In this document: in pieces, positions 1 to 44,211 of the stretch
How positions within the stretch are numbered: position 1 is the first letter of the stretch
How the letters are laid out: every line of letters starts with the position of its first letter
Source: Desulfarculaceae bacterium
GTDB taxonomy: Bacteria > Desulfobacterota > Desulfarculia > Desulfarculales > Desulfarculaceae
DNA length: 44,211 nt
Direction: 5' to 3'
NCBI GenBank assembly: GCA_027067385.1
Contig: JAMOVV010000076.1
Coordinates: 1 to 44,211, forward strand
The notes under the pieces: model-generated
The model's database searches: none
Seen by the model: the letters and a program-made list of their open reading frames with translations, nothing else
Told to the model about the DNA's origin: nothing
Position numbers and translations under genes: made by a program

Positions 1-474
1 GAAGTCCACCTGCTCGAAGTAGCCGTGTACCACCTCCAGCCCGTGCTGGTGGCGCGCCCGCACCGCGAAGCTCTGGTCGTGGTCGATGCCCAGCACCCGC
101 CAGCCGGCGTCGGCCAGCTCGCGCAGGTCGTGGCCAAAGGCGCAGCCCACGCTCAGGGCGCTGGGCGGCGAGGAGAGCCGGGCGTCGGCCAGGTAGTCCA
201 GCAACCAGCGGGCGTGGCTGCGGCCATAGGTCCACAGCTTGTTGGAGCGCAGGTCCGCGGCAAAACCACCTCTCTGGCGGGCGCTGTCCAGGGCGTCCAC
301 CGGGTAGGGGGCCACCGCCACCGTGTTGTCGATGAACACGCAGCCGCAGCCGCCGCAGCGGTAGTAGGTGTTGCCCAGGGGGTTGCGGTAATACTCCCGG
401 CCTTCGGCGCGGTCGCACACCGGGCACTGGTTGGGAGCCGGGCGAGACTCCTCAGCCTGGTTGGGCTTGGGCAT
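1..474 (-). CDS. Class I SAM-dependent methyltransferase with N-terminal zinc ribbon (3' part outside window)
   Basis: Only the first 158 codons are visible; the frame is open to the window edge, so it is absent from the ORF track. The N-terminus has a CPVC pair (residues 17-20) and a second Cys pair CGGC (40-43), a likely zinc ribbon as found in sugar or small-molecule methyltransferases of surface-glycan loci. The SAM-binding loop is LSVGCAFGHD (about 107-116), followed by the acidic strand end GIDHD (129-133). The ATG is preceded by AAAGGAGG at good spacing. It lies 33 nt after the stop of the surface-carbohydrate gene and is the last visible gene of the glycan operon, so it probably methylates a sugar or a glycan end. 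The methyl acceptor cannot be read from the sequence. Confidence 0.8.
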   Translation of the reverse strand, partial: MPKPNQAEESRPAPNQCPVCDRAEGREYYRNPLGNTYYRCGGCGCVFIDNTVAVAPYPVDALDSARQRGGFAADLRSNKLWTYGRSHARWLLDYLADARLSSPPSALSVGCAFGHDLRELADAGWRVLGIDHDQSFAVRARHQHGLEVVHGYFEQVDF

Positions 475-507
475 CGCGGTCCTCCTTTTGCTGGAGCTCA
501 CCGGGGC

Positions 508-2670
508 TCATTGCCGCAGGCCTGGCCGGCGGCTCTCGAAGCTCGGCGGAGTAACCACCCGGATATCACCAGCGGCTCGGCTGGAGCCGAAGCATTGCCG
601 GATGATCGCCAGGCGGGTGCGAATTTCCTGTTCGGTGGCGTTCTGCTCATAGGGGTCCCAGTTGGTGCGCCGCCCGGGGACAAACCTATCGCCGGGCATC
701 CTGAACGGCCGGGTCACCCGGCCGCGCAGTAGGGCATCGACGTGCTCCGCCGCTCGCTTGGTGGCCTTACCGTCGATGGGTCCGTAAAATTCCTTCTCCA
801 AGACCGCGATCATCTCCCGGTCGGCGTTGCTCCGGCCCAATTGAATCCCGGCTATGGCCTGCGCCAACTGCTCCGTAGTGTCCACGGCCGGGGCTACCCG
901 GGCGATGGGGGTCCACGCCGGATCGGGGTTCAAATAGCTCACCGAGGGTATCCCCAGAGAATGAGCCTCCAGGGCGGTATTGGAGCCGGCGTGGACGAGC
1001 AGATCAATTTGCGGCAATATCTCGACCATGTAGCCATCGAGTATCACCGGAATGTTCAGGCCGTTTTTCGCGAAGAACTCAAGATAGGCTTCGGCCTTTT
1101 CGCCGGGGTGCACCTTGACGATAAAATTCCACTGGTCGCCTATACCTTGATATAGTTCGTGGATCGCCCTCAACCAGCCCAAACGACATTTGATGTCCTG
1201 CTCCACGCGGCGTTTGATCTCTGGGATAGCCTGGCCCGACTTGTTTTTGCCAAACAAAGCCTCGGGCACCGCACCTTCGGGATCGCGGTCCGCCTTGGTC
1301 CAACGGGTGGCCCATAGCATGTTCTTTTTGGCCGGATCAATCCCATGGTTTCCGCAGAACTCCTCCCGGCGGGGTAGTTTCTCCCGCAGGTTGGGGATGA
1401 AATAAGGGTCCATGAGCATGCAGCCCACCGCCCGGGCCCGGGACTTTGGCAGATGACCCCGCTCCAAGGTGAAAGACAAACACTCCTGGTTGGAGAAAAA
1501 CTCCAGGTCCACCACCGGGCTATAGTCCCATCCGCCTATCCACCAACGTTTCTCGGTCTCGGAGCGCATCTCCCATTTCTCACGGGAATAGCCGGTCTCC
1601 TCTCGCCGGGCGACAGATATAATGTTCCTCTCCTTGGCGAACCTGGCCAGCCCCATGGCGTACTCGGTGGTGCGCGATCCCCAGATCACGACATCGGGCA
1701 GCAACTCCAAGATAGAATTTTCCGGCGAATCCAAAAGAGGACGGAAAAATACCTCGTACCCTTTTTCCTCCAGCCAATATCCCAGCAGCAAGTCGATATA
1801 CAGATCGCGCTGCTTACGGGGGATGAAGACCAGGATGCGTTTGCCTTGGCCCGAGGTGGCATGGGGTGGCAGACAGTGTCGGCGCAGTTGTTTAAGTTGG
1901 ACCCGCAGGGGATGGTCGTCCCCCAGGTGCTTCTCCAGGATCAGGAGGGAAGCGAACCATAAGCGGTCCTGGGACAGGTAGTGGTTTAACTGCTCGGGAA
2001 ATTGGCCTCCCCGGACCAGGGCCGGCAGATGACGTCTCAGTACGGCCGGGCCGAAGAAAGGGTCAATCTCCAACAGCCGCTCGGCCAACAACCGGCTTGG
2101 GCGGTCTTCCGGGGGGGGCCAGGCCAGTTGTTCAAAGTATTGGCTCGGTGGCTGATCCGTCACCTCCCCGCCCAACCTCTTGTGAATCAGCCAGAGAATG
2201 TCGGCGACCGCATGGCTGGACAGGGAGTCCCCGGCCATGTAATCACCGCAGACCAGGACCTCTCCCGGATAAACGCTGTCTTCACCGCCAGGCAATTGCC
2301 GCTCTTCACGCACCACGGTCCATAGACCCCATCCGGCCGCCAGGGACCGGGCGGTGCGCTCGCTCTGGTCCCGGAGCACCAAGGAGCCACGGGCCAAGTC
2401 CAGGATACCCTTGGCGCTGTAGGGCGCCAGGTCAAATCCTTTAAAGCAATCCAGCTCCGCCAGGCTGTCGACAACCACATAAACCAGATCGCATTCGTCC
2501 ATGGTCGCGGGGGAAACGTCCACTCCCCCGCTGAAGTGCTTCAGTTGCTCCTGGCGCCAATCCTGACCCGGCATGCGGCCTAAGAGACAGCTATGTCCCC
2601 GTTCGGCCAATTGAACCGCCAGAGAACACAGGGGATGGTCCAAGGTGTTGGTTACGATTAATATCTTCAC
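508..2670 (-). CDS. Large surface-carbohydrate biosynthesis protein, two domains
   Basis: A 720-residue protein. I place the start at a GTG (VKILIVTNTLDHP) with GGAG 8 nt upstream rather than at the longer ORF start, whose extra 34 residues look non-coding. The C-terminal half (from about residue 275, FIPRKQRDLYIDLL) resembles the 'surface carbohydrate biosynthesis protein' family, related in fold to CDP-glycerol glycerophosphotransferase and polysialyltransferase-like GT-B enzymes; LVHAGSNTALEAHSLGIPS near the C-terminus is the typical nucleotide-sugar-side motif. The first ~270 residues begin like a Rossmann-type domain and I do not recognise them. Base composition is visibly less GC-rich than the next upstream genes, suggesting a different origin. 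The role in glycan assembly or export of the operon's sugar is inferred; donor and acceptor are unknown. Confidence 0.6.
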   Translation of the reverse strand: MKILIVTNTLDHPLCSLAVQLAERGHSCLLGRMPGQDWRQEQLKHFSGGVDVSPATMDECDLVYVVVDSLAELDCFKGFDLAPYSAKGILDLARGSLVLRDQSERTARSLAAGWGLWTVVREERQLPGGEDSVYPGEVLVCGDYMAGDSLSSHAVADILWLIHKRLGGEVTDQPPSQYFEQLAWPPPEDRPSRLLAERLLEIDPFFGPAVLRRHLPALVRGGQFPEQLNHYLSQDRLWFASLLILEKHLGDDHPLRVQLKQLRRHCLPPHATSGQGKRILVFIPRKQRDLYIDLLLGYWLEEKGYEVFFRPLLDSPENSILELLPDVVIWGSRTTEYAMGLARFAKERNIISVARREETGYSREKWEMRSETEKRWWIGGWDYSPVVDLEFFSNQECLSFTLERGHLPKSRARAVGCMLMDPYFIPNLREKLPRREEFCGNHGIDPAKKNMLWATRWTKADRDPEGAVPEALFGKNKSGQAIPEIKRRVEQDIKCRLGWLRAIHELYQGIGDQWNFIVKVHPGEKAEAYLEFFAKNGLNIPVILDGYMVEILPQIDLLVHAGSNTALEAHSLGIPSVSYLNPDPAWTPIARVAPAVDTTEQLAQAIAGIQLGRSNADREMIAVLEKEFYGPIDGKATKRAAEHVDALLRGRVTRPFRMPGDRFVPGRRTNWDPYEQNATEQEIRTRLAIIRQCFGSSRAAGDIRVVTPPSFESRRPGLRQ

Positions 2671-2806
2671 GGTGTTTACTCCAGTGTTTTCCCTCGCGCT
2701 AGAAACACTCTCCGGCCGGCTCGGTATCAGCCGGACATATCCATTCGTTGCACACGCCGCCGGTAACCCCATTCCCCCCTGTTGCGTTTAGCCGACCACC
2801 GCCCGG

Positions 2807-4174
2807 TTATTCCGGTGATCCGGCCCAGTAGCCGGTGTCGGTCACGGGCAGAAAGTTTTGTCCGTCGCGCACCAGCAGCGCGGTGTCGGAGAACCCGGCC
2901 GGGTCGTTGGCCCCGATGCCGATGAACTTGATCATGCCCGGGTGGCGCAGGTGGTAGGCCCAGCGGGTCTGGCCCAGGCGCACGAAGTTCTGGTGGAAGA
3001 AGCGGTAGTCGTCGGTCATCAGGGCCAGGAAAGGCTCGCTGCCAAAGACCGGCCGTGAGCTCTCGGCCTTCACCTGGCCGTCCTGGTACCACAGCCTGAG
3101 CTGCAAGCCGCCATCTGGTTGGCGCCCCAACACCGCCCGGGCCGCCGCCACCGCGGTGGCGTTTTGCCAGCGCACCCCGGGGAACTCGGCGGCCACCTTT
3201 TTTACCAGGCGGTGGTAGCCCTCGGCCTCCGGGGCCAGGCGACGGAAGTCGTGGCTAAAGGCCGAGAGCACGGTGGGCCGGCCGGAGTCGGCCCGGACAA
3301 AGGCCTGGCGCACGTCTTCCTCGGTGAGGGTGTAGAGCCGGGTCTTGTAGCACAGGCTGCGGAACATGGTGCGGCGCAGGTTGCCCGGCCGCTCCAGGTC
3401 GTGGCCGTCGGGATGGTAGTGCGACCAGTCGTTGGGGGCCCGCAGCCAGAAGTCCACCTCGTCGCGCACCCGCTGGTCTTGGTCATAGTCGAACGACGGG
3501 GCGTGGTTGCTGAAGTCAAAGGGCAGCCAATTCTCCAGCCACAGGTTGGCGTCCCAGCGCTCCAGGCAATAGCCGGCCCGGTAGGCGGCCGGGAAGTGGC
3601 GATGCTCGATGATGTAGCGGCACAGTATCTGGTTGTACTCGTCGCAGGCGTGGAAGTTGGTCTCCTTGATGAAGGGATGGTCGTCCTTGCGGATCTGGTG
3701 GTAGTGCCAGTAGAAGCCGTCGAGCTCGAGGCTGTCGCGGTTGGTGAAGGCCTCGCGCAGGTTCACGTAGACCTGGCCGTAGCCAAAGAGACGCCGCCGC
3801 GGGTTGATCAGGGTGCCCACGTTGTCGAGCACGAACCAGCTCCAGCGGTAGGGCCCGCCCTGGGGATCGGCGTGCTGGTGGCGGAAGTCCTGGCTGGTGG
3901 CCTCCTGCACCGCCGCGGCGTAGGCCGCCTTGTCCGAGAGAAACTCGGTGGTGCTGAGGAAGTGGGCGATCTCGTCCTCGCGGCCGCCGGCCGGGGTCTG
4001 GCCGCGGGCGTAGGCCGCGATGACCCGCCCCAGGGCGCGGTAGTCGGCCGAGGTGTCGATGCCCAGGTCGTAGAGTTCATTGAGCCGCAGGGCGGTGGCC
4101 TTGGGCGATTGGTACAGGGGCCCCTCGGTGTCCACCGCGTGCACCACGTATAGCTGCTTGTCGTTATCGCTCAC
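2807..4174 (-). CDS. Polysaccharide deacetylase-like protein (uncertain)
   Basis: 455 residues from a GTG (SDNDKQLYVVHAVDTEG). I prefer this to the ORF-track GTG nine bases upstream because GAGAAGG sits 8 nt before it. The N-terminal strand ending in HAVDTEG resembles the metal or catalytic Asp motif of NodB-type deacetylases, AYRAGYCLE (middle) resembles their Arg motif, and FSHDFRRL near residue 310 could be the late His motif, but the rest is divergent. No signal peptide is seen, so it would act in the cytoplasm. It overlaps the preceding sulfotransferase gene by 11 nt, indicating translational coupling in the glycan operon. If active it may remove an acyl group from a sugar or lipid-linked glycan; this is inference and it could have another hydrolase function. 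Confidence 0.5.
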   Translation of the reverse strand: MSDNDKQLYVVHAVDTEGPLYQSPKATALRLNELYDLGIDTSADYRALGRVIAAYARGQTPAGGREDEIAHFLSTTEFLSDKAAYAAAVQEATSQDFRHQHADPQGGPYRWSWFVLDNVGTLINPRRRLFGYGQVYVNLREAFTNRDSLELDGFYWHYHQIRKDDHPFIKETNFHACDEYNQILCRYIIEHRHFPAAYRAGYCLERWDANLWLENWLPFDFSNHAPSFDYDQDQRVRDEVDFWLRAPNDWSHYHPDGHDLERPGNLRRTMFRSLCYKTRLYTLTEEDVRQAFVRADSGRPTVLSAFSHDFRRLAPEAEGYHRLVKKVAAEFPGVRWQNATAVAAARAVLGRQPDGGLQLRLWYQDGQVKAESSRPVFGSEPFLALMTDDYRFFHQNFVRLGQTRWAYHLRHPGMIKFIGIGANDPAGFSDTALLVRDGQNFLPVTDTGYWAGSPE

Positions 4175-5414
4175 GTCGATCACCTTCTCGGGTTGGGGTG
4201 GCGCCGGGGCCGCGGCCCTCGGCGGTTTCCAGCAAAGCCTTAAATACCTCCCGGGTCAAAAAGGCCCGCTCGATCAGCGGTCCCAGCCGGTCAAGCTCCA
4301 GACCCCGGCCGCGGTCCAGCAGGTCGTAGCGCAGCCGCTCCCGGGCCAGGGCCTCGGCGGTGTAGGCGGCCGAACAATCCATGGTGCGGGTTATCCAGCC
4401 GGCCAGTTCGTCGGCGGGCACCGCCGGCGGGTCCAGGATCAAATCCGCACCGGCCGCCGGCGGCCAGTCGCCGGTCAACTCGTAGTCCCACAGGAGCATC
4501 TCCGGGGCGCAGAGGAACTCGATGAGCTCGATCTCGCGCCGGGCCAGGGCCCCGCGCCAGCGCCGGCAGGTGGCCGGGTCAAAGCCGGCCGCGCCGCGTG
4601 CCTGGTAGGCGGTGTTCTGGCGCCAGGGCCGGCCCCGGCCATTGACAAAGCCGGCCGGGTCCACCATGGCCGGGTGCCAGTCCAGCTCCAGGAAGCGGCA
4701 GATGTCCTCGGTGGCGCCCACCGGGTCGGTGATGAGGTCTTCAAAGCGCAGGGCCAGGGTGCGCGCCCGCGCCGGCGAGGCCCCCCGGCCGTAGAGCCAG
4801 CCCAGGGCGGCCAGCTTGCGCCACTGGCGGCCCATGAACAGCCAGGGGTATTTTTCGGCCCGGTGCTTCTTGGAGGCGGCCACCCCGCGGGGGTCGCGGG
4901 TGAGGTAGATCACCTTGAGCTGGTCGTCGCTACGCAGCAGAGCCGGCACGAACTCGCCGGTCCAGACCTCCTTGATCCCGGCCACCGCGGTGTCCGGGCC
5001 GCCGTAGGCCCGGACCACCAGGGGCCACAGGCCGGCCAGCACCTGGCCGTAGGTCTCGCCGCCGAGCTGGTCCAGGTGGGGGGCCAGCCAGGGCGCGTAC
5101 TGGTCGTTGTCCGTGCACCAGCGCTGCATCAGGGCGCGCAGGCGCGCCAGTTCCTCGGCGTCGATGGCCACCTCCAGGTCGGCTTCCTGGATGCCGGTGA
5201 AGAGACGGCGGCGATCAAAATAATAGTCGTGCAGGGGCTCGTCAAAGTCGAAGCTGTGGCCCAGGCCCAGCTTGGCGGCCAGGGCGTTGCGCAGGAACTT
5301 GAAGAAGGGGAAGGCCCCGTCGCCGGCCAGGGCCACGGCCGGGTGGGCGTGCAGCATCCGCCCCAAAAGGGTAGTGCCCGACCTGAACATGCCTGTTACC
5401 AATACTCGTTTCAC
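4164..5414 (-). CDS. PAPS-dependent sulfotransferase family protein
   Basis: 416 residues from GTG (VKRVLVTGMFRSGTT) with GGGAGG about 10 nt upstream; the ORF-track start (33 nt earlier) has no ribosome site. The 5'-phosphosulfate loop is TGMFRSGTTLL at residues 7-17, and the 3'-phosphate motif YLTRDPRGVAASK is present mid-protein, both hallmarks of the sulfotransferase family that uses 3'-phosphoadenylyl sulfate. No transmembrane segment is evident. The gene sits between the CBS-nucleotidyltransferase and the deacetylase-like gene in the glycan operon, so the likely acceptor is a sugar hydroxyl or amino group of the surface or flagellar glycan. That would give a sulfated glycan; the acceptor is inferred only from context. 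Confidence 0.8.
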   Translation of the reverse strand: MKRVLVTGMFRSGTTLLGRMLHAHPAVALAGDGAFPFFKFLRNALAAKLGLGHSFDFDEPLHDYYFDRRRLFTGIQEADLEVAIDAEELARLRALMQRWCTDNDQYAPWLAPHLDQLGGETYGQVLAGLWPLVVRAYGGPDTAVAGIKEVWTGEFVPALLRSDDQLKVIYLTRDPRGVAASKKHRAEKYPWLFMGRQWRKLAALGWLYGRGASPARARTLALRFEDLITDPVGATEDICRFLELDWHPAMVDPAGFVNGRGRPWRQNTAYQARGAAGFDPATCRRWRGALARREIELIEFLCAPEMLLWDYELTGDWPPAAGADLILDPPAVPADELAGWITRTMDCSAAYTAEALARERLRYDLLDRGRGLELDRLGPLIERAFLTREVFKALLETAEGRGPGATPTREGDRRER

Positions 5415-5448
5415 CGGTCTTGACGCCTCCCGCTCGCCAACGCCCACC

Positions 5449-6498
5449 CTACATGTTGGCGCAGGCCCACTCGTAATTGTCCATGGTGCCCACGTCCAGC
5501 CAGAATTCGGTTATGGGAAAACAGGCCACCGCGCCGGGGTGGGCCTGGTTGATGCGGTCCAGGAAGTCGGGCATGTCGCAGTATCGCCCGCGCTCCATCA
5601 ACTCCAGGGCGCCGGGGTCGAAGACATAGATGCCGCAGTTGACCAGGAACTTCATCTCCGGCTTTTCCTCGATGGTCTCGTAGGCCGCCTTGTTCACCTT
5701 CACCACGCCGTAGGGAATCTTCACCACCTGGTTGCGCACGCACACGGTGGCCAGGTTGTTGCCGGTGGTGTGGTAGTTCATCAGGTGGTTGAAGTTGAGC
5801 TTGGTGAGCAGGTCTCCGTTGGTGACCATGAAGGGCCGGTCCAGGTCGCCGGGCAGCAGGGACAAGGGACCGGCGGTGCCCAAGGGCTGGTCCTCTTCCA
5901 GGTAATGTATCTCCACCCCCAGCTGGCTGCCGTCGCCGAAGTATTCCTTGATCACCGAGGCCAGGTAGTTGACCGAGAGGAACAGCCGCCGGAAGTTGTG
6001 GTCGATGAGCTTCTTGACGATTATCTCCAGCATGGGGATGCCGCCCACCGGCAGCATGGGCTTGGGCTTCTCCAGGGTGAGGGGGCGCAGGCGGGTGCCC
6101 ATGCCCCCGGCCAGGATGACCACCGAATCGGTGTAGCGCTGGGCCTGGCCCACGATGTCCTTGGTGTAATACAGGGCGGTAACCACCCCGTTTTCATCCA
6201 GCACCGGCATCCAGGAATGGAAGCGCCGCTTGGCCTTGTCCAGGATGTCCTGGAAGACGCAGTCCTCGCTGACAAAGGTGGGACAGGGGTTCATGACCTT
6301 TTGCAGGGGCTGGTCCACCCCCGCCCCCATGATGATGGCCTTGCGGATGTCGGAGTCCACCACGGTGCCCAACAGCCGCCTCTGGCCGTCCACCACCAAC
6401 ACCAGGCTGTTGCTCTTGTCGATGATCTTCATCGCCTCCAGCATGCTGGCGGTGGGCGGTTGCAGCAGCTCGGGATATTTACGCAGGTAGTTGAGCAT
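5449..6498 (-). CDS. ptmE: CBS-pair sugar-phosphate nucleotidyltransferase (PtmE-like)
   Basis: 349 residues; ATG preceded by AAGGA. Residues 1-115 form two CBS motifs (VVDSDIRKAI; PVLDENGVVTALY), and residues ~122-349 are a GlmU/RmlA-type nucleotidyltransferase with the signature AGGMGTRLRPLT and KPKPMLPV, then a TNGDLL metal/substrate motif. The same CBS plus nucleotidyltransferase architecture is known for Campylobacter jejuni PtmE, the glucosamine-1-phosphate guanylyltransferase of the GDP-dependent legionaminic acid route. Neighbouring PtmA- and LegB/LegC/LegI-like genes support that assignment. The CBS pair suggests allosteric control by an adenine nucleotide. A mannose- or glucose-1-phosphate nucleotidyltransferase for another branch remains possible. 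Confidence 0.75.
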   Translation of the reverse strand: MLNYLRKYPELLQPPTASMLEAMKIIDKSNSLVLVVDGQRRLLGTVVDSDIRKAIIMGAGVDQPLQKVMNPCPTFVSEDCVFQDILDKAKRRFHSWMPVLDENGVVTALYYTKDIVGQAQRYTDSVVILAGGMGTRLRPLTLEKPKPMLPVGGIPMLEIIVKKLIDHNFRRLFLSVNYLASVIKEYFGDGSQLGVEIHYLEEDQPLGTAGPLSLLPGDLDRPFMVTNGDLLTKLNFNHLMNYHTTGNNLATVCVRNQVVKIPYGVVKVNKAAYETIEEKPEMKFLVNCGIYVFDPGALELMERGRYCDMPDFLDRINQAHPGAVACFPITEFWLDVGTMDNYEWACANM

Positions 6499-6563
6499 TT
6501 GATTCCTTGTCCCTGGCTGGGCTCTCGCCGGCCGCTATCCGCCGGGCGGGCGAGGCCGTTTCC

Positions 6564-7313
6564 CTAGTCGTCAAAGGGCTGGTGCAGGTGCCGATTGGCC
6601 CGGCAGAGCCCCTGTTGGTCGCAAAAGTCGATGACCTCACGGTTGTCGAAGCGGTACCCCTTGATGGGCAAAAAGTGTTCGATCACCCGGCGCACCACCG
6701 CGAAGTCCTCAGGGTAGTCCACCGTTAAGAAGATATCGTCACGCGCCTGGCCCGGCGGGGGAGTGATCTTGGCGGTGGCGAAGCGCTCCGGCTCCATGGG
6801 CACGAAGCCGGCGGTGAGCCGGGACGGATCGGCCGTGGCCCAGTGGTCGTGGGCCGCTTGCAGGGCCTCGCGCTCGATCACCACCACCGAGGTGCCCATC
6901 ACCCAGCCGCGGCGGTGGGCCCCGGTGGTCACCTGCCACCGGCCGTCGCGGTGCACCTGCATGGCCAAGGCGACGCCGGCCGGGTCCACCAGGGGATCGT
7001 CGCCCTGCAGGCGGATGATGGTATCGACCCCGTAGTGCCGGGCCGCGCCCAAGAAGCGGGCCGCGATATCCTCGACCTCCCCGCGGTAGCAAGCCACCCC
7101 GGCGGCCTCGGCCAGGTCGGCGATGGGCTGGTCGTCCTCCCGGGTGGTGGTGGCGATGATCAGCCGGTAGCGCTCCAGCAGCCCGTGGGCCCGCAGCCGC
7201 TCTACCTGGTGGCGCAGCATGGGCCGGCCGGCCATGGGCGCGCAGACCTTGCCCGGCAGGCGGGTGGAGCCCATGCGGGCCTGGATGATCATGGCGGCGG
7301 TCTCCGACGGCAT
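6564..7313 (-). CDS. spsF: SpsF-type cytidylyltransferase
   Basis: 249 residues starting at MPSETAAM; the 580-aa ORF in the track is this gene plus an out-of-frame shadow of the upstream gene. GGGAG lies 9 nt before the ATG. The sequence MIIQARMGSTRLPGKV is the diagnostic N-terminus of the SpsF branch of the CTP-transferase 3 family, related to NeuA and KdsB; LQGDDPLVDP is the metal-binding strand. The gene follows the second NeuB paralogue by 20 nt. In that setting it is a plausible CMP activator for the product of that synthase, since no canonical NeuA/LegF is visible in the window. Substrate assignment is inference. Confidence 0.8.
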   Translation of the reverse strand: MPSETAAMIIQARMGSTRLPGKVCAPMAGRPMLRHQVERLRAHGLLERYRLIIATTTREDDQPIADLAEAAGVACYRGEVEDIAARFLGAARHYGVDTIIRLQGDDPLVDPAGVALAMQVHRDGRWQVTTGAHRRGWVMGTSVVVIEREALQAAHDHWATADPSRLTAGFVPMEPERFATAKITPPPGQARDDIFLTVDYPEDFAVVRRVIEHFLPIKGYRFDNREVIDFCDQQGLCRANRHLHQPFDD

Positions 7314-7333
7314 CACGGTCGTCTCCCCATGGC

Positions 7334-8383
7334 TCAAACCACCTCCCAGGTCACCGGCTGGTGCTTGGCCACCGGCCGGCGCAGGCGCCGGCCCAGCACC
7401 AGGTCCAGGTGCACCACCGAAATCCCCCGGTTGGGCTTGGCCAGGATCACCGCGTCGCTGTCGAGAACCTCGCCGGCGGCCAGGTCCCGGGCGGCGTAGA
7501 CGCCCCGGCGCCCGATGAAGCGCGGCAGGCTCATCTCCTCCACCTCGGTGCGGCGGCCCGAACCCAGGGAGCGCTCCAGGGCCCGCACCCGGGTCATGAA
7601 CTCGCCCAGTTCGCCCTCGAGCAGCGAAAAGACGTGCTCCGGCCCGGCGATGGTGCGGTCGCGGGTCACCGGCTTTTCGATCACCTCGGCCCCCAGGGCC
7701 AGGGCGGCCATGATCACGTCGCAGCCCGGGGTGTGGCACGACAGCCCCACCGGCGCGTCGAAGACCTGGCGCAGGGTGGTGATCATGCGCAGGTCGGTCT
7801 TCTCCGGCGGGGCGGGATAGCCGCTGGGGTTGTGCATGATGATCACCTGGTCCAGGCCGGCCTGGTTCAGGTTTATCACCGCCTGCTCCACCTCGTGGAT
7901 GAAGCTGCCGCCGGTGTCCAGGAACACCGGCCGGCCCAGGGAGGCCAGGTGGCGCTGCAGGGGATAGTTGGTCACGTCCGGGCTGGCCAGCTTGAAGGCG
8001 CAGACATCCAGCCGGTCGAAGAAGTCCGCCGCCCGGTTGGTGGCCACGGTGGGAAAAAACAAAATGCCGCAACGGTCGGCCTTGCGCTTGAGCCGGGCGT
8101 GGTCCTCCAGGCTCAGCTCCAGGCGCTTGAGCAGGTCGTAGTAGTTCTCCCGCACTTGGCCGGCGGCGGTGCCGTAGGTGTGCATCACCGTGCGGTCCAC
8201 CACCAACTCGTCGGCCTGGAAAGACTCCACCTTCACCGCGTCGGCCTCGGCTTCGGCCGCCCGTTCGATGAAACGCTCGGCCAGCTCTACGTTTTGCTCG
8301 TGGCACACCCCCAGCTCCACCACCACGAAGGCCTGGTGGCCACCGCCGATGGGCCGGCCGCCCACTGTCACCGTCTTGCTCAT
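7334..8383 (-). CDS. NeuB-family nonulosonate synthase paralogue 2
   Basis: 349 residues from ATG (MSKTVTVGG), four nt after the preceding stop; the track's longer form uses an unlikely TTG. NeuB-family enzymes condense phosphoenolpyruvate with a six-carbon amino sugar (or related aldose) to a nine-carbon 2-keto acid. The TIM-barrel part includes VVVELGVCHEQN, DAVKVESFQ and KLASPDVTNY, and GLSCHTPG; an antifreeze/SAF-like C-terminal region (RGVYAARDLAAGE) closes the active site. It differs clearly from the second NeuB of this operon (10441-11502), for example ELGVCHEQN in place of EIGANHNGD. Its neighbours, a DegT aminotransferase and SpsF, look like a dedicated sub-module. The exact sugar product is unknown. 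Confidence 0.8.
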   Translation of the reverse strand: MSKTVTVGGRPIGGGHQAFVVVELGVCHEQNVELAERFIERAAEAEADAVKVESFQADELVVDRTVMHTYGTAAGQVRENYYDLLKRLELSLEDHARLKRKADRCGILFFPTVATNRAADFFDRLDVCAFKLASPDVTNYPLQRHLASLGRPVFLDTGGSFIHEVEQAVINLNQAGLDQVIIMHNPSGYPAPPEKTDLRMITTLRQVFDAPVGLSCHTPGCDVIMAALALGAEVIEKPVTRDRTIAGPEHVFSLLEGELGEFMTRVRALERSLGSGRRTEVEEMSLPRFIGRRGVYAARDLAAGEVLDSDAVILAKPNRGISVVHLDLVLGRRLRRPVAKHQPVTWEVV

Positions 8384-8387
8384 AGAC

Positions 8388-9620
8388 CTACCCGCCAAAA
8401 TACTCGATGGTCCGGGCCAGGGCCTCCACCTTGGGCTGGGCCTCCCGGGCGTCGCGGTAGTTGTTTACAAACTGCATCAGCTTGCCTTGCAGCTCCTCGG
8501 CCGTGGGGCAGAGCCCCGGCTTATACTGAACCGGCGGCCCCTGGTAGAGGGGGCAGCGGTGGGGGCAGCCCTTGCCGTAGAAGCGGTAGTTGCGCATCAC
8601 GTCTTCCAGGTAGACCACCTGCCAGGCGGCGTAGATGCCGTCGCCGCCAAACTCCACGTACTTTTTCCGGAAGTCGCGCCAGGCGATACCGCGGGCCTCT
8701 CCCTCGAAGCGCACTCCAAAGGTGTAGTAGGTGTTGACGCAATCATCGGGCGTCTTCTGGGGCACCAGGTAGGAACAGCCGCTGTCCTGGATCACCCGGC
8801 GGTACATCCGCGCGATCTCGATGCGGGTGGCCACGTAGCGGTCCAGCTTGGCCAACTGGCCCATGCCCACCGCGGCGGCCACCTCGGGCATGCGGTAGTT
8901 CCAGCCAAAGGAGTCGTGGCGGATGTAGTCCGGGTCCTGCAGCTCGTCCTTGGCGATCTTGCGCACCCGGCCGTCGCCGGCCTGCAGGGCGGCGTAGCCC
9001 AGGCTGGCGAACTTGCGCACCGCCACCGCGTACTCCCGGCGGTTGGTGGTAACGATGCCGCCGTCGCCGGTGGTCATGTGCTTGGAGTTTTCAAAGCTGA
9101 AGCTGGCCATGTGCCCGATGGTCCCCACCGTGCGCCCCCGGTACCGGGCCAGGTGGGCCTGGGCGTCGTCCTCGATCACCACCAGGTCGTGCTCGGCGGC
9201 CATCTCCATCAGGGGATCGAAGTCCGCCGGCAGGCCGTAGAGCGAGACCGGTATGATGGCCTTGGTGCGTTCGGTGATCTTGCGGCGCACGTCCTCGGGA
9301 TCGATATTGAAAGTCTCGGGGTCCACGTCGGCGAATATGGGCACCGCGTTTTGATGCAGCACCACGCTGGCGGTGCTGATCACCGTGAGCGCCGGCACGA
9401 TCACCTCGTCGCCGGGGCCCACCCCGGCGGCGGCCAGGCAGGCGTGCATGGTGGAGGTGCCCGAGTTGAAGGTCACCGCGAACTCGGCCCCCACCTTGGC
9501 GGCAAAGGCCTGCTCGAAGCGCTGGTTCATGTTGCCGGAGGTGGAGGAGATGAAGTCCGAGGCCAGCACTTCCTTGATGAACTCCAGCTCCGTGTCGTCG
9601 AATCGCCAGGTGTTTTTCAT
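8388..9620 (-). CDS. DegT/DnrJ/EryC1-family PLP sugar aminotransferase
   Basis: 410 residues from MKNTWRFDD; GAGAAA precedes the ATG by about 5 nt. The PLP lysine is K180 in SFENSKHMTTGDGG, with the preceding VIEDDAQAH strand giving the ring-nitrogen Asp. NSGTSTMHA near residue 53 is the phosphate-binding segment. The C-terminal part has a Cys-containing insert (KGCPHRCPLY) seen in a subset of this family. These enzymes transfer an amino group from glutamate to a keto-sugar nucleotide. It lies between the PtmA-like SDR and NeuB paralogue 2, separate from the LegC-like gene upstream, so it probably acts on a different keto sugar or step. Substrate is unknown. Confidence 0.85.
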   Translation of the reverse strand: MKNTWRFDDTELEFIKEVLASDFISSTSGNMNQRFEQAFAAKVGAEFAVTFNSGTSTMHACLAAAGVGPGDEVIVPALTVISTASVVLHQNAVPIFADVDPETFNIDPEDVRRKITERTKAIIPVSLYGLPADFDPLMEMAAEHDLVVIEDDAQAHLARYRGRTVGTIGHMASFSFENSKHMTTGDGGIVTTNRREYAVAVRKFASLGYAALQAGDGRVRKIAKDELQDPDYIRHDSFGWNYRMPEVAAAVGMGQLAKLDRYVATRIEIARMYRRVIQDSGCSYLVPQKTPDDCVNTYYTFGVRFEGEARGIAWRDFRKKYVEFGGDGIYAAWQVVYLEDVMRNYRFYGKGCPHRCPLYQGPPVQYKPGLCPTAEELQGKLMQFVNNYRDAREAQPKVEALARTIEYFGG

Positions 9621-9649
9621 CGCTTTTCTCGCAAGGCTGCGGCGCCCGC

Positions 9650-10444
9650 TCACACGGCGGTGAGCCCGCCGTCGATGGGCAAAACCGCGCCGGTGATATA
9701 GGAGGCCGCGTCCGAGGCCAAGAACACCACGGGGTGGCCGATCTCCTCGGCTCCGGCCATGCGCCCCAGCAGGGTCCGGCGGTTGTACTGGGACAAAAAG
9801 GGTTCCTGCTGGCCCGAGGCCACCGCCCCGGGACAGACCACGTTTACCCGCACTCCGCGGGGACCGAAGTAGCTGGCCAGCCAGCGGGAGTAGGCCACGA
9901 TGCCGCCCTTGACCGCGGCGTAGGCCCCGGGCATGGATTTATCGGTGCCCTGGTACACCCCGAAGTCCGGGGCCACCAGGCCGTAGATGGATGCCAAGTT
10001 GACGATGGACCCCGACCCGCGCCGGGCCATGCGCCGGGCCACCGCCCGCGAGCTGAGGCAGTAGGAGTTTAGCTGCATATCCAGGTTGGCCCGCCAGTCG
10101 GCCGGGGTCTCCCGCTCCAGAGGCAGCCCCCAGCGGTTGGTGCGGGGATAGGCGCTGTTGATCCAGATATCGATGGGCCCCAGCTCCCGCTCCAGCTCGC
10201 TGATGTTTTGCTCCAGGCGCTCCAGGTCGGTGAGGTCCAGGCGGCGGCAGTGCACCGCGGCCGGGTCCACCAGGCCGGCCACCACCTCGTCGGCCGCCGA
10301 GAGGTCCACGTCCAGCAGTACCGTCTCGGCCCCGGCCAGGGCCAGGGCCCGGGCGATGCCCCGGCCCACCCGGCCCATGGCGCCGGTGAGGGCCGCCCGG
10401 CGTCCGGCCAGGGAAAAGGGGCTGTGCTCGTCGGCGGGGTTCAC
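9650..10444 (-). CDS. ptmA: PtmA-like short-chain dehydrogenase (flagellin modification)
   Basis: 264 residues from a GTG that overlaps the previous stop as GTGA, with GGGAGG upstream: strong translational coupling. NAD(P)-binding TGAMGRVG (20-27), the NSAYPRTNRWG segment (96-106) that I associate with Campylobacter PtmA, Ser152, Tyr175 and Lys179 of the SDR catalytic set (YAAVK), and a C-terminal TGAVLPIDGG are all present. In C. jejuni PtmA works with PtmF early in the GDP-legionaminic acid pathway, supplying glucosamine-phosphate. Together with the PtmE-like, LegB-, LegC- and LegI-like genes here it supports the same route. No PtmF-like partner is visible in the window. Confidence 0.8.
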   Translation of the reverse strand: MNPADEHSPFSLAGRRAALTGAMGRVGRGIARALALAGAETVLLDVDLSAADEVVAGLVDPAAVHCRRLDLTDLERLEQNISELERELGPIDIWINSAYPRTNRWGLPLERETPADWRANLDMQLNSYCLSSRAVARRMARRGSGSIVNLASIYGLVAPDFGVYQGTDKSMPGAYAAVKGGIVAYSRWLASYFGPRGVRVNVVCPGAVASGQQEPFLSQYNRRTLLGRMAGAEEIGHPVVFLASDAASYITGAVLPIDGGLTAV

Positions 10445-11502
10445 GACAGGTCCTCCCAGTGGATCAGCTCGTCGGCGGCGATGTCTTTTTTCAGCCGGCG
10501 GTCCAGCACCAGGTCCAAGGCGTCGGGACCGATGCCGGTGCCGGGGCGCTTGAAGTCCACCATCTCCCGGGTCAGCCGCTGGCCCCGGGCCAGGTCGGCC
10601 GCGGCCACGACGCTGCGCCGGTAGGCCGGCCGCCGCTGGTAGTCCTGGTCGCTGAGCACCCGGCGGGTGGAGCCCAGGGCGGCGTGGATGCGGCCGATGC
10701 CCTCGGCGATCTCGGCCAGCTCGCGCCGGTCGGCGCTCACCTGGTGGTCCCAGCCGAACATCTCCTTGTCCAGGGTGAAGTGCTTCTCCAGCATGGCCGC
10801 CCCCTTGGCCGCCGCGGCCAGGGGTATGGCGGTGCCCAGGGAATGGTCGGAAAAACCGATGGGGTAGTCCGGGAACACGGCGCGCAGCATGTCCAGGTTG
10901 TTGAGGTGCACGTTGTGGTCCTGGGGGGGATAGTGGGACACGCAGTGCAGGATCACCAGTTGCCGGTTGCCGCGGGACTCGATAACCTGCACCGCCCGCA
11001 CCACCTCGTCCAAGGTTGACAGCCCGGTGGAGAGCACCAGGGGCACCATCTGGTCGGCCACGTAGGCCAAAAAGGGCAGGTTGGTGATGTCCATGGAGGC
11101 GATCTTGACAAAGGGAGCCCCCAGCTCACACACCAGGAAGTCGGTCTCCCGCGGGCTGAAGACCGAGCTGGAGAAGTCGACGCCCAACTGGTCGCAGTAG
11201 CGCTTCAGCTCGGCCAACTCGTCCCGTCCCAGGCTGAACTCCTCCACGATCTGTTCCAGGCTGTAGTCCTGGCGCTGGCGGTAGTCGTCGCCCAGGAAAT
11301 AATTGTCGCGGTAGACCTGGGCCGAGAAGATCGACTCCTTGGTCCAGGACTGGAACTTCACGCAGTGGGCCCCGGCCTCGGCCGATGCCTGCACCAGCTT
11401 CTTGGCCAGCTCCAGGTCGCCGTTGTGGTTGGCCCCGATCTCGCTGATGAGATAGGGCTGGCCGAAGTTGTCTATCACCCGGCCGTTTATCTCTACCGGC
11501 AT
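10441..11502 (-). CDS. legI: NeuB/LegI-family N-acetylneuraminate (legionaminate) synthase
   Basis: 353 residues from MPVEINGRVI, with GAGGA before the ATG; the first 13 residues of the track ORF are rejected because they overlap the upstream gene's end without a ribosome site. Conserved synthase elements are EIGANHNGD (21-29), HCVKFQSW, KIASMDITNLPF, STGLSTLDEV, HCVSHYPP and GFSDHS; the C-terminal SAF-like domain carries RRSVVAAADLARGQ. It condenses PEP with a 6-deoxy-2,4-diamino hexose in the legionaminic pathway (or ManNAc for sialic acid); the neighbouring LegB and LegC favour legionaminic acid or an epimer. It overlaps the preceding glycosyltransferase by 10 nt and the next SDR by 4 nt. 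Confidence 0.85.
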   Translation of the reverse strand: MPVEINGRVIDNFGQPYLISEIGANHNGDLELAKKLVQASAEAGAHCVKFQSWTKESIFSAQVYRDNYFLGDDYRQRQDYSLEQIVEEFSLGRDELAELKRYCDQLGVDFSSSVFSPRETDFLVCELGAPFVKIASMDITNLPFLAYVADQMVPLVLSTGLSTLDEVVRAVQVIESRGNRQLVILHCVSHYPPQDHNVHLNNLDMLRAVFPDYPIGFSDHSLGTAIPLAAAAKGAAMLEKHFTLDKEMFGWDHQVSADRRELAEIAEGIGRIHAALGSTRRVLSDQDYQRRPAYRRSVVAAADLARGQRLTREMVDFKRPGTGIGPDALDLVLDRRLKKDIAADELIHWEDLS

Positions 11503-12377
11503 GGTTTTAGTTCCTCGCTGGCCACCGCGCACTCCCACCAAAAGCCGTCGGGATCGGCCTGGCGGCGCACTTGGGCCAGGTAGCGTTGTTGAAAGCTATC
11601 GTCTTGCCGCAGCCTCTGCCGCAGCCCGCCGAAGCAAGCGGCCAGGTTAACGTAGTCCCGGCCCAGGGTGGCCAGGTAATCGTAGGTGGCCGCCTTCACC
11701 TCCACCGCCTTGATCACCGCGGCCGGCTCCAGCCCGGCCCGGCCCACCAGGTTGCCGGGGTGCTGGCGATAGCCGGTGGCGCACTGGTCGGTGAAGACCG
11801 CCCGGGCCCCGCCGGCCAGCAGGGCGCTGAACCACGGCCAGTCAAAGGCCGGCAGGTGGGGCGGGATGTCCTCGTGCTCGCCGTCCAGGGCCGCGGCGCG
11901 CACCGCGCAGTTACTCAGCCCCAGCATGTTGCCGTGGGTGATGTCGGCCAGGGTTATCTCCCGGCCGTCGCCCAGGCGGGGCCCCAGCCAGGGGCGCGGC
12001 GCGCGGTTCCCCGGGCCAAAGACCTGGAGCTCGTTGGCCACGATGTCGTAGCCCCGCCCCAGCCAGCGGCGCGCCACCGCCACCCGGTCGGGGTCGAAGG
12101 TGTCGTCGCAGTCACCCAGGATGATGATCTCGAAGCCCTGCTCCAGGCACCAGCCGATGCCCCAGGAGCGCAGGGCCGCCGGGGTGCCCGAGCTCCGGCC
12201 CACCCGCACCGAGAGCCCGCGGCCGGCCAGGTGCCGGTCCAGGTCGTCCACCCCGTCGTTGACCAGGCACAGGGTGAAATCGCTCTCGCCCTGGGCGCTC
12301 CAGGAGTCCAGGAAGTCGTCCAAAAACTCCATCGCCCCGGGATAGACCACCCCCAGTACGGCCGTGGTCCGGCTCAT
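11493..12377 (-). CDS. Glycosyltransferase, GT2-like
   Basis: 294 residues from MSRTTAVLGVVYPG; the start overlaps the preceding stop as ATGA and has GGAGG nearby, so the longer track ORF is rejected. The N-terminus has a GT-A type first strand, CLVNDGVDD (about 37-45) and an ILGDCDDTFDPDR segment that supplies the acidic metal/nucleotide site in place of a classic DxD. HPGNLVGR near residue 205 and a helical C-terminus follow. No membrane segments, so probably cytosolic. Sandwiched between the acyltransferase and the LegI-like synthase, it may transfer the finished sugar or build an attached sugar; donor and acceptor are unknown. Confidence 0.7.
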   Translation of the reverse strand: MSRTTAVLGVVYPGAMEFLDDFLDSWSAQGESDFTLCLVNDGVDDLDRHLAGRGLSVRVGRSSGTPAALRSWGIGWCLEQGFEIIILGDCDDTFDPDRVAVARRWLGRGYDIVANELQVFGPGNRAPRPWLGPRLGDGREITLADITHGNMLGLSNCAVRAAALDGEHEDIPPHLPAFDWPWFSALLAGGARAVFTDQCATGYRQHPGNLVGRAGLEPAAVIKAVEVKAATYDYLATLGRDYVNLAACFGGLRQRLRQDDSFQQRYLAQVRRQADPDGFWWECAVASEELKPCR

Positions 12378-12985
12378 CGCACCACCTCCAGCCTGGCCGG
12401 CATATCGCGGCGCACCAGGCAGCCGCCGGGGACCAGTCGCCCTTCGCCCACCACCACGCCCTGGCACACCGCGGCGTTGGTGCCCACCAGCACGCCGGCG
12501 CCGATGCGCGCCCCGCCGTTGACCACCGCGGCGGTGGCCAGGTGGCAGTGGTCGCCGATCACCGCGTCGTGCTCCACCAGGGCCTTGCTGTTGATGATGC
12601 AGTTGCGCCCCACCCGGGCCCCGGTGTTCACCAGGCCGTGGTGCATCACCACGGTGCCCGGGCCCAGGCGGGCCCGGGACGAGACCCAGGCCAGGGGCGA
12701 GACCACCGTGGCCAGGCGGCCGCCCAGGGCCGTGACCCGCTCAAACAGGCGGCGCCGCGGCTCCGGGGTCTTGACCTGCCCCACGGTGATTAGGAACCAG
12801 GGGTACTCCCGCGCCAGGCGCTCCAGGTCGTCGTCGGTGGCGAAGACCTCGCAGCCGTCCACCCGCTGGTGCAGCTTGGCCGGCCGGTCCACGATGCCGG
12901 CCACCCGGTAGCGGCCCTGGGCCCGGATCACCTCCAGGCAGGACCGGCAATGGCCGCCGCCGCCTATGAGCACCAGGGGCTCCAT
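12374..12985 (-). CDS. NeuD/PglD-family sugar O/N-acyltransferase
   Basis: 203 residues from MEPLVLIGGGGH; its ATG shares one base with the upstream stop (TGATG). The N-terminal GGGGH nucleotide-sugar-binding loop and the C-terminal left-handed beta-helix hexapeptide repeats (LGPGTVVMHHGLVNTGARVG, IGAGVLVGTN) are typical of PglD, NeuD and LegH. These use acetyl-CoA; His in VEHDAVIGDH is the probable catalytic base. Placed directly after the LegC-like aminotransferase, it likely acetylates the newly formed 4-amino group (the LegH step). O-acetylation of the finished nonulosonate is the alternative. Confidence 0.85.
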   Translation of the reverse strand: MEPLVLIGGGGHCRSCLEVIRAQGRYRVAGIVDRPAKLHQRVDGCEVFATDDDLERLAREYPWFLITVGQVKTPEPRRRLFERVTALGGRLATVVSPLAWVSSRARLGPGTVVMHHGLVNTGARVGRNCIINSKALVEHDAVIGDHCHLATAAVVNGGARIGAGVLVGTNAAVCQGVVVGEGRLVPGGCLVRRDMPARLEVVR

Positions 12986-14130
12986 CACAGGCTCACTCCG
13001 CTGGGGATGTTCACCAGGCGCTCCTCCAGCCAGCGGGAGTCGGCCAGGGAATCGGTGACACAGTCGGCGTACATCGGCGCCCGGTGCAGCAGGCCCCACA
13101 GGGGACGGGTGGTCACCCCGCGGGCGTTGCTGTGGGCCAAGAAGGCGTCGCGCTGCTCACGGTCGGCCATCAGCACCGCGCCCAGCCAGTAGTTGGAGCG
13201 GCAGCCGTCCGGCTCCTGGACCCAGCCCAGGCCCCGGGCGTCAAAGAAATCCCGGTAGGCCGCCGCCCGGGCGCGCTTCTTGGCCAGCAGTGGCTCCAGC
13301 ACCTCCATCTGGGCCAGGCCCAGGGCGGCGTTGATGGCCGGCAGGCGGTAGTTGAAGCCCAGGCGGTCGTGGTGGTACTGCCAGCGGTGCTCCCGCTTGG
13401 CGGTGGTGGTGAGGTGCCGGGCCTCGGCGGCCAGTTCGGCGTCGTTGGTGAGGATCATGCCCCCGCCGCCGGTGGTAATGGTCTTATTGCCGTTAAACGA
13501 AAGCACCCCCAGCCGCCCCACGGTGCCGGCGTGGCGCCGGCCGTAGAAGCTGCCCAGGGCCTCGGCCGCGTCTTCCACCAGCGCGATGCCGTGGGGCTCG
13601 CACAGGGTCTGCAGGCCGTGGAGGTCCTGGGGGTGGCCAAAGGTGTGCATGGGCAGGCAGACGGCGACGCGCCGGCCGCTGGCGCGGTGATAAGCGCGGC
13701 CGTCGTCGCCCAAGCGGCAGTGCTCGCCCAAAAACTCCTCCAGGGCCGCGGGGCTCAGCCCCAGGCGCCGGCGGTCGCTGTCCAGGAAGATGGGCCGGGC
13801 CCCGCAGTAGGCGATGGCGTTGGCCGTGGCCACGAAGCTCACCGCCTGGGTTATCACCGCGTCGCCGGGGCGCACCCCGGCCACCAGCAGGGCCACGTGC
13901 AGGGCGGCGGTGCCGTTGACCGTGGCCACGGCGTGGGCCGCGCCGGTGTAGTCGGCCACGGCGCGCTCGAATCTCTCCACCGCCGGCCCCACGCTGGAGA
14001 CAAAGCCATCGTCGATGCAGGCGGTCAAATATTCCTTTTCGCGGCCGGAAAAGGTGGGCGCGTGCAGGGGTATGCTGCCATTTTTTTGGCGGCAAGTGTC
14101 GCGAATAAAGGAAATAATCTCGTCAAACAT
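12985..14130 (-). CDS. legC: LegC-like UDP/GDP-4-keto-sugar aminotransferase (DegT family)
   Basis: 381 residues from MFDEIISFIRD, the characteristic LegC-family opening followed by IPLHAPTFSGREKEYL. PLP Lys is K216 in SFNGNKTITTGGGG, with the ring-nitrogen Asp in LVEDAAEALG (~187). The track ORF start 84 nt earlier is rejected because it would run through the promoter region. The enzyme should aminate the 4-keto intermediate made by the LegB-like dehydratase. It is the first gene after the sigma-54-like promoter at 14261-14276 (leader about 120 nt) and is followed without gap by the acyltransferase. GCAGGT gives a modest ribosome site. Confidence 0.85.
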   Translation of the reverse strand: MFDEIISFIRDTCRQKNGSIPLHAPTFSGREKEYLTACIDDGFVSSVGPAVERFERAVADYTGAAHAVATVNGTAALHVALLVAGVRPGDAVITQAVSFVATANAIAYCGARPIFLDSDRRRLGLSPAALEEFLGEHCRLGDDGRAYHRASGRRVAVCLPMHTFGHPQDLHGLQTLCEPHGIALVEDAAEALGSFYGRRHAGTVGRLGVLSFNGNKTITTGGGGMILTNDAELAAEARHLTTTAKREHRWQYHHDRLGFNYRLPAINAALGLAQMEVLEPLLAKKRARAAAYRDFFDARGLGWVQEPDGCRSNYWLGAVLMADREQRDAFLAHSNARGVTTRPLWGLLHRAPMYADCVTDSLADSRWLEERLVNIPSGVSL

Positions 14131-14260
14131 AGACCTGCGCCCCGTCCTTAGGTGCGGCTCGTCCCATTTCTGCGGTGCTTTGGCCGGCGGGCGGGCCACC
14201 GGGTCCGCCGTCAAAGCTATGACGATCCGAGCCGTGATCGCCGGTTACGGCCCCAAGGAT

Positions 14261-14276
14261 TGCAAATTACATACCA
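14261..14276 (-). promoter_or_regulatory. Sigma-54 (RpoN) type promoter upstream of legC
   Basis: On the minus strand TGGTATGTAATTTGCA has the invariant GG-N10-GC spacing and matches the -24/-12 consensus (TGGCACG-N4-TTGCA) except at two positions of the -24 element. Transcription would start near 14250, about 120 nt before the legC ATG, and run into the whole downstream glycan operon. RpoN often drives middle/late flagellar genes, so this links sugar synthesis to filament assembly. Seen directly; function inferred. Confidence 0.65.
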
Positions 14277-14282
14277 AATAGC

Positions 14283-14305
14283 CGAAAGCCCCGGGACGCC
14301 GGGGC
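14283..14305 (-). terminator. Weak stem-loop between legB and legC
   Basis: GCCCCGG-GACG-CCGGGGC forms a perfect 7-bp stem with a 4-nt loop. On the minus strand it is followed by a short T-rich stretch (TTTCGG), a poor intrinsic terminator. It lies between the legB stop (14340) and the RpoN-type promoter, so it may attenuate legB read-through or act as part of the regulatory region. Confidence 0.35.
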
Positions 14306-14339
14306 CGCGCGCAGGCTGGCGGTGAAACCAGGAGGGTGA

Positions 14340-15353
14340 TCAGATGTTGTAGAGCTGGGGCTTGTAGCGGCCCAGGTTGGCCGGGTCTTGCAACCACTGC
14401 ACGGTGCGCTCAAGCCCCCGGGTAAGGCCCTCGATGCCGCCGTGGCTCGGCTGCCAACCGGTGAGCTCCCGGGCCAGGCGGTTGTCGGCCCACAGGCGCT
14501 CCACCTCGCTGCCGGCCGGCCGCACCCGCTGCTGGTCCTGCTCCAGCTCGACGCTCGTCCCCATCACCGCGGCGATGAGCTCGGCCAGCTCGCCGATGGC
14601 TATCTCGAACCCGGAGCCCAGGTTCACCACCCGGCCCACCGTCTGGTCCGAGGCGGCCACCGCGGCAAAGCCGGCGGCCAGGTCGCCCACGTAGGTGAAG
14701 TCTCGGGTGGGGTGCAGCGAGCCCAGCCTGACGCGGCGGGCCCCGCCGGCTATCTGGGTAATGATGGTGGGGATCACCGCCCGGGCCGACTGCCGGGGGC
14801 CGTAGGCGTTGAAGGGACGGGCCACGCTCACCGGCAGACCGAAGGAACGGTGGAACGACAGGGCCATCTGGTCGGCTCCGATCTTGCTCGCGGCGTAGGG
14901 CGACTGGGCCTGCAACGGGTGGTCCTCGCCGATGGGCACCGTCTGGGCCGTGCCGTAGACCTCGCTGGTGGAGGTGTGCACCACCCGGGCCACTCCCGCC
15001 CGCCGCGCCGCCTGCAACAGGTTGAGGGTGCCGGTGACGTTGGTCTGCACAAAGCTGTCGGGTGCGTGGTAGGAGTAGGGGATGGCGATGAGCGCCGCCA
15101 GGTGAAAGATCACCTGGCAACCCTCCACCACCCGCTCCAGGTGGTGGGGGTCGCGGATGTCCCCGACCATCACCTCAATGCTATCGCGCACCGCCGGCGG
15201 GCTCTGCTCCAGCCAGCCCCAGGAACCGCCGGAGTTGTAGCGCACCAGGGCCCGCACCCGGCAGCCCTGGGCCACCAGGTGCTCCACCAGGTGGGACCCG
15301 ATGAAACCGCCGGCGCCGGTTACCAATACGCTTTGACCGCTTAGTTGGACCAC
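14340..15353 (-). CDS. legB: LegB-like nucleotide-sugar 4,6-dehydratase
   Basis: 337 residues from GTG (VQLSGQSVLVTG); I choose this over the GTG six bases upstream because GAGGGAG is then spaced correctly. Extended SDR with TGAGGFIG (12-19), the YNSGGSWGWL segment typical of LegB, TSTSEVYG, and the catalytic Tyr153/Lys157 (YAASK). It should convert GDP- or UDP-GlcNAc to the 4-keto-6-deoxy sugar, the first committed step for legionaminic acid. It is separated from legC by 209 nt that contain a stem-loop and an RpoN-type promoter, so it may be transcribed from its own upstream promoter as well. Confidence 0.85.
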   Translation of the reverse strand: MVQLSGQSVLVTGAGGFIGSHLVEHLVAQGCRVRALVRYNSGGSWGWLEQSPPAVRDSIEVMVGDIRDPHHLERVVEGCQVIFHLAALIAIPYSYHAPDSFVQTNVTGTLNLLQAARRAGVARVVHTSTSEVYGTAQTVPIGEDHPLQAQSPYAASKIGADQMALSFHRSFGLPVSVARPFNAYGPRQSARAVIPTIITQIAGGARRVRLGSLHPTRDFTYVGDLAAGFAAVAASDQTVGRVVNLGSGFEIAIGELAELIAAVMGTSVELEQDQQRVRPAGSEVERLWADNRLARELTGWQPSHGGIEGLTRGLERTVQWLQDPANLGRYKPQLYNI

Positions 15354-15632
15354 GCTCACTCCCTCGGCGGCCGCCGTCGCGGCCGGTGACAGGCGTTAAT
15401 CATTCCACCGCGACGCCATTATAGGCCCGACCCGCCGGCGCGGGCAAGGCCGGCGGCCCCGCCGGCGCGGCGCGGCTTCGCGGCGCCCCTTGACCATGCC
15501 GTAACCATGGTCCACCTCTTGGTCATAATTTTTGAGCATTGACTTGAGCAGTGCGTCCACGGCATTGCCGGCCATCAGAACCGTGTGCGTCTGCGTCGCC
15601 TTAAGCTCGCTCCCGTGCCGGGGTCTTTTGCC
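15354..15632. other. Intergenic region upstream of legB, with a doubtful 59-codon ORF
   Basis: 279 nt between the TPR-glycosyltransferase stop and legB. On the minus strand 15396-15575 is an open frame of 59 codons (MAGNAVDALLKSMLKNYDQ...), whose first 30 codons look protein-like and the rest Arg/Pro-rich, as in GC-rich noise. There is no ribosome site, so I do not call it a gene. No clear sigma-54, sigma-28 or sigma-70 promoter for legB was found here. Confidence 0.3.
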
Positions 15633-17540
15633 CTAGGCGCTGGCGCGCTGCTCCAACGACTCCGGCGGGCCGGGGTGGGCCAGCCGCCCGGGCGCCGCGG
15701 CCTGGTCCAGGGCGGCCAGTGTTTGGCCAAAGGGCCGGCTGCGGTGAATCACCGCCCGCGGCGCGGTCGCCGGGGTCGCCGCGGCCCGGGGACTCACCGC
15801 CTGGGTCGCGGCCGCCGGGTCGATCACCTGGTAGTAAAACTCCTCCAGGGCCGGCACCTGGCTTTCGTGGGTGAAGACCTGTTGGCCAAAGTCGATCTCG
15901 GCGGCCATTTGCCGCAGGCGATCCAGGTTGGCCAGGATATCCTCGGCGCTCTCAAAGGTCATGCCCACCGGGTTGGCGGCAAAGTACTCCACGTAGGATT
16001 TGAGCGGCGAGGCCAACACCGGCAGGCCGGCGGCCAGGTATTCGAAGAGCTTGTTGGCGATGGTGGTGTCCAGGAAGCGCCGGTTGCCCAGCTCCAGGTT
16101 GAAGGGAATAATGCCAAAGTCGAAACGGGTCATCTCTTCCATGATCCGGCTCGGCGAGAGCGGCTGGTTGTAGAAGATGTTTTCCGTTGACTCAAACACA
16201 GCGGCCACCTGCTGGTTGTAGGAGGCGGGATAGATATGCACCCGCACCCCGGCGGCGGCCAACTCATTGAATAGCCGGGTGAAATCACGGTGCCCCCCCA
16301 GGCCGACACCCCCTTCGTAAACGATGTGCACCGCCCCGTCGGACCCCGAGTCCTTGGGCAGGCGGCGCTGGGGCAGGTCACCGGCCGACACGTAGTTGTA
16401 GTGTACGTGGCAGGGGCCCCGCACCCCGTAGAGCTCCCGGGCCTCGGCCAACTGGTAGGGCGTGGTGTACACCCGGCCGGCCGCGCCGCGGTTGGCCACC
16501 CCCTCGAAAAAGGCCAGGCTGGCCTCACCGTCGGCCCGCAGGGAGATGAGGTCGTGGGTGTCGTGCACCACCGGGGCCTGGCCGGCCAGGGCGGCCACGG
16601 TGAGCACGTCCGGCTCGTTGTGGCAGTGGACCAGGTCGTAGTCCGCGCTGAGGTCCCAGAGGTGGCGGTGGTCCCGGAGCTGGACGCACTGGTGGTACAC
16701 CTCGTCGCTGAGCCCCGGGTACATCTGGCTAAGCCTGGCCTGGGTATAGGCCAGGCTCACCCGGTGGCCGCGCCGGCCCAGGGCGGCGGCCAGCTTGTAG
16801 TTGCGGATGCAGGGGGCCTCCTGCACAAAGAGGATGTTCAGGGGACGCGCGGTGGGCTCCAGGGGAGCCGGCCGCGGCACCGGCTGGGCATCGGCCGGGG
16901 CGGGCGGGTCGGCCGCTTGCGCCGGTTGCGGCGGGGCCAACACCTCCGGCGGCGGAGTGAGCACGTCCTCCGGGGTGAGGTCCCGCGGGAGGATGGGGTT
17001 GTCGGTGGCCAGTTGGCGGCACTGGCTCAGGGCCTCCTGGTACTTCCAGCGCTCCTCGGCCGGCGCGGCGTCCAGGGCCCGCTCCAGGTAGGCGGCCGCC
17101 AGGTGCCAGCCGGCGTCCATCATGTAGAGCTTGCCGAGATTGGCTAGATACAGCGGATTGTCCGGGGCCAGGTCCACCGCCCGCTTCATCACCCGCAGGG
17201 CCTCCTGGCGGCGTCCGGCCATGGTCAGGGCGGTGCCCAGGCCGTTGAGCGCCGAGATATCCTCGGGATGTTCTTGGACCAGCCGGCCATAGGCCTCGGC
17301 GGCCGGGTTGTAGTCGCGCCGGATCATGTGCAGCCGGCCCAAGGCCCGCCAGGCCTCGGCGTCGTCCGGGTTTTTTGCCAGCACACGCTTAAGGAGATCG
17401 ATGGCCTCGGCCCCGCGGCCCTTGGCGGCAAGTTCTTCCACCTGGGTAATTATGTTGGTCTCCGGCCGGGGGAGCGCCGTGGTCTTGGCGCGCGTCCGGG
17501 AGCGGCCGTTTTTCTTTTTGCGCTTCTTTTTTTTGGCCAT
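15633..17540 (-). CDS. TPR-repeat glycosyltransferase (GT-B type), flagellin-linked
   Basis: 635 residues from MAKKKKRKKKNGR; AAGGAG lies 4 nt before the ATG and the longer track start is rejected. Order: a Lys/Arg-rich tail (2-20) encoded partly by an A8 run, about four TPR-like repeats (35-170), a Pro/Ala-rich linker (~195-245), then a GT4-like domain from LNILFVQEAPCIRNYKLA with DLVHCHNEPDVLTV, an EGGVGLGGHRDF strand and the donor-side region IANKLFEYLAAGLPVLAS. A Pro/Ala tail closes it. TPR-glycosyltransferase fusions commonly modify proteins, and the gene directly follows the flagellin terminator, so it may be the enzyme that glycosylates flagellin. A role in glycan chain assembly is the alternative. 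Confidence 0.75.
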   Translation of the reverse strand: MAKKKKRKKKNGRSRTRAKTTALPRPETNIITQVEELAAKGRGAEAIDLLKRVLAKNPDDAEAWRALGRLHMIRRDYNPAAEAYGRLVQEHPEDISALNGLGTALTMAGRRQEALRVMKRAVDLAPDNPLYLANLGKLYMMDAGWHLAAAYLERALDAAPAEERWKYQEALSQCRQLATDNPILPRDLTPEDVLTPPPEVLAPPQPAQAADPPAPADAQPVPRPAPLEPTARPLNILFVQEAPCIRNYKLAAALGRRGHRVSLAYTQARLSQMYPGLSDEVYHQCVQLRDHRHLWDLSADYDLVHCHNEPDVLTVAALAGQAPVVHDTHDLISLRADGEASLAFFEGVANRGAAGRVYTTPYQLAEARELYGVRGPCHVHYNYVSAGDLPQRRLPKDSGSDGAVHIVYEGGVGLGGHRDFTRLFNELAAAGVRVHIYPASYNQQVAAVFESTENIFYNQPLSPSRIMEEMTRFDFGIIPFNLELGNRRFLDTTIANKLFEYLAAGLPVLASPLKSYVEYFAANPVGMTFESAEDILANLDRLRQMAAEIDFGQQVFTHESQVPALEEFYYQVIDPAAATQAVSPRAAATPATAPRAVIHRSRPFGQTLAALDQAAAPGRLAHPGPPESLEQRASA

Positions 17541-17679
17541 GGGGCTCCTTTCACCTGCAATTCCAACCACCTGAACCAGCCCCCCCACGAGGGACCCGCC
17601 AGGACCGGACGGCGGCGCGCTCGGGCTACCGAGTCGCCGGCCAGTTATGGAGCAAGATACATGCCAGGGCCGCGGGGCC

Positions 17680-17711
17680 AAAAGGAAGCCCCGGCCCATG
17701 CGGGCCGGGGC
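17680..17711 (-). terminator. Intrinsic terminator of flagellin gene 1
   Basis: Perfect 10-bp stem GCCCCGGCCC / GGGCCGGGGC with a 4-nt loop, followed on the minus strand by TTCCTTTT. It is about 55 nt after the flagellin stop and separates it from the TPR-glycosyltransferase gene. Confidence 0.8.
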
Positions 17712-17766
17712 GGTTGTGGTGGTGCAAGGGCGGGGCCCGGGAGGGCCGCCGCCCTAGTGGTTGAGG

Positions 17767-19437
17767 TTAACCGCCAAGCAGGCTCAGGGCCAGGCTGGGC
17801 AGGCTGTTGGCCTGGGCCAGCATGGACACGGCCGCCTGGGCCAAGATGTTGTTGCGGGTGAACTCGGTCATCTCCAGAGCCACGTCCACGTCGCTGATAC
17901 GACTCTCGGAGGCCTGCAGGTTCTCGGCCTGGATGCTGAGGTTGGTAATGGTGTTTTCCAGGCGGTTCTGCAAGGCGCCGAGAGCGGCACGGGCCTTGTC
18001 CTTGGTGGTGATGGCGCTGTCGATGGCTCCCAAGGCCAACTGGGCGGCCGACTGGGTGTTGATGCGCTGACCGTCCCAAGTGGCGGTCACCGTGGTCCAG
18101 TCGTCGGACGCGTCGGAACCGGAGAACTGCGAGATCACCGCGGAGCCGGCGGAGTTGGTGACCGCGCCGCTGCCCCAAGGCGCGCTGGGCGAACCGGCGT
18201 TGCCGTCCAGGACGGTGCCGCCGCTGGTGGTGGCGGTGAAGACCCGCAGGCGATAGCCGGTCTCGCCGTCGATGCGCAGTTCCCACTCACCGGAGCCGGT
18301 GCTCGTCTCGACCGCCGAGGCGTCGAGCACGCCCACCGCGCCGTTGGCAAAGGCGGTCTCGGTGAACAGGCTGGCGCTGCTGTGAGCCAGGGTGGCGCTG
18401 TTGCCGGCCACGCCGCCGGTGTAAGACGAGAGCTCCAGGGTGTCGGTGCCGCTGACCGCGCCGTAGAAGCCGGTGGAGGCGGCGTTGTTGTTGAGGAAGG
18501 CCGCCACCGAGTTGAGGATGGTGGTCATGGCCTGGCCACTGCCGCCGATACCGATGATCGAGGTGGTGGCGCCCACCGAGAAGCTGTTGGCCGTGGCGGT
18601 GGTGAACTGGAAGACCTCGCTGCCGATGGTGAAGGTAGCGCCGGTGGCGTTGGCCGAGGTGAAGGCCACGTCGAACTGCAGGGTGCCGTTGGCGTGACGG
18701 CCGGCGTCGATCTCGCTCACCAGGCTGTCGATGCTGTCACCGCTGTTGACGTCCACGAAGCCGTAGAAGGACCAGGTGCTGCCCTGGTCGGAGCTGACCT
18801 CGATGCCGAAGTAGCCGGTGGCGCCCAGGTCGACCGAGGAGGAGGTGGCGTCCAAGTTCACGGATTGCCAGTAGTTTTCACCCTCGCCCACCCGCAGGCC
18901 ATCAGAGGTGCTGGCACGCAGGTCGCCGATGGTCATGAAGTAGTAGTCCTCGGCTGCGTCGTTGCCGGTGCCGAAGTGAATCTTCAGACCGCTGCCGTCG
19001 TGGGCGTTGAGCAGGCTGCCGTCGAGCAGCTTGACGCCGTTAAAGTCGGTGGCGTTGGCGATACGGTCGATCTCCGCCGCCATGGCCTGGTACTCCGAGT
19101 TCATGATCTCGCGCTGGGCCGTGGTGTAGGTGCCGGTGGCCGCCTGTTCGGCCAGCTCCTTCATACGGATCAGCTTCTCGTCGATGACGCTCATGGCGCC
19201 CTCAGCCGTCTGGATCATGCTCACCGCGTCGGCCGCGTTGCGTACGCCCTGGTTAAGCACCGCAATGTCGGCTCGCATCTGCTCGCGAATGGCCAGACCG
19301 GCGGCGTCGTCGGCGGCCGAGTTGACGCGCAGGCCCGATGACAAACGCTGCACCGACTTGGACAACCGCCCATAAATCTGGGTCAGGTTCCTGGCCGCGT
19401 TCATGGCCATCATGTTGTGGTTGACAATAAGGCTCAT
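17767..19437 (-). CDS. fliC: Flagellin (copy 1)
   Basis: 556 residues; ATG follows AAGGAGGGG. The D0/D1 N-terminus (MSLIVNHNMMAMNAARNL; LSSGLRVNSAADDAAGLAI) and C-terminus (SRISDVDVALEMTEFTRNNI ... LSLLGG) are canonical for the flagellar filament subunit, which is exported by the flagellar type III system. The middle (about 175-460) is the variable, surface-exposed D2/D3 region, rich in Ser/Thr and thus in possible O-glycosylation sites. It is a close paralogue of the neighbouring flagellin; N- and C-terminal ends are nearly identical. No Cys is seen. A FliA-like promoter lies about 140 nt upstream and a strong terminator follows. Confidence 0.97.
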   Translation of the reverse strand: MSLIVNHNMMAMNAARNLTQIYGRLSKSVQRLSSGLRVNSAADDAAGLAIREQMRADIAVLNQGVRNAADAVSMIQTAEGAMSVIDEKLIRMKELAEQAATGTYTTAQREIMNSEYQAMAAEIDRIANATDFNGVKLLDGSLLNAHDGSGLKIHFGTGNDAAEDYYFMTIGDLRASTSDGLRVGEGENYWQSVNLDATSSSVDLGATGYFGIEVSSDQGSTWSFYGFVDVNSGDSIDSLVSEIDAGRHANGTLQFDVAFTSANATGATFTIGSEVFQFTTATANSFSVGATTSIIGIGGSGQAMTTILNSVAAFLNNNAASTGFYGAVSGTDTLELSSYTGGVAGNSATLAHSSASLFTETAFANGAVGVLDASAVETSTGSGEWELRIDGETGYRLRVFTATTSGGTVLDGNAGSPSAPWGSGAVTNSAGSAVISQFSGSDASDDWTTVTATWDGQRINTQSAAQLALGAIDSAITTKDKARAALGALQNRLENTITNLSIQAENLQASESRISDVDVALEMTEFTRNNILAQAAVSMLAQANSLPSLALSLLGG

Positions 19438-19578
19438 CTTGTCCCCTCCTTGGTTGCCTCGCGCCTGTTCCCTCGGGCGCCGGCCGATGAAAAGATAGGT
19501 TTGGGTTGTAGGTTTGTGGGTTCCCTGAGCTCCTGCCTAAACATGAGGGTCGTCACCCTCAAGGAGCGCTCAATTACT

Positions 19579-19605
19579 TGATCGGCGCGCCCCGGCGCTT
19601 TCTTA
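19579..19605 (-). promoter_or_regulatory. fliCp1: FliA (sigma-28) type promoter of flagellin copy 1
   Basis: Minus strand TAAG-N15-GCCGATCA, against the consensus TAAA-N15-GCCGATAA; two mismatches with exact spacing. Predicted start near 19570, about 130 nt before the ATG. Confidence 0.65.
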
Positions 19606-19617
19606 AATGCCGCCGGC

Positions 19618-19646
19618 AAAAAAAACGGGCGGTGGCAAACCGCCCG
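19618..19646 (-). terminator. Second terminator after flagellin copy 2
   Basis: CGGGCGGT / ACCGCCCG, 8-bp perfect stem, 5-nt loop, followed on the minus strand by eight T. It lies just upstream of the FliA-like promoter of copy 1, insulating the two flagellin units. Confidence 0.85.
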
Positions 19647-19670
19647 GGGCGCCTCGGGCCGGGCGCCGCT

Positions 19671-19705
19671 AAAAAAAGTAGAGGCCCCCGCCGCCGGCGG
19701 GAGCC
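19671..19705 (-). terminator. First terminator after flagellin copy 2
   Basis: A GC-rich stem (GGCTCCCGCC pairing with GGCGGGGGCC, one mismatch, 3-nt loop) followed on the minus strand by TCTACTTTTTTT. It is about 35 nt past the flagellin stop codon. Confidence 0.75.
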
Positions 19706-19738
19706 CCTGTTTGGGGTTTTGGCCTAGGAGCCGCTTGC

Positions 19739-21403
19739 CTAGCCGCCCAGGAGTGAGAGGGCCAGGGAAGGTAGGCTGTTGGCCTGGGCCAGCATGGCCA
19801 CGGCGGCCTGGGCCATTATGTTGTTGCGGGTGAACTCGGTCATCTCCAGGGCCACGTCTACGTCGCTGATGCGACTTTCGGCCGCCTGGAGGTTTTCCGC
19901 TTGGATTCGCTGGTTGGTTATGGTGTTTTCCAGCCGGTTGGCGAAGGCGCCCAGGTTGGCGCGGGCGATATCCTTGCGCACGATGGCGTCATCCACCGCG
20001 GCCAAGGCCAACTGGGCGGCCGACTGGGTATTGATGTTCTGGCCGTCCCAATCGGCGTTGACCTGGGTCCAGTCGTTGACGGCGTCGGAACCGCTGAAGG
20101 CGGCCAGCACCGCGCTGCCGGAGGAGTTGGTAACCGGCAGGCCCCAGGGCGAGGTGGGAGCGCCGCCGGTGGCGTCCAGGATGGCCCCGCCGGCGCTGCT
20201 TTGGCTAAATACCCGCACCATGTTGTCGCCGTAGGCGCTGATGCGCAGTTCCCACTCACCGTTGAGGTTGGTCTCGGCCTCGGCGCTCACCACCCCGGCG
20301 CCGCCGTTGGCAAAGGCGGTCTCGGTGAACAGGCTGGCGCTGCTGTGGGCCAGGGTGGAGGTGTTGGCCGCGCTGCCGCCCTCGTAGGCCATGAGGTTGA
20401 GGGTGTCGCCGCCGCTGACCGCGGCGTAGAAGCCGGTGGAGACGGCGTTGTTGTTAAAGAAGGCCGCCACCGAGTTGAGGATGGTGGTCATGGACTGGCC
20501 GGCGCCGCCGATGCCGATGAGCGACGTGGTGGCGCCCACCGTGAAGGTATTGGTGGAGCTGGCGCTGGTGAACTGGAAAACCTCGCTGCCGATGGTAAAG
20601 GTCGCGCCGTTGGCGTTGGCCGAAGTAAAGGCCACGTCGAACTGCAGGGCGCCGGTGGCGTGACGTCCCGCGTCGATCTCGCTGGCTATCTGGTCGATAC
20701 TGTCGCCGCTGTTGACGTCGACGTAACCATAGATATCCCAGGTCTGGCCGCCGTCGGTGGAAAACTCGATGCCGAAGTAGCCGGTGGCCCCCAGGTCGGC
20801 CTCGCCGCTGGTGGCGTCGAGGTTCTGGCTCTGCCAGTAGTTCTCGCCGGCCCCGATGCGCAGCCCGGTGGCGGTGGAGGCCCGCATGTCGCTCATCTGC
20901 ACGAAGTAGTAGTCCTCGGCCCGGTCGTTACCGGTGCCGAAGTGAATCTTCATGCCGTTGCCGCCATGCATGTAGTTGAAACTGCCGTCGAGCAGCTTCA
21001 CCCCGTTGAAGTCGGTGGCGTTGGCGATACGGTCGATCTCCGCCGCCATGGCCTGGTACTCCGAGTTCATGATCTCGCGCTGGGCCGTGGTGTAGGTGCC
21101 GGTGGCCGCCTGTTCGGCCAGCTCCTTCATGCGGGTGAGCTTCTCGTCGATGACGCTCATGGCGCCCTCGGCGGTTTGAATCATGCTGATGCCGTCGGCC
21201 GCGTTGCGCACGCCTTGGTTGAGCACCGCGATATCAGCCCGCATGAGCTCCCGGATGGCCAGACCGGCGGCGTCGTCGGCGGCCGAGTTGACCCTCAGCC
21301 CCGAAGACAACCTCTGAACCGACTTGGACAACCGCCCATAAATCTGGGTCAGGTTCCTGGCCGCGTTCATGGCCATCATGTTGTGGTTGACAACTAGACT
21401 CAT
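19739..21403 (-). CDS. fliC: Flagellin (copy 2)
   Basis: 554 residues from MSLVVNHNMMAMN; AAGGAGGG precedes the ATG. The track's 683-aa form reads through the promoter and leader and is rejected. Canonical D0/D1 ends as in copy 1 (QRLSSGLRVNSAADDAAGLA; EMTEFTRNNIMAQAAVAM). The paralogues share long stretches in the middle too (GATFTIGSEVFQFT, SSASLFTETAFANG), with scattered substitutions and small indels in the presumed exposed region, consistent with duplication followed by drift. It has the perfect FliA promoter and double terminator, so it is probably the major or equally expressed filament subunit. Confidence 0.97.
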   Translation of the reverse strand: MSLVVNHNMMAMNAARNLTQIYGRLSKSVQRLSSGLRVNSAADDAAGLAIRELMRADIAVLNQGVRNAADGISMIQTAEGAMSVIDEKLTRMKELAEQAATGTYTTAQREIMNSEYQAMAAEIDRIANATDFNGVKLLDGSFNYMHGGNGMKIHFGTGNDRAEDYYFVQMSDMRASTATGLRIGAGENYWQSQNLDATSGEADLGATGYFGIEFSTDGGQTWDIYGYVDVNSGDSIDQIASEIDAGRHATGALQFDVAFTSANANGATFTIGSEVFQFTSASSTNTFTVGATTSLIGIGGAGQSMTTILNSVAAFFNNNAVSTGFYAAVSGGDTLNLMAYEGGSAANTSTLAHSSASLFTETAFANGGAGVVSAEAETNLNGEWELRISAYGDNMVRVFSQSSAGGAILDATGGAPTSPWGLPVTNSSGSAVLAAFSGSDAVNDWTQVNADWDGQNINTQSAAQLALAAVDDAIVRKDIARANLGAFANRLENTITNQRIQAENLQAAESRISDVDVALEMTEFTRNNIMAQAAVAMLAQANSLPSLALSLLGG

Positions 21404-21539
21404 TTTGTCCCTCCTTGGTCCTTGCGCGCCAACATCCATATTGGCGCCGGTACGGAAGTGCTGTCCTGGTGGTCTGAGGCGCTTCCCCTTTCTTGGCCCC
21501 GATAATGCCCGGTGCCAAAGCAGTGAGGTTTCAAGGTTC

Positions 21540-21566
21540 TTATCGGCACCCCGAAATTTGAGTTTA
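21540..21566 (-). promoter_or_regulatory. FliA (sigma-28) promoter of flagellin copy 2
   Basis: Minus strand TAAA-N15-GCCGATAA, a perfect match to the sigma-28 consensus with exact 15-nt spacing. Start predicted near 21531, about 128 nt before the ATG. Confidence 0.9.
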
Positions 21567-21611
21567 GGCTTTTTTGATATTTTTTTGGCCCGTCGCCCAA
21601 CGATCCTGTAT

Positions 21612-21640
21612 TTGACCTCCACCGGCCCGGCCGCTAGGAT
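21612..21640 (+). promoter_or_regulatory. Sigma-70-like promoter of the radical SAM gene
   Basis: TTGACC-N17-TAGGAT on the plus strand. Predicted start near 21647, giving a leader of about 147 nt to the ATG at 21794. Good -35, fair -10, ideal spacing. Confidence 0.5.
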
Positions 21641-21793
21641 ACCCTTGATCGTGGTGGTCGCGGCCGGCTGGGGCGCTGCCACCAAGCACCCGCCTCCGGG
21701 GCCGACCGGCGGCCGCCGGGGCGGGGCCGGCAAGCCTCCGACCAAAGTCACAAACCAGGAAACCCGCCGCGGCCCGGCCCGGGAAAACAATCC

Positions 21794-23428
21794 ATGAACG
21801 TGCTATTGGTCAACCCGCCCTTTCCCGAATCGTTCTGGAGCTTGTCCCAGGCGGCCCGGGCCCAGATGCGCCGCTGTTGCTTCCCGCCGTTGGGGCTCGT
21901 CACCATGGCCGCCCTGCTGCCCGGGCATTGGCGGCTTCGGCTGGTGGACCAGAACGCCCGGACCATCAAGGAAGCCGACTGGCGGTGGTCCGATCTGGTG
22001 CTCAGCGGGGGCATGGCGGCCCAGCGCGACGGCCTGGTGGACCTGGCCGCCCAGGCCCGCCGGCGCCAAGTGCCCATGGCCGCCGGCGGGCCTTCGGCCC
22101 ACTACTTTACCGGCCAGTTGCTGGACGCCGGCTGCACCTACGTGGTGCGCGGCGAAGGCGAGGCCGTGGTGCCGCGGCTGCTCCAGGCCCTGGACCAGGG
22201 CCACGGCGGCGGCCTCATCGAGTCTGCCCAGCGCCCCGACCTGGCCGAATCGCCCCTGCCCCGCTTCGACCTGCTGCGCCTGGGCGACTACACCACCATG
22301 AGCGTGCAGACCTCGCGCGGCTGCCCCCACCGCTGCGACTTCTGCGATGTGACCAACCTCTTCGGACGCCGCCAGCGCATCAAGCCGGCCCCACAGGTCA
22401 TAGGCGAGCTCGAGGCCCTGTTCAACCTGGGATGGCGGGGACCGGTCTTTATCTGCGACGACAACTTCACGGCCAACCGCTCCCGCACCCTGGAGCTGCT
22501 CCAGCTGCTCAATCAATGGATGATCGAGCGCGGCAAGCCCTTTTCCTACGGCACCCAGGCCTCGGTGGAGCTGGGCTCGGACCAGGAGCTCATCGACGAG
22601 ATGACCCAGGCCCAGTTCGTCAACGTGGTGGTGGGGGTGGAGACCCCGGACCCCGAGGTGCTGGCCGCCTGCAACAAGCGCCAAAACCTGCGGCACCCGG
22701 TGCTGGAGGCCCTGGTGAACCTGCGCGACAACGGCCTGAGCGTCATCGGCACCTTTATCATCGGCTTTGACGGTGAAAAGCCCGGGGCCGGCGGGCGGAT
22801 CGTGGATTTCGTGAACCGTACCTCGGTGCCCCTGGTGCAACTGGGGGTGCTCAACGCGCCCCTCGGCACCCCCCTGTACCAGCGCCTGGAAGACCAGGGC
22901 CGCATCATCCCCGAGACCAGGAGCAGCGACGCCTTTTACGGCGAGACCAACTTCATCCCCCAGCGACCCTACCAGGAGATCGCCGATGAATTCGTGGAGG
23001 CCTGGCGGCGGCTCTACGACCGCAAGGCCTTTATCGAGCGCTGCGAGGCCTTCTACCTGGCCATGCGCCCCACCCGCCAGGCCCTGGCCCTGAGCCAAGG
23101 CCGGCAGCCGCCGCCCGAGGTTATCCCGGCCAAGATGCCCCTATCGACCAAGGCGCGCAACCTGGTGAGCATCCTGCACTTCTTGTGGTGGTATACCGTA
23201 CGGACCAGGCCGGCGGCCCGCCGACGCCTGGTGAAGGCCATCTGGCGGATCAAGAAGCGCAACCCATCGCGCCTGACCAGCTTTGTCAACGCCTTGTTCA
23301 TGGCCGAAAGCATGTTCATGCACCGCCGGCGGCTGCTGCGGGCCGCCGCCCGCGGCGAGCTGAAAGGCCCCCGGCCCGACCAGGCGCCACAGCGCCACTC
23401 CCCCGGCCCGGCCACCCCCACCGGTTGA
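21794..23428 (+). CDS. B12-binding-domain radical SAM protein (DUF4070-like)
   Basis: 544 residues. The first ~150 residues (MNVLLVNPPFPESF ... VVRGEGEAVVP) form a cobalamin-binding-like Rossmann domain; the radical SAM Cys motif is TSRGCPHRCDFC (CxxxCxxC, about 175-186), followed by GVETPDPEVL and IIGFDGEK. The C-terminal ~200 residues resemble the DUF4070 extension of uncharacterised B12-radical SAM proteins. The canonical DxHxxG B12 base ligand is not obvious, so cobalamin may be bound base-off without His or not at all. Such enzymes methylate or rearrange unactivated carbons. It lies between the flagellin genes and a glycosyltransferase fusion, but no direct link to the filament is proven. 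Substrate unknown. Confidence 0.8.
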   Translation: MNVLLVNPPFPESFWSLSQAARAQMRRCCFPPLGLVTMAALLPGHWRLRLVDQNARTIKEADWRWSDLVLSGGMAAQRDGLVDLAAQARRRQVPMAAGGPSAHYFTGQLLDAGCTYVVRGEGEAVVPRLLQALDQGHGGGLIESAQRPDLAESPLPRFDLLRLGDYTTMSVQTSRGCPHRCDFCDVTNLFGRRQRIKPAPQVIGELEALFNLGWRGPVFICDDNFTANRSRTLELLQLLNQWMIERGKPFSYGTQASVELGSDQELIDEMTQAQFVNVVVGVETPDPEVLAACNKRQNLRHPVLEALVNLRDNGLSVIGTFIIGFDGEKPGAGGRIVDFVNRTSVPLVQLGVLNAPLGTPLYQRLEDQGRIIPETRSSDAFYGETNFIPQRPYQEIADEFVEAWRRLYDRKAFIERCEAFYLAMRPTRQALALSQGRQPPPEVIPAKMPLSTKARNLVSILHFLWWYTVRTRPAARRRLVKAIWRIKKRNPSRLTSFVNALFMAESMFMHRRRLLRAAARGELKGPRPDQAPQRHSPGPATPTG

Positions 23429-23454
23429 CGGGCGGCGGCGGCCGGGGCTACACT
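23425..23454 (+). promoter_or_regulatory. Sigma-70-like promoter before the GT2-TPR fusion gene
   Basis: TTGACG-N18-TACACT; the -35 element overlaps the radical SAM stop codon. Start near 23461, 40 nt before the ATG at 23501. Spacing is one longer than ideal. Confidence 0.4.
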
Positions 23455-23500
23455 CGATCATGACGGGCGAGCTAACCGCGCCCGCCCCCATGGAGCCGCT

Positions 23501-26005
23501 ATGACCCCCAAGACGTCCCCCGCCGCCGACCAACCACGCCTCTACCAACGAGCGCCGGACGAGCCCACCCTCAGCCTGTGCATGATGGTCAAAAACGAGG
23601 AAAAGCTCCTGCCCACCGCCCTGGCCAGCGCCGCCGGCTGGGTGGACGAGATAATCGTGGTGGATACCGGCAGCACCGACCGCACGGTCCAGATCGCCGA
23701 GTCCTTTGGGGCCAAGGTCTACCATCACCCGTGGGAAAACGACTTTGCCAAGCACCGCAACCAGACCCTCTCCTACGCCACCGGCGACTGGATACTCATC
23801 CTCGACGCCGACGAGGAACTGGACCAAAAAACCGCCCCCATCATCCGCCAGGCCATAAAAGACCCCCGGTTCGACGCCTACCTGGTGGAACTGATCAACC
23901 AAGTGGCCAGCGGGGCCACCACCTTTCTCCTGCACGCCCGCATCTTCCGCAACCACAAGGGTTTCCACTACGAAGGCAAGGTGCACAACCGCCCCGTCGT
24001 CAACGGCCCCTCCACCCAGATACCGGTGAAGCTCTACCACTACGGCTACGCCCTGGATGAAGCGACCATGGAGGCCAAGCACCAGCGCCGCCTGGAGATG
24101 ATCCGCCAGTGGGTCCAGAGCGAGCCGGACAACTACCTGTCGCACTCCTACCTGGCCCAGACCCTGGCCGCCAGCAAGGAGACCGAGGTGGAGGCGGTGG
24201 ACGAGGGGCTCATAGCGGTGGACTTGATTCGCCGGGGTGGCGTGGGCGCCGAACAATTGCCCCGGGCCTACTACCCGGTGCTCATGTGCCTGGCCAACCT
24301 GGGCCGCGACGACGAGGTGATCAAGCATGCCCGGGACTGCCTGGAGGCGGTGCCCTACTACCCCGATCCCCACTTCTTCCTCACCTGGGCCTACTACCGC
24401 CAAAACCGTTGGCAAGACGTCTTACAAGAGGTGCGGCGGTTTATCGAGGCCCAGGAGTACGCGGCCCAGCACCCGGAAAAATTCATCTACATCGAAAACA
24501 TGACCCTGGAGCAGACCAAGTGGGTCTACATGCGCTGGGTCATGAGCGCCGTGCACCTGCAAAAGAACGACGAGGCGTCCGAGGCCTTTGAGCGGCTGCT
24601 GGCCGAGGACGACTGCGAGGTGGTGGTGAAGATGGTGCTGCAAGACCTGCTGTCCCAGGGCTTCTTGGCCCAGGCCCGGACCATGGCCGAGCTGGCCCGG
24701 CGGGACCGGCCGCAGTGGGACTGGCACGAGCGCTACTCCGCCGCCCTGGCGGCGGCCGAGAGCCAAAGCACCTCCGGCGACCTGCGCCGCCAGGCCGGCG
24801 AGGCCCTGCAGGCCGGCGACCTGGCCACCGCGGCCGACAAGTTCCGGCAAGGAGTCCAGGCCGCGCCCACCGACGTGGAGACCCTCTTGGGCCTGGCCCG
24901 CTCCCTGGACGGCCAGGGCCGCACCGACGAGGCGGTGGATTGCTACATGCAGGCCCTGTGCGGCGGCTCAGGACACGACTGGGCCTGGCGGCGGCTGGTG
25001 GAGATATACCAGCAGGCCGGCAACCTGGCCGGGGCCGAGGCCCTGCAGGCCCGGGTGGCGGCCATGGTCAATAACGACCCCCAGGCCGCCGCCACCCTGG
25101 CCGAGATGCGCCGGCGCCTGGCCCAGGACCCGCCCGGTCCCTGCGTGGCCCAGCGCCCGCCCCGGCTGGTGGTCTTTTTGGTGCCGGGGCTCTCGCCGGA
25201 CATGGTCCGGGTGGCCGCGCCCCACCTGCTGATGCACACCGCCTGGGGCGAGCTGATCCAGCCGCCGGAGGTGGGGGCCGCCTCGGCCCCGGCCTGGGCC
25301 ACCATCTATACCGGCCAGACCCCGCCGGCCCATGGCATCACCCAGGACCCGCCCCCCGGCCAACCCCTGGGACTTAACCAGCTCAAGACGCCCTCGGTGT
25401 GGGAGATAATGGCCCAGGACCTGCGGGTGGGGCTCATGTCCATACCCCTGGGCTGCCCGCCGCCGAGCCTCAACGGCTGGGCCGTGGCCGGCTATCCCGG
25501 CGGCCTGCTGCGCCCCGGGCTGGTCCACCCGGCCGAGCTGGCCCCCCGGGTCCTGGCCGGCGGCTTTCGCCCCGACTACCTGGCCGGGCCGCAAGAGGAG
25601 TTTTCCTACTGCCGTGGCATGGAGCGCGACTACTCCCAGGAGGCCGGGCTCTACCAGATCGAGCGCAACCGCATAACCACCGCCATGGCCCTGCCGGCGG
25701 TGGACGTGCTGGCCATCGGCCTGTGGACGGTGGAGCGGGTGCAAAACTGCTTTGGCCTGGACCCCTCCAACTTCCGCACCGGGGCCTACCAGCAGGTCTA
25801 CTCCTGCCTGGAGGCCCTGGTGGCCGCCCTGCGGCCGGCCAACTACGCCGTGCTGAGCCAGCGCGGCTGCGGCTCCGGACCGGCCGAGCATCGCCCCGGC
25901 GGCTTCTACTGCCTCAGTTGGCTGCGGGGCGAGGGCGGTAAGGCCCGCGCCACCGACATCGCCGAGCAACTGCTCCAGTGCCTCGGCTCCCAAACCGCGC
26001 CTTAA
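23501..26005 (+). CDS. Three-part fusion: GT2 glycosyltransferase, TPR, degenerate phosphodiesterase-like domain
   Basis: 834 residues; GGAG lies 5 nt before the ATG. Residues ~24-270 are a GT-A glycosyltransferase: LCMMVKNEE, VVDTGSTDRT and the DxD motif LDADEE (Asp102/Asp104), as in TPR-linked protein glycosyltransferases of the SunS type. Residues ~270-545 are helical with TPR-like repeats. Residues ~550-834 match the layout of the type I phosphodiesterase/alkaline-phosphatase superfamily: VVFLVPGLSPD, SAPAWATIYTG (nucleophile region), LWTVERVQN and VLSQRGCGSG. Yet the expected metal ligands are changed: the DG aspartate is Pro, TDRxQH reads TVERVQN, SDHG reads SQRG. So this domain is probably catalytically dead and may bind a glycan or partner. 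Placed upstream of fliD and fliS, it is a candidate flagellin glycosyltransferase. Confidence 0.8.
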   Translation: MTPKTSPAADQPRLYQRAPDEPTLSLCMMVKNEEKLLPTALASAAGWVDEIIVVDTGSTDRTVQIAESFGAKVYHHPWENDFAKHRNQTLSYATGDWILILDADEELDQKTAPIIRQAIKDPRFDAYLVELINQVASGATTFLLHARIFRNHKGFHYEGKVHNRPVVNGPSTQIPVKLYHYGYALDEATMEAKHQRRLEMIRQWVQSEPDNYLSHSYLAQTLAASKETEVEAVDEGLIAVDLIRRGGVGAEQLPRAYYPVLMCLANLGRDDEVIKHARDCLEAVPYYPDPHFFLTWAYYRQNRWQDVLQEVRRFIEAQEYAAQHPEKFIYIENMTLEQTKWVYMRWVMSAVHLQKNDEASEAFERLLAEDDCEVVVKMVLQDLLSQGFLAQARTMAELARRDRPQWDWHERYSAALAAAESQSTSGDLRRQAGEALQAGDLATAADKFRQGVQAAPTDVETLLGLARSLDGQGRTDEAVDCYMQALCGGSGHDWAWRRLVEIYQQAGNLAGAEALQARVAAMVNNDPQAAATLAEMRRRLAQDPPGPCVAQRPPRLVVFLVPGLSPDMVRVAAPHLLMHTAWGELIQPPEVGAASAPAWATIYTGQTPPAHGITQDPPPGQPLGLNQLKTPSVWEIMAQDLRVGLMSIPLGCPPPSLNGWAVAGYPGGLLRPGLVHPAELAPRVLAGGFRPDYLAGPQEEFSYCRGMERDYSQEAGLYQIERNRITTAMALPAVDVLAIGLWTVERVQNCFGLDPSNFRTGAYQQVYSCLEALVAALRPANYAVLSQRGCGSGPAEHRPGGFYCLSWLRGEGGKARATDIAEQLLQCLGSQTAP

Positions 26006-26092
26006 ACCACCCTACCCGGCCCGCCCGGGCGCCCGCGTTTTGTCACCGCAGCCTTCTTGAACAACCGCATCGCCTTGAAAACCACCGGCCGC

Positions 26093-26121
26093 CCCGGCGG
26101 GCCCGCCGGGTGACGGCTTTT
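26093..26121 (+). terminator. Terminator-like palindrome after the GT2-TPR fusion gene
   Basis: CCCGGCGGGCCCGCCGGG is a perfect 18-nt palindrome followed after TGACGGC by TTTT. It lies about 90 nt past the stop codon. The short and displaced T run makes it only a moderate intrinsic terminator. Confidence 0.5.
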
Positions 26122-26286
26122 CCATTATGGGTTCAAGTAGTGGGCCCAAGCGTCCGAATAGATTAATTAGAACCCCGGGCCAATTACGTCCGGGTGCGCG
26201 GGCCCGCCGGGCAATTGTTGCCCAGGAGACGATGACCCGGCGGCGGTCCGGCGAGAGGCGGCAGAGAGTTTAGCTTAAATAACAGT

Positions 26287-26303
26287 TGGTTGGCAGCCAA
26301 CCA
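26287..26303. promoter_or_regulatory. Inverted repeat upstream of the fliD promoter
   Basis: TGGTTGG-CAG-CCAACCA is a perfect 7-bp dyad ending 16 nt before the RpoN-type promoter. It could bind an activator of the FleQ/FlrC type, or a repressor; the closeness to the -24 element is unusual for an enhancer site. Function inferred from position only. Confidence 0.4.
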
Positions 26304-26319
26304 GCGAAACCGGCCATGG

Positions 26320-26335
26320 CGGCATGCTAGTTGCA
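26320..26335 (+). promoter_or_regulatory. Sigma-54 (RpoN) promoter of fliD
   Basis: CGGCATGCTAGTTGCA keeps GG-N10-GC and matches the -24 core (GGCA) and -12 core (TTGCA) well. Predicted start near 26346, 48 nt before the fliD start codon. Confidence 0.75.
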
Positions 26336-26393
26336 TCATCTGAGGTGCGGATCGTAGCGGGAACTTTATTAACCCTTTGGCAAGGCGACTAAA

Positions 26394-28898
26394 GTGGCGG
26401 CTTCCATATCCGGGTACGACGCTTTTAACTTCTCGACCATCAGTGGAGATATCAGCTTCACCGGTCTGGGCAGCGGGACCGATTTCACCAAGATCATCGA
26501 CGCCCTGATGAAAGTGGAGTCGATCCAGAAGACCCGCATGGAGCTGTGGCGCAAGGACTGGGAGGCCAAAATCGCCTCCATTACCTCGCTGAAACAGCGG
26601 CTCACGGCCATCGAGGAAGCCGCCAGGAGCATGGACACCACCGGTGAGTTCCTGGTCCGCCAGGCCACCAGCAGCGACAGCGACGTGGTCACGGCCACCG
26701 CCTCCAGCGAAGCCTCCAACGGCGCCTACAACGTTACGGTGGCCACCAACAGCCAGCATATCCTCGGCACCTCCGGGGTGGCCGCCTCCTCTACCGCCAT
26801 CACCCGGCACACTTCCGGCAGCCAAAACCTTATCATCAGCGTGGGCGGCACCCAGCACACCATCGCCATCGCCGCCGGCCGTACCATCACCCAGGTAGCC
26901 CAGGATATCACTAATTACTTCTCATCCACCACGGCCCCGGTCCACAGCGACGAGGTGGTCGCCTCGGTGGAGAACGACGGCACCTCCAACAACCCCTATC
27001 GCCTGGTGCTGCAAAGCAATATCGGCGGGGCCTCCGGCGAGATCGAGGTGCTGCAAAACCCCCTGACCCTGTCGTTTAGCTCCACCGACGCGGCGCTCTA
27101 CCAGGACTGGACCAGCGGCTCGGGCCCGGACATCACCGTGGGCGGCCAGTTCAACGGCTCCAGCGATGACCTGCCCGCCGGCCAAAGCTACTTCTCCTAC
27201 CGCATCTACAACACCGAGGCCACCGCCCGCACCGTGGGCACCGATACCATCACCCTGGGCTACCAGGTCAACACCGCCTCCGGCGTGGTGAGCGGCACGG
27301 TCACCGTCCCCTCCTCCTACAAGGACGGCGACTCCATCGAGATTCACAACGGTATCCTCTTGCAACTGGAAGAAGGCAAGACGGTGGGGGCCAGCGACGA
27401 CTTTTACCTCACCGCCTATTGCAACGACTTCGACACGCCCGAGACCGGCTCCAACTGGACCGGCACCGCCTCCGTGAGCGCGGCCGGCAACTACATGGGT
27501 ACGGTGAACAAGACCTACTCCTTCACCGTGGTGAGCGACGACGGCACCCTGGCCGCCTCCGACCCCTCCGACGCACTCACCCTGCGCTGGACCGACTCCA
27601 CCGGCGATACCGGTACGGTGGAAGTGGCCTACTCCGGCACCAACTACGAGATCGAGCAGGGAGTCTACCTCAACCTGGGGGCCGGAACCTTTGTCAACGG
27701 CGACACCTTCACCCTCGACGTATCCGCCCCCGAGCGCCAGGCGGCCCAGGCCGAGGGCCTGGCCCAGGTCTGCAAGGTGGTGCACGACGGCTTCCCCGAT
27801 AGCCTCAGCACCCCGGTGACCAGCACCGCCGGCGGCGATAAGACCTTCACCTATGTCTACGCCGGCGAGGAGATCAACGTCACCGTGGCCGGCGGCACTA
27901 CCCTGAGCCAACTGGTCAGCCTAATCAACAACGACTCCAACAACCCCGGGGTGCACGCCTCGGTAACCAACGACGGCCTGGGCCTGCCCAATAGCTACAA
28001 GCTGGTGCTCACCGGCGAGCACAGCGGGGCCGAATACCAGATAACCCGCGTCAGCCACGACTTTGCCGGCGGCACCTTCGAGTCGGCCGCCGGTGACGTG
28101 GGCGGAGGATTCTCCCTCAACCAAAAGGCCACCAACTCCCTGATCCGGGTCGACGGCTTCCCCTCCAGCCCCATGTTCCTGCAGAGGGAAGACAACACCG
28201 TCAGCGACGTCATCACCGGCGTGACCCTGGACCTGCACGACGCCGGCAACGCCAAGATCACCGTGTCCACCGATGTCAACGCGGTGGGGGCCAAGATCGA
28301 AAAGTTCATCAACGCGGTCAACTACGCCCAGGACTTCATCCGCCAGGAAACCAAGTTCGACCAGAATCATCCCGAGAACAACGGCGTGCTCATCGGTAAC
28401 TACGGTTACCAGATCATCAAGTCGCGCATCGACACCATCTTGAACTCCAGCATCACCGGACTCACCGACGGGGTGGACCCCTACACCCACCTGTCCCAGA
28501 TCGGCATCAAAACCGACCCGGACAACAACGGCCGCTGGACCATCGACAATACCGCCCTGCGCAACGCCCTCAACGCCAACGCCGACGCGGTGGCCAACCT
28601 GTTCATCGACAACAGCGACAAAAACACCGAGGGCGTGGCCAAGCGCATGTATGACGAGATGTATGTCCAGACCAATACCGGCGGCATGCTCCCCACCCTC
28701 AAGGATAACTACGAAGAGATCATCAGCAACATCGACAAACGCATCGAAAGGGAGGACCGACGGCTCAAGCTGGTACGTGACCGCTACAAGGAACGCTTCG
28801 CCCGCCTGGAAGCAACCTTGGCCAAGCTCAACACCCAGTCCGAATCACTCAAGAGCCAAATAGCCAAACTGCCGAAGATTGGCAAGGCCTCAGGCTAG
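26394..28898 (+). CDS. fliD: Flagellar filament cap protein FliD (hook-associated protein 2), enlarged
   Basis: 834 residues from a GTG with AAGG 8 nt upstream. The N-terminal FliD domain is clear (ISFTGLGSGTDFTKIIDALM; TRMELWRKDWEAKI) and the C-terminal domain ends in the coiled coil typical of FliD (DRYKERFARLEATLAKLNTQ; SLKSQIAKL). FliD caps the growing filament and inserts flagellin. Most FliD proteins are about 450-700 residues; here about 300 extra Ser/Thr/Gly-rich residues lie in the middle, with two similar segments (GDSIEIHNGILLQLEEGKTV / YEIEQGVYLNLGAGTFVNGD) that look like a repeated beta module. The gene has an RpoN-type promoter and is followed by fliS after 52 nt. Confidence 0.95.
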   Translation: MAASISGYDAFNFSTISGDISFTGLGSGTDFTKIIDALMKVESIQKTRMELWRKDWEAKIASITSLKQRLTAIEEAARSMDTTGEFLVRQATSSDSDVVTATASSEASNGAYNVTVATNSQHILGTSGVAASSTAITRHTSGSQNLIISVGGTQHTIAIAAGRTITQVAQDITNYFSSTTAPVHSDEVVASVENDGTSNNPYRLVLQSNIGGASGEIEVLQNPLTLSFSSTDAALYQDWTSGSGPDITVGGQFNGSSDDLPAGQSYFSYRIYNTEATARTVGTDTITLGYQVNTASGVVSGTVTVPSSYKDGDSIEIHNGILLQLEEGKTVGASDDFYLTAYCNDFDTPETGSNWTGTASVSAAGNYMGTVNKTYSFTVVSDDGTLAASDPSDALTLRWTDSTGDTGTVEVAYSGTNYEIEQGVYLNLGAGTFVNGDTFTLDVSAPERQAAQAEGLAQVCKVVHDGFPDSLSTPVTSTAGGDKTFTYVYAGEEINVTVAGGTTLSQLVSLINNDSNNPGVHASVTNDGLGLPNSYKLVLTGEHSGAEYQITRVSHDFAGGTFESAAGDVGGGFSLNQKATNSLIRVDGFPSSPMFLQREDNTVSDVITGVTLDLHDAGNAKITVSTDVNAVGAKIEKFINAVNYAQDFIRQETKFDQNHPENNGVLIGNYGYQIIKSRIDTILNSSITGLTDGVDPYTHLSQIGIKTDPDNNGRWTIDNTALRNALNANADAVANLFIDNSDKNTEGVAKRMYDEMYVQTNTGGMLPTLKDNYEEIISNIDKRIEREDRRLKLVRDRYKERFARLEATLAKLNTQSESLKSQIAKLPKIGKASG

Positions 28899-28950
28899 CG
28901 AAGCCGGCGCCTAAAATAGATACCGACAACCACAAGGAAGAGGTTGTGAC

Positions 28951-29391
28951 ATGATGAGCTATGGACAGCAACAATACCGCAAGACCCAGGTGGCCACCGT
29001 CGACCGGGGCAGACTGATCGTGCTGCTCTACGAGGGGGCCATCAGCTTCCTCACCAAGGCCCGCGCCGCCCAAAGCGACGGCGACGTGCCCAAGGCCTGT
29101 AACTTGATCAACCGGGCCCAGGACATCATCGACGAACTCAACGCCTCACTCAACCTGGAGGAAGGCGGCGACATCGCGACCAACCTGCGCCGCCTCTATC
29201 TCTTCATGGGAGACCAGTTGGTCCAGGCCAAGGTTGAGGGCCGCGGCGAGCCGGTGGACGGGGTTATCAAGATGCTCACCACCTTAAATGACGCCTGGCG
29301 CGAGGCGGTGGCCAAGCCCGAGGCCCAGGAGGTCTTGTCCCGGCGGGGCGCCGCCAACTCCACCCAGACCCGCGATACGGTGAGCGTCTAG
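28951..29391 (+). CDS. fliS: Flagellar export chaperone FliS
   Basis: 146 residues; AAGGAAGAGG is 7 nt before the ATG. The family pattern is clear: an N-terminal YGQQQYRKTQVATVDRGRL segment, LIVLLYEGAISFL, and a helical bundle with INRAQDIIDELNASLN and LYLFMGDQLVQA. FliS binds the disordered C-terminus of flagellin in the cytosol and prevents early assembly. The C-terminal ~25 residues (QEVLSRRGAANSTQ) are a divergent tail. It is downstream of fliD in the usual order and probably shares its RpoN-type promoter. Confidence 0.95.
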   Translation: MMSYGQQQYRKTQVATVDRGRLIVLLYEGAISFLTKARAAQSDGDVPKACNLINRAQDIIDELNASLNLEEGGDIATNLRRLYLFMGDQLVQAKVEGRGEPVDGVIKMLTTLNDAWREAVAKPEAQEVLSRRGAANSTQTRDTVSV

Positions 29392-29491
29392 ACCCGGCGG
29401 CCAAGCCCCCCGGGGCCACTGAACCGGCAGCCTCCCCGGCCGCCCGGCATCCCCCGCCGGCGGGAGGCGCCCCTGCGCCCGGAGTCGCGGC

Positions 29492-30682
29492 GTGATCATC
29501 GAGGAAATACCGCACCACCTGCGCAACACGGTGACCCACGTGGATTGCCCCATCTACCTGGGGCTCGACGGCGACGTCTGCCGGCCACCGGCACCCCTGG
29601 CCCTGGGCGATACCCTCATGCTCCTGGGCCTGCTGCGTAACCACGGGCGGCCGGTGCGCCTCCACCTGGACCCCGGCCCCCTGGCCGGCCTGGTGCAGGG
29701 CCATCCCATGGTGGCCGAGCTGGCCCCACCGGACACCGCGGCCCCGGCGGCGGTGCGCCAGGTGGCGGTGCGGCGCTTCGGCCGCGACGTGTCCTGGTAC
29801 TCGGAGGTGGTGCAGCGGGTTAAGTTCGGCGTGGCCCCGGTGGACCATATCCGGCTCAACCCCATCGTGGGCCACTCCCTGCACCACAAGCTGGGCTCGC
29901 TAAACGACCGCCCTGGCATCTTCCTGGACCCGGCCCGGCCGGCCGGGCTGCAACACCTGCTGTCGCGGCAAAAGCCCACCGTGGTGGTCTACCCCATCAA
30001 CCCCAGCCGCAGCGATCCCTTTTGGGCGGACCATAAGTGGTGGGCGGCGCTGCTCGCCAACCTGCGGCCCAGCTTCGCCCTGGTGGCCCTGGGCGCGCCC
30101 GACTACGGCGAGATCACCGACCTGGTCGACTGCGCCGTGCCCTCCGACGCCCCGGACTCGCGCCTGGAAGACCTGGCCGCCCTGATCAAGTCGGCCGCCG
30201 GCTTCGTGGGGGTCGACGGCGGACTGAGCCACCTGGCCGCCGCGGTGAATACCAACCTGGTCACCGTGTGGGACGCCATGACCAGCTTCCGCCACTGGGC
30301 CGGCGGCATCGGACACCACATCGTCATGTCCAACCCCCACGGCTTCCGCTATCCCCAAAGCCGCCGCCTGGACCTAGACGACCTTAAAAAGCACTTCCGC
30401 CGCGTGAAGATTCCCGACGGCCGCGGCGGACACCGCCTGGTGGAGCTGCCGCAGGAGGGCTTCAAAGACGCCTGCCGGGAGATTTTCGGCTCGGTGGCCC
30501 AGTACGCCATGAGCGTGCAGGCCCTGCGCGAGGTGCGCGAGGAGCGCGGTTGCGTGGCCGCCTGGATGAACAACCCGGCCCAAAAAGAGCTCTTCTACTC
30601 CCAGAGCCTCGGCCTGGCCTACAAGGCCCTGGCTGGCCAGGCCCCCCGCGGAGCCAACTGGGTAGCCCCCGTAACCCCCTAA
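29492..30682 (+). CDS. GT9-like (heptosyltransferase-fold) glycosyltransferase
   Basis: 396 residues from GTG with GGAG 7 nt upstream. LALGDTLMLLGLLRNHG at the N-terminus, and GFVGVDGGLSHLAAAVNTN (about 240) followed by VTVWDAMTSFRHW, are the GT-B/GT9 signature (GxDxGxxHLAAA). GT9 enzymes usually add heptose to lipopolysaccharide, but family members near fliD/fliS in other bacteria have been linked to flagellar glycosylation. The C-terminal ~90 residues are not recognised. It is 100 nt downstream of fliS and immediately followed by repeat copy C. Donor and acceptor are unknown. Confidence 0.7.
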   Translation: MIIEEIPHHLRNTVTHVDCPIYLGLDGDVCRPPAPLALGDTLMLLGLLRNHGRPVRLHLDPGPLAGLVQGHPMVAELAPPDTAAPAAVRQVAVRRFGRDVSWYSEVVQRVKFGVAPVDHIRLNPIVGHSLHHKLGSLNDRPGIFLDPARPAGLQHLLSRQKPTVVVYPINPSRSDPFWADHKWWAALLANLRPSFALVALGAPDYGEITDLVDCAVPSDAPDSRLEDLAALIKSAAGFVGVDGGLSHLAAAVNTNLVTVWDAMTSFRHWAGGIGHHIVMSNPHGFRYPQSRRLDLDDLKKHFRRVKIPDGRGGHRLVELPQEGFKDACREIFGSVAQYAMSVQALREVREERGCVAAWMNNPAQKELFYSQSLGLAYKALAGQAPRGANWVAPVTP

Positions 30683-30848
30683 CCGCGAGCCGCGGCTCCC
30701 ATATAGGTCCGGTGGCGAATCGTTCCAGGCTCGTCCACCCTTCTGCTCTGCTCGCGGCCGACTTTTATGCCGTGTCGTTTTGGCTTGGAACGCGAATGAT
30801 TGAATGATGCCGGCGGACCTGGCCCCAAGCGCCCCGGCCCATGCACCC
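30683..30848 (+). repeat. Interspersed repeat, copy C
   Basis: Begins directly after the GT9 stop codon with the hairpin CCGCG-AGC-CGCGG, then CTCCCATATAGGTCC, GGTGGCGAA, CAGGCTCGTCC, GACTTTTATGCCGTGTCG, TTTTGGCTT, TTGAATGATG and CCCGGCCCAT, in the same order as copies A and B at 38530 and 38815. It is the most divergent copy and its 3' edge is approximate. Confidence 0.75.
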
Positions 30849-30856
30849 GTGACAAC

Positions 30857-30893
30857 CTAAAACGGGCGTCCGCCTGGTTCAGCGGACGCCCGT
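30857..30893 (-). terminator. Strong stem-loop after the MCP gene
   Basis: Perfect 12-bp stem ACGGGCGTCCGC / GCGGACGCCCGT with an 8-nt loop; TTTTAGG follows on the minus strand. It is 33 nt past the MCP stop and may also end transcription coming from the GT9 gene on the plus strand. Confidence 0.75.
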
Positions 30894-30925
30894 TCATACC
30901 ACCGGGAACTAACCGCCCGGCCGGC

Positions 30926-32800
30926 CTATTCCTCCGGCCCGGGCAGGGCCAACATCTCGTCAGTGGGCTCCTCGGCCTCGGCACGCTTTTTGCGCCGGAA
31001 CCAGCGGCGCCGTGGCTTTTGGCTTTTGCCTTGGCGGGAGGGCTGGTCGGTGCCTTCGATCACCTGGATGAGGTCGCCGGTCACCTGGCGTAGTATCTTG
31101 GCCTGCTTACCCATCTGCTTGGCCGCGTCCGAAGCGTCAGAGGCCTCGGCCGCGTTACGCTGGGTCACCTCGTCCATCTGAATGACCGCCTGGGATATCT
31201 GGTTGAGGCCGTTGCGCTGCTCGTTGGAGGCCTCGGCGATCTCGTAGACCAGGGCGGTGCTCTTGGAGGTGGCCTCGACCACCTCCTTGAACTGGCCGTC
31301 GGTCTGCTCCACCAGGCCCACCCCGCGGCGGACCTGGGTTATGGCCTCCTCGATGAGTACCTGGATGTCTTTGGCCGATTCGGCCGCCCGCATGGCCAGA
31401 GAGCGCACCTCGTCGGCCACCACCGCGAAACCAGCCCCTTGCTCGCCGGCCCGGGCGGCCTCCACCGCCGCGTTCAAAGCCAGCAAGTTGGTCTGGAAGG
31501 CGATCTCGTCGATAGTCTTGATGATCTTGCTGATCTCCTCGCTGGAGGTGGAAATATCACCCATGGCCTTGTTCACGTCAACCATGGAGCCGGTGGCCTT
31601 TTGCACCAGCTCCTCGGCGCCGGTCATGGCCGAACGCATCTCGTCGGCGTTTTCGGCGTTCTGGTTGGTCATGGAGGTTATCTCCTCCAACGAGGCGGAG
31701 GTCTCCTCCAGGCTGGCCGCCTGCTCGGCCGCCCGCTCGGCCATCTTTTGAGACAGGGTCAAGGTGGCTGCGGAAGAAGTTTCCACCTGGTTGACCACCT
31801 CGCCCAGGGAACCCACCACCTGGCGCAAGGGGCGGAAGGTGCTGCGGATGATGTAAAAACCCCAGATGAGGATCATGGCCGCGGCGGCCGCGGCCACCGA
31901 CAGGCCCACCAGGGTGCTGAGATGACCGGTATTGCCCACCTCCGCCTGCATGGCTTCCTTGAGGCGGCTGGCGTCGGCGCAAAGCGACTTGGCCGACTTG
32001 TCCAGCGCGTTCATGAGCTGGCGGTTTTGCTTCCACAGCTTGTAGAGCTTCACGTCCAGCGCGGCCATGCGCTGGTGTAACGACAAAATTTCATCCAGCG
32101 CAGACGCAAGCTTGGGCGTGCCCAAGGTGCTCGCCAGGTTGCGGGCGTTGCCCTCGTAGAGCTTACGCAGCTTGTTTATCCGGGCCAACTCCTTGAGGTA
32201 GGACTTTTCGTCCTGGTTGAGAAAAAGCCCTTGACCGGCGATCAGCAGGCTGTCCATCAAGGCCACCGCGGACCTCACCTCGGCGGCGAAGTTGCTGAAC
32301 TTGGTGGGCAGAGGCTCACCCCGTTCCAGCATGTACTCACCCTCCATCTGGGTGATCACTTCCAACACCTTGCTGTTGGCCAAGTGGACTATTTGCCGCT
32401 CCAGGCCCATCTGTTGGGCCCGCAACTTCATCACCATCTGGACGTTTTCTTTAACCTGGCTAAAGAGCTTGTGGTAAGAGCCTATCTCGTGGCTCAGGCT
32501 GGCCAGTCTCTTGGCCAACTCCTCGTCGCCAGAGGCCTTGTCCAACAAGCGGTTGAGTATCTCACGAGCCTTACTCAGTCCCTTTTCAGCCGCCGCGGCC
32601 AGCTCGGGACGACCTTCGCGCAAAAAGTCCCGCTCGGCCACCCGCGCCGTCTGCAGCGTCTCTACCGACTGGAGCACCCCCTGGGCCAGGGCCCCGGATT
32701 CCCGCACGCGCTCTTGATAATAATAATTGGCCGCGGCGACCAAGGCGGAGGCCGCAATAGCCAAAACCAGTAAGAGAATTACCTTTGCCTTTAAGCTCAT
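30926..32800 (-). CDS. Methyl-accepting chemotaxis protein
   Basis: 624 residues. TM1 (about 7-28), a long all-helical periplasmic region (29-300) of the helical-bimodular (HBM-like) size, TM2 ([20 protein letters not shown]), a short or degenerate HAMP region, then the conserved signalling tip [21 protein letters not shown] and [13 protein letters not shown]. It relays ligand binding to CheA/CheW and so to the flagellar motor. The C-terminus has a basic [10 protein letters not shown] patch and ends in LPGPEE, without a CheR-tethering pentapeptide of the classic kind. The upstream small Cache-domain protein may be a partner. Ligand unknown. Confidence 0.95.
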
Positions 32801-32969
32801 CTCCGCCCCCTTGCCACCAGCGTCAAAAGCCTGCCCCCATCACGCGGGCCCATTCCAGCAGCCATCGGTGGTACACGAGGAAAAGCCACGTCGCGGATCG
32901 CGGCCCTGTGTATGGCGGCGGGTCCGACGGAGACGGATGATACCCGGCCCCGGCGAACCCGCCGATAAA

Positions 32970-33428
32970 TTACTTGTAAATCCCACAGCCGAAATAGGTG
33001 TCGCCCCCGGGTACGCCCTCGATGTAGGAGGACTTGAGCACCGGGGTCTTGCTGCCGGGCTTGGGCCAGTAATAATCCACCCAGCCTGAACCGCCGTTCT
33101 TGGCGACATTGCAGAACTCGATGAAGAACAACTTGCCCTTGATATCCTTCATGCCCGACAGGTCCTTACCCACCAGGTGCGGCTTGTAGGGATGCGCGAC
33201 TAGTTGCACCTTGCTGATGGAACCGGCAAAGACATAAAGATCGCCCTTGATAAACGGACCCTTGGGATCACCCACCGCCTTTAAGGTCGCTTCAACCCCC
33301 TTGGCCTTGGCCATGGCGATGGCCTGTTTGACCAGGGCCTTGGCCTCATCGGCCGAACCAGCCAGGGCGGCCGTAGCCCAGCACAAAGCCAGCATTAGAA
33401 CCAATGAGACCAGTAACACCTTCTTCAT
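32970..33428 (-). CDS. Small secreted Cache-domain protein
   Basis: 152 residues; GGGAGG precedes the ATG. Signal peptide MKKVLLVSLVLMLALCWATAALA, cleaved after ALA. The remainder is one single-Cache (sCache_2) fold: DEAKALVKQAIAMAKAKG, GPFIKGDLYVFAG, NPH-like KPHLVGKDLSGMKD, FIEFCNVAKNGGSGWVDYYW and a final TYFGCGIYK. Such domains normally sit in chemoreceptors or histidine kinases; here it is a free periplasmic protein, 169 nt upstream of an MCP. It could present a ligand to the receptor, or be an orphan binding protein. Two Cys residues in the mature part could form a disulfide. Confidence 0.8.
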   Translation of the reverse strand: MKKVLLVSLVLMLALCWATAALAGSADEAKALVKQAIAMAKAKGVEATLKAVGDPKGPFIKGDLYVFAGSISKVQLVAHPYKPHLVGKDLSGMKDIKGKLFFIEFCNVAKNGGSGWVDYYWPKPGSKTPVLKSSYIEGVPGGDTYFGCGIYK

Positions 33429-33497
33429 AAAAGACCTCCCTTAATGGTTGAACCAAATCCAAACTCAGCCAAGGCCGCATGCCCTTGCATGTGGCCT

Positions 33498-33513
33498 CGC
33501 ATGGTGAGAGCCA
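33498..33513 (-). promoter_or_regulatory. Possible sigma-54 promoter of the Cache-domain gene
   Basis: Minus strand TGGCTCTCACCATGCG has GG-N10-GC with a good -24 half (TGGC) and a weak -12 half (ATGC). Start would lie near 33486, 58 nt before the ATG. GG-N10-GC is common by chance in GC-rich DNA, so this is tentative. Confidence 0.3.
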
Positions 33514-34371
33514 TGGGTAATTTGTATTAGCTACCAGGGGCCGGGATACACTTGCCCCTTACGCACAGCAGCCGTTTTCCATCCCCACAACCAGCTAAAC
33601 GTGTATATTAAACCAGTTTTTTACGAAATACCGCCACCGTTCCCACACGTAGTAAATGATATTTTATCGCATTTGTTCCGGCAATAGCAAGGCCTGCCAT
33701 AAAAAAGTATGAGGCGAGCCAAACCAAATTTTGTCCGGATGCCAGATAATAATCATTTGTGATAACCAGAATCCAAACGCATAGATTATTAAGGACATCT
33801 CCGCCCAAGTTTGGGGTTTTATTAGTTAACCATGATAGCTAAATGTCCTAACCAGCCGTCCGTCGCACTATTTCACGTATCGTTATTATAAATATTTTAT
33901 ATTTTTATCAACTAGTTATACAGAACCACCACTACTGGCCGCCGCAAAAAATTCGGCAAGCAAAAGACCGGGGTATGGCTTTTGGACGCTGGACCGCAGA
34001 GCCTATTCACGGTCGGATTATCCATGGCCGCCCCAAGTCCCTGTGTATGTAAATGGCATTACCAGCGAATAATTCCAGGCAAATAAAAGCCACCGCCGGC
34101 AAATTAGCCGTGCAATGAACACAACTTGGTCGGGCCTACTACAGTGGGACCATATATAATAAGTGGATTGAATCTACGAGCAACCGGGGTTATTCAGACT
34201 ACAGGTGGGTTCCGGCCGCCCCAGAAATACCGGCGGATTTAGATTATCAGCAGGGGATTTACCCGCCGGGGCGTCCCTGGCCGGCCCCTGGGAACGGGCA
34301 AGCGCGTCGGGGAGGCGTGCCAGCGGGTGAAAACGGCGCGGTGGTGGGATAATCAGTAATGAATCGGGGAC

Positions 34372-34390
34372 CCGGCCCTGGGCGGGCCGG
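34372..34390 (-). terminator. Stem-loop after the TPR lipoprotein gene
   Basis: CCGGCCC-TGGGC-GGGCCGG, a perfect 7-bp stem 21 nt after the stop codon on the minus strand, without a T run. Possibly a 3' end protecting structure or a weak terminator. Confidence 0.4.
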
Positions 34391-34411
34391 AACCACGGTT
34401 GCGGCCAACGG

Positions 34412-34870
34412 CTAGCTGCCGCCGGCGACCTTGGCCTTTAGCCGGCGCAGCCGGAGCAAGCGCTCTCCCGCGCCCTGGGGGTCGAGCTGGTCGGCCTTTT
34501 GCAGGTCGGCCAGGGCCTTGGCCCAGAGCCCCTGCTTTTCATACAGCAGGCTACGCTCCACGTAGACGCCGGCCCACTTGGGATTGAGCTTTATGGCCTG
34601 GTCAAAGTCTTGGAGCGCCCGCGTAAAGTCGCCTTTATCACGATAGGCCGCCCCCCGAATGGTGTGGGCCCCTACCAGGAAGCGGACGCGGTCCTGGGGC
34701 TGGATGTTGCCGGCATGCAAAAGCTGGGTGCTCAGCTCGATGGCCCGGTCCCATTGCCCCTGGCGCAGGGCGTCGGTGGCCAGGTAGAGCTTCTGGTCGG
34801 CGGCCATTTCGCAACCCAGGGCCAGGAAGATCACGACAATGCTTAGGGCCAGGGCGTATACGCGAGCCAT
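34412..34870 (-). CDS. Small TPR lipoprotein
   Basis: 152 residues; GGAGGGGG lies before the ATG. N-terminal hydrophobic stretch ends in a lipobox LALGC (Cys20), so it is probably lipidated and membrane-anchored in the envelope. At least two TPR repeats follow: TIRGAAYRDKGDFTRALQDF and VYVERSLLYEKQGLWAKALADL. TPR lipoproteins act as scaffolds for envelope assemblies. It stands alone between the AT-rich region and the RRM gene and has no clear functional partner in the window. Confidence 0.75.
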   Translation of the reverse strand: MARVYALALSIVVIFLALGCEMAADQKLYLATDALRQGQWDRAIELSTQLLHAGNIQPQDRVRFLVGAHTIRGAAYRDKGDFTRALQDFDQAIKLNPKWAGVYVERSLLYEKQGLWAKALADLQKADQLDPQGAGERLLRLRRLKAKVAGGS

Positions 34871-34990
34871 GTATTTTCCCCCTCCGTGCGCGGTTGGCCC
34901 TACTATGCCACGAAAACGGCCCCAGGGGCAAATACGGGCTGGGAGCCGGCCACGGGGGCCCCGGCCGCCGCGGTCCGCAGTAGAAAAGGG

Positions 34991-35019
34991 TTGACGCCCC
35001 TGGGGGGGCGCGGTATGTA
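34991..35019 (+). promoter_or_regulatory. Sigma-70 promoter of the RRM protein gene
   Basis: TTGACG-N17-TATGTA on the plus strand, ideal spacing. Start near 35026, leaving an untranslated leader of about 130 nt before the ATG at 35156, a length often seen for cold-responsive RNA-binding protein genes. Confidence 0.65.
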
Positions 35020-35155
35020 ATTTATTGTACTAAAAGGGGTTTTCCGGCCAAGAAATGGGTTCAATCAGCCGGGCGGTCCCACGACCGTACCCCTGGTTTT
35101 GCGTTGGTCCGGATGAAGCGTCCGGGCAAACGCGTGTTTGGAGTGATGGGAGATT

Positions 35156-35428
35156 ATGGGAAAGAGCATTTATGTCGGCAATCTGCCCTTTGTAACCACC
35201 CCCGAAGAGTTGCGTGAGCTCTTCGAGTCGTACGGTGAGGTCATCTCGGCCAAGGTGATCACCGACCGCGACACCGGCCGTTCGCGCGGTTTCGGTTTCG
35301 TTGAGATGGAAAGCGACTCCGACGCCAACGCGGCGATTGCCGAACTAAACGGCAGCCAGCTACAGGGACGCGCCCTGCGGGTTAACGAGGCCCTGCCGCG
35401 TGATCCGAGGCCGCCGCGCCGCTACTAG
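35156..35428 (+). CDS. RRM-domain RNA-binding protein
   Basis: 90 residues; GGGAG 4-5 nt before the ATG. A single RNA recognition motif fills the protein: RNP-2 is IYVGNL (5-10) and RNP-1 is RGFGFVEM (about 43-50), with the usual aromatic residues at the RNA-stacking positions. A short basic-Pro tail (RDPRPPRRY) ends it. Such small bacterial RRM proteins bind single-stranded RNA and are often cold- or growth-regulated. It has its own promoter and terminator, so it is a monocistronic unit. Confidence 0.93.
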   Translation: MGKSIYVGNLPFVTTPEELRELFESYGEVISAKVITDRDTGRSRGFGFVEMESDSDANAAIAELNGSQLQGRALRVNEALPRDPRPPRRY

Positions 35429-35457
35429 CCCAATCCAACTTCCCCAGGTATCAAAAG

Positions 35458-35486
35458 GCCCCGCCCGTTTTAGGGTGGGGCTTTTT
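35458..35486 (+). terminator. Intrinsic terminator of the RRM gene
   Basis: GCCCCGCCC / GGGTGGGGC, 9-bp stem with one G-U pair, 6-nt loop, followed by TTTTT. Textbook form, 29 nt after the stop codon. Confidence 0.9.
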
Positions 35487-35521
35487 ATGGCCCCGCCGGG
35501 GTACGGGGCGCGCGGCGGTCC

Positions 35522-36373
35522 TCAGCGTCGGGTCAGTTGGCTGACGCTAAACTCGGCGTAGACAAAGGGACCCTCCGGCGGCCGCCAGGCGGCGCTGATA
35601 CGGGTGGGCAAGCGCCAGCCGGCGAAGTCCTGGTAATGGCGGTAGGTGAGGGTCCAGCTTTGGCGCACCCGCCGGCCCTGGCCCAGGTCGCGGGTGCGCT
35701 GGCGGGTGACAAAGAGACTGGGGTATCCCTGGCGGTTGAAATAAAAGACGCCGCAGGCCCGCATACCTTGGTAGGTCAGGACCGCCCGGGCCGCGCCGCG
35801 CCCCAGGGCCTCCCAGACCAGGTGGGGGCCGGGCACCAGGGCGGAGGGGAACAGGGGGGCCTCGGCCAGGTAGCGCAGCAGCAGGCGCTGTTTGGCCGGC
35901 CGTCCCTCCTGACCCAGGACGGACACCAGGCCCAGGGCCTTACCCCGCAGGTAGGCGCCGGTGCCGATGTAGCTGTCGATCATGCCCAGCCAGAATAGGG
36001 GCAGCAGGCGCAGCTTGGCCGACCACACCAGCCCGGGCGCGTCGACGCGCCAGTCCTGGCGGGCCTCCAGCTCCAGCCGGGGCCAGGACGGCGAGGGGCG
36101 AAACCACCCGGTCTGCCGCAGGCTCACCACCCGCGCCCGGGGCGCGCCGGCGGGGATGGCCCGGCGCAAATAGGCCCGCACCAGCGGCGGGGCCAGTTCC
36201 AGGCGCCGGGGCGACCGGGGGCCGGTGCTCTTGGGCGGCTGCCAGGCGGCCAGGTGCGCAAAGCCCTGCCGGGACTGGTCGGCAAAGTCCCCCCGGCCCA
36301 GCCAGTTGCCCAGGCCCAGCCCCAGCCCCAAGGCCACCAGCCCGATGGCCAGCCATTTCAAAACCGCGCGCAT
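35522..36373 (-). CDS. DUF6544-like membrane-anchored protein
   Basis: 283 residues; ATG with GAGG before it. N-terminal hydrophobic segment (about 5-24, WLAIGLVALGLGLGLGNWL) acts as signal anchor. The rest follows the pattern of the DUF6544 family as I recall it: PPLVRAYLRRAIP, QTGWFRPSPSWPRLELEARQ, a WSAKLRLLPLFWLGMIDSYIGTGAY centre, LLLRYLAEAPLFPSAL, and a late beta region (ACGVFYFNRQGYP). These conserved proteins have no established function. The gene is convergent with the RRM gene and stands alone. Confidence 0.6.
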   Translation of the reverse strand: MRAVLKWLAIGLVALGLGLGLGNWLGRGDFADQSRQGFAHLAAWQPPKSTGPRSPRRLELAPPLVRAYLRRAIPAGAPRARVVSLRQTGWFRPSPSWPRLELEARQDWRVDAPGLVWSAKLRLLPLFWLGMIDSYIGTGAYLRGKALGLVSVLGQEGRPAKQRLLLRYLAEAPLFPSALVPGPHLVWEALGRGAARAVLTYQGMRACGVFYFNRQGYPSLFVTRQRTRDLGQGRRVRQSWTLTYRHYQDFAGWRLPTRISAAWRPPEGPFVYAEFSVSQLTRR

Positions 36374-36608
36374 GCCGCCTCGCTCTCCCGCCGGTCCCTT
36401 GCCCGGCCTCCCTGCAGAACCTAGCAGCCCGGGCCGCGCTTGGCAAGACCGGCCGCCGCCCCCTGCTCCAGTGACTAATTTAGATGTTACATGCCCGCCG
36501 CCAAGGGTATAGTGGCGTTACCGCCGCTGGGGCCGCTGGCCGGTGCGCGGCTGTTGGCCGGCTTTTTGTTAAACTATTTACTCTAATACGTGGCGATGGG
36601 ATCACGAC

Positions 36609-37190
36609 ATGCTACTGGATGAGTTCATGCCCCGCTGGGACTTTTGCGAGCGCCACCAGGGCTTGGCCCGGGCCGCCCCGCGCGACGCCTTTGAAGCGGC
36701 CTGGGAGCTGGACATGGCGCGCTCGCCGGTGACCCGGGCCTTGCTGCGCCTGCGGGAGCTGCCCTATCGTTTGTTAAAACGCGACGTTGACTCCAAGGGC
36801 TTCGGCGGCACCATGACCGATATGTTCGAGCTGGGGTTCATCCTCCTGGCCCGGCAGGAGCCCCACGAGTTCGTATTTGGCTTGGTGGGCCGGTTCTGGT
36901 CGCTGGACTTTTGCATGGAGAAATTGACCCCGCAGCAGTTCAAGACCTTTGCCGAGCCGGGCAACGCCATGGTGGCGGCCAACCTGCGTTTCGAGCCCCG
37001 GGGCGAGGGGCTCACCAGGTTGTACACCGAGACCCGGGTGCGCTGCCTGGGGCCGCGGGCCAAGCGGGGCTTCCGGCGATACTGGACCGTTATTCGTCCC
37101 TTTTCCGGCCTTATCCGCCGCGAGTGGCTGCGGGTGATCCGAAACGAGGCCGAGGCCCGCGCCCGGGAGCGTCTCATCAACGGGGCGTAG
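36609..37190 (+). CDS. Conserved protein of unknown function (SRPBCC/DUF2867-like)
   Basis: 193 residues. MPRWDFCERHQGLARAAPRDAFEAAWELD, GFILLARQEPHEFVFGLVGRFW, TFAEPGNAMVAANLRFEP, TRLYTETRVRC and YWTVIRPFSGLIRREWLR give the pattern of a START/SRPBCC-like hydrophobic-pocket fold related to DUF2867 proteins. No signal peptide or membrane segment. The ribosome site is weak (GGGA, 7 nt). It is 9 nt ahead of the exonuclease-like gene and may be co-transcribed with it. Ligand and role unknown. Confidence 0.6.
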   Translation: MLLDEFMPRWDFCERHQGLARAAPRDAFEAAWELDMARSPVTRALLRLRELPYRLLKRDVDSKGFGGTMTDMFELGFILLARQEPHEFVFGLVGRFWSLDFCMEKLTPQQFKTFAEPGNAMVAANLRFEPRGEGLTRLYTETRVRCLGPRAKRGFRRYWTVIRPFSGLIRREWLRVIRNEAEARARERLINGA

Positions 37191-37199
37191 TTAAACCAA

Positions 37200-37955
37200 T
37201 TGCTCGAAAGAACCTTCATCCACTTGCCGGCGGTAGGGGCCAAGCGAGAGCTGGCCATCTGGCGCGCCGGCATACGCGACTGGCGCGACTTCCTGGCCCG
37301 GGGCGAAGAGCGCCTGGCGCCGATGATCTATCGCCTGGGCCGGCCGGTGGTCCAGCGCTCGCTGGAGGCGCTGGGCCGTCCCGACGCGGCCGCGGTCTTG
37401 GCCCAGATGATCCCCGCAGCCGAGCACTGGCGCATGTGGCCGCGCTTTGGGCGGGTGGTGTTTTTAGACATCGAGACCGGCGGGGACCCTGCGGAGTGGG
37501 GCGGGGTAACGGTGGTGGGGCTCTACGACGGCCAGCGGGTGGCGCAGTTGGTGGCCGACCACAACATGTGGTTAATAAATGATTGCATGAAAGGCTATGA
37601 TGTAGTCGTGACCTTCTCGGGCGCCTCCTTTGATATACCGGTGCTAAAACAAAACTTCCCCCTGGCATATATCCCGCCTATACATATCGACCTGCGATGG
37701 TGCCTGAAACGACTGGGATACCAAGGCGGCCTCAAACGAATCGAAAAACAACTCGGCATCAACCGCCCCGACCATTTGAAAAACCTCGACGGCTACCAGG
37801 CCATCAAACTATGGCAGGCCCACCAAGCCGGCGACCCCCAGGCCCTGTCAACCCTGCTGGCCTATAACGCCGAGGACATTATCAACTTAAAGCCTTTACT
37901 CGAATTGTCCGCCGCCCAACTCGGCTCCCGCCTGCGTAACCAGGCCCGGGACTAA
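37200..37955 (+). CDS. YprB-like RNase H-fold exonuclease
   Basis: 251 residues. FGRVVFLDIETGGDP carries the first catalytic acidic pair (DIE), TFSGASFDIPVLKQNFP the second acid, and YNAEDIINL the final Asp, the DEDD layout of the YprB/ribonuclease-H-like family; HIDLRWCLKRLGYQGGLKRIE is the conserved family middle. The start is a TTG with poor ribosome site and could lie further downstream. Substrate, probably single-stranded nucleic acid, is unproven. The second half is less GC-rich than the first, which may reflect mixed ancestry. It follows the previous gene by 9 nt. Confidence 0.8.
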   Translation: MLERTFIHLPAVGAKRELAIWRAGIRDWRDFLARGEERLAPMIYRLGRPVVQRSLEALGRPDAAAVLAQMIPAAEHWRMWPRFGRVVFLDIETGGDPAEWGGVTVVGLYDGQRVAQLVADHNMWLINDCMKGYDVVVTFSGASFDIPVLKQNFPLAYIPPIHIDLRWCLKRLGYQGGLKRIEKQLGINRPDHLKNLDGYQAIKLWQAHQAGDPQALSTLLAYNAEDIINLKPLLELSAAQLGSRLRNQARD

Positions 37956-38061
37956 TCCTTCACCGGGCGGCAACCCTTTTGACCACCAGCCGACAGGTGA
38001 CCGCGCCCCCGGTTCATGCTAGGCTAATGGTGCGTTGTCAACCCCCACCGGGAGCAGAAGC

Positions 38062-38523
38062 GTGGAGCTGATCCAGGGCGTCAAGGTAAAAGAACTCAAG
38101 GTAATACCCGATCAACGCGGACGGCTGATGGAGATGCTGCGGTCCGACGACGAGATATTTGCCGGCTTTGGCCAAGTATACCTCACCACCACCCTGCCCG
38201 GCGTGGTCAAGGCCTGGCACCTGCATAAAAAACAGACCGACAACATCGTCTGCGTCGCCGGCATGATCCGCCTCGGCGTCTACGACGACCGCCCCGACTC
38301 CCCCACCAGCGGCCAGGCCAACCAGTTCTTCCTCGGGGTGCACGCCCCCCTGCTGGTGCAGATCGCCCCCGGACTCTACCACGGTTGGAAGTGCATCAGC
38401 CCGGACGAGGCCCTGATCGTCAACACCGTTTCCCGGCCCTACAACCCCGACCAGCCGGATGAATACCGCCTTCCACCCCACGACAGCCACATCCCATGGG
38501 ACTGGTCTACCACCGACTCCTAA
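38062..38523 (+). CDS. dTDP-4-dehydrorhamnose 3,5-epimerase-like cupin
   Basis: 153 residues from GTG (VELIQGVKVKELKVIPD) with GGGAG 7 nt upstream; the track's TTG start adds 9 non-family residues. RGRLMEMLRSDD, the TTTLPGVVKAWHLHKKQTD segment with the catalytic-type His, LVQIAPGLYHGWKC and the end VNTVSRPYNPDQPDEYRLPP follow RmlC. Some relatives are nucleotide-sugar epimerases, others are inactive or isomerases such as FdtA/QdtA. It is far from any rhamnose genes in the window and is followed 6 nt later by repeat copy A. It may serve the glycan pathway of region 1. Confidence 0.75.
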   Translation: MELIQGVKVKELKVIPDQRGRLMEMLRSDDEIFAGFGQVYLTTTLPGVVKAWHLHKKQTDNIVCVAGMIRLGVYDDRPDSPTSGQANQFFLGVHAPLLVQIAPGLYHGWKCISPDEALIVNTVSRPYNPDQPDEYRLPPHDSHIPWDWSTTDS

Positions 38524-38529
38524 TCCCGG

Positions 38530-38814
38530 CCCAGTGCCTGGGTTCCCGTAGTGGGTACGGTGGCGAAACGTTCGCAGGCTCGTCCCTCGCCATCCTTCGC
38601 CAAACCGACTTTTAGGCCGGGTCGGTTTGGCTTTAGAAAAAATCGTCTTTGCGAGGAGCCGGCAGGCGACGCGGCAATCTTCCATTTCCCTCTCTTGGCT
38701 GGCCTTGAAAAATAACCTTGAATTACCAGCCTTCTCACTACCGGTGGCAATTGAATGATGACGGCGGCCCCAGCCTCCAACGTCCCGGCCCATATGGCTG
38801 CGGCGGCACGCCGC
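38530..38814 (+). repeat. Interspersed repeat, copy A (interrupted)
   Basis: Starts with hairpin CCCAG-TGC-CTGGG, 6 nt after the cupin stop codon, continues through CCCGTAGTGGGT, CAGGCTCGTCCCTC, AAACCGAC/GTCGGTTT hairpin, and after a 112-nt insertion resumes with GGCAATTGAATGATGACGG and CAACGTCCCGGCCCATATGG, ending at the hairpin GCGGCGGCACGCCGC (38800-38814). Copy B begins at the next base. Antisense track ORFs of 278 and 150 aa here are shadows of the repeat. Confidence 0.85.
38634..38745. repeat. Element inserted into repeat copy A
   Basis: 112 nt absent from copies B and C. It contains GCGAGGAGCC-GGCAGGC-GACGCGGCAATCT, resembling a dispersed repeat (GCGAGGAGC...GACGCGGCAATC) that I recall from many deltaproteobacterial and other genomes. 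No transposase; flanks show no obvious target duplication. AT-richer than the surroundings. Confidence 0.6.
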
Positions 38815-39012
38815 CCCAATGCTTGGGCTCCCGTAGTGGGTCCAAGTCCACACGCTACAGGCTCGTCCCTCCACCTGCTCCGCTCAAACGTTCTTTTAGG
38901 CCGTGTCGGTTTGGCTTGATCGGCGGCAATTGAATGATAGCGGTGGTCCTTGCCTCCAACGTCCCGGCCCATATGGCTGCGGCGGCACGCCGCGGGTGCG
39001 GCGGCACGCCGC
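38815..39012 (+). repeat. Interspersed repeat, copy B
   Basis: Starts with hairpin CCCAA-TGC-TTGGG, then CTCCCGTAGTGGGTCC, CAGGCTCGTCCCTC, CTTTTAGGCCGTGTCGG, TTTGGCTT, GGCAATTGAATGAT and CAACGTCCCGGCCCATATGG, uninterrupted. The closing hairpin GCGGCGGCACGCCGC is present twice (38979-38993 and 38998-39012). Directly abuts copy A, so A and B are tandem. It ends 33 nt before the ATP-grasp gene. Confidence 0.85.
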
Positions 39013-39045
39013 GTGGTAGACTAATGCGCGCGAGGGATGTAGCAA

Positions 39046-39912
39046 ATGACCGACGGCAAGATCATCAGCTACCACCCGGCCCTGGAGGCCGACACCAACC
39101 TGCTGCTGGTTTCCCAGCGGCCCCTGGGGCCGCACGATGAGCGCGCGGTGGCCGCGGCCGCGGCGGTGCTGCTGCCCCAGTCCCCCCGGCCCGACCTTCA
39201 CGCCCTGGTCAAGGCCCACGCCAAGCCGCACTTCCCCCGCGCCGAGGTACAGCTAAACGACGACGGCAAGGTGGGCAACCACCGCCTGTTCACCCGTCTG
39301 GGCCTGGACCAGCCCGAGACCGTGGAGTTCGGCGACCTGGCCGCGGCGGTGCGAGCCTGGCGCCAGGGCCGGGTGCCCGGCGGCGGCGGGGCGCCCCTGG
39401 TGGCCAAGGGAGCCGGCGGCGGCGAGGGGCGAAACGTCTTCCTGGTGCGCGGCCCCGACGAGTTGCACGCGCTCGGCCCGCGGCTGGAGACCCGCTGCGC
39501 CCGGGGTCCCGACGGCCTGGTGTTGCAGGAGTACATCGACACCGGCGGCCGCGACCTACGGGTGATCTTTATCGGTCCCTGGGAAGACGCCTTCTGGCGG
39601 GTGGCCGACGGGGACGACTTCCGCACCAACCTGAGCCAGGCCGGGCGCATCGTGCGCGGGGGAGAGGGGCCGGAGATGGCGCGCGCCGTGGAGATGGCGC
39701 GGCGGCTACGCCAAGCGGCCGAGTTGGACGTGGCCGCGGTGGACATGGTGGTCACCCCGGACGGGCGGCCGCTGCTGTTGGAGATCAACTTCGCCTTTGG
39801 CCGCCGGGCCCTCGGCGGCACCGGGCCGTTTTTAAAACGGTACCTGGAGGCGGTGCGCTACTGGCTCCAGGGCCTGGGGCTCGATCCCGTCCGGGTGCGC
39901 CTGGCCGTGTGA
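39046..39912 (+). CDS. RimK-like ATP-grasp protein
   Basis: 288 residues; GAGGG about 10 nt before the ATG. ATP-grasp features: VGNHRLFTRLGLDQPETV, the Gly-rich nucleotide loop PLVAKGAGGGEGRNVFLV (about 120-140), LVLQEYIDTGGRDLRVIFIG, and the metal-binding end AAVDMVVTPDGRPLLLEINF. RimK-type enzymes ligate amino acids or small acids to a carboxylate by acyl phosphate. The N-terminal ~70 residues form the pre-ATP-grasp domain. Substrates cannot be told; candidates include peptide or cofactor tailing. Isolated between the repeats and a convergent acyl-CoA ligase gene. Confidence 0.8.
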   Translation: MTDGKIISYHPALEADTNLLLVSQRPLGPHDERAVAAAAAVLLPQSPRPDLHALVKAHAKPHFPRAEVQLNDDGKVGNHRLFTRLGLDQPETVEFGDLAAAVRAWRQGRVPGGGGAPLVAKGAGGGEGRNVFLVRGPDELHALGPRLETRCARGPDGLVLQEYIDTGGRDLRVIFIGPWEDAFWRVADGDDFRTNLSQAGRIVRGGEGPEMARAVEMARRLRQAAELDVAAVDMVVTPDGRPLLLEINFAFGRRALGGTGPFLKRYLEAVRYWLQGLGLDPVRVRLAV

Positions 39913-40049
39913 TCTAACCAGCCGTACGGCTACCGGTTATCCCAGCACAACCGACCCGACTTAAAAGTCGGCCCCGCGCCAAGCCGGCCGCAAGACGAGC
40001 CGGGAGCGCTGCGGACTTGGGCCCACCATGGGATCCCAGGCGTTGGGCC

Positions 40050-41606
40050 TTAGTCGGCCAGGTCTTTGAGCCCCTTTTTGTAGATTTTGCCCGAGCCGGT
40101 CTTGGGGATGGCCTCGATGAACTCCACGCTCTTGGGGGCCTTGTAGCGGGCCAGGCGCTCCTTGACAAAATCGATGAGCTCGGCCTCGCCGGCCTGATGC
40201 CCTTCGCGCAGCACCACGAAGGCCTTCACCGCCTCGCCCCACTTGGGGTCGGGCACCCCGATGACCGCGCACTCCAGCACCGCCGGGTGCTCGTAGAGCA
40301 CGTATTCCACCTCGGTGGAATACACGTTCTCGCCGCCGGTGACGATCATGTCCTTTTTGCGGTCCACGATGTTCACGTAGCCCTCGGCGTCGATCACCGC
40401 CAGGTCGCCGGTGTGCAGCCAGCCGTCCACGATGGCCTCGGCCGTGGCCTCGGGGCGGTTCCAGTAGCCGGGGGTGACGATGGGGCCGCGCACGATGATC
40501 TCACCCACCTCCTGGTCGTTGGGCTCCACTTCGCCGCCGTCTTCGCGCACCACCTTCAGCTCCACCCCGATGGAGGCCCGGCCGGTGCGCGAGATAACCT
40601 GCAACAGCTCGTCTTGGGGCAGGTCCTGCATGTGGGCCTTGGGCAGCGAGAAGGTGAGGTAGGGACTGGTCTCGGTCATGCCGTAGGTCTGGATGTACTG
40701 GCAGCCAAAGGTCTCGATGATGCGGCGCACCGTCTGGGGCGCGATGGGCGCGCCGCCGGAGGCGATGAAGCGCAGGCTGGAGTAGTCGAAGTCGCCCACC
40801 CGGGGATGGCTCACCATGAGGGTGAGCATGGTGGGGATGAGGTTGGAGCAAGTCACCGCCTCGTCCTGGATCAGGCGCAGCACCTCGCCGGCGTCAAAGT
40901 AGGGGATAAAGACATGGCGGCCGCCCACCCAGGTGAGGGCGAAGCTGGCCCAGGCGTCGGCCAGGTGGAACAGGGGGGCCACGTGGAACCAGGTGTCGCG
41001 GTCCGAAAGCTGCAGCTCGGCCACCGCGGTGAGGGCGTGGGTGGCCACGTTGCCGTGGGTGAGCATGACTCCCTTGGGCTGGCCGGTGGTGCCGGAGGTG
41101 TAGTAGAGCTGGGCCAGGTCGTCGGCCCCCAACTCGGGGGGCTCCGGCGGCGGCCCGGCGGCGGCTAGGGCCTCTTCGTAGCCCACCGCCGGCGGCCCCT
41201 CGCTTGCCGGCGGACTCTCACCGATCCAGATGATCTGCTTGAGCTTTGGACACTGGGCCACGGCGGCGGCCACCTCGGTTGCGAAATCGCTGTGGGCCAG
41301 CAGCACCATGGCCGCGCTGTCGTTTAGGATAAAAGCCATCTCGCGCGGCGAGAGCCTGAAGTTCACCGGGTTGAGCACCACTCCCAGGCGGGCGCAGGCG
41401 TAGTAGGTCTCCACGAACTGGTGCACGTTGGGGGCCACGATGGCCGCCACCCGGCCGCGCTCCAGGCCGGCTTCGGCCAGGGCCCCGGCCAGGCGCTCGA
41501 TGCGCCGGCCCATCTCGGCATAGGTGTAGCGCACCGGTCCGTCGATGATGGCCTGGCGCCGGGGCCAGAGGGTCAGGGCCTTGTTCAGCGATAGCAGCAG
41601 GTTCAT
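40050..41606 (-). CDS. AMP-forming acyl-CoA ligase
   Basis: 518 residues. Adenylation motifs: LYYTSGTTGQPKGVMLTHGN (P-loop, ~173-192), TYGMTETSP, DGWLHTGDLAVIDAEGY and DRKKDMIVTGGENV, and the C-terminal catalytic Lys in PKTGSGKIYKK. Family members activate fatty, aromatic or dicarboxylic acids to CoA thioesters. It starts 14 nt after the TRAP permease stop, so it probably activates the imported carboxylate. Chain length cannot be told; a medium- or long-chain acid is usual for this sequence style. Confidence 0.92.
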   Translation of the reverse strand: MNLLLSLNKALTLWPRRQAIIDGPVRYTYAEMGRRIERLAGALAEAGLERGRVAAIVAPNVHQFVETYYACARLGVVLNPVNFRLSPREMAFILNDSAAMVLLAHSDFATEVAAAVAQCPKLKQIIWIGESPPASEGPPAVGYEEALAAAGPPPEPPELGADDLAQLYYTSGTTGQPKGVMLTHGNVATHALTAVAELQLSDRDTWFHVAPLFHLADAWASFALTWVGGRHVFIPYFDAGEVLRLIQDEAVTCSNLIPTMLTLMVSHPRVGDFDYSSLRFIASGGAPIAPQTVRRIIETFGCQYIQTYGMTETSPYLTFSLPKAHMQDLPQDELLQVISRTGRASIGVELKVVREDGGEVEPNDQEVGEIIVRGPIVTPGYWNRPEATAEAIVDGWLHTGDLAVIDAEGYVNIVDRKKDMIVTGGENVYSTEVEYVLYEHPAVLECAVIGVPDPKWGEAVKAFVVLREGHQAGEAELIDFVKERLARYKAPKSVEFIEAIPKTGSGKIYKKGLKDLAD

Positions 41607-41620
41607 ACTCTGGTTCCTGT

Positions 41621-43669
41621 TCAGGACGTCTGGGCCGCCGTAGCCGGCTGATACCCGTTTGGGGTGTAGAATTTATGCATCACAAATACCGCCGCCAACA
41701 GGGGCAGGCCCACCACGTCGCCCCACCACGCCGGCCAGAACATGCAGCCGGCCGAGGCGGCCAGCATGGCCGTCTCCAGCCAGGTGGCCCGGCGCAGCAG
41801 GAAGCGCTCCAGGGCGGCGGCAAAGGCCACCAGCCCGCCGGCGGTGGACAACCAGGTGAGGATCACCGGCCAGTGCATCAGGCTGTAGTCCTTGCCCATG
41901 CCCAGCATGGGCTCGTAGGCCATGATGATGGGGATGATGTAGAGCCCCTTGGCCAGCTTCCAGGAGGTGAAGGCGGTCTGCATGGGGTTGGCCCCGGCCA
42001 CCCCGGCCCCGGCAAAGGAGGCCAGGCTCACCGGCGGGGTGACGTTGGCGTCCTGGGAATACCAGAACACCACCATGTGGGTGACCATCAGGGGCACGCC
42101 CAGGTCCAGCAGGGCCGGGCCGGCCAGGGAGGCCAGCACGATGTAGCTGGCGGTCACCGGCAGGCCCATGCCCAAAATGAGGCTGGCCGCCCCCACCAGG
42201 AGGATGACGAAGACCTTGATCTGGGTGAGCCCCAGCACCAGGGAGGAGAACTTGAGCCCCATGCCGGTGAGGCTGACGATGCCCACGATGATGCCGGCGG
42301 CGGCGCAGGCCACCGATACCATGATGGCGTTGCGCGCGCCCTTTTCCAGGGCCTTAAGGACATCGGCGCCCTCTTTCTGGAAGAAGCGCAGCATGGGCAC
42401 CCGCTGGGCCGAGCCCGCCTCCAGGCGCTGGTTGCCGTAGACGGTCTTGACGAAGTTGGCCACCAGGGAGGCGGCCACGGTGGAGAGCACGGCCACGAAG
42501 CCGGCCATCATGGGCGAGTAGTTGGCCACCAGCACGTAGATGAGGATGCCCACCGGCACGATGAAGTGCAGCCCGTCCTTGATCACCTTGAGGGCCTTGG
42601 GCAGGTTCTCCTTGGGCTGGCCCATGAGGCCGTGCTTTTGGGCCTCGAAGTGCACGAAGAGCAGCACGGTCATGTAGTAGAGGATGGCCGGCACCAGGGC
42701 CACCTTGATGATGGTGAGGTAGCTGGTGTTGGTGTACTCGGCCATGAGGAAGGCCCCGGCCCCCATGATCGGCGGCATGAGCTGGCCGCCGGTGGAGGCG
42801 GCCGCCTCGATGGCCCCGGCCACGTGCGGCCGGTAGCCCACCTTTTTCATCATGGGGATGGTGAAGGAGCCGGTGGCCACCACGTTGCCCACCGCCGAGC
42901 CCGAGACCGAGCCCATGAAGCCGCTGGCGATGACGCTGGTCTTGGCCGGCCCGCCGGAAAAGCGGCCGGTGAGGGCGTAGGCCAGGTCGATGAAGAACTG
43001 GCCGCCGCCGGTGACCTCCAAAAAGGCCCCGAAGAGCACAAAGACGAAGACAAAGGTGGCCGCCACCCCCAGGGGTATGCCGAAGACGCCCTCGGTGGTG
43101 AACCACATGGTGGTGGCGATGCGCTCGATGCTGTAGCCCTTGTGGATGATTATCTCGGGCATGGAGCGGCCGAAGTAGGCGTAGAGCAGCATCACCAGGC
43201 AGATGCCGGTCATCACCGAGCCGATGACCCGGCGGCAGCCCTCCAGCACCAGGACCACCCCGATGACCCCCACCACTATGTCCAGGTCGGTCCAGGCCCC
43301 CTGGTGCTCCTCGATGACGTCAAGAATCCAGGCTATGTAGGCGCAGACGAATATGGTCAGGGCGATGAGCAACAGGTCGATGACCAGCCAGATGGTGAAC
43401 TTGTCCTTGCGCGCGCCCTTAAACGGCGGGTGCAGCAGCCAGGTGAGCGAGAGGATGGCCCCCAGGTGCACCGCCCGTTGCAGGTGGGCGGTGAGGGCGG
43501 TGAGCCCGGCGGTGTAGAGCTGGAACAGGCTCAGGCACACGGCCAGCACCGAGACCACCGTGGCGGTGACCACCACGATCTTGTGGTTGGCGTCGGGCCG
43601 CTCCCCGGTGGGGACCCTGGTAACTTCCACTTCGCGGTCCGGGCCGCTTGGGGTCTCTTGCTGGTTCAT
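41621..43669 (-). CDS. TRAP transporter fused permease (DctQM type)
   Basis: 682 residues from an ATG that overlaps the upstream stop as ATGA; GGGAG is 9 nt before it. About 16-18 hydrophobic segments. The conserved large-subunit core is GGGQFFIDLAYALTGRFSGG, KTSVIASGFMGSVSGSAVGN and EAAASTGGQLMPPIMGAGAF, and the first ~190 residues correspond to the small DctQ-like subunit fused in front. Such permeases take a substrate from a periplasmic binding protein of the TAXI type, usually a carboxylate, driven by a sodium or proton gradient. The binding protein should lie upstream, outside the window. Confidence 0.93.
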   Translation of the reverse strand: MNQQETPSGPDREVEVTRVPTGERPDANHKIVVVTATVVSVLAVCLSLFQLYTAGLTALTAHLQRAVHLGAILSLTWLLHPPFKGARKDKFTIWLVIDLLLIALTIFVCAYIAWILDVIEEHQGAWTDLDIVVGVIGVVLVLEGCRRVIGSVMTGICLVMLLYAYFGRSMPEIIIHKGYSIERIATTMWFTTEGVFGIPLGVAATFVFVFVLFGAFLEVTGGGQFFIDLAYALTGRFSGGPAKTSVIASGFMGSVSGSAVGNVVATGSFTIPMMKKVGYRPHVAGAIEAAASTGGQLMPPIMGAGAFLMAEYTNTSYLTIIKVALVPAILYYMTVLLFVHFEAQKHGLMGQPKENLPKALKVIKDGLHFIVPVGILIYVLVANYSPMMAGFVAVLSTVAASLVANFVKTVYGNQRLEAGSAQRVPMLRFFQKEGADVLKALEKGARNAIMVSVACAAAGIIVGIVSLTGMGLKFSSLVLGLTQIKVFVILLVGAASLILGMGLPVTASYIVLASLAGPALLDLGVPLMVTHMVVFWYSQDANVTPPVSLASFAGAGVAGANPMQTAFTSWKLAKGLYIIPIIMAYEPMLGMGKDYSLMHWPVILTWLSTAGGLVAFAAALERFLLRRATWLETAMLAASAGCMFWPAWWGDVVGLPLLAAVFVMHKFYTPNGYQPATAAQTS

Positions 43670-44211
43670 GACATGTCGCTCCCGGGTGTACGCCGGTGGG
43701 GCAGCAGCCGCCGCCACCACCGGTAAAGCAAGCTCCTGGGGACGGCCTGGATAAGCACCGCCCGCCCGGCGGCCAGGGCCGTGAGATTGGTGGCCAGCCC
43801 CCGCCAGATAATGGTGTGGTCCACGCCCCGGCCGCCTACCCGCAGCACCATGGTGCCCACCGGCCGGTGCAGGTTTTCGATCACTTGGTAGCCGCCGCGC
43901 GCCGTATGCCGCCCCTGGCCGGGCAGGTGACCCATGCCGGCGTTGAAGCTGACAAAGCGTTCGGTCTCCACGAAGATGCGCCCCTGGGCGTCGGCGACGT
44001 GCTCTTCCCAGATGGGCAGGTGGTTAACCGAGTGGAAGTAGCGCAGGGTGAAGCGCTCCCCCGGCTCCAGCGGGGCCACCAACAGCGGCTCCCCGCCTCC
44101 CCCAAAGTAGGTGACCCGCAACTCCAGCCCGCCCGGTAGCAAAGCGGCCACTACCAGCGTAAGCCCCAACCCGGCCAGCGCCACCAGCGCCAGCCGGGCC
44201 GGGAAGTTTAG
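43666..44211 (-). CDS. DUF1850 protein (5' end outside window)
   Basis: At least 181 codons; the frame is open to the right edge (NFPARLALVALAGLGLTLVV...), so the true start is probably just beyond it. An N-terminal hydrophobic anchor is followed by LRVTYFGGGGEPLLVAPLEPGERFTLRYFHSVNHLPIWEEH, the pattern of DUF1850, then an ERFVSFNAGMGHL and a late VLRVGGRGVDHTI segment. DUF1850 genes usually sit next to fused TRAP permeases. Here the stop overlaps the permease start by 4 nt. Biochemical role unknown; possibly an accessory envelope subunit. Confidence 0.8.
   Translation of the reverse strand, partial: LNFPARLALVALAGLGLTLVVAALLPGGLELRVTYFGGGGEPLLVAPLEPGERFTLRYFHSVNHLPIWEEHVADAQGRIFVETERFVSFNAGMGHLPGQGRHTARGGYQVIENLHRPVGTMVLRVGGRGVDHTIIWRGLATNLTALAAGRAVLIQAVPRSLLYRWWRRLLPHRRTPGSDMS

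Follow-up and report, generated by a model that had tools for sequence, protein, structure and literature searches.

A probable flagellin glycosyltransferase of the Desulfarculaceae carries a conserved pseudo-phosphodiesterase domain

How cytoplasmic glycosyltransferases select flagellin, and how modification is coupled to export, is poorly understood. The window analysed here, a 44,211-nucleotide stretch of a Desulfarculaceae contig (JAMOVV010000076.1), contains near two flagellin genes an open frame for an 834-aa protein that joins a GT2 domain, a TPR superhelix and a C-terminal domain resembling a phosphodiesterase deprived of its active site (Table 1). The initial annotation placed this enzyme just upstream of fliD, and fliD indeed starts at 26394. 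What, then, could a dead hydrolase fold contribute to a glycosyltransferase at a flagellar locus?

Table 1. Features of the flagellin locus and of the GT2-TPR-pseudo-phosphodiesterase gene (positions in the window).
Feature	Position	Strand	Basis or remark
Legionaminic-type nonulosonate cluster	4164-15359	-	
LegB	14340-15359		above TIGR04180 cut-off
TPR + GT4-like protein	15633-17699	-	beside flagellin 1
Flagellin 1	17767..19437	-	Flagellin_N + Flagellin_C
Sigma-28-like site	19579-19606	-	upstream of a flagellin
Flagellin 2, divergent neighbour	19739..21388	-	Flagellin_N + Flagellin_C
Sigma-28-like site	21540-21567	-	upstream of a flagellin
Radical SAM/B12/DUF4070 gene	21794-23428	+	between flagellin 2 and GT2 gene
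GT2-TPR-pseudo-phosphodiesterase gene	23501..26005	+	ATG-to-stop open frame, 834 aa
GT2 domain, residues about 25-250	23573..24250	+	PF00535 2.6e-24; DADEE motif
TPR/helical superhelix, residues about 251-542	24251..25126	+	TPR families; helices in full-length model
Pseudo-phosphodiesterase domain, residues 549-834	25145..26002	+	PF01663, AlphaFold2 model, fold search, hhalign
Pro562 for first metal-ligand Asp (LVPGL)	25184..25186	+	alignment
Ser595 at nucleophile position	25283..25285	+	alignment
Glu745 + Asn749 (ERVQN) for DRxxH	25733..25747	+	alignment
Gln787-Arg788 (SQRG) for Asp-His of SDHG	25859..25864	+	alignment
fliD, next downstream gene	26394..28898	+	FliD_N 2.2e-19, FliD_C 6.7e-38
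fliS	28951..29391	+	FliS 3.1e-37
GT9-like gene, after fliS	29492..30682	+	PF01075

Pfam searches delimited the three parts of the protein. Glycos_transf_2 matched residues 25-141 (2.6e-24), TPRs were found at residues about 435-540 (2.7e-13), and Phosphodiest (PF01663) covered residues 557-784 with 23.6 bits in the full protein and 27.1 bits for the isolated domain, the curated cut-off being 23 bits and some relatives scoring below it. Six more genera-level groups of the Desulfarculaceae have full-length relatives, each of which shows the DADEE motif of the GT2 domain in the alignment. A model of the full-length protein (pLDDT 83.9, pTM 0.72) shows the GT2 domain, a long helical superhelix and the C-terminal domain.

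The C-terminal domain was modelled separately with AlphaFold2 from an alignment of the window domain and 12 relatives (mean pLDDT 81.5, pTM 0.87). When this model was used in a fold search, the best 50 PDB matches listed all belonged to the alkaline phosphatase superfamily, including NPP1, NPP3, ENPP6, Xac NPP, sulfatases, TAB5 alkaline phosphatase and phosphonoacetate hydrolase, with E-values of about 3e-6 to 6e-5 and query-normalised TM-scores of about 0.4-0.55. With hhalign, the domain matched phosphodiesterase relatives, most of which have intact ligands, at 99.2% probability; this profile-profile match and the fold search together rule out chance or misreading. The alkaline phosphatase-type fold predicted by the initial annotation is thus borne out, and the motif order of the type I phosphodiesterase/alkaline phosphatase superfamily is kept. 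Scoring above the cut-off and having this fold, the protein can be assigned to PF01663 as a fold family. It differs from the type I phosphodiesterases/NPPs of that family, with which it has fold and motif order in common, by the absence of metal ligands and nucleophile, by a shorter C-terminal part and by its fusion to GT2-TPR.

We compared the catalytic positions in 13 family members, window included, mapping them on two relatives with intact ligands, the compact L077 and L009, which is encoded in the same genome as the window. An active type I phosphodiesterase/NPP has Asp, Asp + His, Asp + His and His as ligands and a Thr or Ser nucleophile; judged from the alignment, none of the family is expected to be such an enzyme, the metal ligands being replaced in all 13 members. 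The degenerate motifs first read in the window (LVPGLSP, TVERVQN, SQRG) were correct and map onto the metal ligands of the intact relatives, and the losses are repeated in the 12 further members. At the first ligand position the other members mostly have Gly, Asp occurs in L050 only, and the family as a whole spans Pro, Gly, Ala, Ser, Asp and Glu. The His of DRxxH, Asn749 in the window, is Gln, Arg, Lys or Ser in other members; the Asp position of this motif is acidic in 12/13, the sole one of the seven ligand and nucleophile positions so kept. At the DHG positions Gln787 is conserved in 13/13 and Arg788 in 12/13, and the last ligand His is unconserved. The PAW-T-TG nucleophile region had also been described as retained, which holds for its scaffold but not for the nucleophile itself: this position is Asp in nine members, Asn in two and Ser in two (window included), compared with Thr in L077 and Ser in L009 and L039, meaning that most members have lost the nucleophile too. 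The alignment showed no alternative metal site that is intact. Since the ligand loss is common to the family it is therefore old, and the near invariance of the residues replacing the DHG pair speaks for a retained role of the cleft.

An intact-ligand phosphodiesterase fused to GT2-TPR was found neither in 64 class genomes nor in 396 phylum genomes, nor in an 85,462-species pattern scan, which sees close relatives only. Other long open frames with a PDE domain were rejected as candidates (L127, fused to APS kinase; L125, a sulfatase; L126, without a GT domain). The closest intact relative found, L077 (1492-2574), is a 360-aa phosphodiesterase with all ligands and a GFYC motif; its gene lies next to a flippase-like gene within a polysaccharide locus. 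L009 is a standalone 452-aa phosphodiesterase adjoining ileS. In a genus without flagella, the 452-aa phosphodiesterase (L025, L026, L029-L033) has lost several ligands, with the degenerate motifs LTGPDHINRL and, in L025/L026, SGYGI, which makes it another degenerate member of this superfamily.

In the transferase part, the GT2 domain matched GmaR of Listeria monocytogenes best among solved structures (2.3e-34), followed by ThuS and SunS; for the full-length model SunS/ThuS gave the best fold matches, and the TPR of OGT was also present. GmaR transfers GlcNAc to flagellin and binds the repressor MogR via its C-terminal domain, and flagellin recognition has been proposed for its TPR domain (PMC9638930). 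In Caulobacter, flagellins are bound by the TPR region of FlmG (PMC7591256). Like GmaR, which is organized as GT2-TPR-linker-antirepressor, the 834-aa protein has a GmaR-related GT2 with an intact DxD motif, a TPR region after it and an extra C-terminal domain, and the pseudo-phosphodiesterase module sits where GmaR carries its antirepressor. It departs from the GmaR type in that this antirepressor is all-helical whereas the domain here has an alkaline phosphatase fold. The substrate of GmaR is flagellin; the flagellin link here is genomic. The initial remark that the architecture was unfamiliar from described flagellar systems stands only in part: GmaR already combines GT2-TPR with a further domain at the C-terminus, and the novelty lies in which type of domain occupies that place. 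The peptide S-glycosyltransferases SunS and ThuS resemble the protein in their GT2 and following helices; unlike them, it has no RiPP context and carries the extra domain, and it reached 94.4 bits with the SunS equivalog TIGR04195, whose cut-off is 350. FlmG is also a modular cytoplasmic flagellin glycosyltransferase with TPRs, and nonulosonate genes lie near the gene studied here; however, its TPR is N-terminal and its GT of another type, so that the TPR-GT4 gene of the window is closer to the FlmG plan. In the open literature we found no flagellin glycosyltransferase with a pseudo-phosphodiesterase, and nothing on Desulfarculus flagellin.

The genomic link to flagellin extends to most carrier genomes. 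In nine of the 12 carrier genomes (window, G001, G002, G013, G014, G015, G016, G017 and G018) a flagellin gene neighbours the GT2 gene on the opposite strand; the contigs of G003 and G019 are too short to judge, and in G020 the gene lies outside any flagellar locus. fliD and fliS follow the GT2 gene in most carriers, often with a GT9-like gene intervening (between the GT2 gene and fliD in L042, L043, L047, L048 and L050, beside the GT2 gene in L046). Flagellins 1 and 2 are the likely substrates of the enzyme.

The survey of homologues agreed with the suggested link to flagellin genes. The domain was detected in 12 of the 21 Desulfarculaceae genomes (E < 1e-60), exactly those with flagellin and an above-cut-off FliD, and the remaining nine, all of one genus, have neither the domain nor FliD nor flagellin; as these nine represent one genus, the pattern amounts to little more than one evolutionary event. 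The domain was absent at E <= 1e-8 from the class genomes outside the family, 42/43 of which have flagellin, so that it is dispensable for flagella in general. The 85,462-species scan, which detects close relatives only, returned 12 loci, assigned to Desulfarculus, Desulfarculaceae, Desulfarculales, Desulfocarbo, Dethiosulfatarculus or unclassified Deltaproteobacteria. GT2-TPR relatives adjoin flagellin genes in other families of the phylum too, and the PDE domain was present in none of the nine tested. The GT2-TPR core thus represents a widespread type of enzyme that probably glycosylates flagellin, to which a single family has added the pseudo-phosphodiesterase. G014 encodes a second GT2-TPR-pseudo-phosphodiesterase (L053), away from flagellar genes and without the Arg of SQRG, and G015 contains a broken remnant of a similar copy (L036, 1576-1981).

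The pseudo-phosphodiesterase is under purifying selection. Its dN/dS (Nei-Gojobori) was 0.23 in each of two close pairs (L042/L043 and L045/L052), distant pairs near saturation being left out; about 40 columns are invariant, and the frame is open in every genus-level group with the domain. In mean pairwise identity the pseudo-phosphodiesterase (50%) lies between the TPR part (38%) and the GT2 part (61%). That the domain is a functionless remnant on its way out would fit the missing catalytic residues and the broken second copy of G015, but we rejected this reading on the dN/dS values and the conservation and hold it to be extremely improbable. That selection keeps the fold despite the loss of catalytic residues suggests an additional function without catalysis, for example docking or regulation. 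It is very unlikely that the domain is a cryptic enzyme that works without metals or binds them at another site: the acid at the DRxxH Asp position and the family-specific invariant residues could be read in this way, but six of the seven catalytic positions are replaced, and the conserved Cys of GFYC and His of HG, being present in the intact L077, are not new catalytic residues.

The protein is thus probably a flagellin glycosyltransferase whose pseudo-phosphodiesterase module is non-catalytic. Homology and context give good support to its predicted role in flagellin glycosylation, and the proposed connection to flagellin of a GT2-TPR enzyme bearing a dead hydrolase fold was upheld by the GmaR kinship, the synteny in most carriers and the exact co-occurrence within the family. 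The GT2 domain would transfer a nucleotide-sugar-derived sugar directly onto flagellin in the cytoplasm, before export, while the TPR superhelix would hold flagellin as proposed from GmaR, SunS/ThuS and FlmG; the acceptor and sugar of the enzyme and the binding partner of the module are what we infer here. The C-terminal domain would be an old pseudo-phosphodiesterase that lost its bimetal site and nucleophile and was maintained as an accessory module. Among the possible roles of this module we rank docking first, with somewhat less than even confidence, and GmaR-like regulation and ligand sensing next. The initial suggestion of a glycan- or protein-binding module that would steer glycosylation is plausible, with these last two as serious competitors. 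By docking a partner, either protein or glycan, the module may add specificity or timing to flagellin glycosylation, contacts being made through the former active-site cleft with its almost invariant Gln-Arg pair and, in most members, an Asp at the old nucleophile position. We consider it rather unlikely that the module has a regulator, chaperone or assembly factor of the flagellum as its partner and would couple flagellin synthesis or export to glycosylation, much as the GmaR C-terminus binds MogR: domain order and position are those of GmaR (PMC9638930), GmaR is the nearest solved GT2 and the gene lies between flagellin and fliD/fliS in relatives, but the folds of the two C-terminal domains are unrelated. 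Metal-free binding of a nucleotide, nucleotide-sugar or phosphate/sulfate compound, by which the cleft would tune the transferase, also seems unlikely to us; NPP relatives among the fold matches bind nucleotides and UDP-GlcNAc, and the Gln-Arg pair is kept in the cleft, but NPPs bind nucleotides through the metals and nucleophile that are gone here, and the first ligand position varies freely. An Arg and an acid may bridge the place where the metals stood, the sole observation in support being that L053 lacks both. That a docking or sensing module of this kind, with an Arg-acid bridge replacing the bimetal site, controls the flagellin glycosyltransferase is possible, if doubtful; if true, it would be a flagellar control module not described so far, confined to one mostly sulfate-reducing family.

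A common GT2-TPR enzyme that gained a conserved dead-enzyme domain in one lineage amounts to a natural experiment, and deleting the pseudo-phosphodiesterase would reveal its contribution. The family also illustrates cleanly how a member of the alkaline phosphatase superfamily can turn from enzyme into non-catalytic module; in the open literature, as far as our partial coverage goes, we found none comparable.

Several other features of the window were recorded. Nine sigma-28-like sites were found against 3.95 expected by chance, with sites upstream of both flagellins (2 and 3 mismatches) and none at the GT2-TPR-pseudo-phosphodiesterase gene; sigma-54-like sites stayed at chance level (9 against 8.5 expected). 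The product of the radical SAM/B12/DUF4070 gene, a gene not found in the loci of relatives, could modify flagellin or its glycan. The TPR-GT4 protein, with the domain order of FlmG, is a second candidate flagellin glycosyltransferase and could be the main one. Besides LegB, the nonulosonate cluster encodes two DegT aminotransferases, NeuD (above cut-off), NeuB, an SDR, a cytidylyltransferase domain in a longer protein, a CBS-NTP transferase and a sulfotransferase-family protein, which suggests a modified, perhaps sulfated, flagellar glycan.

Follow-up and report, generated by a model that had tools for sequence, protein, structure and literature searches.

Few bacterial repeats are as common as REP-type palindromes, and whether they are selfish DNA or functional RNA or DNA signals is debated. 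Between convergent genes, REPs lie less than 20 bp from both 3' ends (PMC3733652), and REPs located no more than 15 nt from a stop codon have been linked to ribosome stalling (PMC12306157). In the REP orthoswitch, the REPs flanking a RAYT gene change to another variant, which may partly replace the original (PMC3686654). The repeats described here, from a Desulfarculaceae bacterium, belong next to these systems. Our preferred reading, to which we assign a probability of about 0.7, is that they are a clade-specific REP/BIME-like palindromic repeat family with hypervariable stems in which the structure is kept.

The window, a 44,211-nt stretch (positions 1 to 44,211 of contig JAMOVV010000076.1), contains copies A (38529-38814), B (38815-39012) and C (30683-30845) with shared blocks in constant order, as the original prediction had described, and the exact sequence CAGGCTCGTCC occurs in it three times. 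The three 5' hairpins that had been named are also present on the plus strand: CCCAG-TGC-CTGGG in copy A (38530-38542), CCCAA-TGC-TTGGG in copy B (38815-38827; profile match 38817-38987) and CCGCG-AGC-CGCGG in copy C (30683-30695; profile match 30686-30844). The reported start close after a stop codon holds for copies C and A: the hairpin of copy C begins directly after the TAA (30680-30682) of ORF 29492-30682 and that of copy A 6 nt after the TAA (38521-38523) of ORF 38035-38523.

Copy C is a single plus-strand unit between convergent genes, with neither an embedded repeat nor a right-hand hairpin, and a separate inverted repeat lies downstream of it at about 30863-30895. Copy A is a complete two-ended plus-strand unit that is split (profile matches 38532-38681 and 38733-38808) by an embedded CGTC-REP-like repeat, TCGTCTTTGCGAGGAGCC...GGCAATCTTCC, which is visible as a gap in the profile match, common to relatives and located at approximately 38636-38735 on the plus strand. 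Its right hairpin, GCGGCG-GCA-CGCCGC, is an inverted head on the minus strand (38800-38814; arms-free pattern match 38793-38814). Copy B likewise has an inverted right head (38979-38993, minus strand; arms-free pattern match 38972-38993), and an extra copy of the right hairpin, GCGGCGGCACGCCGC, stands immediately 3' of copy B at approximately 38998-39012 on the minus strand. The prediction of three copies missed a fourth, partial copy on the minus strand (39936-40045), recognized from a profile match and its gene context, which lies between convergent genes and 4 nt from the stop of the minus-strand ORF 40050-41606. Elsewhere in the window (17767-21790), two neighbouring minus-strand ORFs of 556 and 683 amino acids share long DNA stretches of 70-84% identity and are in all probability a tandem duplication.

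The repeat family is far above chance in the 3.17-Mb draft genome to which the window belongs (a Desulfarculus-related MAG, 86% complete). BLAST with copy A finds 99 matches in this genome, an iterated profile search finds 117 (126 in 48 clusters once more loci are included) and at least 111 heads are recovered with a head covariance model. The left unit opens with a 5-6 bp hairpin with a TGC, AGC or GGC loop, followed by two bases and C/G-CCRTA(G)TGGGTCC, then by GGTGGCGA or AAGTCC, then by CAGGCTCGTC and lastly by GACTTTAAGGTC or CGTTCTTTAAGGTC. Left units are arranged in head-to-tail arrays with a period of about 91 nt, the last unit of which runs on into TTGAATGAT...CCCGGCCCATATGG and a hairpin with a GCA, GCC or GCT loop. 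Over about 40 nt this 3' end repeats the 5' end in inverted form, with a variable hairpin of its own, and closure of an array by the inverted head yields two-ended units of about 180 nt. The 5' hairpin of the original description is thus one end of a full unit that carries an inverted head at the other. The hairpin and CCATA are also found alone, in tandem every 26 nt (contig C27).

The inverted ends of the 180-nt units are what would be seen if these units were MITEs derived from a conventional DDE transposon bounded by terminal inverted repeats. This explanation is exceedingly improbable, because left halves that lack a right end are often found in tandem, relatives have single-headed units, the termini are hairpins of variable sequence, and no internal transposase was seen in any element at the loci examined.

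Many copies, including A, are interrupted by the embedded palindromic repeat, CGTC-A/TTTGCGAGGAGCC...GCAATCT, which also occurs at loci L051-L066. It is often present as an inverted pair with AAATAGACGTCAT ends and is common to several related genera, where it accounts for most of the BLAST matches. From its letters it looks like a CGTC-tagged REP. A coding reading of the 3' part of the unit, ATGATGACG..., was rejected by eye because of single-base indels between copies there.

The repeat family is specific to one clade, the Desulfarculaceae-type bacteria. Applied to 63 genomes of the class, the model of the head finds at least 111 matches in the genome of the window, 87 and 73 in two members of one related genus, and 21, 12, 8, 4, 4, 3, 2, 1 and 1 in other members of the same family. 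One sister-family genome of the order has a weak match, and no match is found in the other 42 genomes, which belong to other families of the class. Public sequences that contain the head sequence are from Desulfarculus sp. and a Deltaproteobacteria bacterium; a further public match, L100 from Intestinimonas, falls within a coding gene and was discounted as a chance match, and viral contigs have no match to the head pattern. The body has diverged between the genome of the window and the two related species that have more than 70 copies each. In the related genus, units are single-headed and span about 80 nt: the hairpin leads into a short linker that closes with CATA or a similar sequence, after which come ACGGGTCGG, roughly 30 variable nucleotides and GGCTCCCGTTGA. 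Loci of this genus, including L207, L191, L194 and L214, also contain a second dispersed palindrome, (GA)CGGGCGGGGATAACCCCCGCCCG, which is often 3' of the elements and at times is followed by a T-run in the manner of a terminator.

Covariation was assessed at sites located with the stem unspecified, as a guard against circularity; the pair counts of one set (A1) were left out as proof because its sequences had been preselected for pairing. With all arm bases free and an NGC loop required, 134 of 221 head-anchored sites in the genome of the window have Watson-Crick pairs at 6/6 stem positions, versus 1 of 89 in reversed sequence, and 5/6 and 4/6 pairs are found at only 24 and 9 sites. The pairs themselves vary: position 3 is C-G at 64 sites, G-C at 58 and A-T at 37; position 4 is G-C at 97 and C-G at 62; position 5 is C-G at 90 and A-T at 68; and position 6 is G-C at 110 and A-T at 50. 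The patterns GCNNNNTGCNNNNGC plus head and GCNNNNRGCNNNNGC plus head give 90 and 42 matches in this genome, with complementary arms in nearly all of those listed, and the few matches in other families mostly have unpaired arms. When elements of relatives are located by their body only, 127 of 142 have a stem of at least 5 bp and 117 of 142 one of at least 6 bp, compared with about 16% and 5% of shuffles. The loop among 118 hairpins is TGC in 64, AGC in 27 and TGCC in 21, and is never GCA in the sense orientation. The loop is constrained and oriented, and the stem sequence is nearly free. The covarying 5' hairpin first noticed in three copies is therefore found across the genome and in relatives, with pairing kept as the sequence changes.

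Only this first hairpin covaries. A GAC...GTC hairpin had been proposed as a further shared block and is not kept, with 33 of 89 copies pairing GAC with GTC, 32 having CGTTC/GTC and 17 GAC/GCC. The body without the hairpin, in relatives, folds hardly better than shuffles (z about -0.6), and no Rfam covariance model matches at the gathering or a relaxed threshold. A long closing stem of the whole unit, CCCRTA..TATGG, was rejected as evidence for RNA, since in the genome of the window it equally reflects the homology of the inverted ends; the two inner head pairs modelled in it show no compensatory change. Selection on structure, as RNA or as the end of a mobile DNA, was right in outline as a prediction, and neither outcome named beforehand as a refutation (copies across the genome with unpaired stems, or just three copies and no support from covariation) was seen. 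The exception is that structure as RNA finds no support over the element as a whole.

Comparison of two relatives, G006 and G011, shows stem replacement at orthologous sites. Thirteen element pairs have matching upstream flanks, a small set picked for carrying elements, and the stems differ in 10 of the 13, although pairs 11/2 and 63/12 are less clean because the automatic stem finder chose a short or shifted stem in G006. Mean identity is 0.90 over the 120 nt upstream, 0.70 in the hairpin and linker, and 0.78 in the body. Two cases are clearest: pair 37/52 reads CTAG-GCCCAG-TGC-CTGGGC in one genome and CTAG-GCGGCG-AGC-CGCCGC in the other after at least 31 identical letters, and pair 4/67 reads CTAG-GCCCAG-TGC-CTGGGC and CTAA-CGGCG-TGCC-CGCCG with the body in common. 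Pair 39/92 combines a TAG-to-TAA change of the stop with a change of the outer stem pair from G-C to A-T. Stem type predicts the adjoining 2-4 nt (z 8.8-9.5 in relatives, 5.3 in the genome of the window) and is scarcely linked to the body (z -0.5 to 2.5), so that the hairpin and linker behave as an exchangeable cassette. These comparisons draw on incomplete draft genomes, approximate gene calls and paralogous copies that share history. We read these patterns as a cassette of about 20 nt that has probably been swapped between copies, with the mechanism put forward as an inference.

Paired arms could also be produced without selection, by template switching during DNA replication that perfects the palindrome by recopying one arm from the other after each mutation. 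Such switching is able to create and maintain hairpins (PMC8794818), and the rarity of mismatched intermediates is in keeping with it. However, it copies an existing arm and does not put an unrelated stem, drawn from those already present in the genome, in place of both arms; its interstrand form would flip the loop (GCA is the sense loop in 0 of 118), and it leaves the linkage of stem and linker unexplained. We consider it very unlikely as an account of these repeats.

Placement of the repeats relative to genes is strongly biased. On home-made gene calls covering 35 clusters in the genome of the window, 19 of the 35 lie between convergent genes, compared with 17 of 174 other neighbouring pairs (p = 2e-8), and the other 16 are co-directional and none divergent. 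Median distances are 14.5 nt to 3' ends and 101 nt to 5' ends. Left heads and inverted right heads both adjoin the stops of genes running in their own direction, so each convergent gene can have its own sense hairpin. Among relatives, when only stops that close an open frame of 240 nt or more are counted, 36 of 127 hairpins stand at a gap of -2 to 0 to a sense stop, compared with 5 of 579 control positions shifted by 500-900 nt (three-position window). A sense stop lies no more than 40 nt upstream of 77 of the 127, and an antisense stop at the 3' end of 17. The idea of a 3' UTR element is thereby borne out in the post-stop placement and in the sense orientation that dominates in relatives, but not as a strand-fixed feature of the genome of the window, where 6 co-directional clusters are on the same strand as the genes and 10 on the opposite one. 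TAG as a plain insertion target was rejected, as a stop triplet precedes just 3 of 91 hairpins away from ORF ends.

A location at 3' ends and between convergent genes would suit bidirectional intrinsic transcription terminators. The hairpins are not followed by a T-run, though, and a terminator scan finds none in 123 elements; at the L198 locus both species have a separate GC-rich hairpin and T-run downstream of the element, and copy C is followed by its own separate inverted repeat. Intrinsic termination is accordingly a highly improbable function for these hairpins.

The hairpins sit more exactly at the stop codon than would be expected from neutral survival in 3' space, which counts against the preferred reading and suggests an RNA function or a target preference. 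A cis-acting RNA hairpin might be selected at the stop, for termination, ribosome stalling or 3'-end protection, with the spread of copies secondary. The exact anchoring at sense stops, the excess of sense over antisense stops, the heads that adjoin stops of genes in their own direction, the joint change of stop and outer pair in pair 39/92, and the kept loop orientation all speak for it. Against it, G-U-type and A-C-type mismatches are about equal (13 versus 12 in the arms-free scan; 4 versus 5 in left heads alone), giving no sign of an RNA strand, and many copies are in tandem and not after a stop. Furthermore, in the first orthologue examined the element is missing from two further species with the stop codon in the same place, and stepwise compensation would be too slow to account for wholesale stem change inside flanks that are 90% identical. 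Selection may act on RNA, on single-stranded DNA or on both: the equal mismatches favour no RNA strand and the exact stop anchoring favours RNA. On balance we think it unlikely that selection on such an RNA is primary.

A RAYT/Y1 transposase was considered as the driver and rejected. The sole Y1 match in the genome of the window is a degenerate IS200-type fragment with an in-frame stop (L067, C28:26419-26559). Genomes of the family contain 19 Y1 matches, and in the relatives carrying the repeat family, which are draft genomes, a head-type hairpin lies beside none of them. The transposase expected to recognize the ends, searched for as RAYT/Y1, is thus not found beside the repeats in these drafts. 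A GTAG/CGTC tag is absent from the foot of the hairpin, where the preceding bases vary; the CCCGTAG behind the hairpin is set off by the linker, and many copies have CCCATA or GGCATA in its place. With no such tag, and no RAYT gene found flanked by the repeats in these drafts, the family is called REP-like and is not a member of a named REP family.

The explanation that we prefer, a REP/BIME-like family with exchanged stems, takes as its basic unit a roughly 15-nt hairpin (stem of 5-6 bp; oriented xGC or TGCC loop) and a linker of 2-4 nt, which together head a longer conserved body. The family may be mobile. Hairpin cassettes would be copied and exchanged as DNA by a reader of the hairpin's shape and loop and not of its stem sequence; candidate agents are an enzyme acting on single-stranded DNA, or recombination over short tracts between the many copies. 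Copies would survive chiefly in 3' untranslated space. A transcript would carry the hairpin at or just after the stop, where it may act as E. coli REPs do, slowing terminating ribosomes and protecting 3' ends. Tentatively, and against the odds as we see them, a 15-nt hairpin read by shape and loop, and not by stem sequence, may be placed and swapped at stop codons by a non-RAYT enzyme, so that the 3' end keeps a hairpin and not a sequence. Wholesale stem turnover at orthologous stops with pairing and loop kept separates structure from sequence, and provides natural experiments for both the selfish and the functional view of such palindromes, with hairpin exchange in a lineage in which no RAYT is found beside the repeats.

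The sequence family is new-looking, as first supposed, whereas high-copy palindromes at 3' ends and between convergent genes are known from REPs and BIMEs. Like these, the present repeats are short, high-copy extragenic palindromes, near 3' ends and between convergent or co-directional genes, that form direct and inverted mosaics, their palindromic units alternating in orientation around conserved spacers (PMC3733652). REP stems also vary between subfamilies (PMC3733652), and a subset of REPs is likewise no more than 15 nt from stop codons (PMC12306157). Unlike the GTAG/CGTC REPs of Pseudomonas, Stenotrophomonas and E. coli, the family has no foot tag, and no RAYT gene flanked by its hairpins was found in the drafts. 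Compared with REPs it also has much freer stems within one genome, a fixed xGC/TGCC loop, hairpins that abut the stop codon exactly and, behind them, a long conserved body. The embedded CGTC-type REP of copy A is likewise a dispersed palindromic repeat of these genomes, but is unrelated in sequence to the hairpin family into whose copies it is inserted. The 180-nt unit, with two inverted hairpin heads around a short spacer, resembles a REPIN, with the differences that no association with a RAYT gene was found in these draft genomes and that units in relatives are single-headed. The closest parallel to stem replacement is the orthoswitch of fluorescent pseudomonads and stenotrophomonads, in which one hairpin variant is replaced by another in related strains (PMC3686654). 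That switch was inferred for REPs at orthologous RAYT genes (PMC3686654), whereas here the stem changes at single orthologous dispersed copies and the body is kept.
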